A stretch of 64,000 nt of DNA from positions 2,046,001-2,110,000 of the forward strand of contig CABHOK010000003.1 of NCBI GenBank assembly GCA_902168205.1, written 5' to 3'. The DNA is from an uncultured Chitinophaga sp. Lineage in GTDB: Bacteria; Bacteroidota; Bacteroidia; Cytophagales; Cyclobacteriaceae. Position numbers and translations under genes: made by a program. The notes below the pieces were generated by a model that ran no database searches, had not been told where the DNA came from, and worked only from the letters and a program-made list of their open reading frames with translations. Shown piece after piece: positions 1-64,000 of this stretch. Numbering within the stretch: the stretch's first letter is position 1; each line of letters begins with the position of its first letter.

Positions 1-1
1 A

Positions 2-841
2 CTAAAACAAAGACAACTGAAACTCTGAGCTCGCTCGTGTTCTTGCAGGTTTAACTGCATACCCGAGCCTGCTTAAATTACGAATGTGATATACTCTTGT
101 CTCTTCGTAGCGGGAGGCGATGATGATTTCGGTTTTGCCGGCTTTTTTTGTGAAGAGATCTTTCACCAGTTCAGGCCGATTGTTGTCGTGGGAGAGATGC
201 GATAAGAACAGGTGACTCATAAACGCAGGCTTGTGTCGCAGAAAAATTTGAAGCGCCTGATTGTTGGAGAGATGTCCTTTGCCACCGCGGATTCTATCCT
301 TTAAAAAAAACGGATATCTTCCCGTATTCAACATCTCTTCGTCATAGTTTGCTTCCAGGAAGGCAGCATTGCATTGCTTGAAGTGATTCGTTACGTGTTC
401 ACAAGCTAAACCGATATCGGTAAACACTCCGATCTTTACTGAATTACCAGCAACAATAAAGCTATGCGGATCACACGCATCATGAAATTTAGGGAAGCCT
501 GTTATCGTAAGATTGCCAATCGTTACAGGCTCGTACGCCTTAAACGAACGCACCAGATGCTCCTGAATTCTTAACGCTCCGTTTTCTAGAGTAGGCTGAG
601 TAATATATACCGGTAGCTGATGTCGCTTCGAGAGTTTTGTTACGCCTGAAATGTGGTCGCTGTGTTCGTGGGTTATGAAGATCGCTTTTACTTTTCGCAT
701 AGAGAGGCCCAGTCGGTCCATGCGTTTCTCGGTTTCGCGACAGGAGATACCTGCGTCCACGAGTATAGCCTCATCGTTGTTGCCGATGTAGTAGCAATTG
801 CCGTTGCTGCCCGAGTTTAATGAGGAGATATAGAGCGACAT
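2..841 (-). CDS. MBL-fold metallo-hydrolase (YycJ/WalJ-like)
   Basis: Cytosolic metallo-beta-lactamase-fold hydrolase of 279 aa; there is no signal peptide. The N-terminus (SLNSGSNGNCYYIG) is typical of the YycJ/WalJ branch. The metal-binding HxHxDH motif is at about residues 58-63 (HEHSDH), followed by further conserved His/Asp positions (SHLFLSHLSHDN near residue 210). The family is thought to act on nucleic acids or their processing products, but no substrate can be read from the sequence. The frame is complete, with its stop at the very first bases of the window. Start is ATG at 841. Nothing upstream on this strand looks like an operon partner. Confidence 0.85.
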   Translation of the reverse strand: MSLYISSLNSGSNGNCYYIGNNDEAILVDAGISCRETEKRMDRLGLSMRKVKAIFITHEHSDHISGVTKLSKRHQLPVYITQPTLENGALRIQEHLVRSFKAYEPVTIGNLTITGFPKFHDACDPHSFIVAGNSVKIGVFTDIGLACEHVTNHFKQCNAAFLEANYDEEMLNTGRYPFFLKDRIRGGKGHLSNNQALQIFLRHKPAFMSHLFLSHLSHDNNRPELVKDLFTKKAGKTEIIIASRYEETRVYHIRNLSRLGYAVKPARTRASSEFQLSLF

Positions 842-961
842 GATGTACGAAAGTACGTGTTATTCTGCTATTCGGTTTGGAATTTTTTGAAGTAAAAAAT
901 GAGGCTAATGGTAAATCCGTGTGCGTTAACATTCATTGCCGCGTGTTGTTAAATAAATTCT

Positions 962-1168
962 TTAAGTCACTTGAGCGCTGTCTTTCAAACATGTTTTCAA
1001 GTTTGCAAAGAAGCGCACATCAACGGTCAGGCTATCGGTGAAGCCTGGAACCGTATCTGGAATGAAGCGCATGAAATAGTCTTTTTCCGGGATGGTGAAA
1101 TGCCTTAAATCTGTTCTGCGAAGGCTGGTTTGAGGAAAATCAAATATGGCAACATGTTTGCATATACC
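962..1168 (-). pseudogene. Possible protein remnant without a start codon
   Basis: On the minus strand an open frame of 68 codons runs from just after a TAG (1169-1171) to a TAA (962-964). Its translation has protein-like composition (for example MRFIPDTVPGFTDSLTV and FFANLKTCLK). There is no ATG near the 5' end, the first one lying about half way through. It may be the 3' part of a decayed gene, or chance. No family was recognised. It fills most of the 354-base gap between the MBL hydrolase and the small membrane protein; the rest of that gap shows nothing. Confidence 0.25.
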
Positions 1169-1195
1169 CTATGCAGGTATTAAACCAAAAATTCT

Positions 1196-1405
1196 ATGAA
1201 GCCGATCTTTGTTATTCTGTTACTGGTGATCGTGTTATCGTCATCAGCCTTTGTAATGATCTATAATTACTGGAAAGATATAGTAGAAGCGAATCCAATT
1301 CTTTTCGCCGCTGGTCTCATCAGTATTGTAATGAGTGGTGCAATCGGAATGCTATATATGATCATATCACGTCCGGCTTTACAGCCTGTACGCGTAACTA
1401 AATAA
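1196..1405 (+). CDS. Small two-helix membrane protein
   Basis: A 69-aa protein of unknown function. It is almost entirely two hydrophobic helices: residues about 3-24 (IFVILLLVIVLSSSAFVMIY) and about 36-59, joined by a short loop with WKDIVEANP. The tail is short and basic (RPALQPVRVTK), suggesting a hairpin in the inner membrane. A strong factor-independent terminator follows 25 bases after the stop, which supports a real, independently transcribed gene. No family was recognised. Confidence 0.55.
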   Translation: MKPIFVILLLVIVLSSSAFVMIYNYWKDIVEANPILFAAGLISIVMSGAIGMLYMIISRPALQPVRVTK

Positions 1406-1430
1406 AGGTTTTTTTGAGGGGGTATTTTTT

Positions 1431-1460
1431 AATCCAGTCAGAGGCGACTCTGACTGGATT
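1431..1460 (+). terminator. Rho-independent terminator
   Basis: A perfect 13-bp inverted repeat, AATCCAGTCAGAG / CTCTGACTGGATT, with a 4-base loop, followed by TTTTGGCTTTT on the + strand. It closes the small membrane protein gene and lies 23 bases before the 3' end of the convergent amylase gene, which it may also serve. Confidence 0.8.
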
Positions 1461-1483
1461 TTGGCTTTTATACAGGTTGTATA

Positions 1484-3331
1484 TTATTTCAATTCCAACA
1501 CCAGAACATATTTCTGTGGTACCGTTAGGGTAGCCTCTACGTTGTGAATGCGATCTGTCGTAACTTCTCTTCCCTGTTTAAAAGTTTTGATGCGTTCAGA
1601 GAAACGTTTCGGATCGATCTCCATCGGTTTGTCCTGCGTATTCATAATACACATTACCGTTTGCTGATCGTCATACCGGAAGTATACATATACACCATCT
1701 TCCGGAACATACTGCATCATCTTGCCGGTTTTTATAGCCGATGAATTTTTGCGGAAGTTGGCAAGCTTCTTCGTCCACTCGAAAGCTTCGTTTTCTTTTT
1801 CGGTTCTTCCTTCACGGGTAAACTTGTTTGCTTTGTCACCGGGCCATCCTCCGGGAAAATCAAGACGCACCCAGCCATCCGGGTTGGATATACCTTTCAT
1901 CAACACCTCTGTTCCATAATACATCTGCGGTATACCGCGGCAGGTGAGGAGCCAGGCCAGTCCCATCTTATGTTTATCCAGGTCTTCATTTACAACCGAG
2001 TAGAAACGACTCATGTCGTGGTTGTCGAGGAAGATAACGTGCTTCATCGGATCTTCATAAACAAAGTCTGCTGCCAGTGTCTGGTATAGTTTGTTAACTC
2101 CGTTCGTCCAACCGAAAGGTTCGTTCACAGCATTCATGATTCCATAGAGATTTGTCTGGAAATCGGTAAGGCCCGGCAGATTACTTTTGAATGGAATGTT
2201 AAAAGTATTACGCGTGAAGAATGCCTGACCGGCCACACCATGTACCCACGTCTCACCGAAGAGCGATATATTGGGATACTCATCCAGCAACGCCTGGTTG
2301 CATCGGTTCATGAATTCAAGATCATTATATATATAGGTATCGATGCGCCATCCGTCAACACCAAATTCTTCTACGCTCCAGAGTGCATGCTGTATCAGGA
2401 AGTTTGCAACGTATGGATTATTCTGATTTACATCCGGCATGAAACGCGTAAACCAGCCATCGCTCATACGTTGTTGATCGGTTTTTGCAGCATGAATGTC
2501 GAAGAGAGGCTGATCTTTATAGTTCGTGTTGGTATAGCTTGGCCACTCGTGCAGCCAGTCGTGTGTAGGTTTATCCTGCACAAAGAAATGATAAAGGCCA
2601 ACGTGATTATAGACAGCATCCTGTATAAGCTTCATGTTACGCTTATGCAGTTCATCGCTCAACTTTTTATAGAGCGCATCACCGCCCTGGCGCGGATCAA
2701 CTTTATAATGATTAGTGATAGCGTAGCCGTGTTCGGTACGATCGGGCATATCATTTTCCAGCACAGGCGTTAGCCATACTGTTGTAATGCCCAGGTCTTG
2801 CAGGTAGTCAAGGTGATTGATCAATCCTTGTAAGTCTCCTCCATGACGATGAAATATGGAATCGCGATTCAACGACTGATCGCGCATGCCTTTTATTTTA
2901 TCATTCGTAGGATCACCGTTGCTGAAACGGTCTGGCATCGCGAGGTATATAAAGTCAGCAGCCGTAACACCTTGCGCGTATACACGATTCCTGTCGCGTG
3001 GTTTAAGCGGGAAATTTACCTTTTGGGTTTTCTTGCCGCTTTTAAAAAGTATAACAGCATTACCGGCTGTAGCCTCCGGAGCTATAGCGATGTCAAGCGC
3101 GAGATACTTCCCGTTCTCAAGTCGGTTTACTTTTGTGAGCGTAACACCATTGTATTGAATCGTAACGTCACTTTTACCAAACTGTGGGTCGGCTGACTTC
3201 ACCAGCAGTTGTATATTATCGTGTTTCATGCCCGTCCACCAGTGTGGAGGATATACTTCAGGAGTCTGTGCCCGCAGACCGAGCGTAGCGATACATGCAA
3301 AAAGAGTTAGGACGCGGTATTTTAATTTCAT
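1484..3331 (-). CDS. Secreted GH13 alpha-amylase / neopullulanase (SusA-like)
   Basis: A 615-aa alpha-glucan hydrolase with a signal peptide (residues about 1-21, ending LRAQ), so it acts in the periplasm or outside. An N-terminal beta-sandwich (about 25-115) resembles the cyclomaltodextrinase N domain and is followed by the GH13 barrel. All four conserved regions are visible: DAVYNH (I), GVDGWRIDTY with the nucleophile Asp near 329 (II), LFGETW with the acid/base Glu near 359 (III) and FLDNHD with Asp near 438 (IV). The C-terminal beta domain is at about 545-615. It is divergent from the SusC gene across a 259-base region holding a palindromic operator candidate. It probably cleaves starch-like oligosaccharides for import. 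Exact specificity (neopullulanase or cyclomaltodextrinase) cannot be read. Confidence 0.92.
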   Translation of the reverse strand: MKLKYRVLTLFACIATLGLRAQTPEVYPPHWWTGMKHDNIQLLVKSADPQFGKSDVTIQYNGVTLTKVNRLENGKYLALDIAIAPEATAGNAVILFKSGKKTQKVNFPLKPRDRNRVYAQGVTAADFIYLAMPDRFSNGDPTNDKIKGMRDQSLNRDSIFHRHGGDLQGLINHLDYLQDLGITTVWLTPVLENDMPDRTEHGYAITNHYKVDPRQGGDALYKKLSDELHKRNMKLIQDAVYNHVGLYHFFVQDKPTHDWLHEWPSYTNTNYKDQPLFDIHAAKTDQQRMSDGWFTRFMPDVNQNNPYVANFLIQHALWSVEEFGVDGWRIDTYIYNDLEFMNRCNQALLDEYPNISLFGETWVHGVAGQAFFTRNTFNIPFKSNLPGLTDFQTNLYGIMNAVNEPFGWTNGVNKLYQTLAADFVYEDPMKHVIFLDNHDMSRFYSVVNEDLDKHKMGLAWLLTCRGIPQMYYGTEVLMKGISNPDGWVRLDFPGGWPGDKANKFTREGRTEKENEAFEWTKKLANFRKNSSAIKTGKMMQYVPEDGVYVYFRYDDQQTVMCIMNTQDKPMEIDPKRFSERIKTFKQGREVTTDRIHNVEATLTVPQKYVLVLELK

Positions 3332-3431
3332 TTAGAATGGGTTTGGTTGATTGGTTAAGAGCTCATCTGCCCGTTGGCAAAAATTCAAAAAGCACATTAA
3401 CACGCCTAGCGAAATTGTAGATTTACTTTTT

Positions 3432-3455
3432 GGAAACGATTGCGAAACCGTTTCC
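3432..3455. promoter_or_regulatory. Palindromic operator candidate between amylase and SusC
   Basis: GGAAACG (3432-3438) and CGTTTCC (3449-3455) form a perfect inverted repeat around a 10-base centre (ATTGCGAAAC). The site lies between divergent amylase and susC genes, about 100 bases upstream of the amylase start and 135 bases upstream of the susC start. AAACG-type half sites with a CpG are typical of LacI-family operators. No LacI regulator is in the window, so the assignment is inference. Confidence 0.4.
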
Positions 3456-3590
3456 TGTTAATTTTTATGATATTTGTCATGATATTATGAGAAATATCTT
3501 CCTATCTTAATAGTTGATTTCAAACGTGTGCATTGGAGCGAATGATTTGCGTTAGGGATCAGATAGTTTTTTAACCCAAACCAAAAATGT

Positions 3591-6500
3591 ATGACAAAAT
3601 TTTATCTGTATGTAAGCAGGTATCTTACGGTTCTACTTTTTCTGATTACCACCGTAGCGTGGTCTCAGAGCACTGTAACAGGAAAAGTTACTTCGGCTGA
3701 CGATGGATCAGGATTGCCCGGAGTAAACATTATCGAAAAGGGAACAAGCAATGGTACAGTAACGGATGCGAACGGTAGCTTCAGCATCAGTGTTCCTGAA
3801 AATGCTGTCCTTGTATTTTCTTTTGTAGGGTATACTTCGCAGGAGGTTGCTGTGGGAGGAAGATCAAGTTTTAATGTGGCGCTGGCCTCAGATGTAACGG
3901 CATTATCGGAAGTTGTTGTTATAGGTTACGGACAAATCGAGAAGAAGGACGCCACGGGTGCACTGGTTTCATTGAAGCCGGGTGATTTTAACGCGGGTGT
4001 TATCAACTCTCCGGAACAATTGATACAAGGTCGTGCTGCCGGTGTGCAGATCACGTCTGCCAGCGGTGAGCCTGGTGCGGGTATCAACATCCGTATTCGT
4101 GGTACATCTTCAGTGCGCAGTGGTAACAACCCGCTGTTTGTTGTAGACGGTGTGCCGTTGAGTGGTGATGATGTAACAGCCAGTGGTTCAGGTGCAGGTC
4201 TCGGAAGCAGCTCTGCCCGTAACCCGCTTAACTTTATTAACCCGAACGACATAGCCAGCATCGACATTTTGAAAGATGCATCGGCTACTGCAATCTACGG
4301 TTCACGCGGTGCGAACGGTGTGGTGATCATTACTACCAAGACTGGTAAAGGAGCAAGTTCAGCGCTTGACTATTCCTATAACTTCAGCGTTGGCAAGATC
4401 ACAAAGAAATATGATTTGCTGAATCGCCAGGAGTTCCTTGATGCGTATGAGTCATTCAACGGAGCTGCCGCTGTAGCAAATGTGGATGGTGGTGCTGATA
4501 CAGACTGGCAGGATGAGATCCTGAGGACAGCGATTACGCACAATCATAACCTCGCGTTTGGTGCCGGTGATAAGACCAGTAACTATCGTTTATCATTAGG
4601 GTATATGGATCAGGAAGGTATCATCAAGATATCAGGTCTGAAACGTTATACTGCGCGCTTCAACGGATCAAAAAGTTTTATTGACGATCGTCTGAAAGTG
4701 TCTACGCAATTAACATTGGCAAGCACGCGCGATAATGGAGCACCCGTAACCGACAACTCTGGTTTTGAAGGTGACTTGATAGGTTCTGCACTTAAAGCAA
4801 ACCCTACATTACCGGTTCGCAATGCGAATGGAACATTCTACCAGGTAACAACGAACGAGCCGAACCCGGCTGCGATTCTCGCGTTCTCTAAAGACTATAC
4901 AAATACAATCAGAGGTCTTGGTAACGTAGCTGCTGAACTTACCATCGTTAAAGGCCTTACTTTCAAAACCGTGTTGGGTTTTGATAAGTCGATGTCATCT
5001 CGTAAGACTGCATTCTCCCGCGACTTGTTCGTGAGCGGTATCAAAGATAAAGGACGACTATATCTGAATGATATTGAGACCAGCAACACACTGTGGGAAA
5101 ACTATTTTACCTACGATAAAGAAATCGGTACTACGGCCAAGTTGAATGCCCTCGTTGGTTATTCATACCAGAGCTTCTCGAGATTTGCCAAGGGAGCTCA
5201 GTATACAAACTTCAGAACCAGTAACCTTGATCAGATGATCAACAACCTGGCTTCGGCTGATCAGACTTCAGGTAAAAACTCTGCTGCCGGTTCAAACTCT
5301 TCAAACGTAACAGACGAACTCCAGTCATTCTACGGACGTTTTAATCTTACGTTGAAAGACAGATATATAGTTACCGCGACATTACGTGCTGACGGTTCAA
5401 CTAAATTTGGTGGTGATAACAAATATGGTTATTTCCCTTCTGCAGCCATCAAATGGAGAGTTATTGAGGAAGGATTTGTACCCGAAGTATTCTCTGATTT
5501 GAACTTGCGCGTTGGTTATGGTATAACCGGTAACCAGGAAATTCCACACAACCAATACCAGGAACGCCAGCGCTATAACGACTGGAATATTACCAATGAA
5601 GGTAATATGGACGGTGGTGCCTTGGGTGGTGTTGCCTTCCAGAACCCGGATCTGAAATGGGAATCTACTTCTCAGTTAAACGCTGGTATAGACTATGGTT
5701 TCCTCGATAACAGAATACGCGGTTCTATTGACTATTACTACAAGAGCACAAACGACCTGCTGATTCAGGTTACCAGCGCGCAGCCTGCTGTGCAGCCATT
5801 CGTTTGGAGAAATCTCGATGCTCAGGTAATCAACCGAGGACTTGAACTTGCATTGGAGTTTGATGCGATTTCACAGACAGACTTCAGCTGGACGATCAAC
5901 GGTAACGTTGCTTTCAACAAAAACGAAGTGAAAGATTTCAATGGTCTGATCAACACCGGTAGAATTCACGGTCAGGGTTTGTCTGAAGCATACGCACAAC
6001 GTATAGCAGGCGGGCAATCTCTATATGCATACTATCTGCGTCCGTTCATCGGCTTTGATGAAAATGGTCTTCAGCAATACAGAGATGATCAGGATATTCA
6101 GGAGTTTACAGGCGACAGTCCACTTCCTAAAACAATCGCTGGTCTTACCAACAACCTGAAGTATAAAGCACTCGATCTGAGTTTCTTCTTCACCGGACAG
6201 TTCGGTCAGAAGATATATAACAACACTGCGAACGCATTCTTTACAGCCGGTGCTCTTGCCAGCGGTAGAAATACAACACGCGATGTAGTGGGCAGTGGTG
6301 AAAGCCGCGTAAGCTCACCGGACGTTTCTACCCGATTCCTCGAAGACGGTTCATTCGTTCGACTGCAAAATGTAACGCTTGGATATAATGTAAACACATC
6401 GAATACATTTATATCTTCTTTGCGCTTCTTTGTTACCGGACAAAACCTGTTTGTAATTACAGATTACTCCGGTCAGGATCCTGAAGTTAACACGAACAAG

Positions 6501-6593
6501 TCAATTGATGGAGTTCCTTCTGCGGGTATCGATTATACATCTTATCCGCGTGCAAGGGTATTTACATTAGGTGTTAATGTGTCGTTTAAATAA
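3591..6593 (+). CDS. SusC/RagA-family TonB-dependent outer membrane transporter
   Basis: A 1000-aa outer-membrane importer. After a signal peptide (about 1-25, ending AWSQ) come a CarboxypepD_reg-like domain (about 27-100, TVTGKVTSADDGSGLPGVNI), the SusC-type linker SEVVVIGYGQIEKKDATGAL, the plug (about 115-240, with LFVVDGVPL and ILKDASATAIYGSRGANGVV) and a long beta-barrel ending in an aromatic/basic strand (FTLGVNVSFK). With the SusD 15 bases downstream it would take up glycan oligosaccharides using TonB energy. The divergent GH13 gene and downstream GH65/beta-PGM genes suggest alpha-glucans or maltodextrins. Confidence 0.95.
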   Translation: MTKFYLYVSRYLTVLLFLITTVAWSQSTVTGKVTSADDGSGLPGVNIIEKGTSNGTVTDANGSFSISVPENAVLVFSFVGYTSQEVAVGGRSSFNVALASDVTALSEVVVIGYGQIEKKDATGALVSLKPGDFNAGVINSPEQLIQGRAAGVQITSASGEPGAGINIRIRGTSSVRSGNNPLFVVDGVPLSGDDVTASGSGAGLGSSSARNPLNFINPNDIASIDILKDASATAIYGSRGANGVVIITTKTGKGASSALDYSYNFSVGKITKKYDLLNRQEFLDAYESFNGAAAVANVDGGADTDWQDEILRTAITHNHNLAFGAGDKTSNYRLSLGYMDQEGIIKISGLKRYTARFNGSKSFIDDRLKVSTQLTLASTRDNGAPVTDNSGFEGDLIGSALKANPTLPVRNANGTFYQVTTNEPNPAAILAFSKDYTNTIRGLGNVAAELTIVKGLTFKTVLGFDKSMSSRKTAFSRDLFVSGIKDKGRLYLNDIETSNTLWENYFTYDKEIGTTAKLNALVGYSYQSFSRFAKGAQYTNFRTSNLDQMINNLASADQTSGKNSAAGSNSSNVTDELQSFYGRFNLTLKDRYIVTATLRADGSTKFGGDNKYGYFPSAAIKWRVIEEGFVPEVFSDLNLRVGYGITGNQEIPHNQYQERQRYNDWNITNEGNMDGGALGGVAFQNPDLKWESTSQLNAGIDYGFLDNRIRGSIDYYYKSTNDLLIQVTSAQPAVQPFVWRNLDAQVINRGLELALEFDAISQTDFSWTINGNVAFNKNEVKDFNGLINTGRIHGQGLSEAYAQRIAGGQSLYAYYLRPFIGFDENGLQQYRDDQDIQEFTGDSPLPKTIAGLTNNLKYKALDLSFFFTGQFGQKIYNNTANAFFTAGALASGRNTTRDVVGSGESRVSSPDVSTRFLEDGSFVRLQNVTLGYNVNTSNTFISSLRFFVTGQNLFVITDYSGQDPEVNTNKSIDGVPSAGIDYTSYPRARVFTLGVNVSFK

Positions 6594-6608
6594 AAATTAA
6601 ACTGGGTT

Positions 6609-8123
6609 ATGATATATAGTAAATTTTCAAAACGCTTTTTAGTCGGTAGCCTCAGTGCATTATTTGTTCTTTCTTCCTGTACAAACCTTCATACAGATGA
6701 AGTTGATTCAATCGTGATTGATAACACAGGAGGTACAACAACAGGTAATCCCACCGAGTTGCTTGCCGGTACGTATAGTGACTTAAGTGCATTCACAGAT
6801 CAGGCTGGCGTGTATTCTTTGTATGAGCATACGACAGATGAAATGATACCACCTACACGTGGAACAGACTGGGGTGATAACGGTGTATGGCGCCAGTTAT
6901 ACCAGCACACCTGGGACCCTACCCATACATACGTGGTAAACTCATGGAATATTCTTAACCAACGTGCTTACAAGTGTAACCAGGTTCTTGCTTCAAACCC
7001 TTCTGAACAGGAAGCTGCTGAAGCTAAATTCCTGCGTGCATTCTTCATGTGGCACGTAATGGATTTGTTTGGTAAAGTTCCGTTCCGCGAAGTGGGAGAA
7101 GGTGTTGATGTTAATCCGAAAGTGATGACACGTTCGGAAGCATTTGATTTCATCGTGAAGGACCTCGAAGAAGCACTGCCCGATCTGCCAAGCCCTGCGC
7201 CCTCTGCAGAAAATTCAAAGGCATCAAAAGCAGCAGCCTATACGTTGCTGGCCAGACTATATCTGAACAAGGCGGTATATAAAGCATCAAGTCCGGAGGG
7301 ACCTTATACTTTTGATGCCGCCGATATGGATAAAGTTATTGACTATGCCGATGAAGTAGCCGCACTGGGATATGCGTTGGAAGATCAGTACTTCGTGAAC
7401 TTCACAACAGCAGCGCAGTCAGAAATTATCTTCACCAGCCCGACTGGTACCCCTGAAAACCGCTATAGAATGACGCTGCACTATAACAACAACCCCGATG
7501 GTTGGAATGGTTTTGCAACACTGGCTGACTTCTACGCAACATTCGAGGAAGATGATATTCGCAGAGGTATACCGGCAACTCCGAATGGAAGCCAATACTC
7601 TGGTCTAGGAAGAGGTTTTCTGTTAGGACAGCAGTATAAAGATGATGGTTCAATCATCATCAACGCACGTAACAGCAAGCCGCTTGCCTTTACGAAGGAA
7701 GTACCGCTTACCGGTGCCTCTACAGAAGCTGGTATACGCGTAATCAAGTATCACCCGCTGGACAAAGGAAAGTATATCTTCATGCGCTATGCAGATGTAT
7801 ACCTGATGAAAGTGGAAGCATTGTTCAGAAAAGGAAGTACAGCAGAAGCTCTGGACGAGATCAACGATCTGCGTACACTTCGTGGTGCATCTGTACTGGG
7901 CTCGCTTGATGAAACAAGTATATTGGCCGAAAGAGGTCGCGAATTATACTGGGAAGGTCTGCGAAGACTTGATCAGGTCCGCTTTGGTACATTCAACAAC
8001 ACATGGCAGGATAAGTCTAACACCGAAACATATCGCGTGTTGTATCCGATTCCGCAGCAGGCATTGGATTCAAACCCTAACCTGAAGCAGAATAAAGGTT
8101 ATCCTGGATACGTAGGCGACTAA
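6609..8123 (+). CDS. SusD/RagB-family outer-membrane glycan-binding lipoprotein
   Basis: A 504-aa surface lipoprotein. The signal peptide ends in a lipobox, LSSC, with Cys24 as lipidation site. Downstream is a TPR-like helical SusD fold with recognisable motifs (AEAKFLRAFFMWHVMDLFGKVPF near residue 140; MRYADVYLMKVEALFRKGS near 395; RGRELYWEGLRRLDQVRFG near 440). It caps the SusC transporter encoded 15 bases upstream and binds the incoming oligosaccharide. A terminator follows, so susC-susD is probably a transcript separate from the genes after it. Confidence 0.94.
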   Translation: MIYSKFSKRFLVGSLSALFVLSSCTNLHTDEVDSIVIDNTGGTTTGNPTELLAGTYSDLSAFTDQAGVYSLYEHTTDEMIPPTRGTDWGDNGVWRQLYQHTWDPTHTYVVNSWNILNQRAYKCNQVLASNPSEQEAAEAKFLRAFFMWHVMDLFGKVPFREVGEGVDVNPKVMTRSEAFDFIVKDLEEALPDLPSPAPSAENSKASKAAAYTLLARLYLNKAVYKASSPEGPYTFDAADMDKVIDYADEVAALGYALEDQYFVNFTTAAQSEIIFTSPTGTPENRYRMTLHYNNNPDGWNGFATLADFYATFEEDDIRRGIPATPNGSQYSGLGRGFLLGQQYKDDGSIIINARNSKPLAFTKEVPLTGASTEAGIRVIKYHPLDKGKYIFMRYADVYLMKVEALFRKGSTAEALDEINDLRTLRGASVLGSLDETSILAERGRELYWEGLRRLDQVRFGTFNNTWQDKSNTETYRVLYPIPQQALDSNPNLKQNKGYPGYVGD

Positions 8124-8142
8124 TTCAAATTTCTTCTAAAGA

Positions 8143-8180
8143 AAAGAAGGCAAGCGATACGTTACTTGCCTTCTTTTTTT
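8143..8180 (+). terminator. Rho-independent terminator after susD
   Basis: AAAGAAGGCAAG (8143-8154) pairs perfectly with CTTGCCTTCTTT (8165-8176) around a 10-base loop and runs into a T tract. It separates susC-susD from the following lipoprotein genes. Confidence 0.85.
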
Positions 8181-8209
8181 ATTTTTCAGCCGTGTTATAT
8201 AATCTAAGC

Positions 8210-11200
8210 ATGCATCGATTTTTTCTGGTAGTTCTCGCGTTGGTTGTTGTGGCATGCAGCAAAGACAGAGAAGAATCTGCCCCTGTAAAAAATACACTTT
8301 TTCAACGCCTGCCTTCCGCGGAAACGGGAATTGCATTTGAAAATAATCTTATACTCCGGGAAGACTTTGATGTTTTCCGGTATCGCAATTATTACAACGG
8401 TGGTGGCGTTGGAATAGGTGATTTCAATAACGATGGTCTCGCCGATGTATACATCACTTCCAACATGGGCGATAACAAATTATACCTCAACAAAGGCAAC
8501 TGGAAATTTGAAGATATTACTGAAAAGGCCGGAGTAAAGGGAAGCAAGATTTGGTCTACCGGAGTGAGCATTGCCGATGTAAATGCAGACGGCTTGCTGG
8601 ATATATATGTCTGTAACGCAGGCGATGTGAATGGTGGTAAACGGGAGAACGAACTCTTCATCAACAACGGCAACTTAACCTTTACAGATCGTGCTGAAGA
8701 ATACGGATTGGCCGATCGCGGCTTTTCTACACACGCAGCGTTTTTTGATTATGATAAAGATGGTGACCTGGATTGTTATGTGCTGAACAATTCATACCGT
8801 CCCGTATCATCACTCGGCTATCGGAACCTACGGCACATCCGTGATGAGTTTGGCGGACATAAACTATATCGCAATGATAAAGGCCATTTCACCGATGTGA
8901 GCGAGTTTGCCGGTATATATGGAAGTGTTATCGGGTTTGGTCTGGGGGTTACGGTTGGTGATGTGAACCAGGATAACTGGCCCGACATGTATATCTCCAA
9001 CGACTTCTACGAACGCGATTACCTGTATATAAACAATCACGATGGTACATTTAAAGAATCGCTCGAAGACTATATGGGGCACATCAGTATGTTTTCCATG
9101 GGAGCAGATCTTGCTGACCTGAACAACGATGGCTACCCGGAAATCTTTTCGACCGATATGTACCCCGAAGACGATTATCGTCTCAAGACTATATCTGCAT
9201 TTGAGACATACGATGTATACCAGCTTCGCCTTCGAAACGGATATTATCATCAGTTTATGCGCAACATGCTGCAACTGAATAACCAGGATGGAAGCTTCAG
9301 CGAGATCGGAGAACTGGCCGGTGTTTCTGCAACCGACTGGAGCTGGGGTGCTTTGATTGCTGATTTTGATAACGATGCCTATAAAGATATATATGTATGC
9401 AACGGTATCTACAAAGATGTAACGAACCAGGATTTTGTTGAATTTCTAGGAAGTAGTGAACAGATGCGCGCTGCCATAGAAGGAAAGAAAATCGACTTCA
9501 AAGAATTTGTGGAGAAGATGCCTTCTGTGAAACTAAGCAACTATATGTTTACGCAACACGGTAGTCTGCAATTTACCAATGTGTCTAAAGACTGGGGATT
9601 GGATGATCCGAGTTTCTCCAATGGTGCTGCCTATGGTGATTTGGACAACGATGGTGATCTGGACCTGGTAGTGAACAATGTGAACGAAGAAGCATTTGTT
9701 TATCGCAACCAGTCGCGCGAGCAAAATAAAAATCATTTTCTCGCTCTCACCTTTAAGGGCACAGCCGGCAATGTGTTCGGGCTTGGTGCTTGTGTAAAAG
9801 CATTTATAGGGAAGGATGTTATTCAAAGTGATAACATGCCGATCCGTGGATTTCAATCCAGTATGGATTACAAAATGACACTCGGCTTAGGCACGCATCA
9901 GCAAGTAGATAGTGTCGTGATCACCTGGCCGGACGGAAAGATTGAAACAATGAGCGTTGTTAAAGCTGATCAGACGCTGGCTATCGACTATGCAAACGCC
10001 AAAATATATACGGCACCGGAACTTGTAAAGATAAAGCCACTTCTTCAGGAAGTTGTCTACACGGAGGTCCGTCATACAGAGAACGACTATAATGAATTCG
10101 ATCATAACCGTTTACAGTATAGCATGCTGTCTACCGAAGGTCCGGCTTTTGCCACGGCTGATCTGAATAACGATGGACTCGATGATTTTTACCTGGGAGG
10201 TTCTGTAGGAAATCCCGGCAAGGTATATATTCAGAAACCCGGCAATAAATTCGTTTCAGTCGCAGATGCTATTTTTGTTGCTGATTCACTCAGCGAAGAC
10301 ATCGATGCAGTGTTCTTCGATGCCGATAATGATCATGATCTTGATTTGTATGTCGTTACCGGTAGCTCGGAATATTCAACGCAGTCTCAACCCAACATCG
10401 ACAGGCTATATGAGAATAAAGGATTAAAAAACGGTATACCTGTATTTGAGAAAACCGTAAATCGTATTCCTTCACTGTATCAGAGCGGAAGCTGTGTTCG
10501 TCCGGCAGATGTGGATGGCGATGGTGATCTCGATCTCTTTGTGGGCACACGCGTAATGTCTTCTTATTATGGTTTGCCGTGTGATCAATTTATGTTCATC
10601 AACGATGGTAAAGGTAATTTTACCGAAGCACCACCAGCATTTGCTCCTGAGCTGAAACGACTCGGCATGGTAACGGATGCTCGCTGGTTCAAATACGATA
10701 CTGATAATTACCCTGATCTGTTGCTTGTAGGCGAGTGGATGCCGGTGACTATATTTCAGAATGATGGCAAACAACTTAAAAAAGTACCGTCAGTAAAAGG
10801 TCTGGAACAATCAGAGGGCTGGTGGAATTGTATTCAGGCCGTTGATCTTGATAATGACCAGGACGAAGATTTTATACTCGGTAATTACGGTCTCAACTCG
10901 AAGTTTCAACCTACACCAGAGAAACCGGTTACACTCTATGTAAATGACTTCGATCAGAATGGTTCGGTCGAGCCGGTCTTTGCATTCATCAGAGATGGCA
11001 AAGAATACCCCGTGGCTTTGCGCCAGGACATCATCAAGCAGATGAGTTCGCTCAAAAAGAAATTCATATACTATAAAGACTATGCGGATAAGTCTGTCAA
11101 CGATATATTCGATCCGAAACTGCTGGAGCGTGCTACCATGCTCAAGTTTTACCAGCCGCATACTTCAGTGCTGATCAACGAAGGCGCCAATGGATTTACG

Positions 11201-11521
11201 CTAAAGCCATTGCCAATACTGGCACAAGTGTCTCCGGTATATGGTATAGAAACAATGGATGTAAATCACGATCGCAAACCAGACATCATTCTCGGGGGAA
11301 ATCTCTTTGCAGTAAAACCTGAAATCGGTCGGTTGGATGCGTTGCACGGTTTGGTACTTACCAACGAAGGCAACGGAAATTTTACACCACTCAACTCGTT
11401 GCAATCCGGTATAAAGATAAAAGGTGAAGTGCGCCACATTCAGGTGCTGAACAACAAAGGCAAAAAAGTTATAGCCTTTGTGAGGAACAACGATTCCATT
11501 AAATTTTTTAACGCACAATAA
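8210..11521 (+). CDS. FG-GAP/VCBS and ASPIC-UnbV repeat lipoprotein, copy 1
   Basis: A 1103-aa exported lipoprotein (MHRFFLV... lipobox VVVAC, Cys16). I chose ATG 8210 over an in-frame GTG at 8192 because it begins the signal peptide directly. It has many FG-GAP/VCBS blades with calcium-type DxNxDGxxD motifs (DFNNDGLAD, DVNADGLLD, DLDNDGDLD), an ASPIC/UnbV-type domain at about residues 510-590 (PIRGFQSSMDYKMTLGLG, VDSVVITWPDGK), then a second propeller half (DADNDHDLD, DVDGDGDLD). Such CRTAC1-like proteins are predicted surface beta-propellers that often accompany SusC/SusD in Bacteroidota; the ligand is unknown. A full-length paralog starts 9 bases downstream. Confidence 0.88.
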   Translation: MHRFFLVVLALVVVACSKDREESAPVKNTLFQRLPSAETGIAFENNLILREDFDVFRYRNYYNGGGVGIGDFNNDGLADVYITSNMGDNKLYLNKGNWKFEDITEKAGVKGSKIWSTGVSIADVNADGLLDIYVCNAGDVNGGKRENELFINNGNLTFTDRAEEYGLADRGFSTHAAFFDYDKDGDLDCYVLNNSYRPVSSLGYRNLRHIRDEFGGHKLYRNDKGHFTDVSEFAGIYGSVIGFGLGVTVGDVNQDNWPDMYISNDFYERDYLYINNHDGTFKESLEDYMGHISMFSMGADLADLNNDGYPEIFSTDMYPEDDYRLKTISAFETYDVYQLRLRNGYYHQFMRNMLQLNNQDGSFSEIGELAGVSATDWSWGALIADFDNDAYKDIYVCNGIYKDVTNQDFVEFLGSSEQMRAAIEGKKIDFKEFVEKMPSVKLSNYMFTQHGSLQFTNVSKDWGLDDPSFSNGAAYGDLDNDGDLDLVVNNVNEEAFVYRNQSREQNKNHFLALTFKGTAGNVFGLGACVKAFIGKDVIQSDNMPIRGFQSSMDYKMTLGLGTHQQVDSVVITWPDGKIETMSVVKADQTLAIDYANAKIYTAPELVKIKPLLQEVVYTEVRHTENDYNEFDHNRLQYSMLSTEGPAFATADLNNDGLDDFYLGGSVGNPGKVYIQKPGNKFVSVADAIFVADSLSEDIDAVFFDADNDHDLDLYVVTGSSEYSTQSQPNIDRLYENKGLKNGIPVFEKTVNRIPSLYQSGSCVRPADVDGDGDLDLFVGTRVMSSYYGLPCDQFMFINDGKGNFTEAPPAFAPELKRLGMVTDARWFKYDTDNYPDLLLVGEWMPVTIFQNDGKQLKKVPSVKGLEQSEGWWNCIQAVDLDNDQDEDFILGNYGLNSKFQPTPEKPVTLYVNDFDQNGSVEPVFAFIRDGKEYPVALRQDIIKQMSSLKKKFIYYKDYADKSVNDIFDPKLLERATMLKFYQPHTSVLINEGANGFTLKPLPILAQVSPVYGIETMDVNHDRKPDIILGGNLFAVKPEIGRLDALHGLVLTNEGNGNFTPLNSLQSGIKIKGEVRHIQVLNNKGKKVIAFVRNNDSIKFFNAQ

Positions 11522-11530
11522 ACTTTTACA

Positions 11531-14500
11531 ATGAATCAGTTTTTAATAAAGGTAGTAACAGCCATGATTTGCATTGCGGGAATAATGGCGTGTGCTCCGA
11601 AAGAAGATAAAAAATTCAGGTTGGTTCCCTCGAGTGAATCCGGTATAACCTTTAAGAACGTATTAAAGGAAACCGTAGAGTTTAACATCTTTAACTATAT
11701 GTATTTCTACAATGGGGGAGGTGTTGCTACCGGTGACGTAAATGGCGATGGACTGCCCGATATATACTTTACGTCAAACCAGGAAGATAATAAACTATAT
11801 ATTAACAAAGGGAACTTCAAGTTTGCAGATGTTACCGAAGCTGCCGGTGTGGAGGGTTTCAAGGGCTGGACTACCGGTGTAACCATGGCCGATGTAAACA
11901 GCGATGGTAAACTGGATATATATGTGAGCAACCTGGGAGATTACCTGATCTACAAAGGAAAGAACCAGTTGTTTATCAACGAAGGGAACGATGCGAACGG
12001 TGTTCCGAAATTTACTGACCGCGCCATGGAGTATGGACTTGACCTCGTAGGCTTTTCAACACAGGCTTCGTTCTTTGACTATGATCGCGATGGAGACCTG
12101 GATATGTTCATGCTGAACCATTCCCTGCATGAGAATGGTACTTTTGGAAAATCAGGTCTCCGAACAAAAAGTCACCCGCTGGCAGGCGATCGTTTACTGC
12201 GCAACGACAACGGGAGATTCATTGATGTTACACAAGGCTCGGGTATATATAACAGCGTGCTGGGCTACGGTTTGGGTGTTGTAGTAAGTGATGTAGACCT
12301 GGATGGATGGCCGGATATATATGTCGGTAACGATTTTCATGAGAACGACTATCTCTATATAAACCAGGGCAACGGTACTTTTAAGGAAGTGCTCGAAAAA
12401 TGCATGATGCATACCAGCCGGTATACCATGGGTGTTGACTTTGCTGATTTCAACAACGATGCTTATCCGGATTTGATCGCGATGGACATGCTGCCGGAAG
12501 ATCCGCAGGTATTAAAAGCATCGGCAGCGGAAGATACCTATGATGTATTCAATTTTAAGATCAACTATGGGTATAATCACCAGTTTGCCCGGAATACGTT
12601 GCAGTTGAACAACCAGGATGGAAGGTTCAGTGAAGTAGGACTAATGGCCGGTGTCGCGGCTACAGACTGGAGCTGGTCTTCGTTGTTTGCCGACTTCGAC
12701 CTGGATGGTCGCAAAGATATATTTGTATCCAACGGTATATTACGAAGATCAAACGATCTGGACTATATCAACTTCATTACGATTGATTCCGTGCAAATGC
12801 GAATGAAGTACGATATGTCGGAACGAGAACTGATGTATATTGAGAAACTTCCGAAGATCAAGGTTCCGAATTACCTCTTCATTAATAATGGAGATTCCAC
12901 GTTTGCAAACCAGGCGCTGAGCTGGGGACTTGAGTCGCCTTCCTATTCACATGGTACCGCGTATGCCGATCTGGATAACGATGGTGATCTTGATCTCGTA
13001 ATCAACAATGTTGAAGACGAAGCATTCGTATACGAGAACAGAACGATTCATAAGCCTGTCGAGGAAAATGTGGAGCAACCGCATTACCTGCAAATTGCAT
13101 TGGCAGGTGATATAGGCAACAGCCAGGGTATAGGAGCAAAAGTATTTATATACACCGGTGGTAAATTGCAGGTGCAGGAATGTATGCCTACACGTGGTTA
13201 CGAAAGTTCTGTAGACAGCCGGCTTACATTTGGCCTTGGTAAAACAAAACAGATTGATTCACTGGTTGTGATCTGGAATGACGGGAAGTTTGAGAAGCAG
13301 GTGAATATACAGGCTGATCAGCAACTGGTACTCAGGCAACAAAATGCAAAGGGTAATTTTAACTACACCGTTTTTCACAAGCCCCAGCATCTGTTTGTAA
13401 AAGATTCAACGGCCTTGGGTATATCTTTTAAGCATACCGAGAATCGTTTCGTGGAGTTTAATCGCGAAGCATTACTTCCGCACATGCTCTCGGCCGAAGG
13501 ACCCGCTGCTGTTACCGGAGATATGAACGGTGATGGTCGCGAAGATATATTCCTGGGCAACGCCAAATGGTCAAAAGCAAAAATATACCTGCAGACACCA
13601 GCCGGTACATTTACAGAACAAAAGCAACCCGCGCTGGCCATCGATAGTACATACGAAGATGTTGATGCCGCCTTATTGGATGCTGACAAAGACGGAGACC
13701 TCGATCTGCTTGTTGTGAGTGGAGGAAACGAGTTTACGGGTAAATCTATATACCGCCAGCCAAGGTTATACCTCAATAATGGCAAGGGTAATTTTACACG
13801 GTCACCTGCGTTAACCGATATATACCTCACCGGTTCCTGCGTTAGTGTTCAGGATATAGATGCCGATGGTGATGCCGATATATTTCTCGGTGCGCGCGCC
13901 AACCCGTGGCGGTATGGCTTAAAACCGGATAGCTATATTTTACTTAACGATAGCAAAGGTAATTTTACCGATGCAACGGATACAGTGGCACCCGTGCTGC
14001 GCAAGTTCGGTTTTATCAAGCATGCTACATGGGCTGATATGGATGGCGATAAAGTGGCGGATCTTGTGTTGGCCGCGGAATGGTCGCCCATTACTATATT
14101 GCTGAACAAGAATGGTAAACTTACACCTATACCCGCAGAGGGTTCCGGACTTGAAAAATCAAACGGCTGGTGGAATATAGTACAGGCCGCAGACTTTGAT
14201 CAGGATGGTGATCTGGATTTGATCGCGGGTAACCTGGGCCTTAACTCCCGTCTGCATGCGTCAGAACAGGAGCCGGTAAAAATGTTTGTAGCCGATTTTG
14301 ACAAGAACGACAGTACCGACCAGGTGTTAACACATTTTATTCACGGCAAAGAATACCCGTTCCATACACGCGATGAAATGACCAGGCAGATGCCTTACCT
14401 GAAGAAACGCTACCTTTCGTATCATAAATTTGCAGAAGCTACGGTGCATGATATGTTTACCGATGATGTGTTGAATGCCTCCGAGAAATATATAGCCTAT

Positions 14501-14902
14501 AATTTCCGCACATGCTATATTGAAAATATAGGACAGGGTAAATTTAAAGTACGCCCGTTGCCAAATGCCGCGCAGCTTTCAACTGTAAATGCTATACTGG
14601 TAGATGACTTTAACAACGACAAGAAACCAGATGTGTTGCTGGCCGGAAATTTCTATCCCATCAATATACAAATGGGGCGCAACGATGCGAGCTATGGTTT
14701 ACTGTTAACCGGAGATGGTAAAGGTAATTTCCACCCGGTGCCCGCGATCCAATCCGGATTCTCGGTGGCGGGAGAAACGCGCGCTCTTAAAACAATTCAT
14801 GTAAATGGAAACGTATACTATATAGCCGTGCGCAATAACGATACCCTGATGGCTTTTTCAGTTCGTAACGCAGCTACAGATAATAGCAAGATCGTTCCTT
14901 AA
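11531..14902 (+). CDS. FG-GAP/VCBS and ASPIC-UnbV repeat lipoprotein, copy 2
   Basis: A 1123-aa paralog of the preceding gene with the same order of parts: lipobox GIMAC (Cys21), N-terminal FG-GAP blades (DVNGDGLPD, DVNSDGKLD, DYDRDGDLD), an ASPIC/UnbV domain at about 520-595 (PTRGYESSVDSRLTFGLG, IDSLVVIWNDGK) and a second set of blades (DMNGDGRED, DADKDGDLD, DFDQDGDLD). It is predicted to be anchored at the cell surface and to bind calcium. The two copies have clearly diverged, so the tandem arrangement is an old duplication rather than a recent one. It is separated by 9 bases from copy 1 and 16 bases from the GH65-like gene, so it is co-transcribed. Confidence 0.88.
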   Translation: MNQFLIKVVTAMICIAGIMACAPKEDKKFRLVPSSESGITFKNVLKETVEFNIFNYMYFYNGGGVATGDVNGDGLPDIYFTSNQEDNKLYINKGNFKFADVTEAAGVEGFKGWTTGVTMADVNSDGKLDIYVSNLGDYLIYKGKNQLFINEGNDANGVPKFTDRAMEYGLDLVGFSTQASFFDYDRDGDLDMFMLNHSLHENGTFGKSGLRTKSHPLAGDRLLRNDNGRFIDVTQGSGIYNSVLGYGLGVVVSDVDLDGWPDIYVGNDFHENDYLYINQGNGTFKEVLEKCMMHTSRYTMGVDFADFNNDAYPDLIAMDMLPEDPQVLKASAAEDTYDVFNFKINYGYNHQFARNTLQLNNQDGRFSEVGLMAGVAATDWSWSSLFADFDLDGRKDIFVSNGILRRSNDLDYINFITIDSVQMRMKYDMSERELMYIEKLPKIKVPNYLFINNGDSTFANQALSWGLESPSYSHGTAYADLDNDGDLDLVINNVEDEAFVYENRTIHKPVEENVEQPHYLQIALAGDIGNSQGIGAKVFIYTGGKLQVQECMPTRGYESSVDSRLTFGLGKTKQIDSLVVIWNDGKFEKQVNIQADQQLVLRQQNAKGNFNYTVFHKPQHLFVKDSTALGISFKHTENRFVEFNREALLPHMLSAEGPAAVTGDMNGDGREDIFLGNAKWSKAKIYLQTPAGTFTEQKQPALAIDSTYEDVDAALLDADKDGDLDLLVVSGGNEFTGKSIYRQPRLYLNNGKGNFTRSPALTDIYLTGSCVSVQDIDADGDADIFLGARANPWRYGLKPDSYILLNDSKGNFTDATDTVAPVLRKFGFIKHATWADMDGDKVADLVLAAEWSPITILLNKNGKLTPIPAEGSGLEKSNGWWNIVQAADFDQDGDLDLIAGNLGLNSRLHASEQEPVKMFVADFDKNDSTDQVLTHFIHGKEYPFHTRDEMTRQMPYLKKRYLSYHKFAEATVHDMFTDDVLNASEKYIAYNFRTCYIENIGQGKFKVRPLPNAAQLSTVNAILVDDFNNDKKPDVLLAGNFYPINIQMGRNDASYGLLLTGDGKGNFHPVPAIQSGFSVAGETRALKTIHVNGNVYYIAVRNNDTLMAFSVRNAATDNSKIVP

Positions 14903-14918
14903 ACAAAACGTATCGTCT

Positions 14919-16952
14919 ATGAAAACAATCCTGTACTACATTGTATTTTTTATTCCGGTGGCAGGCTTTGCACAAGATGCAGGATGGACCATCGAGGCGA
15001 AAACAATCGATCCGAATAATTACTATGGCGTAACGGTAGCGAACGGCATGGTAGGCATCGTATCGTCTCCCGAGCCGATGAAAGTAAAGGATGTTGTGTT
15101 GAACGGAGTGTATGACTATTACCAGCGCGGTCGTGTCTCCAATATACTCAAGACATTCAATCACATTAACATGAACCTCGATGTGGATGGCCAGCGCATC
15201 GGGCTGAAGCATATTCGAAATTACCGGCAGGTGCTCGATATGAAAAAAGCAGCACTCACTACTACGTTCGAAGTAGGAGATAAGCTTATGGTAAAACACA
15301 CCATTATGGCGCTGCAACATTTACCCTATACGGCCCTGGCAATTGTCGAGGTCAAAGCGAAGCGCGCAGTGAAAATTACACCCATGAGTGTAATCGAAGC
15401 TCCCAATCACCTGGTGGACGTCAGGAATCTGTACAGTGAAATCGATCGTCCGCATGTAGTCATACCGTTGCTTACTTCGGTAGGGAAAAGTCCTTCCGGC
15501 AAGCATACCGTTGCTGTGAGTAACAGTATAATTTTCACGGAGCCACACGGCCAGGAGCCCGACTTGATTCATGAGGACTGGGACTATAACATGCATCTTG
15601 TGAAGTTCAATAAAGATATGAAGGCGGGAGATACCTATACCTTTAGTGTTGTAGCATCAGCAACATCAACCGAACACTATAAAGATCCGCTGAATGAAGC
15701 GGAGCGCCTTACCATTTTTGCAAAGCTTGAAGGCACACTACGTCTGCTGCAACATCATGAAGCTGCCTGGGAAAATTTATGGAAGAGTGATATTGTAGTG
15801 GAAGGCGATGTGCAGGCTCAGAAAGATATACGCTTTGGACTCTATCATTTATACTCTTTTGCCCGTGCCGGTACTGCCTATAGTTTATCGCCTATGGGAC
15901 TATCAGGTCTTGGGTATAACGGCCATGTGTTCTGGGATACGGAACTCTGGATGTACCCGCCACTGCTGGTATTGCAACCCGATATAGCAAAGTCATTACT
16001 CGAATATCGCTTTCAACGATTGGAGGCTGCGAAACAAAATGCATTTTCGCACGGGTATAAAGGCGCCATGTTTCCATGGGAGTCATCAGATGAGGGAACA
16101 GAAGATACACCGGTGTGGGCACTTACCGGACCTTTTCAACATCACATCACCGGATGTGTAGGTTGGGCCTTCTGGAAATATTACCAGGTAACAAAAGATA
16201 AAACCTGGTTGCGCGAACGCGGCTATCCTGTGCTGAAAGAAGTAGCTGATTTCTGGGCGAGCCGTGTTGAACGCAAAGGCAGCGGACGATATGAGATCAA
16301 CAATGTTATAGGCGCCAATGAGTGGCAGGAGAATATAGATAACAACGCATTTACCAATGGTATGGCAATCACGGTACTGCGCTATGCTACACAGGCTGCA
16401 AAAGAATTAGCACTCGAACCGAATGCTGATTGGGAACATGTGGCACAAAATATTCCTATACTGAAATTTCCTGATGGCACTACAAAAGAAAATGCTACCT
16501 ATACCGGAGTGGATATAAAACAGGCCGATGTTAATCTGCTGGCGTATCCGCTGGAGATTGTTACCGATCGCGCACAGCTTGAAAAAGATCTGAAGTATTA
16601 TGAACCACGCATGTCGCCTGAAGGACCTGCGATGGGTAACTCGGTGCTTGCTACACTATATGCGCGACTGGGGCAATCGGAAAAAGCATACGAGCTTTTT
16701 GTAAAGACCTATAAGCCCAATGAAGTGCCACCCTTTGGTGTACTTGCTGAAACAGCCGGAGGAACCAATCCATACTTTGCAACCGGTGCAGGTGGAATGT
16801 TGCAGGCTGTTATTTTCGGATTCGGAGGTCTCAGTATTTCAGATAACGGAATTGTGCAGAGCAGCAAACCTCTTCCTAAAAAATGGAAATCGGTTCAGGT
16901 GAAAGGCGCAGGCGTTGATAAGAAAGATTTTATAGTGAAGCAAGGAAATTAA
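14919..16952 (+). CDS. Exported GH65-like glycoside hydrolase/phosphorylase
   Basis: A 677-aa enzyme with a cleavable signal peptide (about 1-19, ending GFAQ), unlike the cytosolic GH65 at 23229-25517. An N-terminal beta-sandwich is followed by an (alpha/alpha)6 barrel. GH65 hallmarks are HVFWDTELWMYPPLLV (near 345) and VIGANEWQENIDNNAFTN, in which the general acid Glu falls at about residue 468. Being exported, it is more likely a hydrolase acting on alpha-linked disaccharides such as trehalose or kojibiose than a phosphorylase, but this is inference. It ends the run of genes starting at 8210; a promoter follows for the next gene. Confidence 0.82.
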   Translation: MKTILYYIVFFIPVAGFAQDAGWTIEAKTIDPNNYYGVTVANGMVGIVSSPEPMKVKDVVLNGVYDYYQRGRVSNILKTFNHINMNLDVDGQRIGLKHIRNYRQVLDMKKAALTTTFEVGDKLMVKHTIMALQHLPYTALAIVEVKAKRAVKITPMSVIEAPNHLVDVRNLYSEIDRPHVVIPLLTSVGKSPSGKHTVAVSNSIIFTEPHGQEPDLIHEDWDYNMHLVKFNKDMKAGDTYTFSVVASATSTEHYKDPLNEAERLTIFAKLEGTLRLLQHHEAAWENLWKSDIVVEGDVQAQKDIRFGLYHLYSFARAGTAYSLSPMGLSGLGYNGHVFWDTELWMYPPLLVLQPDIAKSLLEYRFQRLEAAKQNAFSHGYKGAMFPWESSDEGTEDTPVWALTGPFQHHITGCVGWAFWKYYQVTKDKTWLRERGYPVLKEVADFWASRVERKGSGRYEINNVIGANEWQENIDNNAFTNGMAITVLRYATQAAKELALEPNADWEHVAQNIPILKFPDGTTKENATYTGVDIKQADVNLLAYPLEIVTDRAQLEKDLKYYEPRMSPEGPAMGNSVLATLYARLGQSEKAYELFVKTYKPNEVPPFGVLAETAGGTNPYFATGAGGMLQAVIFGFGGLSISDNGIVQSSKPLPKKWKSVQVKGAGVDKKDFIVKQGN

Positions 16953-16956
16953 ACCG

Positions 16957-16986
16957 TTTGTTATTATTGTTTTCCTTCTAAATTTG
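16957..16986 (+). promoter_or_regulatory. Bacteroidetes-type promoter
   Basis: TTTG (16957-16960) and TAAATTTG (16979-16986) match the Bacteroidetes -33 TTTG and -7 TANNTTTG elements with an 18-base spacer, one base shorter than usual. It lies in the gap before the haloperoxidase-like gene, placing the transcription start about 15-20 bases before its ATG. Confidence 0.5.
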
Positions 16987-17010
16987 AGAACCATACTTAC
17001 CCGGATTGTT

Positions 17011-18360
17011 ATGAAATTTTCTTTTGGGAAGATTGCGGTCATTTGCATGTTGCTCGTGTCGTGTTCTTCTGATGATGCGTGGCGTACAAAAGTTCAGAAT
17101 GCCGAATACCTGCACCGCTCTATCAAGCAAGTAACTGATGTTATTGTTCATGATATATTTTCACCTCCGGTAGCGAGTCGTATTTATACTTATGTCAGTG
17201 TTGCTGCATATGAAGCAGCACGGCACCAGGATTCATTGTGTGTGAGTTTTGCCGGACAGCTTCACGGCCTCGGACAAGTACCTCAGCCGGATAAAGGTAA
17301 AGAATATTGTTACCCGCTGGCATCGGTACAGGCAGCATTGAAAGTAGGAAGAGCATTGGTGTTTTCGGAAGACAAGATGGATGCTTTCTATGAAGGCATC
17401 ATGCAGGAATTTAAAAATGATGGCGTACCGAAAGATGTATTCGAGCGCTCGGTAGCATATGGAACACAAGTGGCCGATCACATCATTGCATGGTCACAGA
17501 AAGATAACTATAAACAGTCGCGTTCATTTCCCAAGTATTCCATCAGCGAAGATCCTGCCACCTGGAAGCCAACACCGCCTGCGTATATGGATGCTGTTGA
17601 ACCACACTGGAACAAGATCAGAACTTTTGCACTCGACTCAGCTGCGCAGTTTAAACCGGTATCACCAACAAAATTCTCTATCGATAAAGAGAGTGGTTTC
17701 TATAAGGAAGCATTTGAAGTATATACCGCAGGTGTAAAGATGACAGACGAGCAACGACAGATCGCTTCGTTCTGGGATTGCAATCCGTTTGTGATGAATG
17801 TGAAAGGACACGTGATGTTTGCTACTAAGAAAATATCACCCGGAGGTCACTGGATGAACATTACCAGTGTTGCCTGTAAAAAAACAAATGCTGACATCGT
17901 AAAAAGCGCAGAAGCGTATGCCCGTGTTGCTATAGGGCTGGTGGATGGATTTATATCCTGCTGGGATGAAAAATACCGGAGCCGTCTCATTCGTCCGGAG
18001 ACCTATATAAACCAGTATATAGATGAAAACTGGACACCGCTCTTGCAGACACCGCCATTCCCGGAATATACCAGTGGCCACAGCGTTGTGTCAGGAGCAT
18101 CAGCGATGGTATTGACAAAACTCTTTGGTGATAACTTCAGCTTTACCGACTCCACTGAAATTGAATTCGGATTAACAGCGCGTTCATTCAAATCGTTTAT
18201 ACATGCTTCCGAAGAAGCAGCAATCAGTCGTTTATACGGGGGAATTCACTACCGCCCTGCGATTGAAAATGGTATGATTGAAGGAAGGGCCGTTGGCAAT
18301 TTTATCAATGAAAAAGTCCGGACGAGAAAAGAAGGAAAGAAGCTCGCGGACGGAAAATAA
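17011..18360 (+). CDS. Vanadium-dependent haloperoxidase / PAP2-like lipoprotein
   Basis: A 449-aa predicted lipoprotein (lipobox LLVSC, Cys18). ATG 17011 is preferred over an in-frame TTG at 16984, which overlaps the predicted promoter. The vanadate/phosphate-binding motifs of the PAP2/VCPO superfamily are all present: KX6RP (KYRSRLIRP, near 320), SGH (TSGHSVVSG, near 355) and SRX5H (SRLYGGIHYRP, near 404). Family members are either haloperoxidases or acid phosphatases, and the sequence does not decide. Such genes recur beside ASPIC/FG-GAP lipoproteins in Bacteroidota. The aquaporin gene follows after 42 bases. Confidence 0.85.
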   Translation: MKFSFGKIAVICMLLVSCSSDDAWRTKVQNAEYLHRSIKQVTDVIVHDIFSPPVASRIYTYVSVAAYEAARHQDSLCVSFAGQLHGLGQVPQPDKGKEYCYPLASVQAALKVGRALVFSEDKMDAFYEGIMQEFKNDGVPKDVFERSVAYGTQVADHIIAWSQKDNYKQSRSFPKYSISEDPATWKPTPPAYMDAVEPHWNKIRTFALDSAAQFKPVSPTKFSIDKESGFYKEAFEVYTAGVKMTDEQRQIASFWDCNPFVMNVKGHVMFATKKISPGGHWMNITSVACKKTNADIVKSAEAYARVAIGLVDGFISCWDEKYRSRLIRPETYINQYIDENWTPLLQTPPFPEYTSGHSVVSGASAMVLTKLFGDNFSFTDSTEIEFGLTARSFKSFIHASEEAAISRLYGGIHYRPAIENGMIEGRAVGNFINEKVRTRKEGKKLADGK

Positions 18361-18402
18361 TCTGTAGCAGAATAAATATTGGCAGGCTAATCCATACACT
18401 AT

Positions 18403-19110
18403 ATGACTCCTTACCTGGCAGAATTCTTTGGCACCATGTTATTGATTTTACTGGGCGAAGGCTCGGTAGCAGGAGCGTTGTTAAAAAACTCGAAAGCTGA
18501 AAATGACGGCTGGCTGGCGATTGTTGTTGCCTGGGGACTTGCCGTTACTATTTCTATTTATGCTGTTGGCAGCATCAGCGGTGCGCATCTCAATCCGGCT
18601 ATAACATTGGCCTTGTGTGTATCCGGAGATTTCCCGGTAGACCAGGTGCCCGGGTATATATTGGCTCAACTGGCCGGAGCCTTTGCCGGTGCTATACTGG
18701 TATGGCTGCACTATATGCCGCATTGGAGCAAAACGGATAATGCGTCTCTGAAGCTCGCTATATTTTGCACGGCACCTGCTATACGATCCGTACCGGCCAA
18801 CCTCTTCAGCGAAATGCTGGCTACCCTGGTATTGGTCATGGCCATTTTATTTATAGGCGCCAACAAATTTGCAGACGGATTAAACCCGCTCATCATTGGC
18901 GGACTGATTACATCTATCGGCTTGAGCTTAGGTGGTACAACAGGCTTTGCGATTAACCCCGCCCGCGATCTTGCTCCGCGATTGGCCCACGCAATACTTC
19001 CTATACCCGGCAAGGGTTCTTCCGATTGGTCGTATAGCTGGATACCCGTTGCAGGCCCCATCATAGGAGGTATAATCGGAGCCTGGTTATTTAAGGTGCT
19101 CTTTGGCTGA
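18403..19110 (+). CDS. MIP-family channel (aquaglyceroporin-like)
   Basis: A 235-aa inner-membrane channel with six hydrophobic segments and the two pore motifs: GAHLNPAIT (first NPA at about 64-66) and FAINPARDLAPRL (second NPA at about 185-187). The Asp after the second NPA-Arg (NPARD) is typical of the glycerol-facilitator branch, suggesting small polyols as well as water. It sits between a haloperoxidase-like gene and a DUF3179 gene. Its role in the glucan locus is unclear. Confidence 0.92.
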   Translation: MTPYLAEFFGTMLLILLGEGSVAGALLKNSKAENDGWLAIVVAWGLAVTISIYAVGSISGAHLNPAITLALCVSGDFPVDQVPGYILAQLAGAFAGAILVWLHYMPHWSKTDNASLKLAIFCTAPAIRSVPANLFSEMLATLVLVMAILFIGANKFADGLNPLIIGGLITSIGLSLGGTTGFAINPARDLAPRLAHAILPIPGKGSSDWSYSWIPVAGPIIGGIIGAWLFKVLFG

Positions 19111-19233
19111 TAGGCTGATTTTTTTCAGTATACAGTACGAAGTTTTTACCCGTCCCGCTATCTTTCTTTAGGTTGTAATCTCTATCTTCACCGCGCTGTG
19201 TCATGTGTGCAGCGCCAACAACCAGAACCATAG

Positions 19234-20427
19234 ATGAGAACTTTTTTATTCTCAGTCGGTATTATTATTCTGATCGGTGCAGAGATACTCAGAGTATACT
19301 TCATCATGCCCTTTCCCGGAAGCCAGCATGACGAAACCATTAACGTTGCGTACTTTCTTCACACCAACATCAATATCATACGCGTTATCGGTCTGGTGCT
19401 CATTGCGTTTCCGGTTGTATCGTACTTTCGCAGCGGCTCGCCTACATCAAAAATTATAGTCACATTGTCGGTGGTGGTATACCTCGTGGTATTCTACTTC
19501 TTCAACTTTCGCTTTCTGGCCGACAAGATGTTCTATCAACCCGGTATAAAAGTCTTTACAAAAGCGAATGCCAATAAAATTCCAACGACAAACCTGGTGA
19601 TTGGTGTTTCCGTTAACGGTGCATCCAAAGCATATCCCATCGAGATCATTGGCTATCATCACCAGGTACGCGATACTGTGGGTAATACTCCTGTTATGGT
19701 AACGTATTGTACCGTATGTCGTACCGGGCGGGTGTTCAGTCCATTGGTGGAAGGTAAAGCAGAGACCTTCCGGCTGGTAGGTATGGATCACTTCAATGCT
19801 ATGTTTGAAGACACCGCTACCAAAAGCTGGTGGCGACAAGTGACCGGAGAAGCAATTGCTGGTCCAATGAAAGGAAAACAATTACAGGAGATAGCAGCCG
19901 AACAGATGCGACTCGATGCATGGATAACCCTGCATCCCGACACCGAGATCATGCAACCCGATACAACCTTCAACAAACAATATGAAGGCATGAAGAATTA
20001 TGATGAAGGAAAGAGTAAAGGAGATCTGACGCGTGCTGATTCACTTTCGTGGAAAGATAAATCGTGGGTAGTAGGTGTACAGACCGGTATGGATGCACGT
20101 GCCTACGACTGGAATGAACTCGAACAGGTAAAAGTTATACAGGATACACTCGGAGGTATACCACTGCTGGTTACACTGGCATCAGACAGTGCTTCGTTCC
20201 ATGTCTTTAAACGCGATACACTTTCCTTTACCTTCGACCCGGCAACGTATATACTTCGCGATGCACAAACACAATCGACCTGGAATATACAGGGCCGCTG
20301 CACCGAAGGTAAATTACAGGGAACACAATTACCGGTAGTACAATCGTACCAGGAGTTCTGGCATTCGTGGCGTACATTCCGGCCGCAAACCACGGCTTAT
20401 CATTATGCGCGTGAAGATGAAAAGTGA
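19234..20427 (+). CDS. DUF3179 domain-containing membrane-anchored protein
   Basis: A 397-aa protein with about three hydrophobic N-terminal helices (residues 2-22, 47-65, 75-95) and a large C-terminal DUF3179 domain (about 110-390). The family signature is clear: YPIEIIGYHHQV, VTYCTVCRTGRVF, and GMDHFNAMFEDTATKSWWRQVTGEAI. The CxxC (YCTVC) and conserved His suggest a redox or metal site, but the function of DUF3179 is not established. It is preceded by a 123-base gap, so it may have its own promoter. Confidence 0.85.
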   Translation: MRTFLFSVGIIILIGAEILRVYFIMPFPGSQHDETINVAYFLHTNINIIRVIGLVLIAFPVVSYFRSGSPTSKIIVTLSVVVYLVVFYFFNFRFLADKMFYQPGIKVFTKANANKIPTTNLVIGVSVNGASKAYPIEIIGYHHQVRDTVGNTPVMVTYCTVCRTGRVFSPLVEGKAETFRLVGMDHFNAMFEDTATKSWWRQVTGEAIAGPMKGKQLQEIAAEQMRLDAWITLHPDTEIMQPDTTFNKQYEGMKNYDEGKSKGDLTRADSLSWKDKSWVVGVQTGMDARAYDWNELEQVKVIQDTLGGIPLLVTLASDSASFHVFKRDTLSFTFDPATYILRDAQTQSTWNIQGRCTEGKLQGTQLPVVQSYQEFWHSWRTFRPQTTAYHYAREDEK

Positions 20428-20464
20428 ACTATCGATATAAGTAAAAATAGAAGTACAGATTATT

Positions 20465-21412
20465 ATGAGTAAAGAGAAAAACAGTGCCGCGGGCAATGAG
20501 AGTCTTTGGGGAATTGACCTGGGAGGAACAAAAATAGAAGGCGTTATACTGAAGTCAGTAAGCGATCCGGAAATATTGTTTCGCGACCGCGTGCCAACGG
20601 AAGCTGATCAGGGATACGAACATATTCTGGGACAGGTAAAGTTACTGGTAGACATGATGGAAAAAACTACCGGTATAAAACCCAACGGTATAGGTTTTGC
20701 AACACCCGGCACACTCGATCCGAAACAAGGCGTAATGAAGAACTGCAACACCGTAGCCATGAATGGTAAACCGATGAAGAAAGATCTTGAAAAGATACTC
20801 GGTGTAAAAGTAGAAATGGCGAACGATGCCGATTGCTTCGCGCTGGCAGAGACACGTTACGGTGTAGTAAAAGAACGATTTCCGGATGCGCGCGTAGTGT
20901 TCGGTGTAATCATGGGCACTGGTGTAGGCGGAGGTATCGTGATTGATGGTAAAGCGATTGTAGGTCTGCAAGGTATAGCAGGCGAATGGGGACATAATTT
21001 CCTCGATGAATCAGGCGGCCCATGCTATTGCGGAAAGTCAGGCTGCGTGGAGATGGTGATCTCCGGTCCGGCATTACAACGATACTACTACAAAGAAACC
21101 GGCAACAACAAACCACTGAAAGATATAGTGGCGCTGGCCGAATCGAAAGTAGATCCTACAGCACAGAAGACTATACAACGGTTGATCGAATTCTTTGGTA
21201 AATCACTGAGTGTCATCATCAATATACTCGATCCGGATGTTATCGTGATCGGAGGTGGTGTAGGTAATATAGATCTGCTCTACGACCGTGGTGTAGACTC
21301 GGTGAAGAAATATGTATTTAACAACCGACTGGATACACGCATTGTGAAGCCTTCACTGGGCGACAGTGCCGGTGTGTTTGGCGCAGCATTTCTGTTAGCC
21401 GATCCGCTTTAG
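20465..21412 (+). CDS. ROK-family sugar kinase (glucokinase-type)
   Basis: A 315-aa cytosolic kinase. The phosphate-binding loop is GIDLGGTKIEG (about 16-26), the second ATP motif is MGTGVGGGIV (near 160), and the ROK zinc motif CYCGKSGC is at about 186-193 preceded by GEWGHNF. ROK proteins are glucose/mannose/N-acetylglucosamine kinases or repressors. There is no N-terminal HTH here, so it is an enzyme. In this locus it most plausibly phosphorylates the free glucose released by the maltose-type phosphorylase and the amylase. Confidence 0.9.
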   Translation: MSKEKNSAAGNESLWGIDLGGTKIEGVILKSVSDPEILFRDRVPTEADQGYEHILGQVKLLVDMMEKTTGIKPNGIGFATPGTLDPKQGVMKNCNTVAMNGKPMKKDLEKILGVKVEMANDADCFALAETRYGVVKERFPDARVVFGVIMGTGVGGGIVIDGKAIVGLQGIAGEWGHNFLDESGGPCYCGKSGCVEMVISGPALQRYYYKETGNNKPLKDIVALAESKVDPTAQKTIQRLIEFFGKSLSVIINILDPDVIVIGGGVGNIDLLYDRGVDSVKKYVFNNRLDTRIVKPSLGDSAGVFGAAFLLADPL

Positions 21413-21493
21413 TATAGCAAACGAGGGGACGACACGTGTGCCGGTATGATTTTGTTTGAAGGTTTAACGCTAACGATATAACAGCAAACGTCT

Positions 21494-22465
21494 ATGAAAC
21501 GAATTGCAATACTTGGACCCATACCACGCGATCACATCGTTACACACCAGGGCGATCTGATACAAAAATGGGGGTGTGTTACACATCCGGTAATTGCGCT
21601 GTCAGTCATGGCGGGTGAACAGATCGAAATTGTGCCGGTAAGTCACTTGCGGCAGGTTGACTTGGATAACGTGGTGGAAGTATTCAACGGTTATCCCGGT
21701 ATAAATCTCAAGCACCTGACCACGAAAAACGACCAGGGCGATATCATCAGTCTCAAGTTCATCGACATGAACAACCGGCTTGAACGACAAACCGGTTTCA
21801 TGGACCCCATCATGCCCGATGATGTAAAGAAACTGACAGACTGCGATGTGTTTGTTTTTATACCCATCAGCGATTACGAGATCTCCCTCGAAACCCTTAA
21901 ATACCTGAAGAAGAAAAGTGAAGGCACTATAATATTCGATGCGCACGGTCCAACTACAGCATGTCTCATCAACGGAGAGCGTATGCGCAAATTCTGGATC
22001 GACCGCGATCAGTGGCTTCCCTATATAGATGTTCTCAAGATGAACCTCGAAGAAGCGCACGCGTCATGGTTCAAAAAGGAATATGAAAGCCAGGATTTCC
22101 TGGAAAGTGAAGATGTAGACCGCGATGTACTTCGTCAGTTTGCAGTTCACTGTCTCAGCAAGGGAGTGAAGTGCCTGTATATTACGGTAGACTCACGCGG
22201 ATGCCTGGTATACTATAATGAACGTGGCAAACTGAAAGAAGAAATGGTGCCGGCCGTAAAAGTGGAAAATGTAATTGATACCACAGGCTGTGGCGATTCA
22301 TTTGCCGGTGGCATAGGCTTCGGCTTGCTGCAGAAGCCCCGCGACTATATACAGGCCGCACGCTACGGCAATGCACTCGGTGCACTGCGCACGCAGGGTA
22401 AAACCTTTGCTGTTTTTAAATCGCTGGATGAAACCAACCAGATCATCCGCGATACGTACAGCTGA
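21494..22465 (+). CDS. PfkB-family carbohydrate kinase
   Basis: A 323-aa ribokinase-fold kinase. The C-terminal signature DTTGCGDSFAGGIGFGLL (near 260-278) contains the anion hole and catalytic Asp. The N-terminus (MKRIAILGPIPRDHIVTHQG) lacks the second Gly-rich motif of classical ribokinases, so the substrate (sugar, sugar phosphate or nucleoside) cannot be named. It lies 81 bases after the ROK kinase and 56 before the HAD mutase and is probably co-transcribed with them. Confidence 0.87.
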   Translation: MKRIAILGPIPRDHIVTHQGDLIQKWGCVTHPVIALSVMAGEQIEIVPVSHLRQVDLDNVVEVFNGYPGINLKHLTTKNDQGDIISLKFIDMNNRLERQTGFMDPIMPDDVKKLTDCDVFVFIPISDYEISLETLKYLKKKSEGTIIFDAHGPTTACLINGERMRKFWIDRDQWLPYIDVLKMNLEEAHASWFKKEYESQDFLESEDVDRDVLRQFAVHCLSKGVKCLYITVDSRGCLVYYNERGKLKEEMVPAVKVENVIDTTGCGDSFAGGIGFGLLQKPRDYIQAARYGNALGALRTQGKTFAVFKSLDETNQIIRDTYS

Positions 22466-22521
22466 TCGGTATATATATATCCTTTGGCAATAATTTAATT
22501 CAAGACCCTAAATCCCGACCT

Positions 22522-23196
22522 TTGATTAAAGCAGTAATATTCGACTTGGACGGAGTCATTGTAGATACAGCGCGCTATCATTTTCTGGCATGGAAGCGAT
22601 TAGCCGATGAACTCGGTATCAAATTCACCGAAGCAGACAATGAGCGCCTGAAAGGAGTAAGCCGCATACGCTCGATGGAGATACTCATGGAGCTGGGTGG
22701 CATCACCCTGAGTCAGCATGAAAAGGAACAACTCGCCAATAAAAAGAATGCATGGTTTGTTGACTATGTAGAGCGCATGTTGCCGGAGGAAATATTCCCC
22801 GGTGTAGCAGCACTCATAACAACGTTCAAGCAGCATGGTATGCGTATAGCACTTGCCTCCAGCAGCAAGAATGCAAAGACGGTGATACAGCTTTTGCGCA
22901 TCGAGCATCTTTTTGAAGTGGTAGTTGATGGTACCATGGTAGTACATTCCAAGCCCGATCCCGAGATATTTTTACTCGCGGCAACGAAGCTGGGCGTGGA
23001 ACCGAAAGAGTGCCTCGTATTTGAAGATGCAGAAGCAGGCGTGGAAGCCGCACTCGCTGCGGGTATGCATTGCGTTGGTATAGGTACACCGGAACAACTG
23101 TTCAAGGCGATGCGCGTGATACGCACGACCGGGGAATTTACCATGAGTATGCTGGACGACTGCAATGCTGCGATAAAATTGAAAGCCAACGGCTAG
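22522..23196 (+). CDS. pgmB: HAD-family beta-phosphoglucomutase
   Basis: A 224-aa HAD hydrolase-fold mutase. The catalytic loop AVIFDLDGVIVDT holds nucleophile Asp8 and acid/base Asp10. The cap carries LAWKRLADELGI and the LKGVSR segment typical of beta-PGM. Motif II is ALASSSKNAK, and SKPDPEIFLLAA with FEDAEAGVEAALAAGM are motifs III and IV. It starts with TTG, where the N-terminus aligns with the family. It is followed after 32 bases by a GH65 phosphorylase gene, the classic partner: the phosphorylase makes beta-glucose 1-phosphate and this enzyme converts it to glucose 6-phosphate. Confidence 0.92.
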   Translation: MIKAVIFDLDGVIVDTARYHFLAWKRLADELGIKFTEADNERLKGVSRIRSMEILMELGGITLSQHEKEQLANKKNAWFVDYVERMLPEEIFPGVAALITTFKQHGMRIALASSSKNAKTVIQLLRIEHLFEVVVDGTMVVHSKPDPEIFLLAATKLGVEPKECLVFEDAEAGVEAALAAGMHCVGIGTPEQLFKAMRVIRTTGEFTMSMLDDCNAAIKLKANG

Positions 23197-23228
23197 AGAT
23201 ATATAGTAACGTTAAATATATACGTGTA

Positions 23229-25517
23229 ATGAAAGAGTATTTAAAGCACCACGAATGGCAGATTATAGAAGAAGGATTGGATCCGCACTATAACAAGATA
23301 TCTGAAAGTGTGTTCAGTATCGGGAACGGGCGCATGGGACAACGCGCTAATTTTGAAGAAGAGTACTCCGGCGAAACACTTCGCGGAAGTTATGTGGCCG
23401 GAGTATATTATCCTGATAAGACACGTGTTGGCTGGTGGAAGAATGGTTACCCGGAATATTTTGCAAAAGTATTGAACGCTCCGAACTGGATCGGCATTCA
23501 CGTTAGCATCGATAACCAGAAACTCGATCTTGCCAAATGTAAAGTAGAGGATTTTAAACGCGTGCTCGACATGCGCACCGGTTTACTCTCCAGAAGCTTT
23601 GCCGCAACATTGGGCGATGGTAAGAAAGTACGCGTAGAATCAAAACGATTCTGCAGCATGGCCCATGGTGAAGTAGGAGCGATCCGCTATGCTATAACTC
23701 CGCTTAACTTTTCAGCGAAAGGTTTACTCTCTATCTATGTAGATGCCGATGTAGTGAACAAGGATTCCAACTACGATGAAAAATTCTGGGAAGAGGTATA
23801 TAAAGACGCTTCTGAAGGAAGAGCCGTTGTAACCGCACAAACCAAGAAGACCAATTTTCATGTAACTACAGGCATGCGCTATCACATCGAAACCGATGGT
23901 AAAAAAGCGAATGCCGATCGCATCAACACTGAATTGCGCGAAAAGTTTGCCGGTTACGTGATACAGGTTGCTTTGCAGGAAGGTAAAGAAACTGTAGTAT
24001 ATAAATATGCTGCTATACTTTCATCAGAGAATCATCCGAAGGACCAGTTGGTAACAGCAGCCAACAAAGTACTGGACGAAGCGTTTCACAAAGGCTTCGA
24101 TGCGTTGTTTGACGAGCACGCCAAAGTATGGCAACACAAATGGGAGGAGAGCGACATTACCATAGAAGGCGATATAGCCGCACAACAAGGTATACGCTTC
24201 AATATATTCCAGTTGATGCAGACCTATACCGGTGAAGATGAACGCCTGAATATAGGACCAAAGGGATTTACCGGTGAGAAATATGGCGGAAGTACCTATT
24301 GGGACACCGAAGCATACTGCCTTCCGTTTTACTTAAGTACAGCAGAACCGAAAGTTGCGCGCAACCTGTTGGTATACCGCTATAAACATTTGGGTAAAGC
24401 GATCGAGAATGCAAAGAAGCTCGGCTTTAAAGATGGAGCTGCATTCTATCCGTTTGTTACCATGAACGGTGAAGAATGTCACAACGAGTGGGAAATTACT
24501 TTTGAAGAGATTCACCGTACCAGTGCCATGGCATACGCCATCCGCGACTATATAGAATATACCGGCGACAAGAATTACTTTACGGAATACGGACTCGAAG
24601 TACTCATCGGTATAGCACGCTACTGGTCGCAACGCGTAAACTGGTCGGCCGAGAAAAGTAAATATGTGATCCTGGGAGTTACCGGTCCGAATGAATACGA
24701 GAACAACGTAAACAACAACTGGTATACTAATTACCTCGGAGCCTGGACACTGCGTTTTGCGCAGCAGGCTGTTGACTATGTGAAGAACAACAACCTGAAC
24801 CGCTACAATGAAATTGTAAGCAAAACTTCGTTCAGGGAGAAAGAAGAGACCGATCGCTGGAAAGAGATCGTAGAGAAAATGTATTACCCGGTCGATGAGA
24901 AACGCAATATCATTTTGCAGCAAGACGGGTTTATGGATAAAGAGATCCTTCGGGTGAGCGAACTTAAAAAAGAAGATCGTCCGTTGAACCAGAAGTGGTC
25001 GTGGGATCGCATCCTTCGCTCATGCTTCATCAAGCAGGCAGATGTGCTGCAGGGGATATATCTCTTCGAAGATGATTTTGATATCGAGACCATCCGCAGA
25101 AATTATGACTTCTATGAGCCGCTAACGGTTCATGAATCATCCTTGTCTCCTTGCGTGCACGTTATACTGGCGTCAAAGTTAGGGTATAAATCAAGTGCAT
25201 ACGAATTATACTTACGCACCGCCCGCCTCGACCTCGATGACTATAACAACGACACCGAAGAAGGTTGTCACATCACGTCAATGGCTGGTACATGGATGAG
25301 CGTAGTAAAAGGATTTGGCGGCATGCGCGTGCGTGACGGAAAACTACATTTCAATCCGTTCATTCCGGATCAATGGAAATCCTATTCCTTCCGCATTGAG
25401 TTCCGCGGTCGCGTACTAAAAATAAAAGTGAGCAAAGACGGAGTCGAAACAAAACTCGAATCCGGAGAGCCATTGGTTATTGATGTGAAAGGCGAAGACG
25501 TGCAGTTACGAAAATAG
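23229..25517 (+). CDS. GH65 family phosphorylase (maltose/trehalose/kojibiose type)
   Basis: A 762-aa cytosolic enzyme with no signal peptide. ATG 23229 gives the canonical N-terminus (MKEYLKHHEWQIIEEGLDP...SVFSIGNGRMGQRANFEE). The frame stays open upstream to 23070, but that part overlaps the mutase gene. The barrel carries YWDTEAYCLPFYL (near 357) and GVTGPNEYENNVNNNWYTN with the general acid Glu at about residue 489, equivalent to Glu487 of Lactobacillus brevis maltose phosphorylase. KQADVLQGIYLF is the family's glucose-site region. It cleaves an alpha-glucosidic disaccharide with phosphate to beta-glucose 1-phosphate plus glucose; beta-PGM is encoded immediately upstream. Disaccharide specificity is uncertain. 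Confidence 0.92.
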   Translation: MKEYLKHHEWQIIEEGLDPHYNKISESVFSIGNGRMGQRANFEEEYSGETLRGSYVAGVYYPDKTRVGWWKNGYPEYFAKVLNAPNWIGIHVSIDNQKLDLAKCKVEDFKRVLDMRTGLLSRSFAATLGDGKKVRVESKRFCSMAHGEVGAIRYAITPLNFSAKGLLSIYVDADVVNKDSNYDEKFWEEVYKDASEGRAVVTAQTKKTNFHVTTGMRYHIETDGKKANADRINTELREKFAGYVIQVALQEGKETVVYKYAAILSSENHPKDQLVTAANKVLDEAFHKGFDALFDEHAKVWQHKWEESDITIEGDIAAQQGIRFNIFQLMQTYTGEDERLNIGPKGFTGEKYGGSTYWDTEAYCLPFYLSTAEPKVARNLLVYRYKHLGKAIENAKKLGFKDGAAFYPFVTMNGEECHNEWEITFEEIHRTSAMAYAIRDYIEYTGDKNYFTEYGLEVLIGIARYWSQRVNWSAEKSKYVILGVTGPNEYENNVNNNWYTNYLGAWTLRFAQQAVDYVKNNNLNRYNEIVSKTSFREKEETDRWKEIVEKMYYPVDEKRNIILQQDGFMDKEILRVSELKKEDRPLNQKWSWDRILRSCFIKQADVLQGIYLFEDDFDIETIRRNYDFYEPLTVHESSLSPCVHVILASKLGYKSSAYELYLRTARLDLDDYNNDTEEGCHITSMAGTWMSVVKGFGGMRVRDGKLHFNPFIPDQWKSYSFRIEFRGRVLKIKVSKDGVETKLESGEPLVIDVKGEDVQLRK

Positions 25518-25652
25518 CTTCTGGCTTCTAGCTACCAGATGCTGACAAGTTACGTTTTTGATTCGTTATACTATACCAACACCGTGTTGGATAGTATAAT
25601 GAAACCTCAGCACCAACAGCCTGCAGCCAGTAGCTTGCAGTCAGCAAGCCAC
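25518..25652. repeat. REP/MITE-like palindromic intergenic element
   Basis: The gap between the phosphorylase and SGNH genes contains a hairpin (ATACTAT-A-CCAACAC / GTGTTGG-ATAGTAT, about 25566-25600) flanked by imperfect inverted copies of an AGCTTCTGGCT / AGCTACTGGCTGCAGG-type word (about 25517-25545 and 25605-25652). No T tract follows the hairpin, so it is not a normal terminator. A similar GCTTCTGGC / GCCAGAAGC inverted pair occurs at 46587-46634. Confidence 0.4.
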
Positions 25653-25664
25653 AAAGTGTAAAAA

Positions 25665-26744
25665 GTGAATCATACTCATTTGAGACGTTACGTACTAAGC
25701 GCAGCAATGCTTCTCCTGTGGAGTGTTTCTGTTGAAGCAAGCCCCGTGCAGTTTATAGGTGCCGATCATCCGGATATACAGTATACCGGGCGCATTGACT
25801 TTTCGAATACCAAGCTGCCACGCTTTTGGGCAGCCGGAGTATATATACAAGTGAAGTTCAAGGGTACTTCGTGTTCCATTATTGTGAACGATGAAGTGTT
25901 GTGGGGTAAATCGCATAACTACCTGGAAATTTCGGTCGATCAGCAGAAACCATTCAGAATTCAGACAACCGGTAAAGCGGATACGATTACCGTTGCAACC
26001 GGCTTGCAACGGGGAGCCCACACGCTCACCATCTGCAAGAACACAGAAGCACTCATCGGTTATCTTGAATTTGCCGGAGTCCTCTGTGAAGGTATACTGC
26101 CAATGCCCGCGAAGCCTCAACGCAAGATCGAATTCATTGGTAACTCCATTACCTGCGGTACCGGTAGCGACCTGTCGGTGGTGCCGTGCGATAAAGCAGA
26201 GTGGTATGATCAGCACAACGCATATTTCAGCTACGGACCTACCGTTGCCAGGGAGTTGAAGACACAATATCATTTAACATCCGAGTCAGGTATAGGACTC
26301 ATGCATAGTTGCTGCGATAAACCGTATGTAATGCCGCAGGTATTTGATAAAGTAAATTTCAGTACCAATACGATACCCTGGGATTTTTCAAAATATATAC
26401 CCGATGTTGTTACCATTGGCCTTGGCCAGAATGATGGTATCCAGGATTCCGTCAAATTCTGTAACGCGTATGTTGAGTTTATTCGCATCATTCGTAAACA
26501 CTATCCATCGGCACAGATAATATGTCTTACAAGTCCGATGGGCGATGCTGCTTTGACAAAAGCCCTGAAGAATTACCTTACCGGTATTGTAAACTATACC
26601 AACGCGCAAGGCGATAAAAAGGTGAGTAAATACTTCTATTCGCGAAGCTTCAATAGCGGATGTGGAGGACATCCCGATCTGAAGGAACATCAACTCATCG
26701 CGAATGAACTGGCGGCATATATTCGGAGTGTCATGAAGTGGTAG
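25665..26744 (+). CDS. SGNH/GDSL esterase, CE2-like acetyl esterase
   Basis: A 359-aa exported esterase with a signal peptide (about 1-26, SVEAS). It starts with GTG. The N-terminal jelly-roll (about 30-150) and C-terminal SGNH domain follow the order of carbohydrate esterase family 2. Block I is EFIGNSITCGTGSD with the nucleophile Ser near 166, block III is GLGQND, and block V is GGHPDLKEH with the catalytic Asp/His pair. It probably removes acetyl groups from polysaccharides in the periplasm or outside. Linked loosely to the glucan locus; 147 bases of repeat-like DNA separate it from the phosphorylase. Confidence 0.83.
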   Translation: MNHTHLRRYVLSAAMLLLWSVSVEASPVQFIGADHPDIQYTGRIDFSNTKLPRFWAAGVYIQVKFKGTSCSIIVNDEVLWGKSHNYLEISVDQQKPFRIQTTGKADTITVATGLQRGAHTLTICKNTEALIGYLEFAGVLCEGILPMPAKPQRKIEFIGNSITCGTGSDLSVVPCDKAEWYDQHNAYFSYGPTVARELKTQYHLTSESGIGLMHSCCDKPYVMPQVFDKVNFSTNTIPWDFSKYIPDVVTIGLGQNDGIQDSVKFCNAYVEFIRIIRKHYPSAQIICLTSPMGDAALTKALKNYLTGIVNYTNAQGDKKVSKYFYSRSFNSGCGGHPDLKEHQLIANELAAYIRSVMKW

Positions 26745-26798
26745 CTTTGTAAATAGCGTAACCAGGAAGATAGCGTTAATCAGGAAGATATAGAGCAC

Positions 26799-27296
26799 AT
26801 GCAAATTCAGATCGTACCCTATCAGAAGCAATATGCTGAAGCCATTGCGAATCTTATTATATCCATACAGCAACAGGAGTTTAATATAAAGATTACGCTG
26901 ACAGATCAACCTGATCTGCAGGACATCGATAATTTTTACCGGAAGGGAAGCGGTAATTTCTGGTGTGCACTCTCCCCGGAAGGCGAGCTGATCGGCACCA
27001 TCGCATTGATCGACATCGGCAACAACATGGGCGCCATCCGCAAGATGTTTGTAAAACACGAATGGCGCGGAAAAGAAAAAAATGTAGCGCGTTTGCTACT
27101 GCATACACTCGAAACATGGGCACAGCAACATGCTGTATCGAAACTATACCTCGGCACCGTAGAAAAACTGAAAGCAGCTCAACGCTTCTACGAGCGCGAA
27201 GGATTTACACTGGTAGATGTCGAAGCCTTGCCAACACAATTTCCCCGAATGGCAGTAGACACCATCTTCTACCAAAAAAAACTTTATAGTGTATAA
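26799..27296 (+). CDS. GNAT-family N-acetyltransferase
   Basis: A 165-aa cytosolic acetyltransferase. The acetyl-CoA-binding motif A is around VKHEWRGKEKNVARLLLHTLETWA (about 85-108; the usual Q/RxxGxG/A is replaced by RGKEKNVA). Motif B is KLYLGTVEKLKAAQRFYEREGF (about 136-157). The substrate is unknown. It is convergent with the large secreted protein gene downstream. Confidence 0.85.
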   Translation: MQIQIVPYQKQYAEAIANLIISIQQQEFNIKITLTDQPDLQDIDNFYRKGSGNFWCALSPEGELIGTIALIDIGNNMGAIRKMFVKHEWRGKEKNVARLLLHTLETWAQQHAVSKLYLGTVEKLKAAQRFYEREGFTLVDVEALPTQFPRMAVDTIFYQKKLYSV

Positions 27297-27324
27297 AAAA
27301 ATGCGTCAGCTTTCGCTAACGCAT
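27295..27324 (-). terminator. Minus-strand terminator of the secreted dehydrogenase gene
   Basis: ATGCGTCAGC / GCTAACGCAT (27301-27310 and 27315-27324, one mismatch) with a 4-base loop, preceded on the + strand by a run of A, which reads as a T tract after the hairpin on the minus strand. It lies 54 bases past the minus-strand gene and directly after the GNAT stop. Confidence 0.7.
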
Positions 27325-27377
27325 CTCTATAGTAGGATATATAGCATTGTTACTTCTTACTTCTTAATCCTTACTCC

Positions 27378-30300
27378 TCATTTCCTCACAATCACCGTCT
27401 CAAACTTCGTCCGCTTACCCTGCACCACACGCACCCGGTAAACACCATCCGGTATATCATCAATAGCGAACGTAACAATAGCATCAGCGTTTGGTATTGT
27501 TTTCACGGCACGACCATAAATATCAATCAATGTTACTTCGAAAGCGTCTTTGTTATCGGTGTCCGGAGCAATACTCAGTTCTTGTTTGGCAGGATTCGGA
27601 TACACCTTGAATGAACAGTGACTTTGCCTGCCGGATTCATCTTCATCCACTGCGATCGTTGAAGCCTGAGTTGCACTACTGATCACCAGGTGATCGAGAT
27701 TCGGACCGCTGCTGCCAATGGCGGTGGCGCGAATCAGGTTGGTACCGGCTATCAATGTTGCCGGTATAGATATAGTCGTCCAGGTAGTCCACGTGGTTGT
27801 GCGCGGAAATGTAAGCGAACTGTTTATCGTTGTACCATTCACGCTGATGGCCAGTGCGCGTGGCGTGTTGCCCATCGAATACCGGAAGGTAAGCGTATAA
27901 TTACCGGCTGTTGGTATAGCAGTTGACCACTGTACATAATCGTTTGATGCATTCTGATAGTCTGCGAAACCGCTTCCGGTATAGCCTGCCTGGTTGTTCA
28001 ATACAATCGCACCGGAGAGTGTTGCGTTCTCAGCTTCCAAGGTAACAGGAGCGAAGGTTGTTGTCCGGAATAAGGCCGATGCCGGAATAACCTGTTTGGT
28101 TATACCCGGACCAGCATAACTTGCTGTGAGCACAGCAGAACCTTGTCGTTCGAAGAATGTAACGGTAAGGCTATGCTTGCCTCGCTTGAGTCCAATTGTT
28201 CCGGAGGCTTCTTGCGTTGCATGTAAACCATCGTTGTTAACGACCACCGTTGATCCTATTAATAACTGGCTGCCGTCATCGGAACTGGTATAAAAGGTAT
28301 AGGTACCATCGGTAGGCACATCGATATACCCGGTATACCGGAAGGCGTAATCGTCTTCGCGATTGCGCGGTGTAAGATTGATCGTAGTAAGATTGCCGGT
28401 CTCAACCGGAGTAAGCGCTGCAAAGTTCGGGAGCGCTGACCACACACCTTCATAGTATGCGTAAGCTATACCGGCTGTCGTGTTTGCAGGATTGTCCGGT
28501 TCACGTAACGAACTGGTCCGGTATACAGCTGTATAGGTTATATCATCAATCGGGGTGGAGATAGTTTGCGTTGCACTGCCACCGTGTAACCACCGATCAA
28601 ACTCGTATGTTATACCTCCGGAAGTTTGAGGCGACACTACACCAATGGCGCGTTGTATACCTTCAACACTCAGATCCGAAGTTGGTGTAGTAACCGGTTG
28701 GCCATCCAATGTTACTTGTAAACCAGTCGGTTGTGTTGCCAGGTTTATAGTAGACTTACGCGGAAGTATATCACGCTGTACGGTATCTTTCAATCCTTGT
28801 GAATCGGTAACGATCAGGTATAATCGATACCATACATTGTCTGCGACTTCACCACTCGCAGGTATGGTGAACGATCCGCTCTTTACACCTGATGCTATAG
28901 GAGGTCCATCGTGATGGTGCGTGTCATGATGGAAATGTACCAGCCAGGTAAAGGCACTTGCGGGCAATGTACCATCTTCTGCATCGGTAGCATCTCCGGA
29001 AAAATTGATTACATCACCACCACGGTATAGTGTACCGGCTGCTGGTGTTGTAAGAGTAGCAACGGGGGCTGCGTTAAAGGTTGTAACCGTGAGCGTTGCT
29101 GAATTACTCGTAGCAGTACCTGCTGCATTGGACACAATAACACGATATGAACCTGCATGTGAAGTTTGCGCACTGGCAATGGTATAGGTTGATGATGTAG
29201 CTCCTGTAATATTTACATTGTTTCGCTGCCATTGATAGGTGAGAGGTGCAGTACCGGTAGCGGTAACCGAGAACGATGCGGGCTGTCCGGCAGATACCGT
29301 TACATTCGCAGGGTGTGTAACAATAGCCGGTGCTGTGTTGACAGTATATATAATTCTGAACAAAGCACCTGTACTTCTTTCGAGATAATATAGGTTTCCG
29401 TCATTGCCTACATCTATACTTAGCGCATCACCGCCTAGTCCGGTAGCGAATGGAAGCCGTGTAGCTGTTGATCCGGACAGACTCAGCATGTTGATCCAGC
29501 GGTTGCAAAGATCCTGGAAGAAATAGCGACCGGTATATTCTGCCGGGTAATTTGTAGTAGCAGGATTGAAGAATACGCCACCCGTGATGGCACAACCAAG
29601 TCCATCACCAGAGCCGTGCTGGTATGCATATACCGGATTGGTATAGGCGGGATTGGTGCTAGTACCTTCGGCAGCAGGCCATCCGAAATTCAATCCACCG
29701 GTTGTGGCATCATTGATCTCTTCCCACGTACCTTGTCCTACATCATTCACAAAGATTCTTCCTGTTCCAGGTTGTACATCGAACGTATAAGGGTTCCGCA
29801 GTCCATACGCCCAAACTCTTCTGCGTTGTTCAGACCCGGTGGTGTACGGATTACCTGTCGGTATAGATCCATCCGGATTGATGCGAAGTATTTTTCCATG
29901 GTAAGTATCCAGGTTCTGTGCGTGGGCCGAGTTTGCATTCTCGCCAATGGCAACATACAATAAACCGTTTTTGAAATGCATAGCCCCACCGTTGTGATTA
30001 GTAGCACTGCTCAGCGGATCCAGGTTTAGTATAACAACTTCACTGCCGGGCACTACCACATCACCATTGCCGGTAAAGCGACTGATGCGATTCCGCGAAC
30101 CATCGGGCAATGTATAATAAAGATATATATACTGATTGGTGGCGAAGTTGGGATGCAGTGCTATACCAATAAGACCGCGCTCACCACTTGAGTTTACGCT
30201 CAACTGAAGGAACGGTGTAGGGAGCAACGCACCATTCTTGATCACGCGAAGGGTTCCGTTTTGTTGGGCTACAAAGATTCGTCCATCAGGAGCGAAAGCC

Positions 30301-30452
30301 ATTACGGTAGGATTGCTGATGCCATTGGCAACTTGTACACGGCTGAAACCGGCCGGGAACGTTTGGGCAAACACAGGTGTACGGAGTACACCAAGGAGCA
30401 GAAAAAAACAGAGTGCAGTTCTTTTTGCTAAAGTAGCGTTAAAGTTTTGCAT
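27378..30452 (-). CDS. T9SS-secreted PQQ-type sugar dehydrogenase with Ig, PA14 and CBM domains
   Basis: A 1024-aa secreted multidomain protein. In order: signal peptide (about 1-29, PVFAQ); six-bladed soluble sugar dehydrogenase-like propeller (about 32-365; GERGLIGIALHPNF, SATNHNGGAMHF, WAYGLRNPYTFD); Ig-like domain (about 375-455; YQWQRNNVNITGA, AGSYRVIVSNAAG); a domain with a His-rich strip (HFHHDTHHHDG, near 510); PA14 domain (about 655-790; YAFRYTGYID, SDDGSQLLI); CBM6/35-like domain (about 800-925, LEAENATLSG); and a type IX sorting domain (about 945-1024; YPNPAKQELSI, GVYRVRVVQG). It is predicted to oxidise sugars or bind polysaccharide on the cell surface. Whether the propeller holds PQQ is not proven. 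Confidence 0.88.
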   Translation of the reverse strand: MQNFNATLAKRTALCFFLLLGVLRTPVFAQTFPAGFSRVQVANGISNPTVMAFAPDGRIFVAQQNGTLRVIKNGALLPTPFLQLSVNSSGERGLIGIALHPNFATNQYIYLYYTLPDGSRNRISRFTGNGDVVVPGSEVVILNLDPLSSATNHNGGAMHFKNGLLYVAIGENANSAHAQNLDTYHGKILRINPDGSIPTGNPYTTGSEQRRRVWAYGLRNPYTFDVQPGTGRIFVNDVGQGTWEEINDATTGGLNFGWPAAEGTSTNPAYTNPVYAYQHGSGDGLGCAITGGVFFNPATTNYPAEYTGRYFFQDLCNRWINMLSLSGSTATRLPFATGLGGDALSIDVGNDGNLYYLERSTGALFRIIYTVNTAPAIVTHPANVTVSAGQPASFSVTATGTAPLTYQWQRNNVNITGATSSTYTIASAQTSHAGSYRVIVSNAAGTATSNSATLTVTTFNAAPVATLTTPAAGTLYRGGDVINFSGDATDAEDGTLPASAFTWLVHFHHDTHHHDGPPIASGVKSGSFTIPASGEVADNVWYRLYLIVTDSQGLKDTVQRDILPRKSTINLATQPTGLQVTLDGQPVTTPTSDLSVEGIQRAIGVVSPQTSGGITYEFDRWLHGGSATQTISTPIDDITYTAVYRTSSLREPDNPANTTAGIAYAYYEGVWSALPNFAALTPVETGNLTTINLTPRNREDDYAFRYTGYIDVPTDGTYTFYTSSDDGSQLLIGSTVVVNNDGLHATQEASGTIGLKRGKHSLTVTFFERQGSAVLTASYAGPGITKQVIPASALFRTTTFAPVTLEAENATLSGAIVLNNQAGYTGSGFADYQNASNDYVQWSTAIPTAGNYTLTFRYSMGNTPRALAISVNGTTINSSLTFPRTTTWTTWTTISIPATLIAGTNLIRATAIGSSGPNLDHLVISSATQASTIAVDEDESGRQSHCSFKVYPNPAKQELSIAPDTDNKDAFEVTLIDIYGRAVKTIPNADAIVTFAIDDIPDGVYRVRVVQGKRTKFETVIVRK

Positions 30453-30792
30453 GCAGATGCGTGTTTAAAAGTGTTATCATAAGCAGATATATAGTTGTAG
30501 AGAATCGTAAAGCAGTTATGCTGCAGATAGTGTATCCACAGTAAACCGTTGACTTTGTTTTTATTTTAATACTGCAATGGTTTCGATAACAATTCAGAAA
30601 CATTCATTGTATACCGTGAAGAACTCCACGATTCACACGCACAAGAGCGGTATAGAATGGGTTGCTGTGGCCAGTGTAATAGCAAATGGCGTGTGATAGC
30701 CTAAATAATAGTGCCATCCTCCATAGATGAGAATCTGCCGTATACTGACGGGTAACCGATGGGAGGGGTAGAGAAAAGTAAGCAAAATGAAA
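30453..30792. other. Intergenic region without a recognisable gene
   Basis: This 340-base stretch lies between the secreted dehydrogenase and the clpP terminator, both on the minus strand. It must hold the dehydrogenase promoter on the minus strand, but I see no exact TTTG/TANNTTTG pair. No open frame or RNA fold stood out. Confidence 0.4.
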
Positions 30793-30816
30793 GTAGTCAC
30801 CCGGGCGGATGACTAC
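30793..30816 (-). terminator. Minus-strand terminator after clpP-like gene
   Basis: GTAGTCAC and ATGACTAC (7 paired bases plus one mismatch, then CC/GG) form a hairpin at 30793-30816. On the minus strand it is followed by TTTCATTTTGC. It lies 39 bases past the clpP-like stop. Confidence 0.6.
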
Positions 30817-30854
30817 AACTATATATATCTTTTTCGGAGCGCAAGTTTCAACGT

Positions 30855-31505
30855 CTATTCCGCTTTTTGAAAAAGCTTCACATCGATTTCCGGGTTGCTG
30901 AGTACAACCACATCGCTAATGTCGCCTAATACTTCATCGATGAGACCGAAGTCTTTTGCTTCGGGGGCGCTCATAAATTTGTCGCGTAAGAAGTACTCTT
31001 CAATCTCTTTCCAGGTATGTCCTGAATGTTTGCCCATTAAGTGAAAGAGCTGTGCCTGTATGCGCTCCTGTTCACGCGTAGCAATGCGTACATCTTCGGT
31101 ATAGCCTTGTGCCCCGCCACCGGTTGGGTGCATGTGTATGGTAGCATGCGGCAATGCATACCGTTTACCTTTACAACCTGAGGTCAGCAAGGCGGTGCCC
31201 ATACTGGCCGATACGCCTACGGCTACTGTTGAGACCGGTGCCTGTATCATTTGCATGGCATCGTATATGGCAAGCCCTGCATATACACTTCCTCCCGGAC
31301 TGTTAATATATAGGCTGATCTGTCTTTTTTGATCAATGCTATTCAGGTAGAGCAGCTGTGCAACAATAACATTGGCGACAGCATCATTTATACCGGTGCC
31401 CAGAAAAATAATGCGTTCTTTCAACAGCAGACTATAAATGTCGTAAGCACGTTCGCCCCGCGCGCTGTTGTCGATCACCATCGGTATCATATTCGCTTGT
31501 ATCAT
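30855..31505 (-). CDS. Divergent ClpP-family serine protease
   Basis: A 216-aa ClpP-fold peptidase. I chose ATG 31505, 7 bases after the upstream stop and just before the conserved IPMVIDNSARGERAYDIYSLLLKERI; an in-frame start at 31565 would overlap the preceding gene. The catalytic triad is visible: Ser about 101 (GVSASMGT), His about 126 (ATIHMHPTGG) and Asp about 175 (LRDKFMSAPEA). The His motif reads HPT rather than the usual HQP and the neighbourhood is not the housekeeping tig-clpP-clpX order, so this is probably a second, specialised ClpP paralog. It is the third gene of an operon with an ECF sigma factor. Confidence 0.9.
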   Translation of the reverse strand: MIQANMIPMVIDNSARGERAYDIYSLLLKERIIFLGTGINDAVANVIVAQLLYLNSIDQKRQISLYINSPGGSVYAGLAIYDAMQMIQAPVSTVAVGVSASMGTALLTSGCKGKRYALPHATIHMHPTGGGAQGYTEDVRIATREQERIQAQLFHLMGKHSGHTWKEIEEYFLRDKFMSAPEAKDFGLIDEVLGDISDVVVLSNPEIDVKLFQKAE

Positions 31506-31512
31506 CTTTGCT

Positions 31513-31779
31513 TCATTTAAATAGTTTAACAATTTCTTCTTTCCACTCTGCGTGCTGCGATTCATGGAAAAGTTTGTGCTGGACGTTCAGTGCCTGCTGT
31601 TTTATTTTTCTCCGGTGATATAGCTTTGTTAATGTATATACTTTCTGCTGGACAGATACATTGCATCGCAGTAACGGACTCGTTAGCAGGCGCGCTTCAA
31701 ACACAAGTCTTTCTTCCGGGGATAACTGACCCTGCAGGTATTTTTCCGTGAGCGCTATTTCATTCAATGAAGTCCTCAT
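31513..31779 (-). CDS. Small protein between sigma factor and ClpP
   Basis: An 88-aa protein of unknown function, starting at ATG 31779 inside the end of the sigma gene (20-base overlap). The N-terminal part (LNEIALTEKYLQGQLSPEERLVFEARLL) resembles the short helical segment that begins many Bacteroidota anti-sigma factors and zf-HC2-like proteins. There is no zinc-binding Cys/His cluster and no membrane helix; the C-terminal half is basic and helical (LTKLYHRRKIKQQ). Position suggests it modulates the sigma factor or delivers a substrate to ClpP. Both are inference. Confidence 0.6.
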   Translation of the reverse strand: MRTSLNEIALTEKYLQGQLSPEERLVFEARLLTSPLLRCNVSVQQKVYTLTKLYHRRKIKQQALNVQHKLFHESQHAEWKEEIVKLFK

Positions 31780-32323
31780 ACGAAATGGATTTTTCTTTGA
31801 TGGTATTTCTGATCTTTTCGATGCACTTGTATTTCTGAACGGTAGCGGAACGTTCCGTGCCAAAACCAAATTTGCCGGCCAATAGCTTCATGGATATTTT
31901 TTCATAATAGAAAGCCTGCAATAACTCCATGCATTTCTCTCCTGTCGTGGCCAGAAGTTTTAGTAGTTGTAGACTGTCTACTTCCGGAGTATAATCATTC
32001 GGAATTGTAATGGAAGCTTCTATCATATCCAGTGATACCTTCTTATGATCGTGTGTATACTTTCGCATCCACAGGTGTTTGGTTATACCGAGTATATAGG
32101 CTTCCGGTGATGTATACAGCGTGAAGTCAGCATCGTTTGATTTTTCATAATAGATTACGAGTGCATCCTGAAACAGATCGGATGCGTCATCCAGGGATCC
32201 GTTCATTTTGCGTACGAACCTGGCAACAACGGGAAAGGCTGTTATATAAAGTTCTTCAAACAGCTTATCGCGTTCTGCGTCAGAAAGTGTTTGGGTAATC
32301 TCATTGAGCATTACAGTTTCCAT
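31760..32323 (-). CDS. ECF-type RNA polymerase sigma factor
   Basis: A 187-aa sigma-70-family protein. ATG 32323 is preferred to an in-frame start at 32368. The sigma-2 region is at about 30-95 (DDASDLFQDALVIYYEK, then AYILGITKHLWMRKY). Sigma-4 is at about 125-180 (GEKCMELLQAFYYEKISMKLLAGKFGFG...TVQKYKCIEKIR). There is no sigma-1 or sigma-3 region, as in ECF factors. It is the first gene of a three-gene operon, so it may control its own operon and thereby the ClpP-like protease. Confidence 0.82.
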   Translation of the reverse strand: METVMLNEITQTLSDAERDKLFEELYITAFPVVARFVRKMNGSLDDASDLFQDALVIYYEKSNDADFTLYTSPEAYILGITKHLWMRKYTHDHKKVSLDMIEASITIPNDYTPEVDSLQLLKLLATTGEKCMELLQAFYYEKISMKLLAGKFGFGTERSATVQKYKCIEKIRNTIKEKSISYEDFIE

Positions 32324-32363
32324 ACAGTACGTTTTAATACGATGTGCAGAAAAATGAAAAGAT

Positions 32364-32383
32364 ATCACCTTTAAACCGGTGAT
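32364..32383. terminator. Hairpin between the Cys-rich gene and the sigma operon
   Basis: ATCACC (32364-32369) pairs with GGTGAT (32378-32383). A run of T follows on the + strand and a T-rich stretch (ATCTTTTCATTTTT) on the minus strand. It probably ends the minus-strand Cys/Gly-rich gene. Confidence 0.45.
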
Positions 32384-32515
32384 TTTTTTATTCTCTTGTA
32401 AAGTTAGAGGATTATGAAAATATCCAATGAAACAACGTCAGCGTATGGAACGCAGGGGAGAAGAATAGATGTGATTGAGACAACGGTGTGTAACTGAGCG
32501 TGTAAGCCAGGCGAT

Positions 32516-33306
32516 TTAGTCACCACCACCGCATCCGCCACAACCGGAGCAACCACTGTCTCCTGAGCTACAGCCACTGTCTGAACTGCAACCACTGGAG
32601 TGGCTGTGGCTATCAAAGGAAGACCAACATCCGGAAGAACTGGAGGTTGGCCAGTAAGTAGAGCATCCGCTGGTATCGGTGCTTGCTCTTCGATCAAATT
32701 CCTGCTGCAACTCTATTTCTATTTCTTTCGCCAGCGTTGTATCAAAAGATGCCAGCAGAAAGATGTTGCCATCAATGGATTTCAAATTGTCCAATATGCG
32801 CTGGTCTTTGTTCTCCCTGTACGCGGTAACAAGTTTTTCCAACGTTTCGAATTCAAAGTCAATGGCTGCGTTTGTAGATATACCACCGGATGTATACGAG
32901 AAACCACCGAATAGTCTTTGCAGCCAGTTTCGCTTAACGATGTCTTGCAGTGTATATGACTTAAGTATCATGGACACGTATCTTGTTTGTGAGCCTGCAT
33001 TTTCGTAACCGATTCGTACAGCATTGTCAAAAAGTAATTTCAGTATATTGTTTTGAAGGAATGGTGAGAGGAAAACATGTTCGTGCGCCAGGCCGGTATA
33101 TTCGTGAAATCTTTTTCCAATGCGTATATACCGGTACGTTTTAAAGGAATTTTGGAGATCTGTTTGCAGTTTCATTTCTTCGATTTCAAGCACTTGGTGT
33201 ACAGGAGATCCATCAAGGTATATTTCAACAGATCTTTCAGTGGTGCTGCTGGTCCGCTTCGGATGAGCAGTGTTTCCGCCGGGGTCAGTTTAGTTAATTG
33301 ATTCAT
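32516..33306 (-). pseudogene. TIGR04222-like Cys/Gly/Ser-rich protein, frameshifted near the 5' end
   Basis: The gene begins at ATG 33306, sharing ATGA with the stop of the upstream gene. The first 44 codons (MNQLTKLTPAETLLIRSGPA... DLLKYTLMDLLYT) end at a TGA at 33172-33174. The rest of the protein continues in another frame from about 33200 (QVLEIEEMKLQTD...), ending in a Cys/Ser/Gly-rich tail (SSGDSGCSGCGGCGGGD). One missing base near 33195-33210 would restore about 263 continuous residues. The layout (helical body plus C-rich tail, GRDP-like neighbour) recalls TIGR04222 proteins, whose function is unknown. It could be a true mutation, an assembly error or a -1 recoding event. The downstream frame can start at GTG 33193. 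Confidence 0.65.
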
Positions 33307-33794
33307 AGTATAAATGGTTTTTTGATAATCCAGTTTTTGTCAAGATTTATACGTTGATAATTGATTTCGCTAAATCGCTTTTGATTGACCGGCCATATAT
33401 CAGCAGGTGGTGGTTCTTGGAATATAGCGGTATAGGTGTCCAATGTTTTGGTATACCAGTCGTTGAATTTCTCGCCTTCCTGTTTGCCTCCTTTTGTAGG
33501 ACCGTGATGAACTTCACGCTTCAGTACGGTAGCGCAAAATTCTTTCCAGTACGAGTATGTATATAGCAGGTGTAAGTGCCATACCTGGTCAACCTGATCG
33601 GAAGGAGTGAGCGGATGTCCTGCCACACAAATGAGGAACATGAATTTCTTATACTCCTCAATGGTGCGCAAGGTATATTCCAGTGTCCATCCGTTTTCGC
33701 GCGCCAGTCTGCTGCTAAACGGAAACGCGGATTCAGGATCGTCCAATTCAAACGCCCGTACTTTTAGCCAGAGCGCACGTTGTTCTTCCGTCAT
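33303..33794 (-). CDS. GRDP-like (DUF1399/glycine-rich-domain-like) protein
   Basis: A 163-aa cytosolic protein. The signature AGHPLTPSDQVDQVWHLHLLYTYSYWKEFC (about 55-85) matches the plant/bacterial GRDP (DUF1399) family, with its conserved VDxxWHxHL. A Trp/His-rich C-terminal half follows. The molecular role is not known. Its stop overlaps the start of the Cys-rich gene (ATGA), so the two are translationally coupled and probably work together. Confidence 0.75.
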   Translation of the reverse strand: MTEEQRALWLKVRAFELDDPESAFPFSSRLARENGWTLEYTLRTIEEYKKFMFLICVAGHPLTPSDQVDQVWHLHLLYTYSYWKEFCATVLKREVHHGPTKGGKQEGEKFNDWYTKTLDTYTAIFQEPPPADIWPVNQKRFSEINYQRINLDKNWIIKKPFIL

Positions 33795-34023
33795 AGTATA
33801 ATTACAGATTTTTTTGATTTATAGTCCGGGGAGAAGATTTCCGGTATGTCGCGATGTGAAACAATGAAGCGTGAAACAGTAACGATTGGCGTGAAACCTG
33901 GATTTGTTTGCTTGCTGAGGTTGTTTGTGTTTTTGGTATCAGATATATACTTGTTTACAATAGTATAAACGTCATTTCTTCCGCCTGGTTTCTGCCGAAA
34001 ACGATGTACTGTAAAATATTTTT

Positions 34024-34440
34024 TTAGGAGATAACCAGTAGTACACCGCAGATAATAAATATAGCACCCAATGCGGTTTTTAGGGTAAGCGATTCATTCA
34101 GGAATAGTACCGAAAGAATAATCGTAAGGGCTACGCTTAATTTATCCACCGGTGCAACCTGTGATACCTTTCCCAATTGCAATGCTTTGAAATAAAACAA
34201 CCACGATAAACCGGTTGCAATACCGGAGAGAACAATGAAAATGATGTTGTTTTTGTTAAGTGAACTGGTGAGTAAAACAACATTTCCTTTGAAGAATACA
34301 AGGGTCCATGTAATTACCATGATGACCAGTGTACGTATAGCGGTTGCCAGATCGGAGTCAACGTCTTTTATACCAACTTTGGCAAAAATGGCTGTGAGCG
34401 AAGCAAACAACGCTGACAGCGGTGCATAGATCCACCACAT
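34024..34440 (-). CDS. EamA/DMT-family small membrane transporter
   Basis: A 138-aa inner-membrane protein with about five hydrophobic helices forming a single EamA unit (YAPLSALFASLTAIFAKVGIKDVDS at the start; SQVAPVDKLSVALTIILSVLFLNESLTLKTALGAIFIICGVLL at the end). It is half the length of two-unit DMT transporters, so it probably works as a dimer. It is the last gene of the minus-strand run, 47 bases after the polytopic membrane protein, and may or may not belong to that operon. Substrate unknown. Confidence 0.85.
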   Translation of the reverse strand: MWWIYAPLSALFASLTAIFAKVGIKDVDSDLATAIRTLVIMVITWTLVFFKGNVVLLTSSLNKNNIIFIVLSGIATGLSWLFYFKALQLGKVSQVAPVDKLSVALTIILSVLFLNESLTLKTALGAIFIICGVLLVIS

Positions 34441-34487
34441 ATATAGTGTATTAGTTTATATACAAGGTACAAAGACGATGTGAAAGA

Positions 34488-35525
34488 TCAGATCCTTGCC
34501 TGCGAATCTTTGGAGAAGCGCCAGATGAATCCATCCAGAACGTAGTGGGTAATCTGCGGCAAGACCAACAAGGGTACAATCACCGAGAGTATAAAAGGAT
34601 TGTCTAAGGGGTCATGCGCTGTAAAGAATGGAAATATATCCGGATGATCTTTCCACACCAGGATGTCCCACAAAGTCTCTTCGAAATAGGCGAGACCCAG
34701 CAATATAGTCATGAAGATGGCGATACCCTTCCAGCCAAATGAAAAGCCCGGAGCTTTCTTTTCTCCGTGAATCCAGATCAAACCCATATAGGGTATACCG
34801 TGCGCCACCACGTTGAGCAATGTAAAAATCAGGTCCCCCTGAAAGGTGATGATGCCAACGTACCACGACAAGTATGTACCCAGCATGATCATATTCTTAG
34901 GTATATTCAGTAATTTGTTCTGATAACTAACCCACGCTTCTTTGACCATATAGAAAACGATGATTGCTATAAATATACCCTGAACTATATCTGAAGCAAT
35001 AATGGATTTCAGGGCCACAAAATCACCCTGCACAAACCAGCTCAATTTGGATGTGAGGTGCAGGTGCCAGTATAAAAGCGGGTATAGCGTAGCATTGTAG
35101 ATGGCCACCGTATCAATGGTTCGAGATAATTTTGAGGCTGCTTCTTTGCGAGAGTATAATCGTATAAAGCCGTATTGCTGCCGCACAAAATGGAACGCTG
35201 CTACATAAGCGAGTATTCTCCAGAACAACATGGAGTCGTAGAAGTGTAGGCCCGCGCCTATCAAGAATGCTGTTACCGGTATCGTGATCAACAGACTTTT
35301 ATACTTTACGAAAGTAGGCTTGTCCCAATAAAAGCGGAATAAGGTGCTATATACGTGGCTCACGTCAATGCACAACACGAGGAGTACCCACCAGAAGCTG
35401 GAGACCTCGTGACTTATAAAGTAATCCTGAAATATAAAAATGGCAACCACGGGCAGGAGCGAAGGGGCCAGTATCAAGCCAATCTCTTTCTGCGGATCGC
35501 AAAGCCACGGTTGCTTCGTTGTCAT
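34488..35525 (-). CDS. Polytopic membrane protein with conserved-looking histidines
   Basis: A 345-aa protein of unknown function with about eight hydrophobic segments. Polar residues recur at helix ends: DVSHVYSTLFRFYWDKP (near 54), AAFHFVRQQYGFIRLY (near 109), VVAHGIPYMGLIWIHGEK (near 239) and THYVLDGFIWRFSK (near 327). Four His-containing helix motifs with Asp, Arg and Trp recall membrane-embedded metal enzymes, but I cannot assign a family. The gene starts 17 bases after the FAD oxidoreductase and is the distal member of the polyamine-type operon. Confidence 0.75.
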   Translation of the reverse strand: MTTKQPWLCDPQKEIGLILAPSLLPVVAIFIFQDYFISHEVSSFWWVLLVLCIDVSHVYSTLFRFYWDKPTFVKYKSLLITIPVTAFLIGAGLHFYDSMLFWRILAYVAAFHFVRQQYGFIRLYSRKEAASKLSRTIDTVAIYNATLYPLLYWHLHLTSKLSWFVQGDFVALKSIIASDIVQGIFIAIIVFYMVKEAWVSYQNKLLNIPKNMIMLGTYLSWYVGIITFQGDLIFTLLNVVAHGIPYMGLIWIHGEKKAPGFSFGWKGIAIFMTILLGLAYFEETLWDILVWKDHPDIFPFFTAHDPLDNPFILSVIVPLLVLPQITHYVLDGFIWRFSKDSQARI

Positions 35526-35542
35526 ATACCTATATTAATCGG

Positions 35543-37168
35543 TTATGAAATTTTAAACAGGTCACGCTCCAATATCCTGCGAATGGCCGTATGGCCGCGG
35601 TAAAATGCCTCTTCGAAGATTGAGACACCACTCATGTCGGAATGAGCAAAGTATATTTTACCTTCTACAGGTACAGCTGCTTGCAGGCGTGTTTCTCCAG
35701 TTATAAAGCCGGGGGAAGGTTTAATCATGCCGTGTCCCCATACCCACGCGTCAAACTGCTTGATATAATGCTCAATGTCCTTGTGCGGTCTACGAAGGTC
35801 TTGCAGCGTTGTAGTTTTCCAATCCTCTATGGTGGCACGATAGGCTTGTTCGCGAAGCTTTTTAATATCACTACCCAATAGCGGCTTGTAATACGTTACA
35901 ACGTTCTGGTTACCGTGAAATCCGATCTGCTGATGTGTAGCGTTCACATAACCGAGTGAATCACTTCCGTAAATTACATTGTCCCAGCAAAGTTTTTCGC
36001 CTTTGCGTTCTTCCAGTGTAGCATCGAGCGTGATGTTGGCTACCATCCATGGTGCGTATTGAAACGCAGTGTAATCGAGCGCGCGGTTCAACGAAGGTTT
36101 CAACAACCGTTGATTGATGAACTGCGGTGTTGCCAGCACAGCAGCATGAGCTGTGATTTGTTTCGTCTTGTTTGTGGCAGCATCAAAATATAGCACCGAT
36201 ACGCCCGTGGCTGTTGTCTCAACCGAATATACCAGTGTATTGGTTTTTATTTGAGACACTACATCTTTTCGTAATTGTTTTACAAGCCAGTAATTTCCTT
36301 CGGGCCAGGTGAGCATCGTGTCGGAAGATGCGTTTGCAGCTTTGCCTTTTCGCGAAGCAAAGTAATGAATGCCGGCCCATGCCGATGTGTCGGCTAATGA
36401 CGAACCAAAGTCATCGGCACAACAGTAATTTACGTACCAGCGCAAATATGGTGAAGTAAATTTGTTCTGTGCGAGAAACTCCTCCATGGAAATGGAATCC
36501 AGCACGCGGTACTTTTTATCCTGTGATGAATGATCAACCGGTATGGCAAATGCTTCCCGGCCATCACTACCTCGCTGATCTTTATAGTCATGCATCAGTG
36601 CGAGGAAGCGTTCAATTTCCTGGCGATCTTTCTCCGGTACGCCTTCGCGCGGTGTCAGACCTTCCTGCCAGAAGTTATTGATATATAGTCTTTCTTTCGG
36701 ATCAAAACAGAGATGATATTCATTGTATACTGGCAGCCCGTTTTCAAAGCCGGTTATAACATTGGCTTTCTGCAGAAAAGCAATGAGCTCCGGATCGTTG
36801 TTGCCCGGCAGTGGCAAATAGTGTGCCCCCCATGGATAAGCAGATATAGCATTGCTTCCGGCCATGGCGTTGCCACCGGTATCATTATCCAGTTCAAGCA
36901 AAATAAAATTACCGGTATACTTTTTCAGGTAACGCGCTGCGGATAGTCCGGATACACCACCGCCAATAATTACAACGTCTGCGCTACTGCTTTCGGATGG
37001 TGCATCAAATTTACCGGTGCGCAGCATATGTCCTAACTGCGCGTTAGGACCAACGAGGTTTGACGGGTATGCGGAAGGTGTAGTGCAGGATTGCAGTGCT
37101 GATAACAACAGCGATGAACCGGCTGCTGCCTGCATGGAATGCTTTACAAATTTTCTGCGCGAGATCAT
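35543..37168 (-). CDS. Tat-exported FAD-dependent oxidoreductase (amine-oxidase-like)
   Basis: A 541-aa flavoprotein. The N-terminus has a twin-arginine motif (SRRKFVK, residues 3-9), a hydrophobic stretch and a possible lipobox (LSALQSC), so it is likely exported folded and perhaps lipid-anchored. The FAD-binding dinucleotide fold is VVIIGGGVSGLSAARYL (about 65-81) with LLELDNDTGGNA, and the C-terminal FAD-site segment is IYFAHSDMSGVSIFEEAFYRG. It belongs to the amine oxidase/phytoene desaturase-like group. Its start overlaps the SpeE-like stop by 4 bases (ATGA), implying coupling, so an amine or polyamine product is a natural candidate substrate (inference). Confidence 0.82.
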   Translation of the reverse strand: MISRRKFVKHSMQAAAGSSLLLSALQSCTTPSAYPSNLVGPNAQLGHMLRTGKFDAPSESSSADVVIIGGGVSGLSAARYLKKYTGNFILLELDNDTGGNAMAGSNAISAYPWGAHYLPLPGNNDPELIAFLQKANVITGFENGLPVYNEYHLCFDPKERLYINNFWQEGLTPREGVPEKDRQEIERFLALMHDYKDQRGSDGREAFAIPVDHSSQDKKYRVLDSISMEEFLAQNKFTSPYLRWYVNYCCADDFGSSLADTSAWAGIHYFASRKGKAANASSDTMLTWPEGNYWLVKQLRKDVVSQIKTNTLVYSVETTATGVSVLYFDAATNKTKQITAHAAVLATPQFINQRLLKPSLNRALDYTAFQYAPWMVANITLDATLEERKGEKLCWDNVIYGSDSLGYVNATHQQIGFHGNQNVVTYYKPLLGSDIKKLREQAYRATIEDWKTTTLQDLRRPHKDIEHYIKQFDAWVWGHGMIKPSPGFITGETRLQAAVPVEGKIYFAHSDMSGVSIFEEAFYRGHTAIRRILERDLFKIS

Positions 37169-38691
37169 CGTGTATAATCAGCCCATTCTTTTTCAAAGGT
37201 ATTCACCAGCACCTGATTGTTCAGCGTGTTGTACGGACTTTCTGCCACACGCATGTCCGGAGGAAAATTTTCCATCTGCCTGATGGTTTCCTCATTCACA
37301 AAGCGAAGGTCTTTTGGAAGATTGAAGTGTTGTGACAGACTTTCTTTATATCCCAATACAAATCCCCATTCTCCGAAGGAAGGAACATAGCAATGGTAGG
37401 GCGTTGTCAGAAAACCGCTTTGACGCAAGGTACGATCAATGATCCAGAAAGAGTTTTTAGCAACAAAAGGTGATGTCGATTGAATGACGAGACAACCTTG
37501 TGGCGCCAGTATACGGTAAAGTTCTTTATAGAAAGAGACGGTATATAGTTTGCCGAGCGAGTAATTGGATGGATCCGGAAAATCCACCACGATAAAATCA
37601 AATGTTTTTTGATGTTCGCGAATCCACACAAAGGCATCGGTGTTGATCACGCGTACCTTCGGTGATGTGAGAGCGTGGTGGTTGAGTTTCATCAACGCAC
37701 TGTTCGATTGAAACAGGTCGGTCATAACTTTGTCCAGATCGACCAGCGTAATAGTCTCCACCGAAGTATATTTGAGTATTTCCCGCACCGCCATACCATC
37801 ACCACCTCCGAGTACAAGTACATGTTTTGGTGCTTTCATTTGAGCAAGTCCCGGGTGAACCAGCGCTTCATGATAGCGATATTCATCCGCAGAACTGAAC
37901 TGTAAATTTCCATTCAGAAATAAACGCCAGTCCATCACACTGCGGGTTAATACAATGCGCTGGTAAGGGCTTGACCGCGCATATACCACTTTGTCAGGAT
38001 ACGTAAGTGATTCGGCAAGTGCTGTTAATTTTTCAGAGAGTATAAATCCGGATGCGAGCAGGAGCAGACACACAACCGCAGACCATTTCAACCGGTGATA
38101 ACTTCTGATCTCGTTCCTGAATTTATACGCAACGATCCACGCGACAACAACATTCAGAAACCCGAAGAAGAAAGATGTGCGCAATAGTCCGAGATAGGGT
38201 ATAAATAATAGCGGAAACAGGAGCGAAGCAAACAACGCACCGATATAGTCGAAGGTAAAGATCCGTGAAACGAGATCGCTGAATTCAATGCGGTCTTTCA
38301 GAATGCGCATGAGCAACGGTAATTCCAGACCTACAAGTGTACCGGTAAGAATCACGAGGGTATATAGAATTACCCTGAAATATACTACCTGTTCAAACAG
38401 TATAAAGAGTATACCGGCACTGAATCCGCCCACCATCCCCACGAGCAGTTCGATGCTGATAAACCAGCTCAGTAAATTTGATTTCAGGAATCGCGAGAGG
38501 TACGATCCGATACCCATAGCAAACAGGTATGTACCAATAATGGTGGAGAACTGGGTAACGGAATCTCCCAACAGGTAGCTGGCCAACGTACCGGCTACCA
38601 GTTCATAGATCAATCCGCAGGTGGCTACTACAAATACAGATATGAGCAGTAACCATTGAAAACTGCCGGCTTTACTTTCCTGTTTGTACAT
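37165..38691 (-). CDS. Membrane-embedded SpeE-like aminopropyltransferase
   Basis: A 508-aa protein fusing a membrane part (about seven helices, residues 15-220) to a spermidine-synthase domain (about 230-500). The nucleotide-binding motif is VLVLGGGDGMAVREIL (near 290), the acidic loop is ITLVDLDKVM, and the active-site region is VVDFPDPSNYSLGKLYTVSFY (near 370). Known membrane-anchored SpeE homologs are proposed to transfer aminopropyl groups to membrane-associated acceptors. It is encoded with a SpeD homolog, DUF350 and DUF4178 in one operon, which supports such a role. The acceptor is unknown. Confidence 0.88.
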   Translation of the reverse strand: MYKQESKAGSFQWLLLISVFVVATCGLIYELVAGTLASYLLGDSVTQFSTIIGTYLFAMGIGSYLSRFLKSNLLSWFISIELLVGMVGGFSAGILFILFEQVVYFRVILYTLVILTGTLVGLELPLLMRILKDRIEFSDLVSRIFTFDYIGALFASLLFPLLFIPYLGLLRTSFFFGFLNVVVAWIVAYKFRNEIRSYHRLKWSAVVCLLLLASGFILSEKLTALAESLTYPDKVVYARSSPYQRIVLTRSVMDWRLFLNGNLQFSSADEYRYHEALVHPGLAQMKAPKHVLVLGGGDGMAVREILKYTSVETITLVDLDKVMTDLFQSNSALMKLNHHALTSPKVRVINTDAFVWIREHQKTFDFIVVDFPDPSNYSLGKLYTVSFYKELYRILAPQGCLVIQSTSPFVAKNSFWIIDRTLRQSGFLTTPYHCYVPSFGEWGFVLGYKESLSQHFNLPKDLRFVNEETIRQMENFPPDMRVAESPYNTLNNQVLVNTFEKEWADYTR

Positions 38692-38700
38692 GAATACAGA

Positions 38701-38907
38701 TTAGCTATGAATAGCCGAGCCTATGATAATTCCCATGGCAATCATAAAGGCACCCGCAACAATAGCGAGTGCTATATTGTTCTTCTCGATGATCTCTTTC
38801 CAGAGGTTTTCCGGTGTGATCTTTTCAAAGATCCAGAAGCATATACCGAGTATAATAATGCCGACCAGTGAAAAGACGATCGATGCGAGTACATATTTCC
38901 ATTCCAT
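38701..38907 (-). CDS. DUF350 small membrane protein
   Basis: A 68-aa protein with two hydrophobic helices (about 5-28 and 43-65), characters of a half-size DUF350 unit: FSLVGIIILGICFWIFEKITP and NIALAIVAGAFMIAMGIIIGSAI. E. coli YjfL is the best-known DUF350 protein and its operon (yjfIJKLM-yjfC) also includes a PspA homolog and a glutathionylspermidine synthetase-like ATP-grasp. The gene here lies 9 bases before the SpeE-like gene, repeating the link between DUF350 and polyamine chemistry. Confidence 0.85.
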   Translation of the reverse strand: MEWKYVLASIVFSLVGIIILGICFWIFEKITPENLWKEIIEKNNIALAIVAGAFMIAMGIIIGSAIHS

Positions 38908-38921
38908 AGTATGTTGTTGGT

Positions 38922-39095
38922 TTATTTGTGGTAAAAGTATCCTCTGGCGTGGCCACGTGTGGCGCTTTTTTCATGTGTGGTTTTGGTAGCGTTTAACCAA
39001 CGCCAGCCAATCATGTTCGAGTAAATATAAAAACCGATTACTACGGCAGAGAAGCCGAGGTAATATTTAAGTCCTTTCAGTTCGTCCCAACGCAT
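38922..39095 (-). CDS. 57-aa single-helix membrane protein in the polyamine operon
   Basis: A short gene that is easily missed: ATG 39095 to TAA 38922, 57 aa. It starts MRWDELKGLKYYLGFSAVVI, has one hydrophobic helix (about 11-26, YYLGFSAVVIGFYIYS), then a Trp/Arg-rich juxtamembrane part (NMIGWRWLNATK) and a basic, His/Tyr-rich tail (TRGHARGYFYHK). Spacing is 9 bases from the DUF4178 gene and 14 from DUF350, so it fits exactly into the operon. Function unknown; probably an inner-membrane accessory subunit. Confidence 0.7.
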   Translation of the reverse strand: MRWDELKGLKYYLGFSAVVIGFYIYSNMIGWRWLNATKTTHEKSATRGHARGYFYHK

Positions 39096-39104
39096 AGGCG
39101 TAAA

Positions 39105-40358
39105 TTATTCTTCAGTTGCATAAGGTGAATAGTCGCTGTCTTCCCAGCGTTTTGCTTCGAGCATATATTTGCGAATAAAAAATACAGCAGGGAAGATCGC
39201 GAGCAATACCAGGATAACAATAAAGTTCGACAGGGATGAAACATCGCGCACCACCCTGATCGAAAAGGATTGATACGACACGCTGAACTCAGGGTATATA
39301 TTGATGTGGTAACGTCCTTCCGGAATTTCGGATAAAAACGCTTCGCCACGGGTGGAACCTTCGCTCCACGATTCTCCATCTTCATACCCCGAATAGTATT
39401 CTATATCTTTTGAAAAGTTATACTCGGTACCTGTTGTTTCATTGATGAGCGCAAAGTCTGCATAGAACCAGTCGTTTACCAATGGAGCATAAATATCCAT
39501 GGCAACGCTTTTGGTTCCTCCTTTTAAGTCAAATGAAGATGATACAAAGAACTTCTGATCTTTCAGTTCGCTCTGGTTGAATGTGCCACTGAAAACTACT
39601 TCTTCCTTGGCGCTACTGTTAAAGTAAAACTGAAGTGCAATAATCACTAGCAAAATAGCAAGCGATGCCTTGATCAGCGTTCCTTCTTTAAATGAAGTAA
39701 CCACCGGCTGCGTGTAACCACGTCCTTCTTTTTTCGGAAGTCGGCTCACCGGTATATTAAATGCCTGGGCTACTTCCTGCGGTGAGCAATATTCTCCCTT
39801 ACACCACAGAAGACTATCACCGTTTTTTTCAAGTGTAGTCATGTAAGGCGGAGCTATATATTCGTGGTTCGTTGTTGATGCGGTAAGGTCTACCACATCA
39901 AAGAAAAACTCTCCGCGTGCATAGATTACATCTGCCCTATACTTCTGATATAGTCGATAGAAGCTTTCCTCATAGTAAAATTCCATGTCGGGGTTGTCCT
40001 TGGGACCAACTTCGACAGGCCATACGAAATTCCAGTTGCCGCTATACTCCGACAGGAAAGCATATCCGTGCATCGGGTTGAAGAGCAGGTACTCGCGCCA
40101 CTTGTAATGGTATTTGCTTTCCTGTTTTACCACGAAGCCCATTACTTCATAGACAACGCCATCAAATTTACCTTTGGCTCCAATCGGTATAGCGGGTTCA
40201 TCTTTATAGCCAAATATATTCCGGTCGGTATTCCACTTACCTAAACGCACATAGTATTGACACGAGCTGCAGGTCATGGCGAGTGTCATGGCTTTGCCGC
40301 GAACCGTATTAACCGTGCCGCAATTGAGACAGGTTATTGTATAGTTACTTCCACTCAT
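39105..40358 (-). CDS. DUF4178 protein with zinc ribbon and two membrane helices
   Basis: A 417-aa protein. An N-terminal zinc ribbon (CLNC...CSSC, residues about 10-34) is followed by a DUF4178 domain (about 50-200; IGAKGKFDGVVYEVMGF, WREYLLFNPMHGYAFLSEY). A membrane helix lies at about 228-246, then a beta-rich domain and a second helix at about 378-398 with a short acidic tail. This topology puts a beta-sandwich outside and DUF4178 inside. The gene overlaps the shorter DUF4178 gene by 14 bases. DUF4178 has no proven activity; it recurs with DUF350 and polyamine-type enzymes. Confidence 0.85.
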   Translation of the reverse strand: MSGSNYTITCLNCGTVNTVRGKAMTLAMTCSSCQYYVRLGKWNTDRNIFGYKDEPAIPIGAKGKFDGVVYEVMGFVVKQESKYHYKWREYLLFNPMHGYAFLSEYSGNWNFVWPVEVGPKDNPDMEFYYEESFYRLYQKYRADVIYARGEFFFDVVDLTASTTNHEYIAPPYMTTLEKNGDSLLWCKGEYCSPQEVAQAFNIPVSRLPKKEGRGYTQPVVTSFKEGTLIKASLAILLVIIALQFYFNSSAKEEVVFSGTFNQSELKDQKFFVSSSFDLKGGTKSVAMDIYAPLVNDWFYADFALINETTGTEYNFSKDIEYYSGYEDGESWSEGSTRGEAFLSEIPEGRYHINIYPEFSVSYQSFSIRVVRDVSSLSNFIVILVLLAIFPAVFFIRKYMLEAKRWEDSDYSPYATEE

Positions 40359-40983
40359 CCCAGGTAAGTATATTTTTGAGATTAAGTTCTTCCAGTGTTA
40401 CTTTTTGTCCGGAAAGAACGTGTCTGTTATTTTTTTTGATCGTGAAGAACGCAGTCTGTCCGCTGCCGTTGCTGGCCTGAATAAGGAAGAAGCCCGGATA
40501 GAATAAATTCCACGGCCCGATCTCCCCGGTATAGCTTATGCCTTCACATTTCTCTACATACTCACCTCGCAGCGTAACGTTGTTGGCGAGAATGACTTTC
40601 TTGCCGGCATGCAGTTGTGAAAGATCATTTTTCACCTCTGTCCAGGATGCTGTAAACAGCGCGAAGCTTCCAAAAGACTCTGCAATCCAGAGGCACTTTC
40701 CGCCATCGCAGGTAGTACACCAGAAATTTTTGTAGTCGTTGCGTAGCTGAAGGCGTAATCTCCCGATAACGGTGAAATTATACTCCTTATACACTCCGGT
40801 GGTTCCGATCTGCAGGAAACTCCAGTCATCCGGAATGTGTGCGGCCTTTGGCTTCTCTGAATCAGCCACGTTATCAGCCACAATTTCATTGCATACCTGG
40901 CAAATGACCAGCGTGGCATCATTCAGTTGTACCTTATGAGCCGTGCTGCAACCCGGACAATTATAAACTGTATTTTGTTTCAC
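40345..40983 (-). CDS. DUF4178 protein with N-terminal zinc ribbon (soluble)
   Basis: A 212-aa protein without membrane helices. The N-terminal ribbon is CPGC...CQVC (about 9-31). The DUF4178 part (about 55-205) contains LQIGTTGVYKEYNFTVIGRLRLQ and NLFYPGFFLIQASNGSGQTAFF. It starts with GTG 2 bases after the SpeD-like stop and overlaps the longer DUF4178 gene by 14 bases. The two DUF4178 proteins probably form a soluble/membrane pair. Function unknown. Confidence 0.82.
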   Translation of the reverse strand: MKQNTVYNCPGCSTAHKVQLNDATLVICQVCNEIVADNVADSEKPKAAHIPDDWSFLQIGTTGVYKEYNFTVIGRLRLQLRNDYKNFWCTTCDGGKCLWIAESFGSFALFTASWTEVKNDLSQLHAGKKVILANNVTLRGEYVEKCEGISYTGEIGPWNLFYPGFFLIQASNGSGQTAFFTIKKNNRHVLSGQKVTLEELNLKNILTWDEWK

Positions 40984-40985
40984 GG

Positions 40986-41345
40986 TTAGCGGTTGATGAT
41001 TTGTTCGAACAGGATATCGGCATGAAAGAAATTACAAACGGCTTTGTATAGCCCTTCCGTTGTAGCGCGATTGTCTCTGAGGAAATTGGACAGGAAAACA
41101 TCAAACGTTATGTAATTCTGTTCCGGCCAGGTGTGGATGGAAAGATGAGACTCGGTGAGACAAACCACACCGGTAAAGCCACCGCCAGGAAAGTTATGAT
41201 ATACTTCTCCAACCTTGTTCAGTTGGAAAGCTTCTATCTGATCGTTGATAAAATTTTGAAAAGCATGATAGTCGCCCAGCTTGGCGATGTCGGGAACGGA
41301 AAAGTTCGCAACAATGTGTAAGCCGGGTATAGACGTTTGTGTCAT
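40986..41345 (-). CDS. SpeD-like pyruvoyl S-adenosylmethionine decarboxylase homolog
   Basis: A 119-aa protein. ATG 41345 gives the normal start of small bacterial SpeD proteins; an in-frame TTG at 41384 would add 13 residues. The self-cleavage site is visible: LTESHLSIHTWPE, with Ser66 as pyruvoyl precursor and His71 for processing. By alignment with Thermotoga SpeD (Ser63, His68, Cys83), the catalytic Cys is replaced, Ser86 standing in its place (FDVFLS). That suggests altered chemistry, for example decarboxylation of another amino acid. It is first in a tightly packed operon with DUF4178, DUF350 and a SpeE-like enzyme. Confidence 0.85.
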   Translation of the reverse strand: MTQTSIPGLHIVANFSVPDIAKLGDYHAFQNFINDQIEAFQLNKVGEVYHNFPGGGFTGVVCLTESHLSIHTWPEQNYITFDVFLSNFLRDNRATTEGLYKAVCNFFHADILFEQIINR

Positions 41346-41621
41346 AGCCGGAGTCTTCACAGGTACAGAATAGGGAGTGTTCAAGTGAACAACGTTTTGG
41401 TAAGGTTACTAATTTTTTCGGAACTGTTCAAATTATACGCCAATCCCGTAAGGGGTTGATACTCTTGAGGCTTGAGACTTGTGTTTTCCGGAATATAGAC
41501 ACTTCATTCCCAGCCCATTTACGCAGACAGTGTTTGACGACAGCAGGCTTGTGTTCATCGAAAAAATTTTAGCAGCCCCGTACGGTAAACCAATTTTCCG
41601 GTACATTAAATTTAAACAACT

Positions 41622-42224
41622 ATGAAAAACAAAATTTCTTTCAGTATTATTCTTTTAGGATTGTTCATGGGAGGATGTATTGTGAAATCGCTGCACCCGT
41701 TTTACAAAGAGAGTGATGTGTTCTTTAAGGAAGACCTGGTGGGCGCATGGCGCGACCAGAAAAATGGTAAATGGCAGATACTTCCGTTTGAAAAAAAGAA
41801 CGCGTATGCCATAACGCTTACGTCTGAAGAAGGTGTGGCGGCAACTTTTATCGCACATCTCTTTTCGCTGAACAACAGTATATATCTTGATTTTATTCCG
41901 GAAGAGCAGGAGGGAAAACAAGTCGATCTGTTTGCGCTTCACCTCATACCTTCGCATTCGCTGGCGCGGATACATATTACCGATAGCAAACATCTTATCA
42001 TCGAATGGCTTAACGAAGAATGGCTGGCAGAGCTGTTTGAACAGAACAAGATCCGGATACAGCACGAAGTTGTTTACGATGGTGAGGTAAAGGATGAAAA
42101 CAAGATGTATATTCTCACGGCTTCCACCGATGAATTGCAAAAGTTTATTCTGAAGTATGGAGACGATCCAAATGCCTTTACGGGGAAATCGGAAGTAGTG
42201 ATGAATCTTAACCGACTGTACTAG
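41622..42224 (+). CDS. Lipoprotein upstream of a LytS/LytTR pair
   Basis: A 200-aa predicted lipoprotein (lipobox FMGGC, Cys19) of unknown function. The mature part starts IVKSLHPFYKESDVFFKEDLVGAWRDQKNGKW, a pattern seen in small Bacteroidota lipoproteins with a beta-rich, lipocalin-like outline. Its stop directly abuts the ATG of the histidine kinase (TAG then ATG), so it belongs to the kinase-regulator operon and could be an envelope sensor input. Confidence 0.72.
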   Translation: MKNKISFSIILLGLFMGGCIVKSLHPFYKESDVFFKEDLVGAWRDQKNGKWQILPFEKKNAYAITLTSEEGVAATFIAHLFSLNNSIYLDFIPEEQEGKQVDLFALHLIPSHSLARIHITDSKHLIIEWLNEEWLAELFEQNKIRIQHEVVYDGEVKDENKMYILTASTDELQKFILKYGDDPNAFTGKSEVVMNLNRLY

Positions 42225-43295
42225 ATGGCCACAACGATCATGAGAATTGTCAGGAGCACATTGCTACAACATTTTTTGTTCTGGATAATTTGCTTTTATA
42301 TTTTACTTCAGCTGTTTGCCAGCTCCAGCCGGTTGCTCCCGATCGACTATATATATACCATTATCTTCATGATCACACTAATGCTGCCGGTATATATCAA
42401 TTTACTGTTGTGGATGCCCCGGTACCTGCAACAGGGGAAATATATAGGCTATGGTGCACTGGTGCTGGCAACGCTGGGGATTGGCACATACTTCAATTTG
42501 ATATTGTTTGATAAACTGATCGACTATGTATTGCCGGGATATTATTTTATTTCCTATTACGAATTTACCGACCTGCTTAAATTCTTTGTGACCTTAATAA
42601 CCGCTACTTCGTTGTTGAAGTTGTCCAAAGAATGGATTCAATTAAATGAGACGAGAGAACGCATGCAGCAGCTTGAAAAAGAAAAACTCACAGCCGAGTT
42701 GCGTGCGTTGATGAACCAGGTAAATCCTCATTTTCTTTTTAACAGTCTTACGGTGCTATATTCACTCGCACTTCGAAAGGCAACTGAAACTCCGGAGGCG
42801 ATCATTAAGCTATCGGATATACTGCGTTATGTTATTTATGAATCGAATGCCCTGTACGTGCCGGTGCGATCCGAGGTGAAAGTTCTGCACGACTATATTC
42901 ATTTGCAACGCTATCGCATCGGGTCGGAAGCGGCTATAACTTTTGACGTTGCGTTGGAAGAAGATGTGTCGATCGCGCCTATGATCTTGTTGCAGCTTGT
43001 AGAAAATAGTTTTAAGCACGGTATAAAAGGTGATACCGGTAATACATTTATTAACATGCATTTGAAAGCCGATCGCCACCAGGTCGATTTTAAGATCGAG
43101 AATAACAAAGGCCAAGGGGAGGAGTTTGATAAGAACCAGGTAAACGGTATAGGCTTGCATAATATACGCGAGCGCGTGCGACTGCTCTATGGTGATCGTG
43201 GTATATTTGATGTAACGGAAACCGGGAATATATTCCGGGTACATTTGCGCATTCGTCCGGAGGAGATAACCAAACCATTTGCTGACCGAAGATGA
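42225..43295 (+). CDS. LytS/YehU-type sensor histidine kinase
   Basis: A 356-aa inner-membrane kinase. Four hydrophobic helices lie at about 12-32, 41-63, 74-96 and 105-130. A short coiled coil leads to the His_kinase domain with NQVNPHFLFNSL and phosphoacceptor His169. The ATPase part has LQLVENSFKHGI (N box) and NGIGLHNIRERVRLLYG (G box). The start follows the lipoprotein stop without a gap. It overlaps the LytTR regulator by 4 bases and will phosphorylate it. Confidence 0.9.
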   Translation: MATTIMRIVRSTLLQHFLFWIICFYILLQLFASSSRLLPIDYIYTIIFMITLMLPVYINLLLWMPRYLQQGKYIGYGALVLATLGIGTYFNLILFDKLIDYVLPGYYFISYYEFTDLLKFFVTLITATSLLKLSKEWIQLNETRERMQQLEKEKLTAELRALMNQVNPHFLFNSLTVLYSLALRKATETPEAIIKLSDILRYVIYESNALYVPVRSEVKVLHDYIHLQRYRIGSEAAITFDVALEEDVSIAPMILLQLVENSFKHGIKGDTGNTFINMHLKADRHQVDFKIENNKGQGEEFDKNQVNGIGLHNIRERVRLLYGDRGIFDVTETGNIFRVHLRIRPEEITKPFADRR

Positions 43296-43984
43296 AGATT
43301 ACATGCATGATCGTGGAGGATGAGCCGGCCTCGCAGGACATTCTGAAACATTATATAGCTGATGTCCCAGACCTGGTTTTAACCCATGTATGCAGCCATG
43401 CGCTGAATGCGAATGACGTATTGGCAAAAGAACCGGTGCAGGTTATGTTCCTGGATGTAAACATGCCGAAGCTCTCCGGTATAAATTTCTACAAGAGTCT
43501 GCAGCGGCCCCCACTGGTAATTTTTACAACGGCCTATCCCGAGTACGCTATAGAAGGCTTTGAAGTAGATGCTGTAGATTACCTGGTGAAGCCGTTTCCG
43601 TTTGAGCGATTCCTGCGGGCCGTTAATAAACTTCGCGATAAATTACAGGCAGCGGCCCCCCCGGTTTCCAGCAACTATATCATGCTGAATGCTGACAAGA
43701 AACTGTACAAGGTAAAACACCGCGACATACTTGTTGTAGAAGCCTTTGGTGACTACGTGAAAATACATTTGCCCGGCCGGGTAATTATTGTGCACGAAAC
43801 GATGCAAAGTATGCAACAGCAATTGCCGGAACAATTGTTTGCAAGGGTCCACAAATCATTTATTATCGCCCTCGATCATTTTCAATATATAGATGGCAAT
43901 ACGGTGATGGTGGCATCTAGAAGTATACCGATTGGACAGATTTATAGGAGTGATTTTTTGAAGCGCATCCAGAGGAGCCTCTAG
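43292..43984 (+). CDS. LytTR-family response regulator
   Basis: A 230-aa regulator. The receiver domain (1-120) has the acidic pair ED (10-11), phosphoacceptor Asp55 (VMFLDVNMPKLSG), Thr (FTTAYPEYA) and Lys (DYLVKPF). The LytTR DNA-binding domain (about 130-230) has ILVVEAFGDYVKIHL and LFARVHKSFIIALDHFQYIDGNTV. It is coupled to the upstream kinase by an ATGA overlap. Targets cannot be read. Confidence 0.92.
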   Translation: MKITCMIVEDEPASQDILKHYIADVPDLVLTHVCSHALNANDVLAKEPVQVMFLDVNMPKLSGINFYKSLQRPPLVIFTTAYPEYAIEGFEVDAVDYLVKPFPFERFLRAVNKLRDKLQAAAPPVSSNYIMLNADKKLYKVKHRDILVVEAFGDYVKIHLPGRVIIVHETMQSMQQQLPEQLFARVHKSFIIALDHFQYIDGNTVMVASRSIPIGQIYRSDFLKRIQRSL

Positions 43985-44043
43985 GTGCGAGCTGCGAGCT
44001 TGTGGTAATTTGATGCCGCGGTTATCTCTCACATGGCGGTTGT

Positions 44044-44145
44044 AAAATCCATTGCGCAGAGGGCACGGCGAAGCTGTGAAGAGTCACAAAGTATATTTCT
44101 CTGTGTAACGCTGAATTTTCTTGAGTCTTCGTGTTTCTGGATTTT
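44044..44145. repeat. Short element with 8-bp terminal inverted repeats
   Basis: AAAATCCA (44044-44051) and TGGATTTT (44138-44145) bound a 102-base segment rich in CACAAAG / CTCTGTG / CTTCGTG words. Similar AAATCCAAT...CACAAAG stretches occur at about 55149-55200 and 55888-55945, all intergenic. Confidence 0.4.
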
Positions 44146-44168
44146 GGTTAACGATTAACGATTACCGA

Positions 44169-44813
44169 TTACCGAATAACCCCAAGCATTCGCTCCACCC
44201 ACGCACTATACATCTTCCCTGATGGATGCAGTCCATCGGTTGCCACAAGGTCGGGGTCTGTGAGGCCTTTGCGGGAGATATCGGTGATGTATATATACTT
44301 TACTCCCAGCTTTTGTGCGACCGATTTGTTTATGGTATTGTAGGCATCTATACCGGTGCTGATCACATTTTGTTTTTCTTTGCCGAAGGGTGTATAGCCG
44401 TAGTCGGGTATGGAGACAACGAATACGCGTGACTTGTCGCCTTGTGCCAACGCTATGGCTGTTCGTAACAGTTCTTCAAATTCCGGGGCATAGCTTTCTG
44501 CAGATTTACCCTGGTAGTAATTGTTTACACCAATGAGTAATGAGACTAATGTATATTCGGGTTTGAGCCTGGCTTTTTCAATGGCGTGTTTCAGGTCATC
44601 AGTGCGCCAGCCGGTGGTTGCAACGATCTGTGGTTCGGAGCAATCTATACCTTTCGCACGTAATGCATGAGCCAGTTGCACGGGCCAGCGTTCATTTACG
44701 GCTACACTTTCACCAATGGTATAGGAATCGCCCAGCGCCAGAAACTTTATGGTTCCATGTTGTGCCATAACTTGTGTTGACAGGAATATGAATATCACGA
44801 TAAACTTTCTCAT
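44169..44813 (-). CDS. SGNH/GDSL hydrolase (lysophospholipase/esterase type)
   Basis: A 214-aa exported hydrolase. ATG 44813 gives a clean signal peptide (MRKFIVIFIFLSTQVMAQ); in-frame ATGs upstream would place hydrophilic residues before it. Block I is FLALGDSYTIGE with nucleophile Ser near 30, block II includes the Gly in the VATTGWRTDDL region, block III is LLIGVNNYYQG and block V is ATDGLHPSGKMY with the Asp/His pair. It probably acts on small esters or lipids in the periplasm. Its stop codon lies within an AACGATT-type repeat. Confidence 0.85.
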   Translation of the reverse strand: MRKFIVIFIFLSTQVMAQHGTIKFLALGDSYTIGESVAVNERWPVQLAHALRAKGIDCSEPQIVATTGWRTDDLKHAIEKARLKPEYTLVSLLIGVNNYYQGKSAESYAPEFEELLRTAIALAQGDKSRVFVVSIPDYGYTPFGKEKQNVISTGIDAYNTINKSVAQKLGVKYIYITDISRKGLTDPDLVATDGLHPSGKMYSAWVERMLGVIR

Positions 44814-44851
44814 ACTCAAGGGATATACGGATGTCTCCGTTGCTAAACGTA

Positions 44852-44887
44852 TAAAAAAGAAAGAGGATGACATCGCCATCCTCTTTC
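44852..44887 (-). terminator. Minus-strand terminator after the MFS gene
   Basis: GAAAGAGGATG (44859-44869) and CATCCTCTTTC (44877-44887) form a perfect 11-bp stem with a 7-base loop. On the minus strand a T run follows directly. It ends the transporter transcript. Confidence 0.85.
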
Positions 44888-44909
44888 AATATGTTGAAGC
44901 GCCTTTGCG

Positions 44910-46157
44910 TTAGGCAGCAGCGGCAGCAGTTTTCTTTCGGTTCTTCATATAGATCACCAATCCGGTAAAGGCTACCACGAGCATGATTGGTATGATCAGC
45001 GTAACGTTAATGATTTCAGGACCGGCAGCACGTTTCGCTTCTTCAATAAGTGCAGTCTTTTCAGTTTCTGATATACCTGCAGGAAGTTTGCTTTCAACAA
45101 GTTCCTGGTAGTATCCACCCATAAAGATCAGGTATACGGATACGGCAAACATACCTGCACCACCCATAAAGTTAAGGCCTACAGCACCGGTTTTCGGAAG
45201 GTTCTCTGCCACGAAGCCAATCATGGTTGGCCAGAAGTAGCAAACGCCCATACCAAAAACAAGCGCGCCTACGAAGATCATATTACCGGTGCTGTGACCA
45301 AGTAAATATAGTCCTGCTACTGAAAGTACAGCCGAGATCAGCAATACACCCTGAGGAGAGAAGCGGTGTACAACGGGTTCTGCAAGACCGCGTCCTACCA
45401 CCATGACACCGGTTGTAAGCGTGAGTATCAATATAGCATTGTCCGTTACACTCTTCAGCAACACATCGATCCACTGACCGGTAAACAATTCCGTGATTGC
45501 CGTACCAAACATACAGATGATCATGAAAAGGAAGAGCGGTGTAAATACAGCTTTATACATATCACCGGTTGATACACCGGAAGCAACGCGCTCCGTTACC
45601 GGGAACTTCAGGCGTGAGAAAAAGAAACCATAGAGCAACGTAGGTATAATCATGGTCGCTACCTGTATCTGCCATCCTAAACCGATTTTGTTAAAGAAGA
45701 ACACAATCAGTGTACCGATAACAATACCGCCCGGGAACCACAAGTGGAAGTGATTGAGTTTGGTTGTTTTGTTCTCGGAGTAAATAGTCGCCACGAGTGG
45801 GTTACACGCAGCTTCTACGGTACCGTTCGCTATACCGATCAACAGCGTTGAAAGGAACAATGACCAGTAACCTGTTGCAAAAATGGTGAGTACTATACCG
45901 AGTAAGTGAAATACGAACGCGATCAGCAGCAAGCGCTTCATACCGATTACGTCCACCACCATTCCTCCGATGATTACCGCCAGCGGGAATCCCCAGAATG
46001 CTGTTGCTGTAATAACCCCTAATTGTGCACCATCCAGGTTGAAGATTTTGCCGAGTTCACCAAGAATACCTGCCCGGATACCGAAAGACAGCGATGTTAC
46101 CAGCAATGCGAGACAGCTTGCCCAAAAGAGCCGAGAGCGATCTATAGATTGTTCCAT
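44910..46157 (-). CDS. MFS transporter (sugar transporter type)
   Basis: A 415-aa inner-membrane transporter with 12 predicted helices. The N-terminal half starts RLFWASCLALLVTSLSFGIRAGILG and carries the loop 2-3 motif GGMVVDVIGMKRLLL. IANGTVEAACNPLVATIY and FHLWFPGGIVIG resemble the FucP/NagP sugar-porter branch. The tail is short and basic (MKNRKKTAAAAA). It stands alone between an SGNH hydrolase and a gene-poor region, so the substrate is unassigned. Confidence 0.87.
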   Translation of the reverse strand: MEQSIDRSRLFWASCLALLVTSLSFGIRAGILGELGKIFNLDGAQLGVITATAFWGFPLAVIIGGMVVDVIGMKRLLLIAFVFHLLGIVLTIFATGYWSLFLSTLLIGIANGTVEAACNPLVATIYSENKTTKLNHFHLWFPGGIVIGTLIVFFFNKIGLGWQIQVATMIIPTLLYGFFFSRLKFPVTERVASGVSTGDMYKAVFTPLFLFMIICMFGTAITELFTGQWIDVLLKSVTDNAILILTLTTGVMVVGRGLAEPVVHRFSPQGVLLISAVLSVAGLYLLGHSTGNMIFVGALVFGMGVCYFWPTMIGFVAENLPKTGAVGLNFMGGAGMFAVSVYLIFMGGYYQELVESKLPAGISETEKTALIEEAKRAAGPEIINVTLIIPIMLVVAFTGLVIYMKNRKKTAAAAA

Positions 46158-46439
46158 GTAGAATAGGTTTAAGTTTCGAAGCCATGAATATGAATGGAAA
46201 TTTTTTCTCCTGCAACACTAATCACACCAGGAAAAAATATTTTACATCGATTGCAATGTACAATAAATCTGGTAATCTTATGGTCGTAATGACTATAATA
46301 TGCGCCTGGGCCTGTACTTCTTTTACTTGTCGGAGGTGCTTGCCTGCTCACAGAAAAATCCGGTACTCCCGCTTAAAGAAACCCGGAACTCTCTGTTGAA
46401 GAGCACGCTAAAGTTTTTTTAAGTCGCATGACGCGGCAG
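46158..46439. other. Intergenic region upstream of the MFS gene
   Basis: It contains the divergent upstream region of the MFS gene and, together with the next 300 bases, forms a 578-base stretch without an intact gene. A possible short plus frame here (46184-46399) has no family features and no support. No exact promoter pair was found. Confidence 0.35.
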
Positions 46440-46558
46440 GAAAAGGTTGACGGATCGCATTGCCCGGAAAGACAAAGCAACTTTACGGTCTGGCACATCG
46501 GGACATATTAAATGGTGAAAAAGCACACAAGGATTTTAAGAAGGCCTCGGACAAGTAG
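46440..46558 (+). pseudogene. Possible TPR-protein remnant
   Basis: The frame from 46475 to the TAG at 46556-46558 reads KQLYGLAHRDILNGEKAHKDFKKASDK, which resembles the final helix pair of a tetratricopeptide repeat protein. The 30 bases before it read LTDRIARKDKA in another frame, as if frameshifted. There is no start codon or upstream gene, so this would be a decayed 3' end. Confidence 0.3.
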
Positions 46559-46586
46559 GGCGATACAGAGTAGTTGCTGGCTGTGT

Positions 46587-46634
46587 GCTTCTGGCTACAA
46601 TGAAAAAAAACATCGACATCTTGTGGCCAGAAGC
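46587..46634. repeat. Inverted repeat GCTTCTGGC / GCCAGAAGC
   Basis: Nine-base perfect inverted repeat (46587-46595 and 46626-46634) around an A-rich 30-base centre. The same GCTTCTGGC word occurs in the element at 25518-25652. Confidence 0.4.
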
Positions 46635-46735
46635 CGGTAGCTTATATATAGCAGTATACATGTGGTCACCAGCCGGAATCCATGCCGCGGCAGTAACAAA
46701 CTCAAGAATAACGATGAACAGATAACGATTAACGA

Positions 46736-47851
46736 TTAATGCTCAACCTGCGGGATCGTAAGATGGACGGTAGTTTCCCTACCAAAGGATGAAGTGATTT
46801 CGATGTTGCCTTTTAGTTTGGCGATGGTTTCTTTTACGGTGTAGAGTCCCAGGCCGGCACCGCGACTTCGTTCGGTGCCGCGGTAAAACATGTTGAATAT
46901 TTTTGGCATGACATCATCGCGTATACCGATGCCGTTGTCTTGTATGGTAACAACGGCGCTCTCCTCCGTAGCATATACTCTAACGTTAACGTAAGATATT
47001 TTCTTGTTGTCGCTATAGGATATAGCGTTGGACAGGAGGTTGGTGAAGATTATACTGATGCGATCGTGGTCGGAGTAGAAGGGGACATCCGCATTGATAG
47101 AGATGCTTTTTTTAACCTGGTTGTCTTTATCGAGGTAGTCAAGTTTGCTCAGACTTGTTTGTATAATGGACGACCAATCGATTTCTTCGATTTGAACATC
47201 GCTGCGTGCATTCTGATAGTATTCAAGTATTTCACTCAGTGTATCATCCAGTTTGGTTATGCTGGTGGCCATCATGGTGTGCAGGGAATCCAGAATTTTA
47301 TAGTCTCGTTGATCGGTGGTTAAACTCAGTAAGCCCATCACCGATGCCAGCGGTCCTCGTAAATTATGCGATACACTATATACAAAGCTGTCAAGCTCTT
47401 TATTAACCTTCAGCAATTCTATATTTTGTCGCTTTAGCGCGAGTCTTGCTTTGCGTTTCAGTCTTTCTATTTTACGTTTTTTTACTGCGTTAACGATCGC
47501 TGTAGGCAGTCGCGATAAATTGGATTTCAATATATAGTCATCCGCGCCATCGTGAAGACAGGAAACTGCATACTCTTCGGATACTGTGCCGGTAACAAGA
47601 ATGAAGGGTACATGCCGCGCTTCCTGCAAACATATCTTCAATGCTTCGCGCGAGTTAAAACCGGGAAGGCCATGATCGGAGAGAATTACATCAGGTTTGT
47701 ACATTCTGATGGCATCATTAAATTCTTCACGCGTATCGACACACTGGTAAGAGAAAGTCAGATTCTCCTTGCGAAGAACGTGTTCAATTATACTAACATC
47801 ATCGAGGTTGTCCTCCAGCATGAGGATCTTCAACTCTTTTTTATCATCCAT
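46736..47851 (-). CDS. Receiver-histidine kinase hybrid signalling protein
   Basis: A 371-aa cytosolic protein with the receiver first. The receiver (about 7-125) has acidic ED (13-14), phosphoacceptor Asp59 (VILSDHGLPGFNS) and Lys109 (YILKSNL). A coiled coil (about 126-152) leads to a HisKA-like segment with SVSHNLRGPLASVMG (His162; Asn replaces the usual Asp/Glu after it), then the ATPase domain with N box FTNLLSNAISYS, DNGIGI, and GAGLGLYTVKE. ATG 47851 is preferred to GTG 47857. It has no input or membrane domain, so it is probably a relay partner of another regulator. Confidence 0.88.
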   Translation of the reverse strand: MDDKKELKILMLEDNLDDVSIIEHVLRKENLTFSYQCVDTREEFNDAIRMYKPDVILSDHGLPGFNSREALKICLQEARHVPFILVTGTVSEEYAVSCLHDGADDYILKSNLSRLPTAIVNAVKKRKIERLKRKARLALKRQNIELLKVNKELDSFVYSVSHNLRGPLASVMGLLSLTTDQRDYKILDSLHTMMATSITKLDDTLSEILEYYQNARSDVQIEEIDWSSIIQTSLSKLDYLDKDNQVKKSISINADVPFYSDHDRISIIFTNLLSNAISYSDNKKISYVNVRVYATEESAVVTIQDNGIGIRDDVMPKIFNMFYRGTERSRGAGLGLYTVKETIAKLKGNIEITSSFGRETTVHLTIPQVEH

Positions 47852-48103
47852 AACCACAATGTTTTATTAGGATACAACTTCAGTAGAGGTAGATCAGGGA
47901 AGGAATTACTTCATTCAATATAATAAATTATCGGTATTAATAGTAATTTAGGTGAGCCTTTTTGAAAATGACGAGGCTTTGTCAGTTTCTATTTTGAATG
48001 GATGATCGAATAGAGTGCTTGTCCAATTGTGTTCTATCCATATAGGGACAAGTAACTTGAATGGGACGGAAAATTGCTTCAGGGAAAATGAAATAATAAT
48101 TAC

Positions 48104-48890
48104 ATGAGAACGGAACGCCTGGTCACCGCAGTTCAGGAACTTTCGCTTACCCGCGATTGGGACACTGTTATGCGCATTGTTCGCAGTGCCGCCCGGCAAC
48201 TTACCGGAGCAGATGGTGCTACATTTGTTTTGCGCGACAAAGACAAGTTACTATACTGATGAGGATGCCATCGGACCGTTGTGGACAGGAAAGCGTTTCC
48301 CGCTCAACACATGTATCAGCGGATGGTCGATACTAAATAAGAAAACTGTCGCCATCGAAGATATATACCTCGATGACCGAATTCCGCAAGATGCCTATCG
48401 CCCCACGTTTGTAAAAAGTCTGGTGATGGTGCCGATCCGCGCAACGGAGACCATAGGCGCCATCGGAAATTATTGAGCGGAGAAACATTCGCCAACAGAC
48501 GATGAGATGAGGCTGCTTCAGTCGCTGGCGGATATCACTTCCGTAACAATTGAGAATGTTATTGTTTATACGGAGGTGGAGCAACGGGTTAAAGACAGGA
48601 CTGCAGACCTCGAGGCTGCCAATAAATCGCTGGAAGCATTTTCATATTCCATCTCGCACGACTTGCGCGCTCCGTTACGATCTATACTCGGCTTCATCGG
48701 TATACTTAACGAAAATGCTGCCGATCGATTTACTTCCAGTGATCGCGATACGGTTGACAGAAAAGATTTTCAAGGCATCGGTACAGGACTCTCCATTGTT
48801 AACAGAATCGTAGAAAAGCTTGGCGGTAAAACGTGGGCGAATGCAAAAGTAGATGAAGACGCACAGTTCTATTTTTCGCTGCCTTTGTGA
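48104..48890 (+). pseudogene. Decayed GAF-domain sensor histidine kinase
   Basis: The N-terminus starts at ATG 48104 (MRTERLVTAVQELSLTRDWDTVMRIVRSAARQLTGADGATFVLRD) and hits TGA at 48257. The GAF domain continues in another frame (YYTDEDAIGPLW...FVKSLVMVPIR...IGAIGNY) to a TGA at 48474, where relatives have TGG. The same frame then resumes ([23 protein letters not shown]..., coiled coil, [17 protein letters not shown]). After [20 protein letters not shown] it jumps to the last ATPase motif ([16 protein letters not shown]), so most of the kinase core is deleted. One frameshift, one nonsense change and one internal deletion make it clearly non-functional. Confidence 0.85.
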
Positions 48891-49349
48891 TGCAAAGTAT
48901 ATCTGGTGATCTCACCTCTGTATATAACATGCTGTATATATACTTTCTTTTCTTTGTCGCCTTCAGGTATGCAGGTTAACGGTCCTGAAGTACACGGTGC
49001 ACACCAACTTGCCTGCGAGATTAAAACGAGATTAAAACCGGATTAAAAAGTAACAATTGCACTGTTCGTTTGTGGGACTTTCTTCTTACAACCCGGAGTA
49101 TAAATCTTATTTGGTATTTTATACGGTATAACAATTTTAATTTTGCCGATCGTAAACTAGCTTGCAACGTAATTGTTCGTAGCTACGTAGAATTGTGCTT
49201 AGTACTTCAGAGAGTTTAACTGTATTTGAAGGAAGAGAATAATGAGAAAGTAGATTGGTTGTGTCTCCACCATACACACCATCAATAGTCTAAAGAACAG
49301 GTTATTGTAGGAAGAAGTATAAGGAGTCATTAAAAATCAGAAATGCAAT
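48891..49349. other. Intergenic region upstream of the LuxR-type regulator
   Basis: A 459-base gap with no gene. It holds a weak inverted repeat CTTCAGG / CCTGAAG (48961-48990) and three near-direct copies of GATTAAAA at about 49018-49046. It must contain the promoter of the regulator gene, but no exact consensus was found. Confidence 0.4.
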
Positions 49350-50072
49350 ATGTTTTATCGGAAAAGAGTAGTATTGATTGACAGGGATGCGCAGTTTCAG
49401 GATGTACTGAAATATGTACTTGGATCCATTGATAAGATCCTCATTGTTAATCAGTATACAGAATGTGCTGATGCTTTGAAAAGCGTAGACCGCGATCAGC
49501 CGGATATATTTATCATGGGAATTGATTTCATTTTTTTGAAAGGTCCCGAGTTCATCACCAAAATAAAAAAGAAAAATCCGCGGATCGATATTCTTGTGAT
49601 CTCAGACTATACCGATCAGGATATTGTGTTGAATGTTATCGGCAGTGGCGCTACCGGTTTTCTGCTCAAGCAAAATTGTCTCCCCAGATTACAGGAGTCT
49701 ATCGAATGTCTTCTGAAAGGAGGTGCACCACTTGATCCATTTATAGCGCGCATCATTATCAGTGCGCATCACACGGGCGATAACTCTCCGCTAAGCAACC
49801 AGGAAACAACGGTGTTGAAACTGATGATGAAAGGATTGACCTCGCGCATGATTGCAAGTGAGTTGGGTATAGCAAAAGATACTTCGAAGACGCACATCAA
49901 GAATATATATAAGAAGCTGGAAGTAAATTCACGTGCACAGGCAGTGTCTAAAGCAATTGCCAACAAGCTGGTGCCTTCCAATATTCTGCCCAAGCTTGCG
50001 TGGTATTTTTACTACTCTACCGGCATGCTCCTGGAGGAGATCGTGTCAATCTCTTTGGTGTCAGAGTTTTAA
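49350..50072 (+). CDS. LuxR/NarL-type regulator with degenerate receiver
   Basis: A 240-aa regulator. The receiver-like domain (1-125) keeps the fold (VVLIDRDAQFQ at the start; ILVISDY; GATGFLLKQN with the Lys near 107). The phosphoacceptor position in PDIFIMGIDF is Gly57 instead of Asp, so normal phosphorylation is unlikely unless Asp59 substitutes. The HTH_LuxR domain (about 148-210) is intact: LSNQETTVLKLMMKGLTSRMIASELGIAKDTSKTHIKNIYKKL. The tail carries a hydrophobic stretch (LAWYFYYSTGMLLEEIVSISLV). It lies 298 bases upstream of a SusC gene and could regulate it. Confidence 0.85.
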   Translation: MFYRKRVVLIDRDAQFQDVLKYVLGSIDKILIVNQYTECADALKSVDRDQPDIFIMGIDFIFLKGPEFITKIKKKNPRIDILVISDYTDQDIVLNVIGSGATGFLLKQNCLPRLQESIECLLKGGAPLDPFIARIIISAHHTGDNSPLSNQETTVLKLMMKGLTSRMIASELGIAKDTSKTHIKNIYKKLEVNSRAQAVSKAIANKLVPSNILPKLAWYFYYSTGMLLEEIVSISLVSEF

Positions 50073-50093
50073 GCAAATAAGTTAACGTAAGAT

Positions 50094-50122
50094 GGGTGAT
50101 TTTATATCACCCTTATTGTTTC
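50094..50122 (+). terminator. Terminator after the LuxR-type regulator
   Basis: GGGTGAT / ATCACCC (50094-50100, 50106-50112) with a 5-base loop, followed by TTATTGTTT. It separates the regulator from the SusC transcript. Confidence 0.65.
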
Positions 50123-50370
50123 TCCTGGTCGAGAACTAATTTTTTGAAAACAGCCCGCTGTCCATGATTTTATAAGGCGTTTGATCCGAAACATCGGTAT
50201 AAGATTCTAAACGTTCACGCTTCCTTCAGCCGCTGAAACTATATTGAATACGTATAAAATAACCCCTTTGGTGTTAGGTTTTATATTTACTCATCTCACC
50301 TTTGGGTTATAAAGAGTGTATTTTCTGTACATGATCTACAGGTTAACATTGCCCGCATAAATTAACCTAA

Positions 50371-53300
50371 ATGAACATGAAAAGAATTTTACTCGCGTGC
50401 TTCGCAGCAGTGCTTGTAATGGTCTCTTCGGGGACTGTGTTAGCACAAGAACGAATTTCGGGTAAGGTGATTTCCGCAGAAGAAGGATCGCCTTTACCTG
50501 GTGTCAATGTAGTTGTGAAAGGTACAACCAATGGTACCGTAACCGATGCAGAAGGAAACTATACTCTTTCCGCTCCTTCTGATGGAACACTCATCTTTAC
50601 TTTTATCGGACTCGCCACACAGGAGGTCGCCATCGGTGGCCGCACTACGGTTGATGTTCAACTCGCACAGGATGCCCAGCAACTGAATGAAGTAGTTGTT
50701 ACTGCTCTCGGTATAGTGCGTAGCAAAAATGAATTACCGTATGCTGCGCAGGAAGTACGCGGTGATGATATTAGTCGTGCCCGCAGTTCCAACTTCGTAA
50801 CATCTTTATCCGGCAGAGTTGCCGGTGTTGATGTGAAGAGTAACAACAACATGGGTGGATCTGTAAACGTGGTGATCCGCGGGTATAAATCGATCATGAA
50901 CAACAACCAGGCGTTGTTTGTAATTGATGGTATACCAGTGTCTAATGCTAACAACAACACCGTTAACCAACGCAACGGTGCGGCTGGTGTTGACTATGGT
51001 AACGCAGCGGCCGATATCAACCCGGATAACATTGAGTCGGTAAACATATTGAAAGGTGCAGCAGCATCTGCGCTGTATGGTTCGCGTGCAGCGAACGGTG
51101 TGGTAATGATCACGACCAAGAAAGGACGCAAGAACAGCTTCGATGTTGTATTGAACACCGGTGTTGTGGTTGGTAAAATCGACAAGAGTACATTTGCCCG
51201 CTATCAGAAAGAATATGGTGGTGGGTATAGATTAACCTTCCAGCCAAATGAGACATACGATGATGGATCTTTGCCAGTACCTCAGTTTACTGCCGATGCA
51301 TCATACGGGCCTAAGTTCGATAATCAGTTAGTATATAACTGGGATGCATTCGATCCGAAGCACCCAAACTATCACAGAGCAACAACGTGGAGAGCAGCTG
51401 ACAATGGTCCGGAAACATTTTATGAGACAGCGGTACAATCTAACCAAAGCATTCTGATAAGCGGAGGTAATGATAAAGCTGTATTTAAAGTTGGTTACAC
51501 CCGCAGTGATGAGACCGGTGTATTGCCGAACAGTACATTGGACAAGAACATGTTCAACTTCTCTACTTCGTACGACTTTACTCAAAAGCTTACGGTAAGT
51601 GCCTCTGCTAACTTTTCGCATATAGAAGGTCTGGGCCGTTATGGAACAGGCTATAGCTCGGCAAACCCGAACCAGGTGTTCCGCCAGTGGTGGGCTACCC
51701 ATGTGGATATGCAGGAGCAGAAAGACGCGTACTTCCGCAATCGCCAGAACATAACCTGGAACTGGAACTCTGCACGTACAGGTCCTATATATATGGACAA
51801 CTCATACTGGACACGCTATGAGAACTTCAACAACGACTCACGTGATAACTACTTCGGCTATATCGCTGCAAACTATAAAGTAAACAGCTGGCTGGAGGTA
51901 ATAGGACGTGCCGCTGTTAACAAGACTGTAGATCTGCAGGAAGAACGTGTAGCGGTAGGAAGCTCTGCTGTTGCCCGTTATGAAAGATTCGACAGAACGT
52001 TCACCGAGTCAAACTATGACCTGATGTTGAACTTCAAGAAAGCTATTTCTGATGATATATCGTTCAGCGGTGTACTCGGTGGTAACATACGCCGTAGTGA
52101 AATGAATTCTATCCGGGGTCTTACCAGCGGAGGTTTAGCGGTGCCGGGTCTATATGCGTTGTCTAACTCACGCACGCCTATGAGTCCTCCGACCGAAGTA
52201 AATGAACGCATTGGCGTGGATGGTATATTTGCGAGCGCAAACTTTGGCTATAAGGAAATGATATTCCTTGATCTTGCAGGAAGACGCGATCAGTCTACTA
52301 CACTTCCATCCAACAATAATACATTCTATTATCCTTCTGTAGCGGGTAGCTTTGTATTCTCAAAGCTGTTGGATGTATCATGGTTGAATGAAGCGAAAGT
52401 ACGTACCAACTATGCACAGGTAGGTAACGATGCTCCTCCGTTGAGTGTATACAATGTATATGATAAACCAACTGCGATTGGTGCCGTACCGTTCTTTTCA
52501 TTGCCGAATACAAAGAACAATCCAGATCTGAAACCGGAAAGAACGAACAGTATAGAAATTGGTTTGGAAGCTGACTTCCTTGATGAGCGTGTAGGTTTCG
52601 ATTTCACCTGGTATAAATCAAGTACATTCGATCAGATCCTTCCGGTAACCGTAAGTGCTGCTACAGGATATACCGGTAAATATGTAAATGCCGGTGAAGT
52701 AGAAAATAAAGGTATAGAAATTTCTGCGTTCGTAGTGCCCGTAAGAACAAGTGACTTCTCATGGACCATGAACCTGAACTACTATCGTAACCGTAATGAA
52801 GTAGTTAGTCTCTATAGCGAAGGCGGAAACCCGGTGTTGAATGTGCCGATCAGTGCTAACGGTGTTGCCTTCCAGGGGGGGGTAACATTGAACGCAGCGG
52901 TAGGTCAGCCTTACGGTGTTATCCGCGGTACGAATTATACTTACCTGAACGGACAACGTGTTGTTAATGCAAAAGGATACTATCAGCCAACAGCAAGCTC
53001 TGCAGAAATAATTGGTGATCCGAACCCATCGTGGTTAGGTGGCGTAGGCAACACATTGAAGTATAAAAATCTTAGCCTGAGCTTCCTGGTGGATGTTCGT
53101 CATGGCGGAGATATATTCTCATTGGATATGTGGTATGGTGACGGTAGCGGTCTCTATGAAGAAACTGCAGGCCTGAACGATAAAGGAAATCCGAAACGTA
53201 ATCCGGTAGCAGAAGGTGGAGGTGTGTTACTGCCAGGTGTTAAAGCGGACGGAACTCCGAACAATGTATATGCCGAGAACTTTGATGGTAGCGGTAACAC

Positions 53301-53610
53301 GGCATACGGTTATGTTGCCAACGGTCAGTCTGGCGCGCCACGTGCTGCGTATGTATATGATGCGAGCTATGTGAAACTTCGTGAAGCATCGATCTCCTAT
53401 TCTTTACCATCATCACTTCTCAGCGGTTTGAAAGTTATCAAAGCGATCGATATATCACTGGTAGGTCGTAACCTTTGGATCATTCACAAGAACATGAAAT
53501 ACTCTGATCCTGAAGAGAGCATGAGTTCAGGTAACACAGCCAGCGGTTATCAAAGCGGGGCGTATCCGACCGTTCGTAACTATGGATTTAATGTGCGTTT
53601 CAAATTCTAA
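50371..53610 (+). CDS. SusC/RagA-family TonB-dependent outer membrane transporter
   Basis: A 1079-aa importer. The signal peptide is at about 1-25 (SSGTVLAQ). The CarboxypepD_reg-like domain is at about 28-105 (RISGKVISAEEGSPLPGVNVVVKG). The linker is LNEVVVTALGIVRSKNELPYAAQEV and the plug has LFVIDGIPVSN and NILKGAAASALYGSRAANGVV. The barrel ends RNYGFNVRFKF. The SusD_2-type partner starts 12 bases downstream. No carbohydrate enzyme is nearby, so the substrate is open; it need not be a glycan. Confidence 0.94.
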   Translation: MNMKRILLACFAAVLVMVSSGTVLAQERISGKVISAEEGSPLPGVNVVVKGTTNGTVTDAEGNYTLSAPSDGTLIFTFIGLATQEVAIGGRTTVDVQLAQDAQQLNEVVVTALGIVRSKNELPYAAQEVRGDDISRARSSNFVTSLSGRVAGVDVKSNNNMGGSVNVVIRGYKSIMNNNQALFVIDGIPVSNANNNTVNQRNGAAGVDYGNAAADINPDNIESVNILKGAAASALYGSRAANGVVMITTKKGRKNSFDVVLNTGVVVGKIDKSTFARYQKEYGGGYRLTFQPNETYDDGSLPVPQFTADASYGPKFDNQLVYNWDAFDPKHPNYHRATTWRAADNGPETFYETAVQSNQSILISGGNDKAVFKVGYTRSDETGVLPNSTLDKNMFNFSTSYDFTQKLTVSASANFSHIEGLGRYGTGYSSANPNQVFRQWWATHVDMQEQKDAYFRNRQNITWNWNSARTGPIYMDNSYWTRYENFNNDSRDNYFGYIAANYKVNSWLEVIGRAAVNKTVDLQEERVAVGSSAVARYERFDRTFTESNYDLMLNFKKAISDDISFSGVLGGNIRRSEMNSIRGLTSGGLAVPGLYALSNSRTPMSPPTEVNERIGVDGIFASANFGYKEMIFLDLAGRRDQSTTLPSNNNTFYYPSVAGSFVFSKLLDVSWLNEAKVRTNYAQVGNDAPPLSVYNVYDKPTAIGAVPFFSLPNTKNNPDLKPERTNSIEIGLEADFLDERVGFDFTWYKSSTFDQILPVTVSAATGYTGKYVNAGEVENKGIEISAFVVPVRTSDFSWTMNLNYYRNRNEVVSLYSEGGNPVLNVPISANGVAFQGGVTLNAAVGQPYGVIRGTNYTYLNGQRVVNAKGYYQPTASSAEIIGDPNPSWLGGVGNTLKYKNLSLSFLVDVRHGGDIFSLDMWYGDGSGLYEETAGLNDKGNPKRNPVAEGGGVLLPGVKADGTPNNVYAENFDGSGNTAYGYVANGQSGAPRAAYVYDASYVKLREASISYSLPSSLLSGLKVIKAIDISLVGRNLWIIHKNMKYSDPEESMSSGNTASGYQSGAYPTVRNYGFNVRFKF

Positions 53611-53622
53611 GATCAACTTATC

Positions 53623-55086
53623 ATGAAGAAAATATTTGTAATATTCCTCTCGTTCGCGCTGTTGACATCCTGTGTCGACTCGCTGGATGATTATAACGTA
53701 GACACCAAGCGTGCACAGACTGTAACTGCGGAAACATTATATAGTGCTTCGTTGAAAAACCTGGCCGATATACTTACAACTCCGAACGTTAACAACAATA
53801 ACTTCAGACTCTATGCACAGCATTGGACAACCACAACGTACCTGGATGAGCCCCGCTATGTGTTAACGTCACGTCCTATACCGCAGAACTTCTGGGATGC
53901 GTTGTACCGCGATGTATTGTCTGACCTGGTAGAAGCCCGCAAAATTGTAGAGGCGAACCAGTTCATTACGGAAGGCGTGAAGAATAACCAGCTTGCTCAG
54001 ATTACGATCGTAGAGGTATATACGTGGTCTGTACTGGTAAATACATTTGGTAATGTTCCCTATAGCGAGGCGCTTGATATCAACAACTCGCTGCCGAAGT
54101 TTGATGATGCGGAAGATATATACCTGAATTTATTAGACCGCCTGGATGCAGCGTTGCCACTTCTGACAACGACATCAGCTGGTTTTGGTACAGGTGAATT
54201 ACTCTACGCTTCCAAGACCGGACTTGCTAACAAGATCGACTACTGGAAAAAGTTTGGTAACTCGGTAAAGCTGAAACTGGCGATGGTGTTGGCAGATCAG
54301 AATCCTGATCGCGCAGCAAAAGCAGTAAGCGAAGCAGCAGCAACAGCGGAGAACCTGATCACAACCAACGATCAGAGCGCACGCTTCCCGTACATCAACG
54401 ATGCTCCGAATAACAACCCGATTGCAACAAACCTGAACTCATCATTCACATCACGTCAGGACTTTATTGCAGCCAACACGATTGTTAACCTGATGAATAC
54501 ACTGCAGGATCCGCGCAGACCATTTTACTTTACGCAGGTAGGAGGAGAGTATAAAGGCGGTAACTATGGTTTCCAGAATGACTATGCTGTATTCTCGAAG
54601 ATCAGCACTAAGATCATCACGCCTAGTTTCGAAGCGCTGCTGCTGGATTATGCGGAAGTAGAATTCCTGCTGGCCGAAGCGATCGAACGTGGATTTATAA
54701 CCGGAACTGCTTCTGAACATTATGATAAAGCTATAACAGCTTCGATCACGTATTGGGGAGGTACACCCGCAGATGCTGCAACATACCTGGGACGTACGGA
54801 AGTTGCCTATACAACTGCAACCGGTGACTATAAACAAAAGATCGGTACACAAAAATGGATCGCACTGTTTAATCGCGGATGGGATGCATGGGTAGAGTGG
54901 AAGCGACTCGACTATCCTCAGTTGTTACCGCCATCCGGTACAGGTATACAAGTTGAGTTGAAGATTCCGGTGAGATTGATTTACCCGATCAGTGAGCAAA
55001 CGGTGAACGGTAATAACCGTGCTATAGCTGCTGAAGCTATAGGAGGAGACCTCATCACCACGAAACTCTTCTGGGATATACACTAG
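53623..55086 (+). CDS. SusD-like (SusD_2-type) outer-membrane lipoprotein
   Basis: A 487-aa lipoprotein (lipobox LLTSC, Cys17). Motifs VDSLDDYNVDTKRAQTVTAETLYSASLKNLADIL, HWTTTTYLDEPRYVL and NTFGNVPYSEALD place it in the SusD/RagB branch annotated SusD_2, which often pairs with SusC proteins of peptide or mixed specificity. FEALLLDYAEVEFLLAEAIERG is the conserved C-terminal TPR-like segment. It ends with WDIH and is followed by a terminator. Confidence 0.92.
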   Translation: MKKIFVIFLSFALLTSCVDSLDDYNVDTKRAQTVTAETLYSASLKNLADILTTPNVNNNNFRLYAQHWTTTTYLDEPRYVLTSRPIPQNFWDALYRDVLSDLVEARKIVEANQFITEGVKNNQLAQITIVEVYTWSVLVNTFGNVPYSEALDINNSLPKFDDAEDIYLNLLDRLDAALPLLTTTSAGFGTGELLYASKTGLANKIDYWKKFGNSVKLKLAMVLADQNPDRAAKAVSEAAATAENLITTNDQSARFPYINDAPNNNPIATNLNSSFTSRQDFIAANTIVNLMNTLQDPRRPFYFTQVGGEYKGGNYGFQNDYAVFSKISTKIITPSFEALLLDYAEVEFLLAEAIERGFITGTASEHYDKAITASITYWGGTPADAATYLGRTEVAYTTATGDYKQKIGTQKWIALFNRGWDAWVEWKRLDYPQLLPPSGTGIQVELKIPVRLIYPISEQTVNGNNRAIAAEAIGGDLITTKLFWDIH

Positions 55087-55108
55087 AGTACTTTTTTATG
55101 TTGAATGT

Positions 55109-55140
55109 AGGGACTGTCCAATTTGGGCAGTCCCTTTTTC
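55109..55140 (+). terminator. Rho-independent terminator after the second susC-susD pair
   Basis: AGGGACTG (55109-55116) pairs with CAGTCCCT (55128-55135), followed by TTTTTC. It lies 22 bases past the SusD stop. Confidence 0.85.
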
Positions 55141-55274
55141 GTTGTCCCAAATCCAATGGCGCGAAGAACACAAAGAAGACATCGTGTTACGCGGAGGAAT
55201 ATACTTTATAGATGATGGAAAACATAAGAGACGTATACATTTAACGTAGCATTTATGCCGGGTATATATTAATC

Positions 55275-55730
55275 TTATTCGTCATTTAGCGAATTAATTC
55301 CTTGTTCTTTTAATTGTTCCAGTGCGACTTTCATGGCATTAACTTGTTCTGCAGGGTGTCCTTGCCAAACGGAAACTTCGCCAACAACTTTAAACGGTTC
55401 AGACGAACGATAAGACTTCGTTGGATTGCCTGGAAATTTTTTGTCAGTCAAGTCCGGGTCATCTTCTATTGCTCCTATTGGTTCTACTAAATAAATTCTT
55501 TCGCGGCCTTCTCCAACAGCGAGTTCAGCGCCCCATATAGCGGCATCTAATGTTGCAGACAGGAAAATGTATTTTGCATTTTTCCGTTGTCCAAAGTTTG
55601 AGCTGAAACCCGGTTCAATGAGTTTACCAATTTTCAAGTCCGCTTTGGTGCCGTGAAAATAAGTTTGAACAAATGGAGTCGCACCTTGTACGCTTAATTT
55701 GCTGTCGTCTTTACTTTTCTCAGTTGACAT
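55275..55730 (-). CDS. arr: Rifampin ADP-ribosyltransferase (Arr family)
   Basis: A 151-aa cytosolic enzyme that transfers ADP-ribose from NAD to a rifamycin hydroxyl and so inactivates the drug. The family signatures are clear: TYFHGTKADLKIGKLIEPGF with the NAD-site His, YIFLSATLDAAIWGAELAVGEG, RIYLVEPIGAIEDDPDLTDKKFPGNPTKSY and EPFKVVGEV. Its length is close to that of known Arr enzymes (about 140 aa). It stands alone between repeat-like intergenic stretches. Many environmental Arr genes are chromosomal; resistance in the host was not tested. Confidence 0.92.
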   Translation of the reverse strand: MSTEKSKDDSKLSVQGATPFVQTYFHGTKADLKIGKLIEPGFSSNFGQRKNAKYIFLSATLDAAIWGAELAVGEGRERIYLVEPIGAIEDDPDLTDKKFPGNPTKSYRSSEPFKVVGEVSVWQGHPAEQVNAMKVALEQLKEQGINSLNDE

Positions 55731-55988
55731 TTACCTGTAGATTGATTTTTCTTATTTATAGGGCACTAATTCCGGATGAGCAATTGCCCTTCGTCAATTT
55801 ACTCCATTAATTCTTAGATAGTAGAAATGACAATATATAAATTCGTATACAGTGAGAGAATGTCGAAAGGGGAAAGACTTGTTGCAGAAAATCCAATTAC
55901 ACAAAGTACACCAGGGAGACACAAAATTACTCAGAGTTGTACACGGTTAACGATTAACGTATAGCTGATAACGGCTAAAGCCTAACCC

Positions 55989-56387
55989 CTAAGCCGCCCG
56001 CGGATCCATATACATGATCTCCCAATGATGTCCATCGAGATCGTAAAAACTTCGGCCATACATCCAGTCCTGGTCTTGCGCATCGTTGGGCGATGTAGCA
56101 CCGGCCGCTAATGCCGTGTTCACAAGCTCATCTACCTTTTTCCGGTTGTCGGTTGAAAGTGTGAGGATTGTTTCAGTGCTTCGGGTGGCATCCGCTATTT
56201 CCTTTCGGGTAAAAGTTTTGAAGAAATCCGTTACCAGCAGCATTACATATATATCTTCTCCCACAATCATGCAGGTGGCATTTTTATCTGTAAACTGTGG
56301 ATCGAATTTGAAGTTGAGTTTTGTAAAGAACTCAATTGCTTTCTCGAGATCTCGTACCGGTAAATTCACAAATATCTTGGTTGCCAT
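55989..56387 (-). CDS. VOC-family (glyoxalase/bleomycin-resistance-fold) protein
   Basis: A 132-aa protein with two beta-alpha-beta-beta-beta modules: KIFVNLPVRDLEKAIEFFTKLNF at the start and DQDWMYGRSFYDLDGHHWEIMYMD at the end, where DxDGHxWE contributes a metal ligand Glu. The residues of a drug-binding or dioxygenase site cannot be assigned. It is a single gene preceded by the gap to the DUF4932-like gene. Confidence 0.87.
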   Translation of the reverse strand: MATKIFVNLPVRDLEKAIEFFTKLNFKFDPQFTDKNATCMIVGEDIYVMLLVTDFFKTFTRKEIADATRSTETILTLSTDNRKKVDELVNTALAAGATSPNDAQDQDWMYGRSFYDLDGHHWEIMYMDPRAA

Positions 56388-56506
56388 AGCCCGGTGTCGT
56401 TAAGAAAATTGACAACACAAACTTATTACCAATGGCAGAAACGTTCGTTGTGTGAATGCGACAATCTCGGGGGGAATTGCGACAATCGCACGGGTATACC
56501 TGTCGC

Positions 56507-57592
56507 TTATTGCTTCCGGCACCATTCAAGTATAGCCGGATAGAGATCTGCGATGAGCCGGGGAGCATTCGGTGCCCGGTAGAGCTCCATCAATTTTGCA
56601 TTGAACGCTTTATAGTTACAGAAGCCTCTCCGGTCTACCATTTGCATTTCAGTACGCTCATTGATGATCCTGAAATCAGCAGCAGGGTAGGTATCCATTG
56701 CATACAAGGTAAATACAGCCCACGTCATGTACTCATTAAAAACGGAAAGCGCATCTTCATAATGATCCGAATCTTTACCGGCTGTCCATTTGGAGCGATC
56801 GCTGAAGATGGAATAGATCACATCGCTGTAATAATCGCTGGCCGGGTTTACATAGTTATGATCGATCTCAGTAAAGACCACGCGTGTCATAAATCCTTCG
56901 GTAACATTCGCGTTATACCGCTGATGTGTAACGGGACCACAGATAAACATAATCGTCTGGTTGAAATTGTTCCCTTCAAAACGGTTTGTAGAATGACTTC
57001 CATACACCAGTGGCGAGAATGTAATTCTATAGTTATCGTACCGCAGGGAAAATTTATGTTCAAGCCATTGCCATTGTTTATCGATGGTGAGTTGCTTCCT
57101 CATCAGCGATCTAAGTTCCTCATAGTAAGACGCGTTGTCTCTGAAGAATTTTCGAAAGGAAGTCCTGATGGCAAATTCCCGGAGTTCCGGTATATATCCT
57201 TCAATTGAATTTTGTGTCCAGCTCAGTTGATCGTACGTTTGGTCTTTTACGATGCTGTCGGCTGCGTTGAAATAAAAACCACAGGCATCCATTTTCAGGT
57301 AGGGGTACCGTTGTGGAAGTTCGCGGTTGATCCACTGAACAATCTTCTCATTTTTGAACTTGCCGAAATGCGCCAGTACCTTCTGGTAATATTCTGTAGT
57401 ATGATCGACCAGGTTGGAATCGGCAATGCCTGCTGGAGTAATTGCCATAACGATGTGGACAAGCTCCTGCACTTCGGGTATCTCCAGCGACCATTTGCCT
57501 TTGTTGGCGGCGATATACTGGTCAGAAAAATGTTGTGCCCGACAAGCAAGGCTTATCAGGCACAACGTACAGGATACCATTACAAACCGCAT
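56507..57592 (-). CDS. Exported DUF4932-like protein
   Basis: A 361-aa protein. ATG 57592 gives a signal peptide (MRFVMVSCTLCLISLACRAQ); the frame stays open upstream but runs into the ABC permease gene. The mature start IPEVQELVHIVMAITPAG and the segment VVFTEIDHNYVNPASD (near 250) match DUF4932, a Bacteroidota family suspected of being metallopeptidase-like. It has no classical HExxH. The 17-base gap to the ABC permease stop suggests co-transcription. Activity unknown. Confidence 0.65.
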   Translation of the reverse strand: MRFVMVSCTLCLISLACRAQHFSDQYIAANKGKWSLEIPEVQELVHIVMAITPAGIADSNLVDHTTEYYQKVLAHFGKFKNEKIVQWINRELPQRYPYLKMDACGFYFNAADSIVKDQTYDQLSWTQNSIEGYIPELREFAIRTSFRKFFRDNASYYEELRSLMRKQLTIDKQWQWLEHKFSLRYDNYRITFSPLVYGSHSTNRFEGNNFNQTIMFICGPVTHQRYNANVTEGFMTRVVFTEIDHNYVNPASDYYSDVIYSIFSDRSKWTAGKDSDHYEDALSVFNEYMTWAVFTLYAMDTYPAADFRIINERTEMQMVDRRGFCNYKAFNAKLMELYRAPNAPRLIADLYPAILEWCRKQ

Positions 57593-57609
57593 GGGTAAGT
57601 ATATATATA

Positions 57610-59976
57610 CTATTCGTTTCGAAGCGACTGAGCCGGGTTCCTTCGCCCCGCGCGCAATGCCTGGGTGCTCACAATAAACAGCGCCATCAGCAACGCAATT
57701 GCTCCTGAAGCAAACAATACCCATAATGGTATATCGATTCGATAGGTGTATCGTTCGAGAAACTTATTCATCATCCACCAGGCCAGCGGTGCAGCAATGG
57801 CGAATGCAATAATAACGAGTCTTGAAAAATCTTTCGAGATCAGGAATACAATGCCACTCAAGGTAGCACCCAGTACTTTACGAATGCCAATCTCCTTGGT
57901 GCGTTGCTCAGCTGTGAATGCTGCAAGTCCGAATAATCCGAGGCCAGTGATAAATATAGCGAGGAACGCAAATATATTGGACAGATCACCGATCAGGTTT
58001 ATCTCCTTGAATTTCTTGTCGAACTCCGTACTGGCAAAAGCATAATCAAACGGATACGCAGGATTGTATTTGGTAACAGCCTTCTCTACATCTTTCAATG
58101 ATTCTGCAATAGCTTTATTGGCAGGAAGACGTAACGTGATAAAGTTCGCGGATTCTTTGTTCAATACGGTAAACGAAGGTTTAACTTCTACAAAGAGATT
58201 TCCCATCAAAACATTTTCCGTTACACCGATAACATTGAACTTGTTTCCCCAAATCTCAAGTTGTGTACCTATCGGTTCTTTCAATCCCATCACATCCACA
58301 GCGGCTTGATTAATAATAACAGCGGATGAATCACTTTTATACTCTTCCGAAAAATCACGGCCTTCCAGCATTTTCGTTCCCATTGTTTTATTATAGTCAT
58401 AGTCTACACGCAACGTGGTAAACAACACTTTCAGGTCTGAAGGTTTACCGGGCCAGCTTACAAAGTTGTTGGAGAATATCTGTGTGATGGGACTTTGTGA
58501 TTTGGTAACCGATGTCGCAATGTTTGAATTAAGAAGCTCGTTCTTCAGTGCTTCATAATTTTTTTCGAGATCAGCGGTATGGTCAATCATTAAAAGATCT
58601 TTCTGCTCATAACCAAGCGTGCGATCTTTCACGTGACTCACTTGTTTATGTATAATGAATGTAGCGGATATCAGTATAATTGAAAAACCAAATTGCAGCG
58701 TTACCAGGAGCTTGCGCGGTGTAACGCCAGCTTTGCCAACTGAAATTTTTCCTTTCAGTACAGATGCCGGTTGAAAAGACGAGAGGTAAAAAGCAGGGTA
58801 ACTTCCCGAGAGTAAACCGGTAAATAATATCAATGAAATGGCAAGGATCCAGAACAGGGGAGAAGTAAAATCGAGTGTGAGTTTTTTCTCCACGAGTATA
58901 TTATAAAACGGCAACGCGACTTCCACCAACACTACAGCGATTAGCAAGGCAAGTGTTGACAGCAGAATAGATTCGCCCAGGAACTGTGCTATTATTTCAT
59001 TTCTTCGCGAACCTACACTCTTGCGTATACCTACTTCACGCGCTCTGCGTTCTGAACGTGCTGTAGAAAGATTCATGAAGTTGATGCACGCGATGATCAT
59101 GATAAATGCAGCGATCGCAGTAAAGCCGGTAACATAATCAATCATGCCGCCTTCTTCAACACCATCTTTGAAATTGCTATAGAGTCTCCAGCGGCTCATC
59201 GGGTACAGGAATGCTTCACGCTTCATTTCATTTTGACCATTCTTGGTAAATATATCGCGAATGCTGTTGTCCACTTGTGCCGCCGGTGTACCTGGCTCTA
59301 GCTCTACAAACGTCTGGAACGAATATTCACCCCAGGTATTTTCTGTTTCCTTTATCCAGCCGGCAAACTTTTTATAGTATTCCCATGGCATTAAACAGTC
59401 AATTTCAAAGCTGGAGTTTCGGGGTATATCTTTTAGTATACCGGTAACTTTTAACTCTCCGAAGTTATCGACATTAACCACCTGGTTGATCGGATCCTGG
59501 TCGCCAAACAAGGCATGAGCCGTAGACTCCGTCAATACGATAGACGTAGGATCATCCAGTACACTGGCAGCGTCACCTTTGATCAATTCAAATTGAAACA
59601 TCTCCAGGAATGCAGGGCCAACATAATGTCCTTGCTTACTAATGCGATTGTCGCCTACACGTAACAAGTGCTCACCACCCCAGTCTGCGAGTACGGTATT
59701 CTTCACATGGGTGTCAGCATTCTTTATACCTTCTGCGAGTGGCTGCGGTCCGGATGTCCACGAGTGGATCGTACCATCAAAATGCGAACTGATCCATGCC
59801 TGGTATAAATTATCATACTTCGGTTGAAAGCGATCGTAGGTAACTTCATCGTGTACCCACAGCAGGATCAGAATGGTACAGGCTATGCCTATAGCAAGAC
59901 CGGATATATTGATGACCGAGTAAACTGAGTTTCGTAGTAAATTTCGTAAAGCGATTTTGAAATAATTTTTCAGCAT
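57610..59976 (-). CDS. MacB/FtsX-type ABC transporter permease
   Basis: A 788-aa inner-membrane permease. It has an N-terminal helix (about 20-40, YSVINISGLAIGIACTILIL), a large periplasmic MacB-PCD domain (about 45-280), FtsX helices at about 285-420 (RSERRAREVGIRKSVGSRRNEIIAQFLGES), a second PCD (about 425-660) and a second FtsX unit (about 670-780; EQRTKEIGIRKVLGATLSGIV). This double layout is typical of Bacteroidota macrolide-export-like permeases. No ATPase gene is adjacent, so the partner lies elsewhere. Substrate unknown. Confidence 0.9.
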   Translation of the reverse strand: MLKNYFKIALRNLLRNSVYSVINISGLAIGIACTILILLWVHDEVTYDRFQPKYDNLYQAWISSHFDGTIHSWTSGPQPLAEGIKNADTHVKNTVLADWGGEHLLRVGDNRISKQGHYVGPAFLEMFQFELIKGDAASVLDDPTSIVLTESTAHALFGDQDPINQVVNVDNFGELKVTGILKDIPRNSSFEIDCLMPWEYYKKFAGWIKETENTWGEYSFQTFVELEPGTPAAQVDNSIRDIFTKNGQNEMKREAFLYPMSRWRLYSNFKDGVEEGGMIDYVTGFTAIAAFIMIIACINFMNLSTARSERRAREVGIRKSVGSRRNEIIAQFLGESILLSTLALLIAVVLVEVALPFYNILVEKKLTLDFTSPLFWILAISLILFTGLLSGSYPAFYLSSFQPASVLKGKISVGKAGVTPRKLLVTLQFGFSIILISATFIIHKQVSHVKDRTLGYEQKDLLMIDHTADLEKNYEALKNELLNSNIATSVTKSQSPITQIFSNNFVSWPGKPSDLKVLFTTLRVDYDYNKTMGTKMLEGRDFSEEYKSDSSAVIINQAAVDVMGLKEPIGTQLEIWGNKFNVIGVTENVLMGNLFVEVKPSFTVLNKESANFITLRLPANKAIAESLKDVEKAVTKYNPAYPFDYAFASTEFDKKFKEINLIGDLSNIFAFLAIFITGLGLFGLAAFTAEQRTKEIGIRKVLGATLSGIVFLISKDFSRLVIIAFAIAAPLAWWMMNKFLERYTYRIDIPLWVLFASGAIALLMALFIVSTQALRAGRRNPAQSLRNE

Positions 59977-60176
59977 GTTTCAGAGCATTGCGTTCGTTGA
60001 ATGATAGAACTTCATCATGTTGCTGGTTACAACAGTTCGCAGATTCCCAATATCGGTGCCATACGGAAAATATGCCCTGCAAGAAGTATTTCAGCGGTTT
60101 GTCTCAAACACATCGATCAGATATGAACGAAGCTGTCCGCTTGCGGGCATATATGAGGAGGGTTGATACGACTGTG

Positions 60177-60956
60177 TTATTCAAACAATTCCTGCTCCTC
60201 GGTATAGTAAGTAACCCGTGCATTTACAGTAGTGGAGATGATCTCGCCACCGGTAGGGCTATGCGTTTTTTTGGAATTATGGATTGGCAGGAAATCGCGC
60301 ACTTCTCCGCTGATGATGTCCGGATCTTTTTTGAGGATTTGTTTCTGCGCATCCTTCAAAACAGATTTGATGGACTTAGCAAGTCGTTTGATAGCAGCAT
60401 CCGGAATTTTATTGCTCACAGCAAACGGAGAGATGCGTGCATCCCAAAGTATTTCATCGGCATACGCATTGCCTATACCGCGGATGTTGTGCTGATCGAG
60501 CAATACGTTTTTTATAATGGCTTTCTTTTTCTTCAGAAGATCTTTCAGGAAATCAGCATCCATTTCATCAGCCATCGCATCGGGTACATCGCTTGGTTCA
60601 GGATTCAACGTGATGGTAGCTGCTTTTTGAAAGTCGGTCAAGACAAGTTTATGATCATCGTTGAAAAGAATTTCGAGTATGGTATGCTTGGGCTTTTCAT
60701 CTTCCGGCACCAGGTATAGTTTACCTTTCAGCATCAGGTGCAGCCGGAGTATATCATCTTTCCTGAATTTGAAATATAGCTCTTTGCCTTCGCGGTATAC
60801 TTCTATGAGAGTTTGTTTCAGTAAAGATTTCCGGAGTTCTGCTTCTGAAGCATTGGACTTCTTGTCCAACACCAGGTTAACATCCTTTACAGCTTTGTTG
60901 TGTAACTTCTTTTGAAGATTGATACTGAATACTTGAAGGTCTGGTAATTCCGGCAT
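60177..60956 (-). CDS. Fpg/Nei-family DNA glycosylase, zincless
   Basis: A 259-aa base-excision repair enzyme. ATG 60956 is fixed by the family's need for Pro2-Glu3 (MPELPDLQVF); the frame open further upstream overlaps the VOC gene. The Lys of the beta-hairpin is in HLMLKGKLYLVPED. The H2TH segment is LLDQHNIRGIGNAYADEILWDARISP (near 150-175). The C-terminal part (THSPTGGEIISTTVNARVTYYTEEQELF) lacks the four zinc-binding Cys, so it has a zincless finger as in Neil1-type enzymes. It probably removes oxidised bases. Confidence 0.85.
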   Translation of the reverse strand: MPELPDLQVFSINLQKKLHNKAVKDVNLVLDKKSNASEAELRKSLLKQTLIEVYREGKELYFKFRKDDILRLHLMLKGKLYLVPEDEKPKHTILEILFNDDHKLVLTDFQKAATITLNPEPSDVPDAMADEMDADFLKDLLKKKKAIIKNVLLDQHNIRGIGNAYADEILWDARISPFAVSNKIPDAAIKRLAKSIKSVLKDAQKQILKKDPDIISGEVRDFLPIHNSKKTHSPTGGEIISTTVNARVTYYTEEQELFE

Positions 60957-61081
60957 AGCTAATATGGGTTGACAGCTCGAACTTTGAAACGGACGAATGT
61001 ACCAGACTGTTGTAACAGTTGCAACTATACCTGGCCAGATAAAAATTGAGGTCAACTGTTCGCGGGCCTGACTATATATAG

Positions 61082-61537
61082 TTACACATTCGCCTCGGGC
61101 TGCCACTGACCTTCCTTGTTGCGTACCAGTCTGGGCAACGGAGTGCCTACACTCCAATATAGTCCTTCCGGATCGCTAACAATAAAGCCTCGTCCCATAG
61201 GAGAGGTGCGCATCTCGCGCACTACTTTCGCTCCTGATTTTATTACGCGCTCGTATACTACCTCCGGAGTCTCTGTATCCAGGTGAATCGAAAACGCAGG
61301 ATACCCGCCCTCACGTTCAGCTTTTTCAACAACACTTGCCACCGAACTTTTGCCGGGCTCAGCGCTATAGATGGTTACAGAGCCGCCACCAGACCAATGC
61401 AATTCAGCATGCGCGATGATGGTCTCATCTTCCGAGGTATAGATTGATACCTGTTTAAACCCGAGAACATGAACCAGGAAGTGCAAGGCCGCCTGTGCAT
61501 GGCGATAGCCGAGGTTTGCTTTTAGAGATGCACTCAT
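61082..61537 (-). CDS. VOC-family protein
   Basis: A 151-aa cytosolic protein of the vicinal-oxygen-chelate superfamily: NLGYRHAQAALHFLVHVLGFKQVSIYTSED at the start, AHAELHWSGGGSVTIYSA in module 1, and SPMGRGFIVSDPEGLYWSVGTP at the end with D-x-E-G-x-x-W. It resembles PhnB/glyoxalase-like VOC proteins of unknown substrate. The Fpg/Nei gene starts 125 bases downstream. Confidence 0.85.
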   Translation of the reverse strand: MSASLKANLGYRHAQAALHFLVHVLGFKQVSIYTSEDETIIAHAELHWSGGGSVTIYSAEPGKSSVASVVEKAEREGGYPAFSIHLDTETPEVVYERVIKSGAKVVREMRTSPMGRGFIVSDPEGLYWSVGTPLPRLVRNKEGQWQPEANV

Positions 61538-61599
61538 AGTGCTATAGTTTTTGTATGCAACTAAAAATACAACACCCAGAACGCAATCACAATGTGAAT

Positions 61600-62496
61600 C
61601 TAAAAGTCTTCATCGATCATTTCTTTATTCACCATTGCGCCTGCCTTTGTACCAGCAGCGATCGCAGCAGATACCGAACGGAACATGGTTGTGTTATCTC
61701 CGGCAGCATATACTCCGGGCACGGTTGTGCGCTGAAAATCATCGATCTGCAGAAAGCCTTGTTCCGTAAGTACACATCCCAATTCTTGTGGCAACGAACT
61801 ATGTTGTTTAAATTCAACACGTGCGAATAAAGCGGTGAGCGGATGCGTTGTCCCATCCTGGAAAAGCAGGTTGGAAATATACCCGTTGGTATGATCAATG
61901 CCGGTAATTTCTTTTTCAACTACTGTGATGTTACGTTTGGAAAGCGCTGCTGTTTGCTCGGCTGTAAGTTTGGATTTACCATGGGTGAACAGCACCAGGC
62001 TGCGGCTCCAATGGTGAATAAACTTTGTGAATTCAAAAGCAATATCGCCATTGGCAAGTACTCCGAGCGGTTGCCCGCGTACTTCATAACCGTGACAATA
62101 AGGACAGTGTAACACCGATATACCCCAGCATGCAGCGAAGTCTTTTATAGCGGGCATAACATCCGTTATACCAGTGGCAAATATTACTTTGCGGGAGGTG
62201 AAAGATTCTCCGGTCTCCGTTTCAATTGTAAACGCGTTATTGATGTGCGTGGCACGTGTGGCCAGTCCGTTGTGAAAGCGCACCGTTTTGTATTGCAGTA
62301 CCTGTTGTTTGGCTGTCTCACGGATTTGTTTGGGAGTTTCTCCATCGTGCGTGATGAAGTTATGTGAATGAGGCGTTTGCTGGTTACACGGCATGCCACT
62401 GTCAATAACAAGTACATTTCGAAGGGAGCGCCCCAGCGCCATGGCCGCTGACAGACCTGCATAGCTTCCTCCGACTATTATTACATCATAGCTCAT
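61600..62496 (-). CDS. Thioredoxin-reductase-like FAD/NAD(P)H oxidoreductase
   Basis: A 298-aa flavoprotein. ATG 62496 directly precedes the FAD-binding fold (YDVIIVGGSYAGLSAAMALG). It has a CxxC active-site pair (LHCPYCHGYE, about 135-144), the pyridine-nucleotide domain follows (QPLGVLANGDIAFEF), and the last FAD motif is VPGVYAAGDNTTMFRSVSAAIAAG. The class is known as thioredoxin reductase-like; the partner disulfide is not known. A 41-base palindromic operator lies upstream of the start, so the gene is likely redox-regulated. Confidence 0.88.
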   Translation of the reverse strand: MSYDVIIVGGSYAGLSAAMALGRSLRNVLVIDSGMPCNQQTPHSHNFITHDGETPKQIRETAKQQVLQYKTVRFHNGLATRATHINNAFTIETETGESFTSRKVIFATGITDVMPAIKDFAACWGISVLHCPYCHGYEVRGQPLGVLANGDIAFEFTKFIHHWSRSLVLFTHGKSKLTAEQTAALSKRNITVVEKEITGIDHTNGYISNLLFQDGTTHPLTALFARVEFKQHSSLPQELGCVLTEQGFLQIDDFQRTTVPGVYAAGDNTTMFRSVSAAIAAGTKAGAMVNKEMIDEDF

Positions 62497-62534
62497 AATC
62501 ATATTGAAGTTTGGATCGGGGCGAAGATAGTATG

Positions 62535-62575
62535 GTAAAAACATAAATGCAACTTTGTTGCATTTATGTTTTTAC
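62535..62575. promoter_or_regulatory. Long perfect palindrome, likely operator
   Basis: GTAAAAACATAAATGCAAC (62535-62553) and its reverse complement (62557-62575) are separated by TTT, giving 19 perfectly paired bases per arm. It is too AT-rich and symmetric for an ordinary terminator and sits 38 bases upstream of the flavoprotein start. The inner TTGCA/TGCAA symmetry suggests a dimeric repressor. Confidence 0.6.
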
Positions 62576-62766
62576 GATATTACGATGTATACATTAGACG
62601 AAAGAGGAGGTGTCTGCGTCATATATAAACAGAAGCATAACAGTTATTCATACCAATCGGCAGTTATCTGCCCCTGGCTATATCTTTCAGCTGTTTTTTG
62701 CGTTAGTGATTTTCGAAACCCTTGATAAATTTACCCCACGAAAGCCACGATTTACCCCAAACCCGT

Positions 62767-63699
62767 ATGAAGGCATTCATCTCACAACTTAATCCGCGAT
62801 TTTCTTTTCGCATCGGAGCACACCTTGTTGAAACATTAAAGTCTCCGTTTCCTTATTATCTGAATGATGACCGAAAGAACACGCTGATTCCATTGGGCAT
62901 GAGTCTCTTCCTTGTAGTCTTTATGCTGGTGTTCCAGCCCTATAATCCTTATAAGGTGTTGTTGATCGGTACCGTTACCTTCATGGTGCTGTTTGCCAAT
63001 ATTGTTCTTTTACCCAAAGTATTTCCGGCAGTCTTTGATGCGTCCAATTGGACAGTAGGTAAATATATAGTGTTTACTATATGGCAACTTCTACTGGATG
63101 GTATAGTTACGGCCATTGCCCTGGATGTGTTCAACTTTCATCCGGAAGTTGCCTTTGTGGATAAGATATTCAAAGTTTACTTTGGTGTTTTTACCAACGG
63201 AATTATACCGATTGCGCTGGCTACGCTGGTATTGCGTAATCACATGTTACAGGAAAATCTGCGCAGCGCAGTAATGGCCAATTGTGAGCTTGAGAAAATA
63301 CGACTCTTGAAAGAAGATCCGTTGCATACGAAGTCCAATGTTGTCACGATTTATTCGGATACACGTGAGACACTAGACCTGGCCCTGTCTGAGCTTTTAT
63401 ATGTTGAAGCAAGCGATAACTACTCTACTGTATATTGGAAGAATGGACAAGGCATAGAAAAGAAAATGCTGCGAATCAACCTCAAGAATATGGAAAGCCA
63501 GTTGGATAATTATTTTGCTATTCGCTGCCACCGTTCCTTTATTGTTAACATCAATGCTATCGATCACGTTACCGGAAATGCCAACGGTTATAAATTAGGA
63601 ATCAAGGATACTAATTTTTCAGTGCCGGTGTCGCGTGCCAAAGGAAAAGAGGTTATCGAAAAAATAGGACAACTTCGAAATGTATTTGAATTGAACTAA
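62767..63699 (+). CDS. Membrane-anchored LytTR transcriptional regulator
   Basis: A 310-aa protein. ATG 62767 is preferred; the upstream in-frame TTG at 62722 gives a hydrophilic extension without support. Four hydrophobic helices (about 40-60, 67-87, 105-130 and 145-165) are followed by a LytTR DNA-binding domain (about 205-305; LSELLYVEASDNYSTVYW, FAIRCHRSFIVNINAIDHVTG, VPVSRAKGKEVI). There is no receiver or kinase domain, so the membrane part probably senses the signal directly. Widespread in Bacteroidota; target genes unknown. Confidence 0.87.
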   Translation: MKAFISQLNPRFSFRIGAHLVETLKSPFPYYLNDDRKNTLIPLGMSLFLVVFMLVFQPYNPYKVLLIGTVTFMVLFANIVLLPKVFPAVFDASNWTVGKYIVFTIWQLLLDGIVTAIALDVFNFHPEVAFVDKIFKVYFGVFTNGIIPIALATLVLRNHMLQENLRSAVMANCELEKIRLLKEDPLHTKSNVVTIYSDTRETLDLALSELLYVEASDNYSTVYWKNGQGIEKKMLRINLKNMESQLDNYFAIRCHRSFIVNINAIDHVTGNANGYKLGIKDTNFSVPVSRAKGKEVIEKIGQLRNVFELN

Positions 63700-64000
63700 C
63701 CATTCGTATCACAAACACAGTTATTGATACCACACACTTGTATCTCGTAACTTAAAGCCATCCACTCGCTACATTCGGGTATAGTTATACCTCTGTGCAG
63801 GCTTCATTCGCGTTAGGAAATCAAACAAATAAAACGCTTATGAACGCAATGCTCATCCATCCGGCAGGTATAGTCCTGCGAAGAACTTTTTTATCCTGCG
63901 GGAATTTCCCCGTGTCTCATCATCTGTATATAGTAACCCGACAGCCTCCGGTTGCGGAAGATCGTTTAGGACAATCGAGTATTGTCTTCTGTGAGTCAAT
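63700..64000. other. Intergenic tail of the window
   Basis: No recognisable gene. A plus-strand open frame from ATG 63840 (MNAMLIHPAGIVLRRT...) runs off the edge of the window without any family feature and may be chance. No terminator hairpin was found after the LytTR gene. Confidence 0.3.

Follow-up and report, generated by a model that had tools for sequence, protein, structure and literature searches.

Many bacteria have enzymes that resemble spermidine synthase and are fused to a membrane domain; the literature that we found does not identify their acceptor. What such an enzyme modifies is the question raised by an operon in the 64,000-nucleotide stretch of uncultured Chitinophaga DNA analysed here (the window), in which homologues of SpeD and SpeE stand among DUF4178, DUF350 and other membrane proteins. 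We propose, at slightly less than even confidence, that SpeE aminopropylates the C-terminal lysine of a small membrane protein, on the outer face of the membrane. Taken together, the data suggest a membrane protein-modification system and not ordinary polyamine synthesis.

The operon is real and tightly packed (41345-34488, minus strand). An ORF check of the window confirmed the eight same-strand genes of the first-pass annotation, at their places and with gaps of 2-17 bases or overlaps of 14 and 4 bases (Table 1). An alternative TTG start for the SpeD-like gene is possible at 41384. The annotation had also counted two DUF4178 genes. The first, DUF4178a, has no Pfam DUF4178 match of its own; the count is nevertheless correct, because 14 of the 20 members of its alignment match PF13785 and its profile matches that of DUF4178 with 99.3% probability. 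Both copies are fused into one gene in 16 of 94 loci. DUF4178b consists, in order, of a zinc ribbon, DUF4178, a hydrophobic segment, a second conserved domain and a further hydrophobic segment (the last three read by eye from the alignment). DUF4178, which the first-pass annotation took for a possible scaffold, and DUF350 are frequent core partners.

Table 1. Genes of the operon, with window coordinates and supporting features
Gene product	Coordinates	Strand	Features
SpeD-like	40986..41345	-	Pyruvoyl AdoMet decarboxylase homologue; AdoMet_dc 1.2e-20
DUF4178-like protein a	40345..40983	-	CxxC..CxxC zinc-ribbon start
DUF4178 protein b	39105..40358	-	DUF4178 2e-12
57-aa single-pass membrane protein	38922..39095	-	C-terminus ...GYFYHK; candidate aminopropyl acceptor
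DUF350 small membrane protein, YjfL family, 68 aa	38701..38907	-	DUF350 2.7e-15
SpeE fused to N-terminal membrane domain, ~7 hydrophobic segments	37165..38691	-	Spermine_synth 5e-39
Tat-signal flavoprotein, amine-oxidase fold	35543..37168	-	Family and structure comparison
Polytopic membrane protein	34488..35525	-	Invariant D/H/E residues; candidate membrane metalloenzyme

The gene order is conserved in relatives, as the first-pass annotation had envisaged: the block of SpeD, DUF4178, small protein, DUF350, membrane-fused SpeE, Tat flavoprotein and polytopic protein is found again, complete or in part, in 94 further loci of many labels. Fourteen of these come from a genome search and 80 are named loci found by SpeE; the latter are the best 80 of at least 552, are biased to close SpeE relatives and include many MAG records. 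Counting a partner as present if a relative lay within 10 kb on either side in the same locus, we found DUF4178b in 79 of the 80 named loci, the flavoprotein in 78, DUF350 in 72, SpeD in 64, the polytopic protein in 57 and DUF4178a in 42. Eleven other window neighbours were counted in the same way; nine score 0 or 1 of 80 and two score 2 and 10, and in the 14 genome-search loci ten score 0 and an SGNH hydrolase 5. The block therefore extends from SpeD to the polytopic protein. The EamA ORF, which begins 47 bases beyond the polytopic-protein gene and had been put forward as a further gene, was rejected as an operon member (0/80 and 0/14 loci). Strong flavoprotein matches are found in 13 of 392 genomes, all 13 within the 15 core genomes. 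Because some operons are without them, the flavoprotein and the polytopic protein are accessory; the operons L024 and L025, whose small proteins end in His-Lys (HK), belong to genomes in which, at the thresholds used, neither the flavoprotein nor the polytopic protein has a match.

The 57-aa gene had rightly been listed as encoding a membrane protein, but its strongest clue, the C-terminal His-Lys, had been missed. In all 93 testable loci, the slot between DUF4178b and DUF350 or SpeE holds a single HK-ended ORF of 30-110 aa, and with the window included the ending is present in 94 of 94 small proteins (L087, a short contig in which DUF4178b was not found, was left out of this count, and the second of two tandem copies was taken in L050). 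Random regions drawn from these loci score 15 of 4,647. The codons vary (His CAC 47, CAT 46; Lys AAA 78, AAG 15) and three stop codons are in use, which shows that selection acts on the amino acids. The bodies of the 94 proteins have a median identity of 18%. As sequence similarity recovers the small protein in just 12 of the 80 and one of the 14 loci, the case for its homology is made by its position, size, hydrophobic segment and ending. The window copy contains no Cys and hence no lipobox. Lysine/arginine counts favour an N-in topology in 48 of the 94 proteins, are equal in 26 and point the opposite way in 20. A terminal Lys as such is common (147 of 1,279 ORFs).

A more distant SpeE fusion, present in 12 loci, is accompanied by a tail ending in GK in 10 loci and in GG in two. 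The GK tails are rich in Gly, Ser and Arg and are carried by lipoprotein-type or small membrane proteins, in L032 by the DUF4178 protein; several of these loci are closely related to each other. The GG-ending proteins are membrane proteins, and the one in L028 adjoins a GSP_synth gene (273 bits). YgiB and YjfM of E. coli likewise end in GG and adjoin YgiC and YjfC, which RefSeq calls peptide-spermidine ligases. The Lys tail thus goes with a transferase that needs an amine and the Gly tail with a ligase that needs a carboxylate. On plasmids, 8 of 16 matches were taken (H1, H2, H5, H8, H10, H11, H13 and H14), and in the six with a full fusion the tail ends in Lys throughout (HK, GK, VK, GK, GK, HK); the tails of the plasmids and of L026 and L027 were searched for after the pattern had been noticed. 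The HK-ended ORF of L152, which came to light in a listing of ORFs ending in HK or GK, is encoded on the opposite strand, next to SpeD and DUF4178. Modification of Lys does not account for the His of HK, which is missing from GK and VK tails.

Judged by its family, the window SpeE is a dcAdoMet-dependent aminopropyltransferase: it scores 664 bits against NCBIfam NF002956 (polyamine aminopropyltransferase; cut-off 472). It retains the dcAdoMet site, the acidic DxxDP motif (DFPDP, invariant in 13 aligned sequences) and the Q and DEYRYHE residues. Seven hydrophobic segments precede the Spermine_synth domain. Across 107 sequences, summed Lys and Arg reach about 2 to 3.7 for the N-terminus and for loops 2, 4 and 6, versus 0.1 to 0.9 in loops 1, 3 and 5, with segment borders set by eye and loops of unequal length. 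By the positive-inside rule, this bias would place the SpeE domain on the outer face of the membrane.

Compared with class 1b AdoMet decarboxylases, SpeD keeps the ESHLSIHTWPE processing motif including the ESH site and His, and has Ser where, going by the T. maritima enzyme, we assume the catalytic-acid Cys to lie. Among copies at the front of the operon, 52 have Ser and 12 Cys (n = 64), and the 14 copies placed at the back have Cys. The change might mean weak or different activity; with 73.9 bits, the window copy misses the NCBIfam cut-off of 75.65 and passes that of Pfam. Independent recruitment of the front and back types is not claimed, as a 58-row tree does not reject a single clade (p-AU 0.269). 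The genome has one SpeD, one strong SpeE and a borderline second SpeE match. A neofunctionalised SpeD, acting as an ornithine or arginine decarboxylase as described in the available part of PMC10407285, is not favoured, because SpeE needs dcAdoMet and this is the genome's sole SpeD match, yet the Ser at the catalytic position has to be set against this.

The flavoprotein has an amine-oxidase fold with a Rossmann FAD site and aligns with 2yg7_A over 422 residues (VIA-align Z 30.0, rmsd 3.2, 17% identity). By eye, no Lys is seen at the expected active-site strand. It shares its fold with the FAD amine oxidases (putrescine oxidase, MAO, SpdH) and differs from them in being Tat-exported and in its low identity to 2yg7_A. 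Spermidine dehydrogenase was considered as its closest relative and dropped, as an N-terminal profile did not single it out; it is one of several similar folds. In the polytopic protein, D54, H57, H112, H242, E282, E283, H327 and D331 are invariant in 48 sequences, which makes it a candidate membrane metalloenzyme. Foldseek returned no match for its fold below E 0.001, and the best listed VIA match, a rhodopsin (Z 7.7, rmsd 4.6, 170 aligned), is not convincing. Of 392 genomes, 10 have relatives outside the operon (E 1.6e-16 to 1.1e-29). Six of these relatives were retrieved, and for four of the six a Pfam scan covering part of the neighbouring genes gave nothing clear.

In the scheme that we propose, SpeD would supply decarboxylated AdoMet, and the membrane-fused SpeE would transfer its aminopropyl group to the C-terminal Lys of the 57-aa protein instead of putrescine, which Lys resembles because its side chain ends in a 4-aminobutyl arm. 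The product would be Nε-(3-aminopropyl)lysine, a spermidine-like tail heavier by 57.06 Da. Li and colleagues are said to have proposed an acceptor other than putrescine. The SpeE domain, the Tat-exported flavoprotein and, less clearly, the peptide tail would share the outer side, dcAdoMet would be passed outward by the 7-TM domain of SpeE, possibly together with DUF350, and the flavoprotein and the polytopic protein may come in at a later stage, working on the tail once modified or on its product. We know of no precedent for dcAdoMet outside the membrane, where an outside SpeE domain needs it. The first-pass idea that a polyamine-type group is attached at the membrane is supported as the likely chemistry. 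Tentatively, and with a little less confidence than for the window itself, membrane-fused SpeE proteins in general can be regarded as widespread outer-face protein aminopropyltransferases that make aminopropyl-lysine, a new post-translational modification, on a partner's flexible C-terminal tail, while a sister branch with an ATP-grasp ligase and Gly-Gly tails reaches a similar tail by amide ligation. A tail of this kind could also serve as a docking or sorting signal, which would speak against modification.

Parts of this arrangement are known. A SpeE-7TM fusion with DUF350 and DUF4178 has been published, alongside PspA (Ravi et al. 2024, PMC11237479, citing Li 2019), so that the first-pass label of an undescribed system was overstated. 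As far as the available part of that paper describes it, the PspA-CesT/Tir, SpeE-7TM, DUF350, DUF4178 and Ctha_1186 lipoprotein operon shares with the window operon SpeE-7TM, DUF350, DUF4178 and membrane-linked polyamine chemistry. The window operon adds SpeD, the Tat flavoprotein and the polytopic protein, its DUF350 protein is short (68 aa) and not 8TM, and the HK-tailed protein stands where the Ctha_1186 lipoprotein would (PMC11237479). Place and signal suggest that the lipoproteins of our outer loci are of the Ctha_1186 type. In the same part of the paper, AdoMet decarboxylase and polyamine oxidase are named solely with dyad-less variants of the ATP-grasp group, one with a band-7 protein (PMC11237479); these variants may overlap with the band-7 loci of our analysis. 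The absence of PspA from the operon, noted earlier, was confirmed: none of its genes gave a match, and the genome's only PspA was found on another contig.

The AdoMetDC, MFS-SpdSyn fusion and DUF350 system of Li et al. (2019, Biochem J), as cited in later work, very probably involves the same enzyme family as the window SpeE; the difference here is a named candidate acceptor, the C-terminal Lys tail. The earlier statement that E. coli links DUF350 to genes of PspA-like and GSP-synthetase-like type is right, as yjfIJKLMC shows. In YjfIJKLMC/YgiBC (Pederick et al. 2023), as at the window, there is a DUF350 partner (YjfL), and a protein with a flexible tail (there of the DUF1190 family) stands beside a polyamine-linked enzyme; in E. 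coli, an ATP-grasp ligase is combined with a Gly-Gly tail, and here an aminopropyltransferase with a Lys tail. No GSP_synth ATP-grasp ligase is found among the window operon genes. In hypusine, diphthamide and the lysine polyamines of silaffins, aminobutyl, aminocarboxypropyl or aminopropyl units are moved to a protein side chain, but by other enzymes, on internal residues and not in the bacterial envelope. A literature search found one paper that contains both DUF350 and DUF4178, and no paper joining C-terminal lysine, aminopropyl, polyamine and lipoprotein in bacteria. The window operon is a version that lacks PspA and has two partners more: an exported protein of amine-oxidase fold, and a membrane protein for which no solved relative was recognised. 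The HK tail is the new clue.

Other readings account for parts of these data. The acceptor could be a membrane lipid, a glycan or a small molecule, with the HK protein a mere subunit that uses its tail to dock into SpeE or a different partner. A lipid would fit a membrane-fused SpeE, a polytopic membrane protein and an exported oxidase, and a docking tail may also be invariant; however, such a tail would hardly recur as Lys on seemingly unrelated proteins, or be Gly-Gly exactly where a GSP_synth-type ligase gene adjoins, and we regard this reading as unlikely. A membrane-anchored but otherwise ordinary spermidine or spermine-type synthase operon, whose remaining genes are stress partners, is quite improbable. 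The co-occurrence of the small protein and the flavoprotein would be left unexplained by it, even if the SpeD and SpeE homologues and the NCBIfam name polyamine aminopropyltransferase agree with it. A deoxyhypusine-synthase-type gene, and with it a second polyamine route, is present in all 15 core genomes, so bulk polyamine is probably made elsewhere than by this operon. None of the 15 has nspC above cut-off (weak matches in nine), and free spermidine is, as suspected in the first-pass annotation, probably not the purpose. It also speaks against an ordinary synthase that, in the work of Li and colleagues, such fusions reportedly fail to substitute for the spermidine synthase of E. coli, and the bacteria under study reportedly lack spermidine.

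Following the available part of Ravi et al. (2024), the operon could be an envelope-stress system of PSP type. Its polyamine part would then either be sensed or alter the membrane by modifying other substrates. DUF350, DUF4178 and band-7 partners are found in PspA operons or their variants, and five of nine other fusion genomes have PspA no more than 3 kb away from SpeE (of the 12 more distant fusion genomes, all but G158, G064 and G088 were checked). In 11 of the 15 core genomes, however, PspA was not found, and in the remaining four it lies far from the operon, which makes it dispensable, and we give this reading a low probability; it is compatible with lysine modification as regards purpose and incompatible with it as regards chemistry. 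A metal-binding HK tail, in which His would act with Lys and the terminal carboxylate to serve either the exported flavoprotein or the polytopic protein with its many His, is very improbable, since GK and VK tails lack the His and the genomes of L024 and L025 gave no match to either protein at the thresholds used, for all that the His beside the C-terminus is invariant and the polytopic protein has four invariant His.

Aminopropylation of the C-terminal lysine is thus the reading that we favour, and the invariant His-Lys on a partner from the same operon is a concrete substrate candidate for membrane-fused SpeE. If true, a polyamine-type protein modification would be added to bacterial envelopes, the DUF350 and DUF4178 partners would be explained as modification machinery, and the SpeE and peptide-spermidine-ligase operons would join a single scheme, with a tail residue suited to the chemistry of each enzyme.

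Reading of the ORFs in the window returned the eight minus-strand genes, with the gaps and overlaps that the first-pass annotation had described. Family searches in Pfam and NCBIfam identified AdoMet_dc, DUF4178, DUF350, Spermine_synth (SpeE matches NF002956 with 664 bits) and an FAD protein with a Tat-type start, whose score with the Tat model of NCBIfam, 16.2 bits, falls slightly short of the cut-off of 16.7; the polytopic and 57-aa proteins have no match in Pfam at E 1 or in NCBIfam at E 0.1. The first of the two claimed DUF4178 copies, though divergent, is indeed a homologue, because PF13785 is matched by 14 of its 20 alignment members, the profiles match with 99.3% probability and both start with an invariant CxxC..CxxC pattern. 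The two copies form a single gene in 16 of 94 loci (14 from related genomes and 80 named).

Features of the window and of individual loci (L-handles)
Locus	Coordinates	Strand	Feature
Window	41345-34488	minus	SpeD, DUF4178a, DUF4178b, 57-aa small protein, DUF350, SpeE, flavoprotein, polytopic protein
Window	34024-34440		EamA ORF of half size, 138 aa
Window	33303-33794	minus	Adjoining ORF
Window	32516-33193	minus	Adjoining ORF
L028	6824-8920		Genes for SpeD, a GSP_synth ATP-grasp protein and a membrane protein with GG tail, divergent from SpeE fusion; both polyamine enzyme kinds at one place
L042 (same-family genome)	8521-9822		SpeD-SpeE fused ORF without membrane part
L050 (Solitalea agri)	6059-9931		Tandem duplicate of DUF4178b and DUF350 ahead of SpeE
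L151	5113-6027		DUF350 protein with four matches to the window's DUF350 profile

Fusions of SpeE to an N-terminal membrane part reportedly do not have the function of a spermidine synthase, and DUF350 is said to cluster with them, both according to the 2019 abstract of Li et al. In part of their account, Ravi et al (2024; PMC11237479) describe a SpeE-7 TM fusion with DUF350, DUF4178, a lipoprotein and a PspA-CesT/Tir dyad and, citing Li et al (2019), propose that the PspA system monitors polyamines or the aminopropylation of other substrates. Given these two descriptions, the core of the operon was already known. The search for PspA gave no match in 11 of the 15 core genomes (the genome of the window and the 14 closest others), and in the remaining four PspA lies a long way from the operon, in agreement with the earlier view of a version without PspA, whereas five of nine more distant fusion genomes (the set of 12 except G158, G064 and G088) have it within 3 kb of SpeE.

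SpeE is matched at E 1e-30 in 34 of 392 genomes of the window's phylum, 27 of which, including the window's genome, also match the membrane part; the membrane fusion occurs in none of the eight same-family genomes among those listed. The gene order is kept in relatives, as had been anticipated: next to SpeE in the 14 closest other genomes are SpeD, DUF4178b and DUF350 (14 of 14 each), the flavoprotein (12) and the polytopic protein (10), all ordered as in the window, and 42 of the 94 loci show the order SpeD-DUF4178b-DUF350-SpeE-flavoprotein-polytopic, the small protein and DUF4178a disregarded. In 14 other loci SpeD lies behind the flavoprotein or the polytopic protein, once on the opposite strand. 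The named genomes are represented by the best 80 of at least 552 loci found by SpeE, many from MAG records that may be misnamed; their labels include Bacteroidota, Verrucomicrobia, Leptospiraceae, Nitrospirae, Sphingomonas, Thiobacillus, Obscuribacter and others, and Parachryseolinea silvisoli is the nearest among the matches listed (SpeE 78%). Near SpeE in these 80 loci we found DUF4178b (79), the flavoprotein (78), DUF350 (72), SpeD (64) and the polytopic protein (57), and, as control window neighbours, LytTR (10), a histidine kinase (2), a sigma factor (1) and ClpP (0), with 0 or 1 for the remaining ones. The EamA ORF does start 47 bases past the operon, as first noted, but is near SpeE in 0 of the 80 named and 0 of the 14 related loci. 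Of the two further ORFs adjoining in the window, one has a Ser/Gly/Cys/His-rich tail (...GCSGCGGCGGGD) and the other we take to resemble a glycine-rich-domain protein. An ORF cluster lies near the cassette in 17 loci (e.g. L076, L091, L098, L099, L100, L104, L110, L111, L112 and L114), and its L104 member, of the band-7/SPFH kind, also carries a GYF_2 domain; a band-7 gene with a weak SHOCT match stands directly ahead of DUF4178 in Novosphingobium.

For ordinary polyamine the operon is probably not needed, since nspC is above cut-off in 0 of the 15 core genomes, a deoxyhypusine-synthase-type gene is present in all 15, and the window's genome has a single SpeD and a single strong SpeE, plus a second Spermine_synth match, of borderline strength, on a different contig. 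PMC10407285 calls an enzyme of the deoxyhypusine-synthase type a homospermidine synthase (SpeY). SpeD of the operon retains its processing motif. At its catalytic-acid position, which we assume from the T. maritima enzyme, the 64 front-placed copies divide into 52 with Ser and 12 with Cys; the 14 back-placed copies all have Cys.

The strongest clue is the end of the small protein. All 93 testable loci hold one and only one ORF of 30-110 aa with a terminal His-Lys (HK) between DUF4178b and DUF350 (or SpeE), counted with the second tandem copy at L050 and without L087, a short contig in which no DUF4178b was found; with the window's copy the end is present in 94 of 94. Random regions of the same loci contain an HK-ending ORF in 15 of 4,647 cases, and the background C-termini of 1,279 ORFs of at least 250 aa are Lys in 147, GK in 13 and HK in 3. 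Codons and stop codons at the HK end are mixed across the 93 loci (His 47/46, Lys 78/15, stop 70/18/5), and the constraint therefore acts on the protein. The last two residues are the only invariant ones in the 94 sequences, whose bodies share a median pairwise identity of 18%, with one hydrophobic segment above threshold in 89, one retained Gly in 87 and a K/R bias that is mild only. Because a similarity search with the window's small protein recovers only 12 of 80 named and 1 of 14 related loci, it is place and ending, not similarity, that identify the protein elsewhere. The copy of Novosphingobium sp. ES2-1, annotated as hypothetical and placed between DUF4178 and DUF350, ends in SHK.

A Lys end is a feature of most other SpeE-fusion operons examined. 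Clustering blind to ends yielded a lipoprotein-type family in 7 of 12 more distant fusion loci, and all seven proteins, which include several close relatives and hence represent fewer than seven independent cases, have a Ser/Arg/Gly-rich tail followed by a GK end. At L032 the DUF4178 protein itself ends in ...RGFGK, and a directed look, with the pattern already in mind, found small membrane proteins with a GK end at L026 and L027. Plasmid SpeE-fusion loci, also searched with the tail pattern in mind, have the ends HK (Novosphingobium, Burkholderia), GK (Alteromonas, Gemmatirosa, Ensifer) and VK (Tritonibacter). The remaining two of the 12, L028 and L029, encode a membrane protein ending in RSYGG, which adjoins a GSP_synth gene (273 bits) at L028 and, at L029, a candidate ORF resembling that gene by look. 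E. coli YgiB and YjfM likewise have GG ends and adjoin YgiC and YjfC, peptide-spermidine ligases by RefSeq name, so that the end is Gly-Gly in all four cases beside ligase-type genes, the ligase gene of L029 being putative.

Of the 392 genomes, 13 match the flavoprotein with an E value of about 1e-198 or below, all 13 among the 15 core genomes, and a fourteenth matches it weakly; strong matches to the polytopic protein occur in 11 of the 392, all core, and 10 weaker relatives occur elsewhere. The predicted flavoprotein structure (pLDDT 93) matches putrescine oxidase and MAO folds (2yg7_A: Z 30.0, rmsd 3.2, 422 aligned, 17% identity), and a structure search with the polytopic model (pLDDT 92) returned no convincing solved relative. 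Across 48 sequences, eight polytopic residues do not vary (D54, H57, H112, H242, E282, E283, H327 and D331), a pattern suggestive of a metal site in the membrane. Polytopic relatives in other genomes (L137-L142) have about 380-450 aa and are richer in His (e.g. HDLQYHAIVWFHHKNRY); that of L138 adjoins tryptophan-dioxygenase- and kynureninase-type genes. The genomes of L024 and L025 have SpeE and the HK protein and neither the flavoprotein nor the polytopic protein is matched genome-wide at the thresholds used, so these two proteins would act downstream or optionally.

In the sequence alignment, SpeE retains the DFPDP motif, the Q residue and the DEYRYHE residues, whose roles are presumed. We infer that the acceptor for SpeE is the Lys side chain of the small protein: the lysine arm resembles putrescine, and the Lys tail would stand in as acceptor. 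In 107 sequences the membrane part of SpeE shows seven hydrophobic segments, and K/R is concentrated in the N-terminus and the even loops, a pattern that would place the SpeE domain outside, provided that the N-terminus is inside, and on the same outer side as the Tat flavoprotein. Decarboxylated AdoMet (dcAdoMet) would then have to cross the membrane, perhaps through the 7-TM part, which is the weakest step of the proposal. Aminopropylation of a C-terminal lysine would be a candidate answer, open to testing, as to the target of membrane-fused SpeE enzymes.
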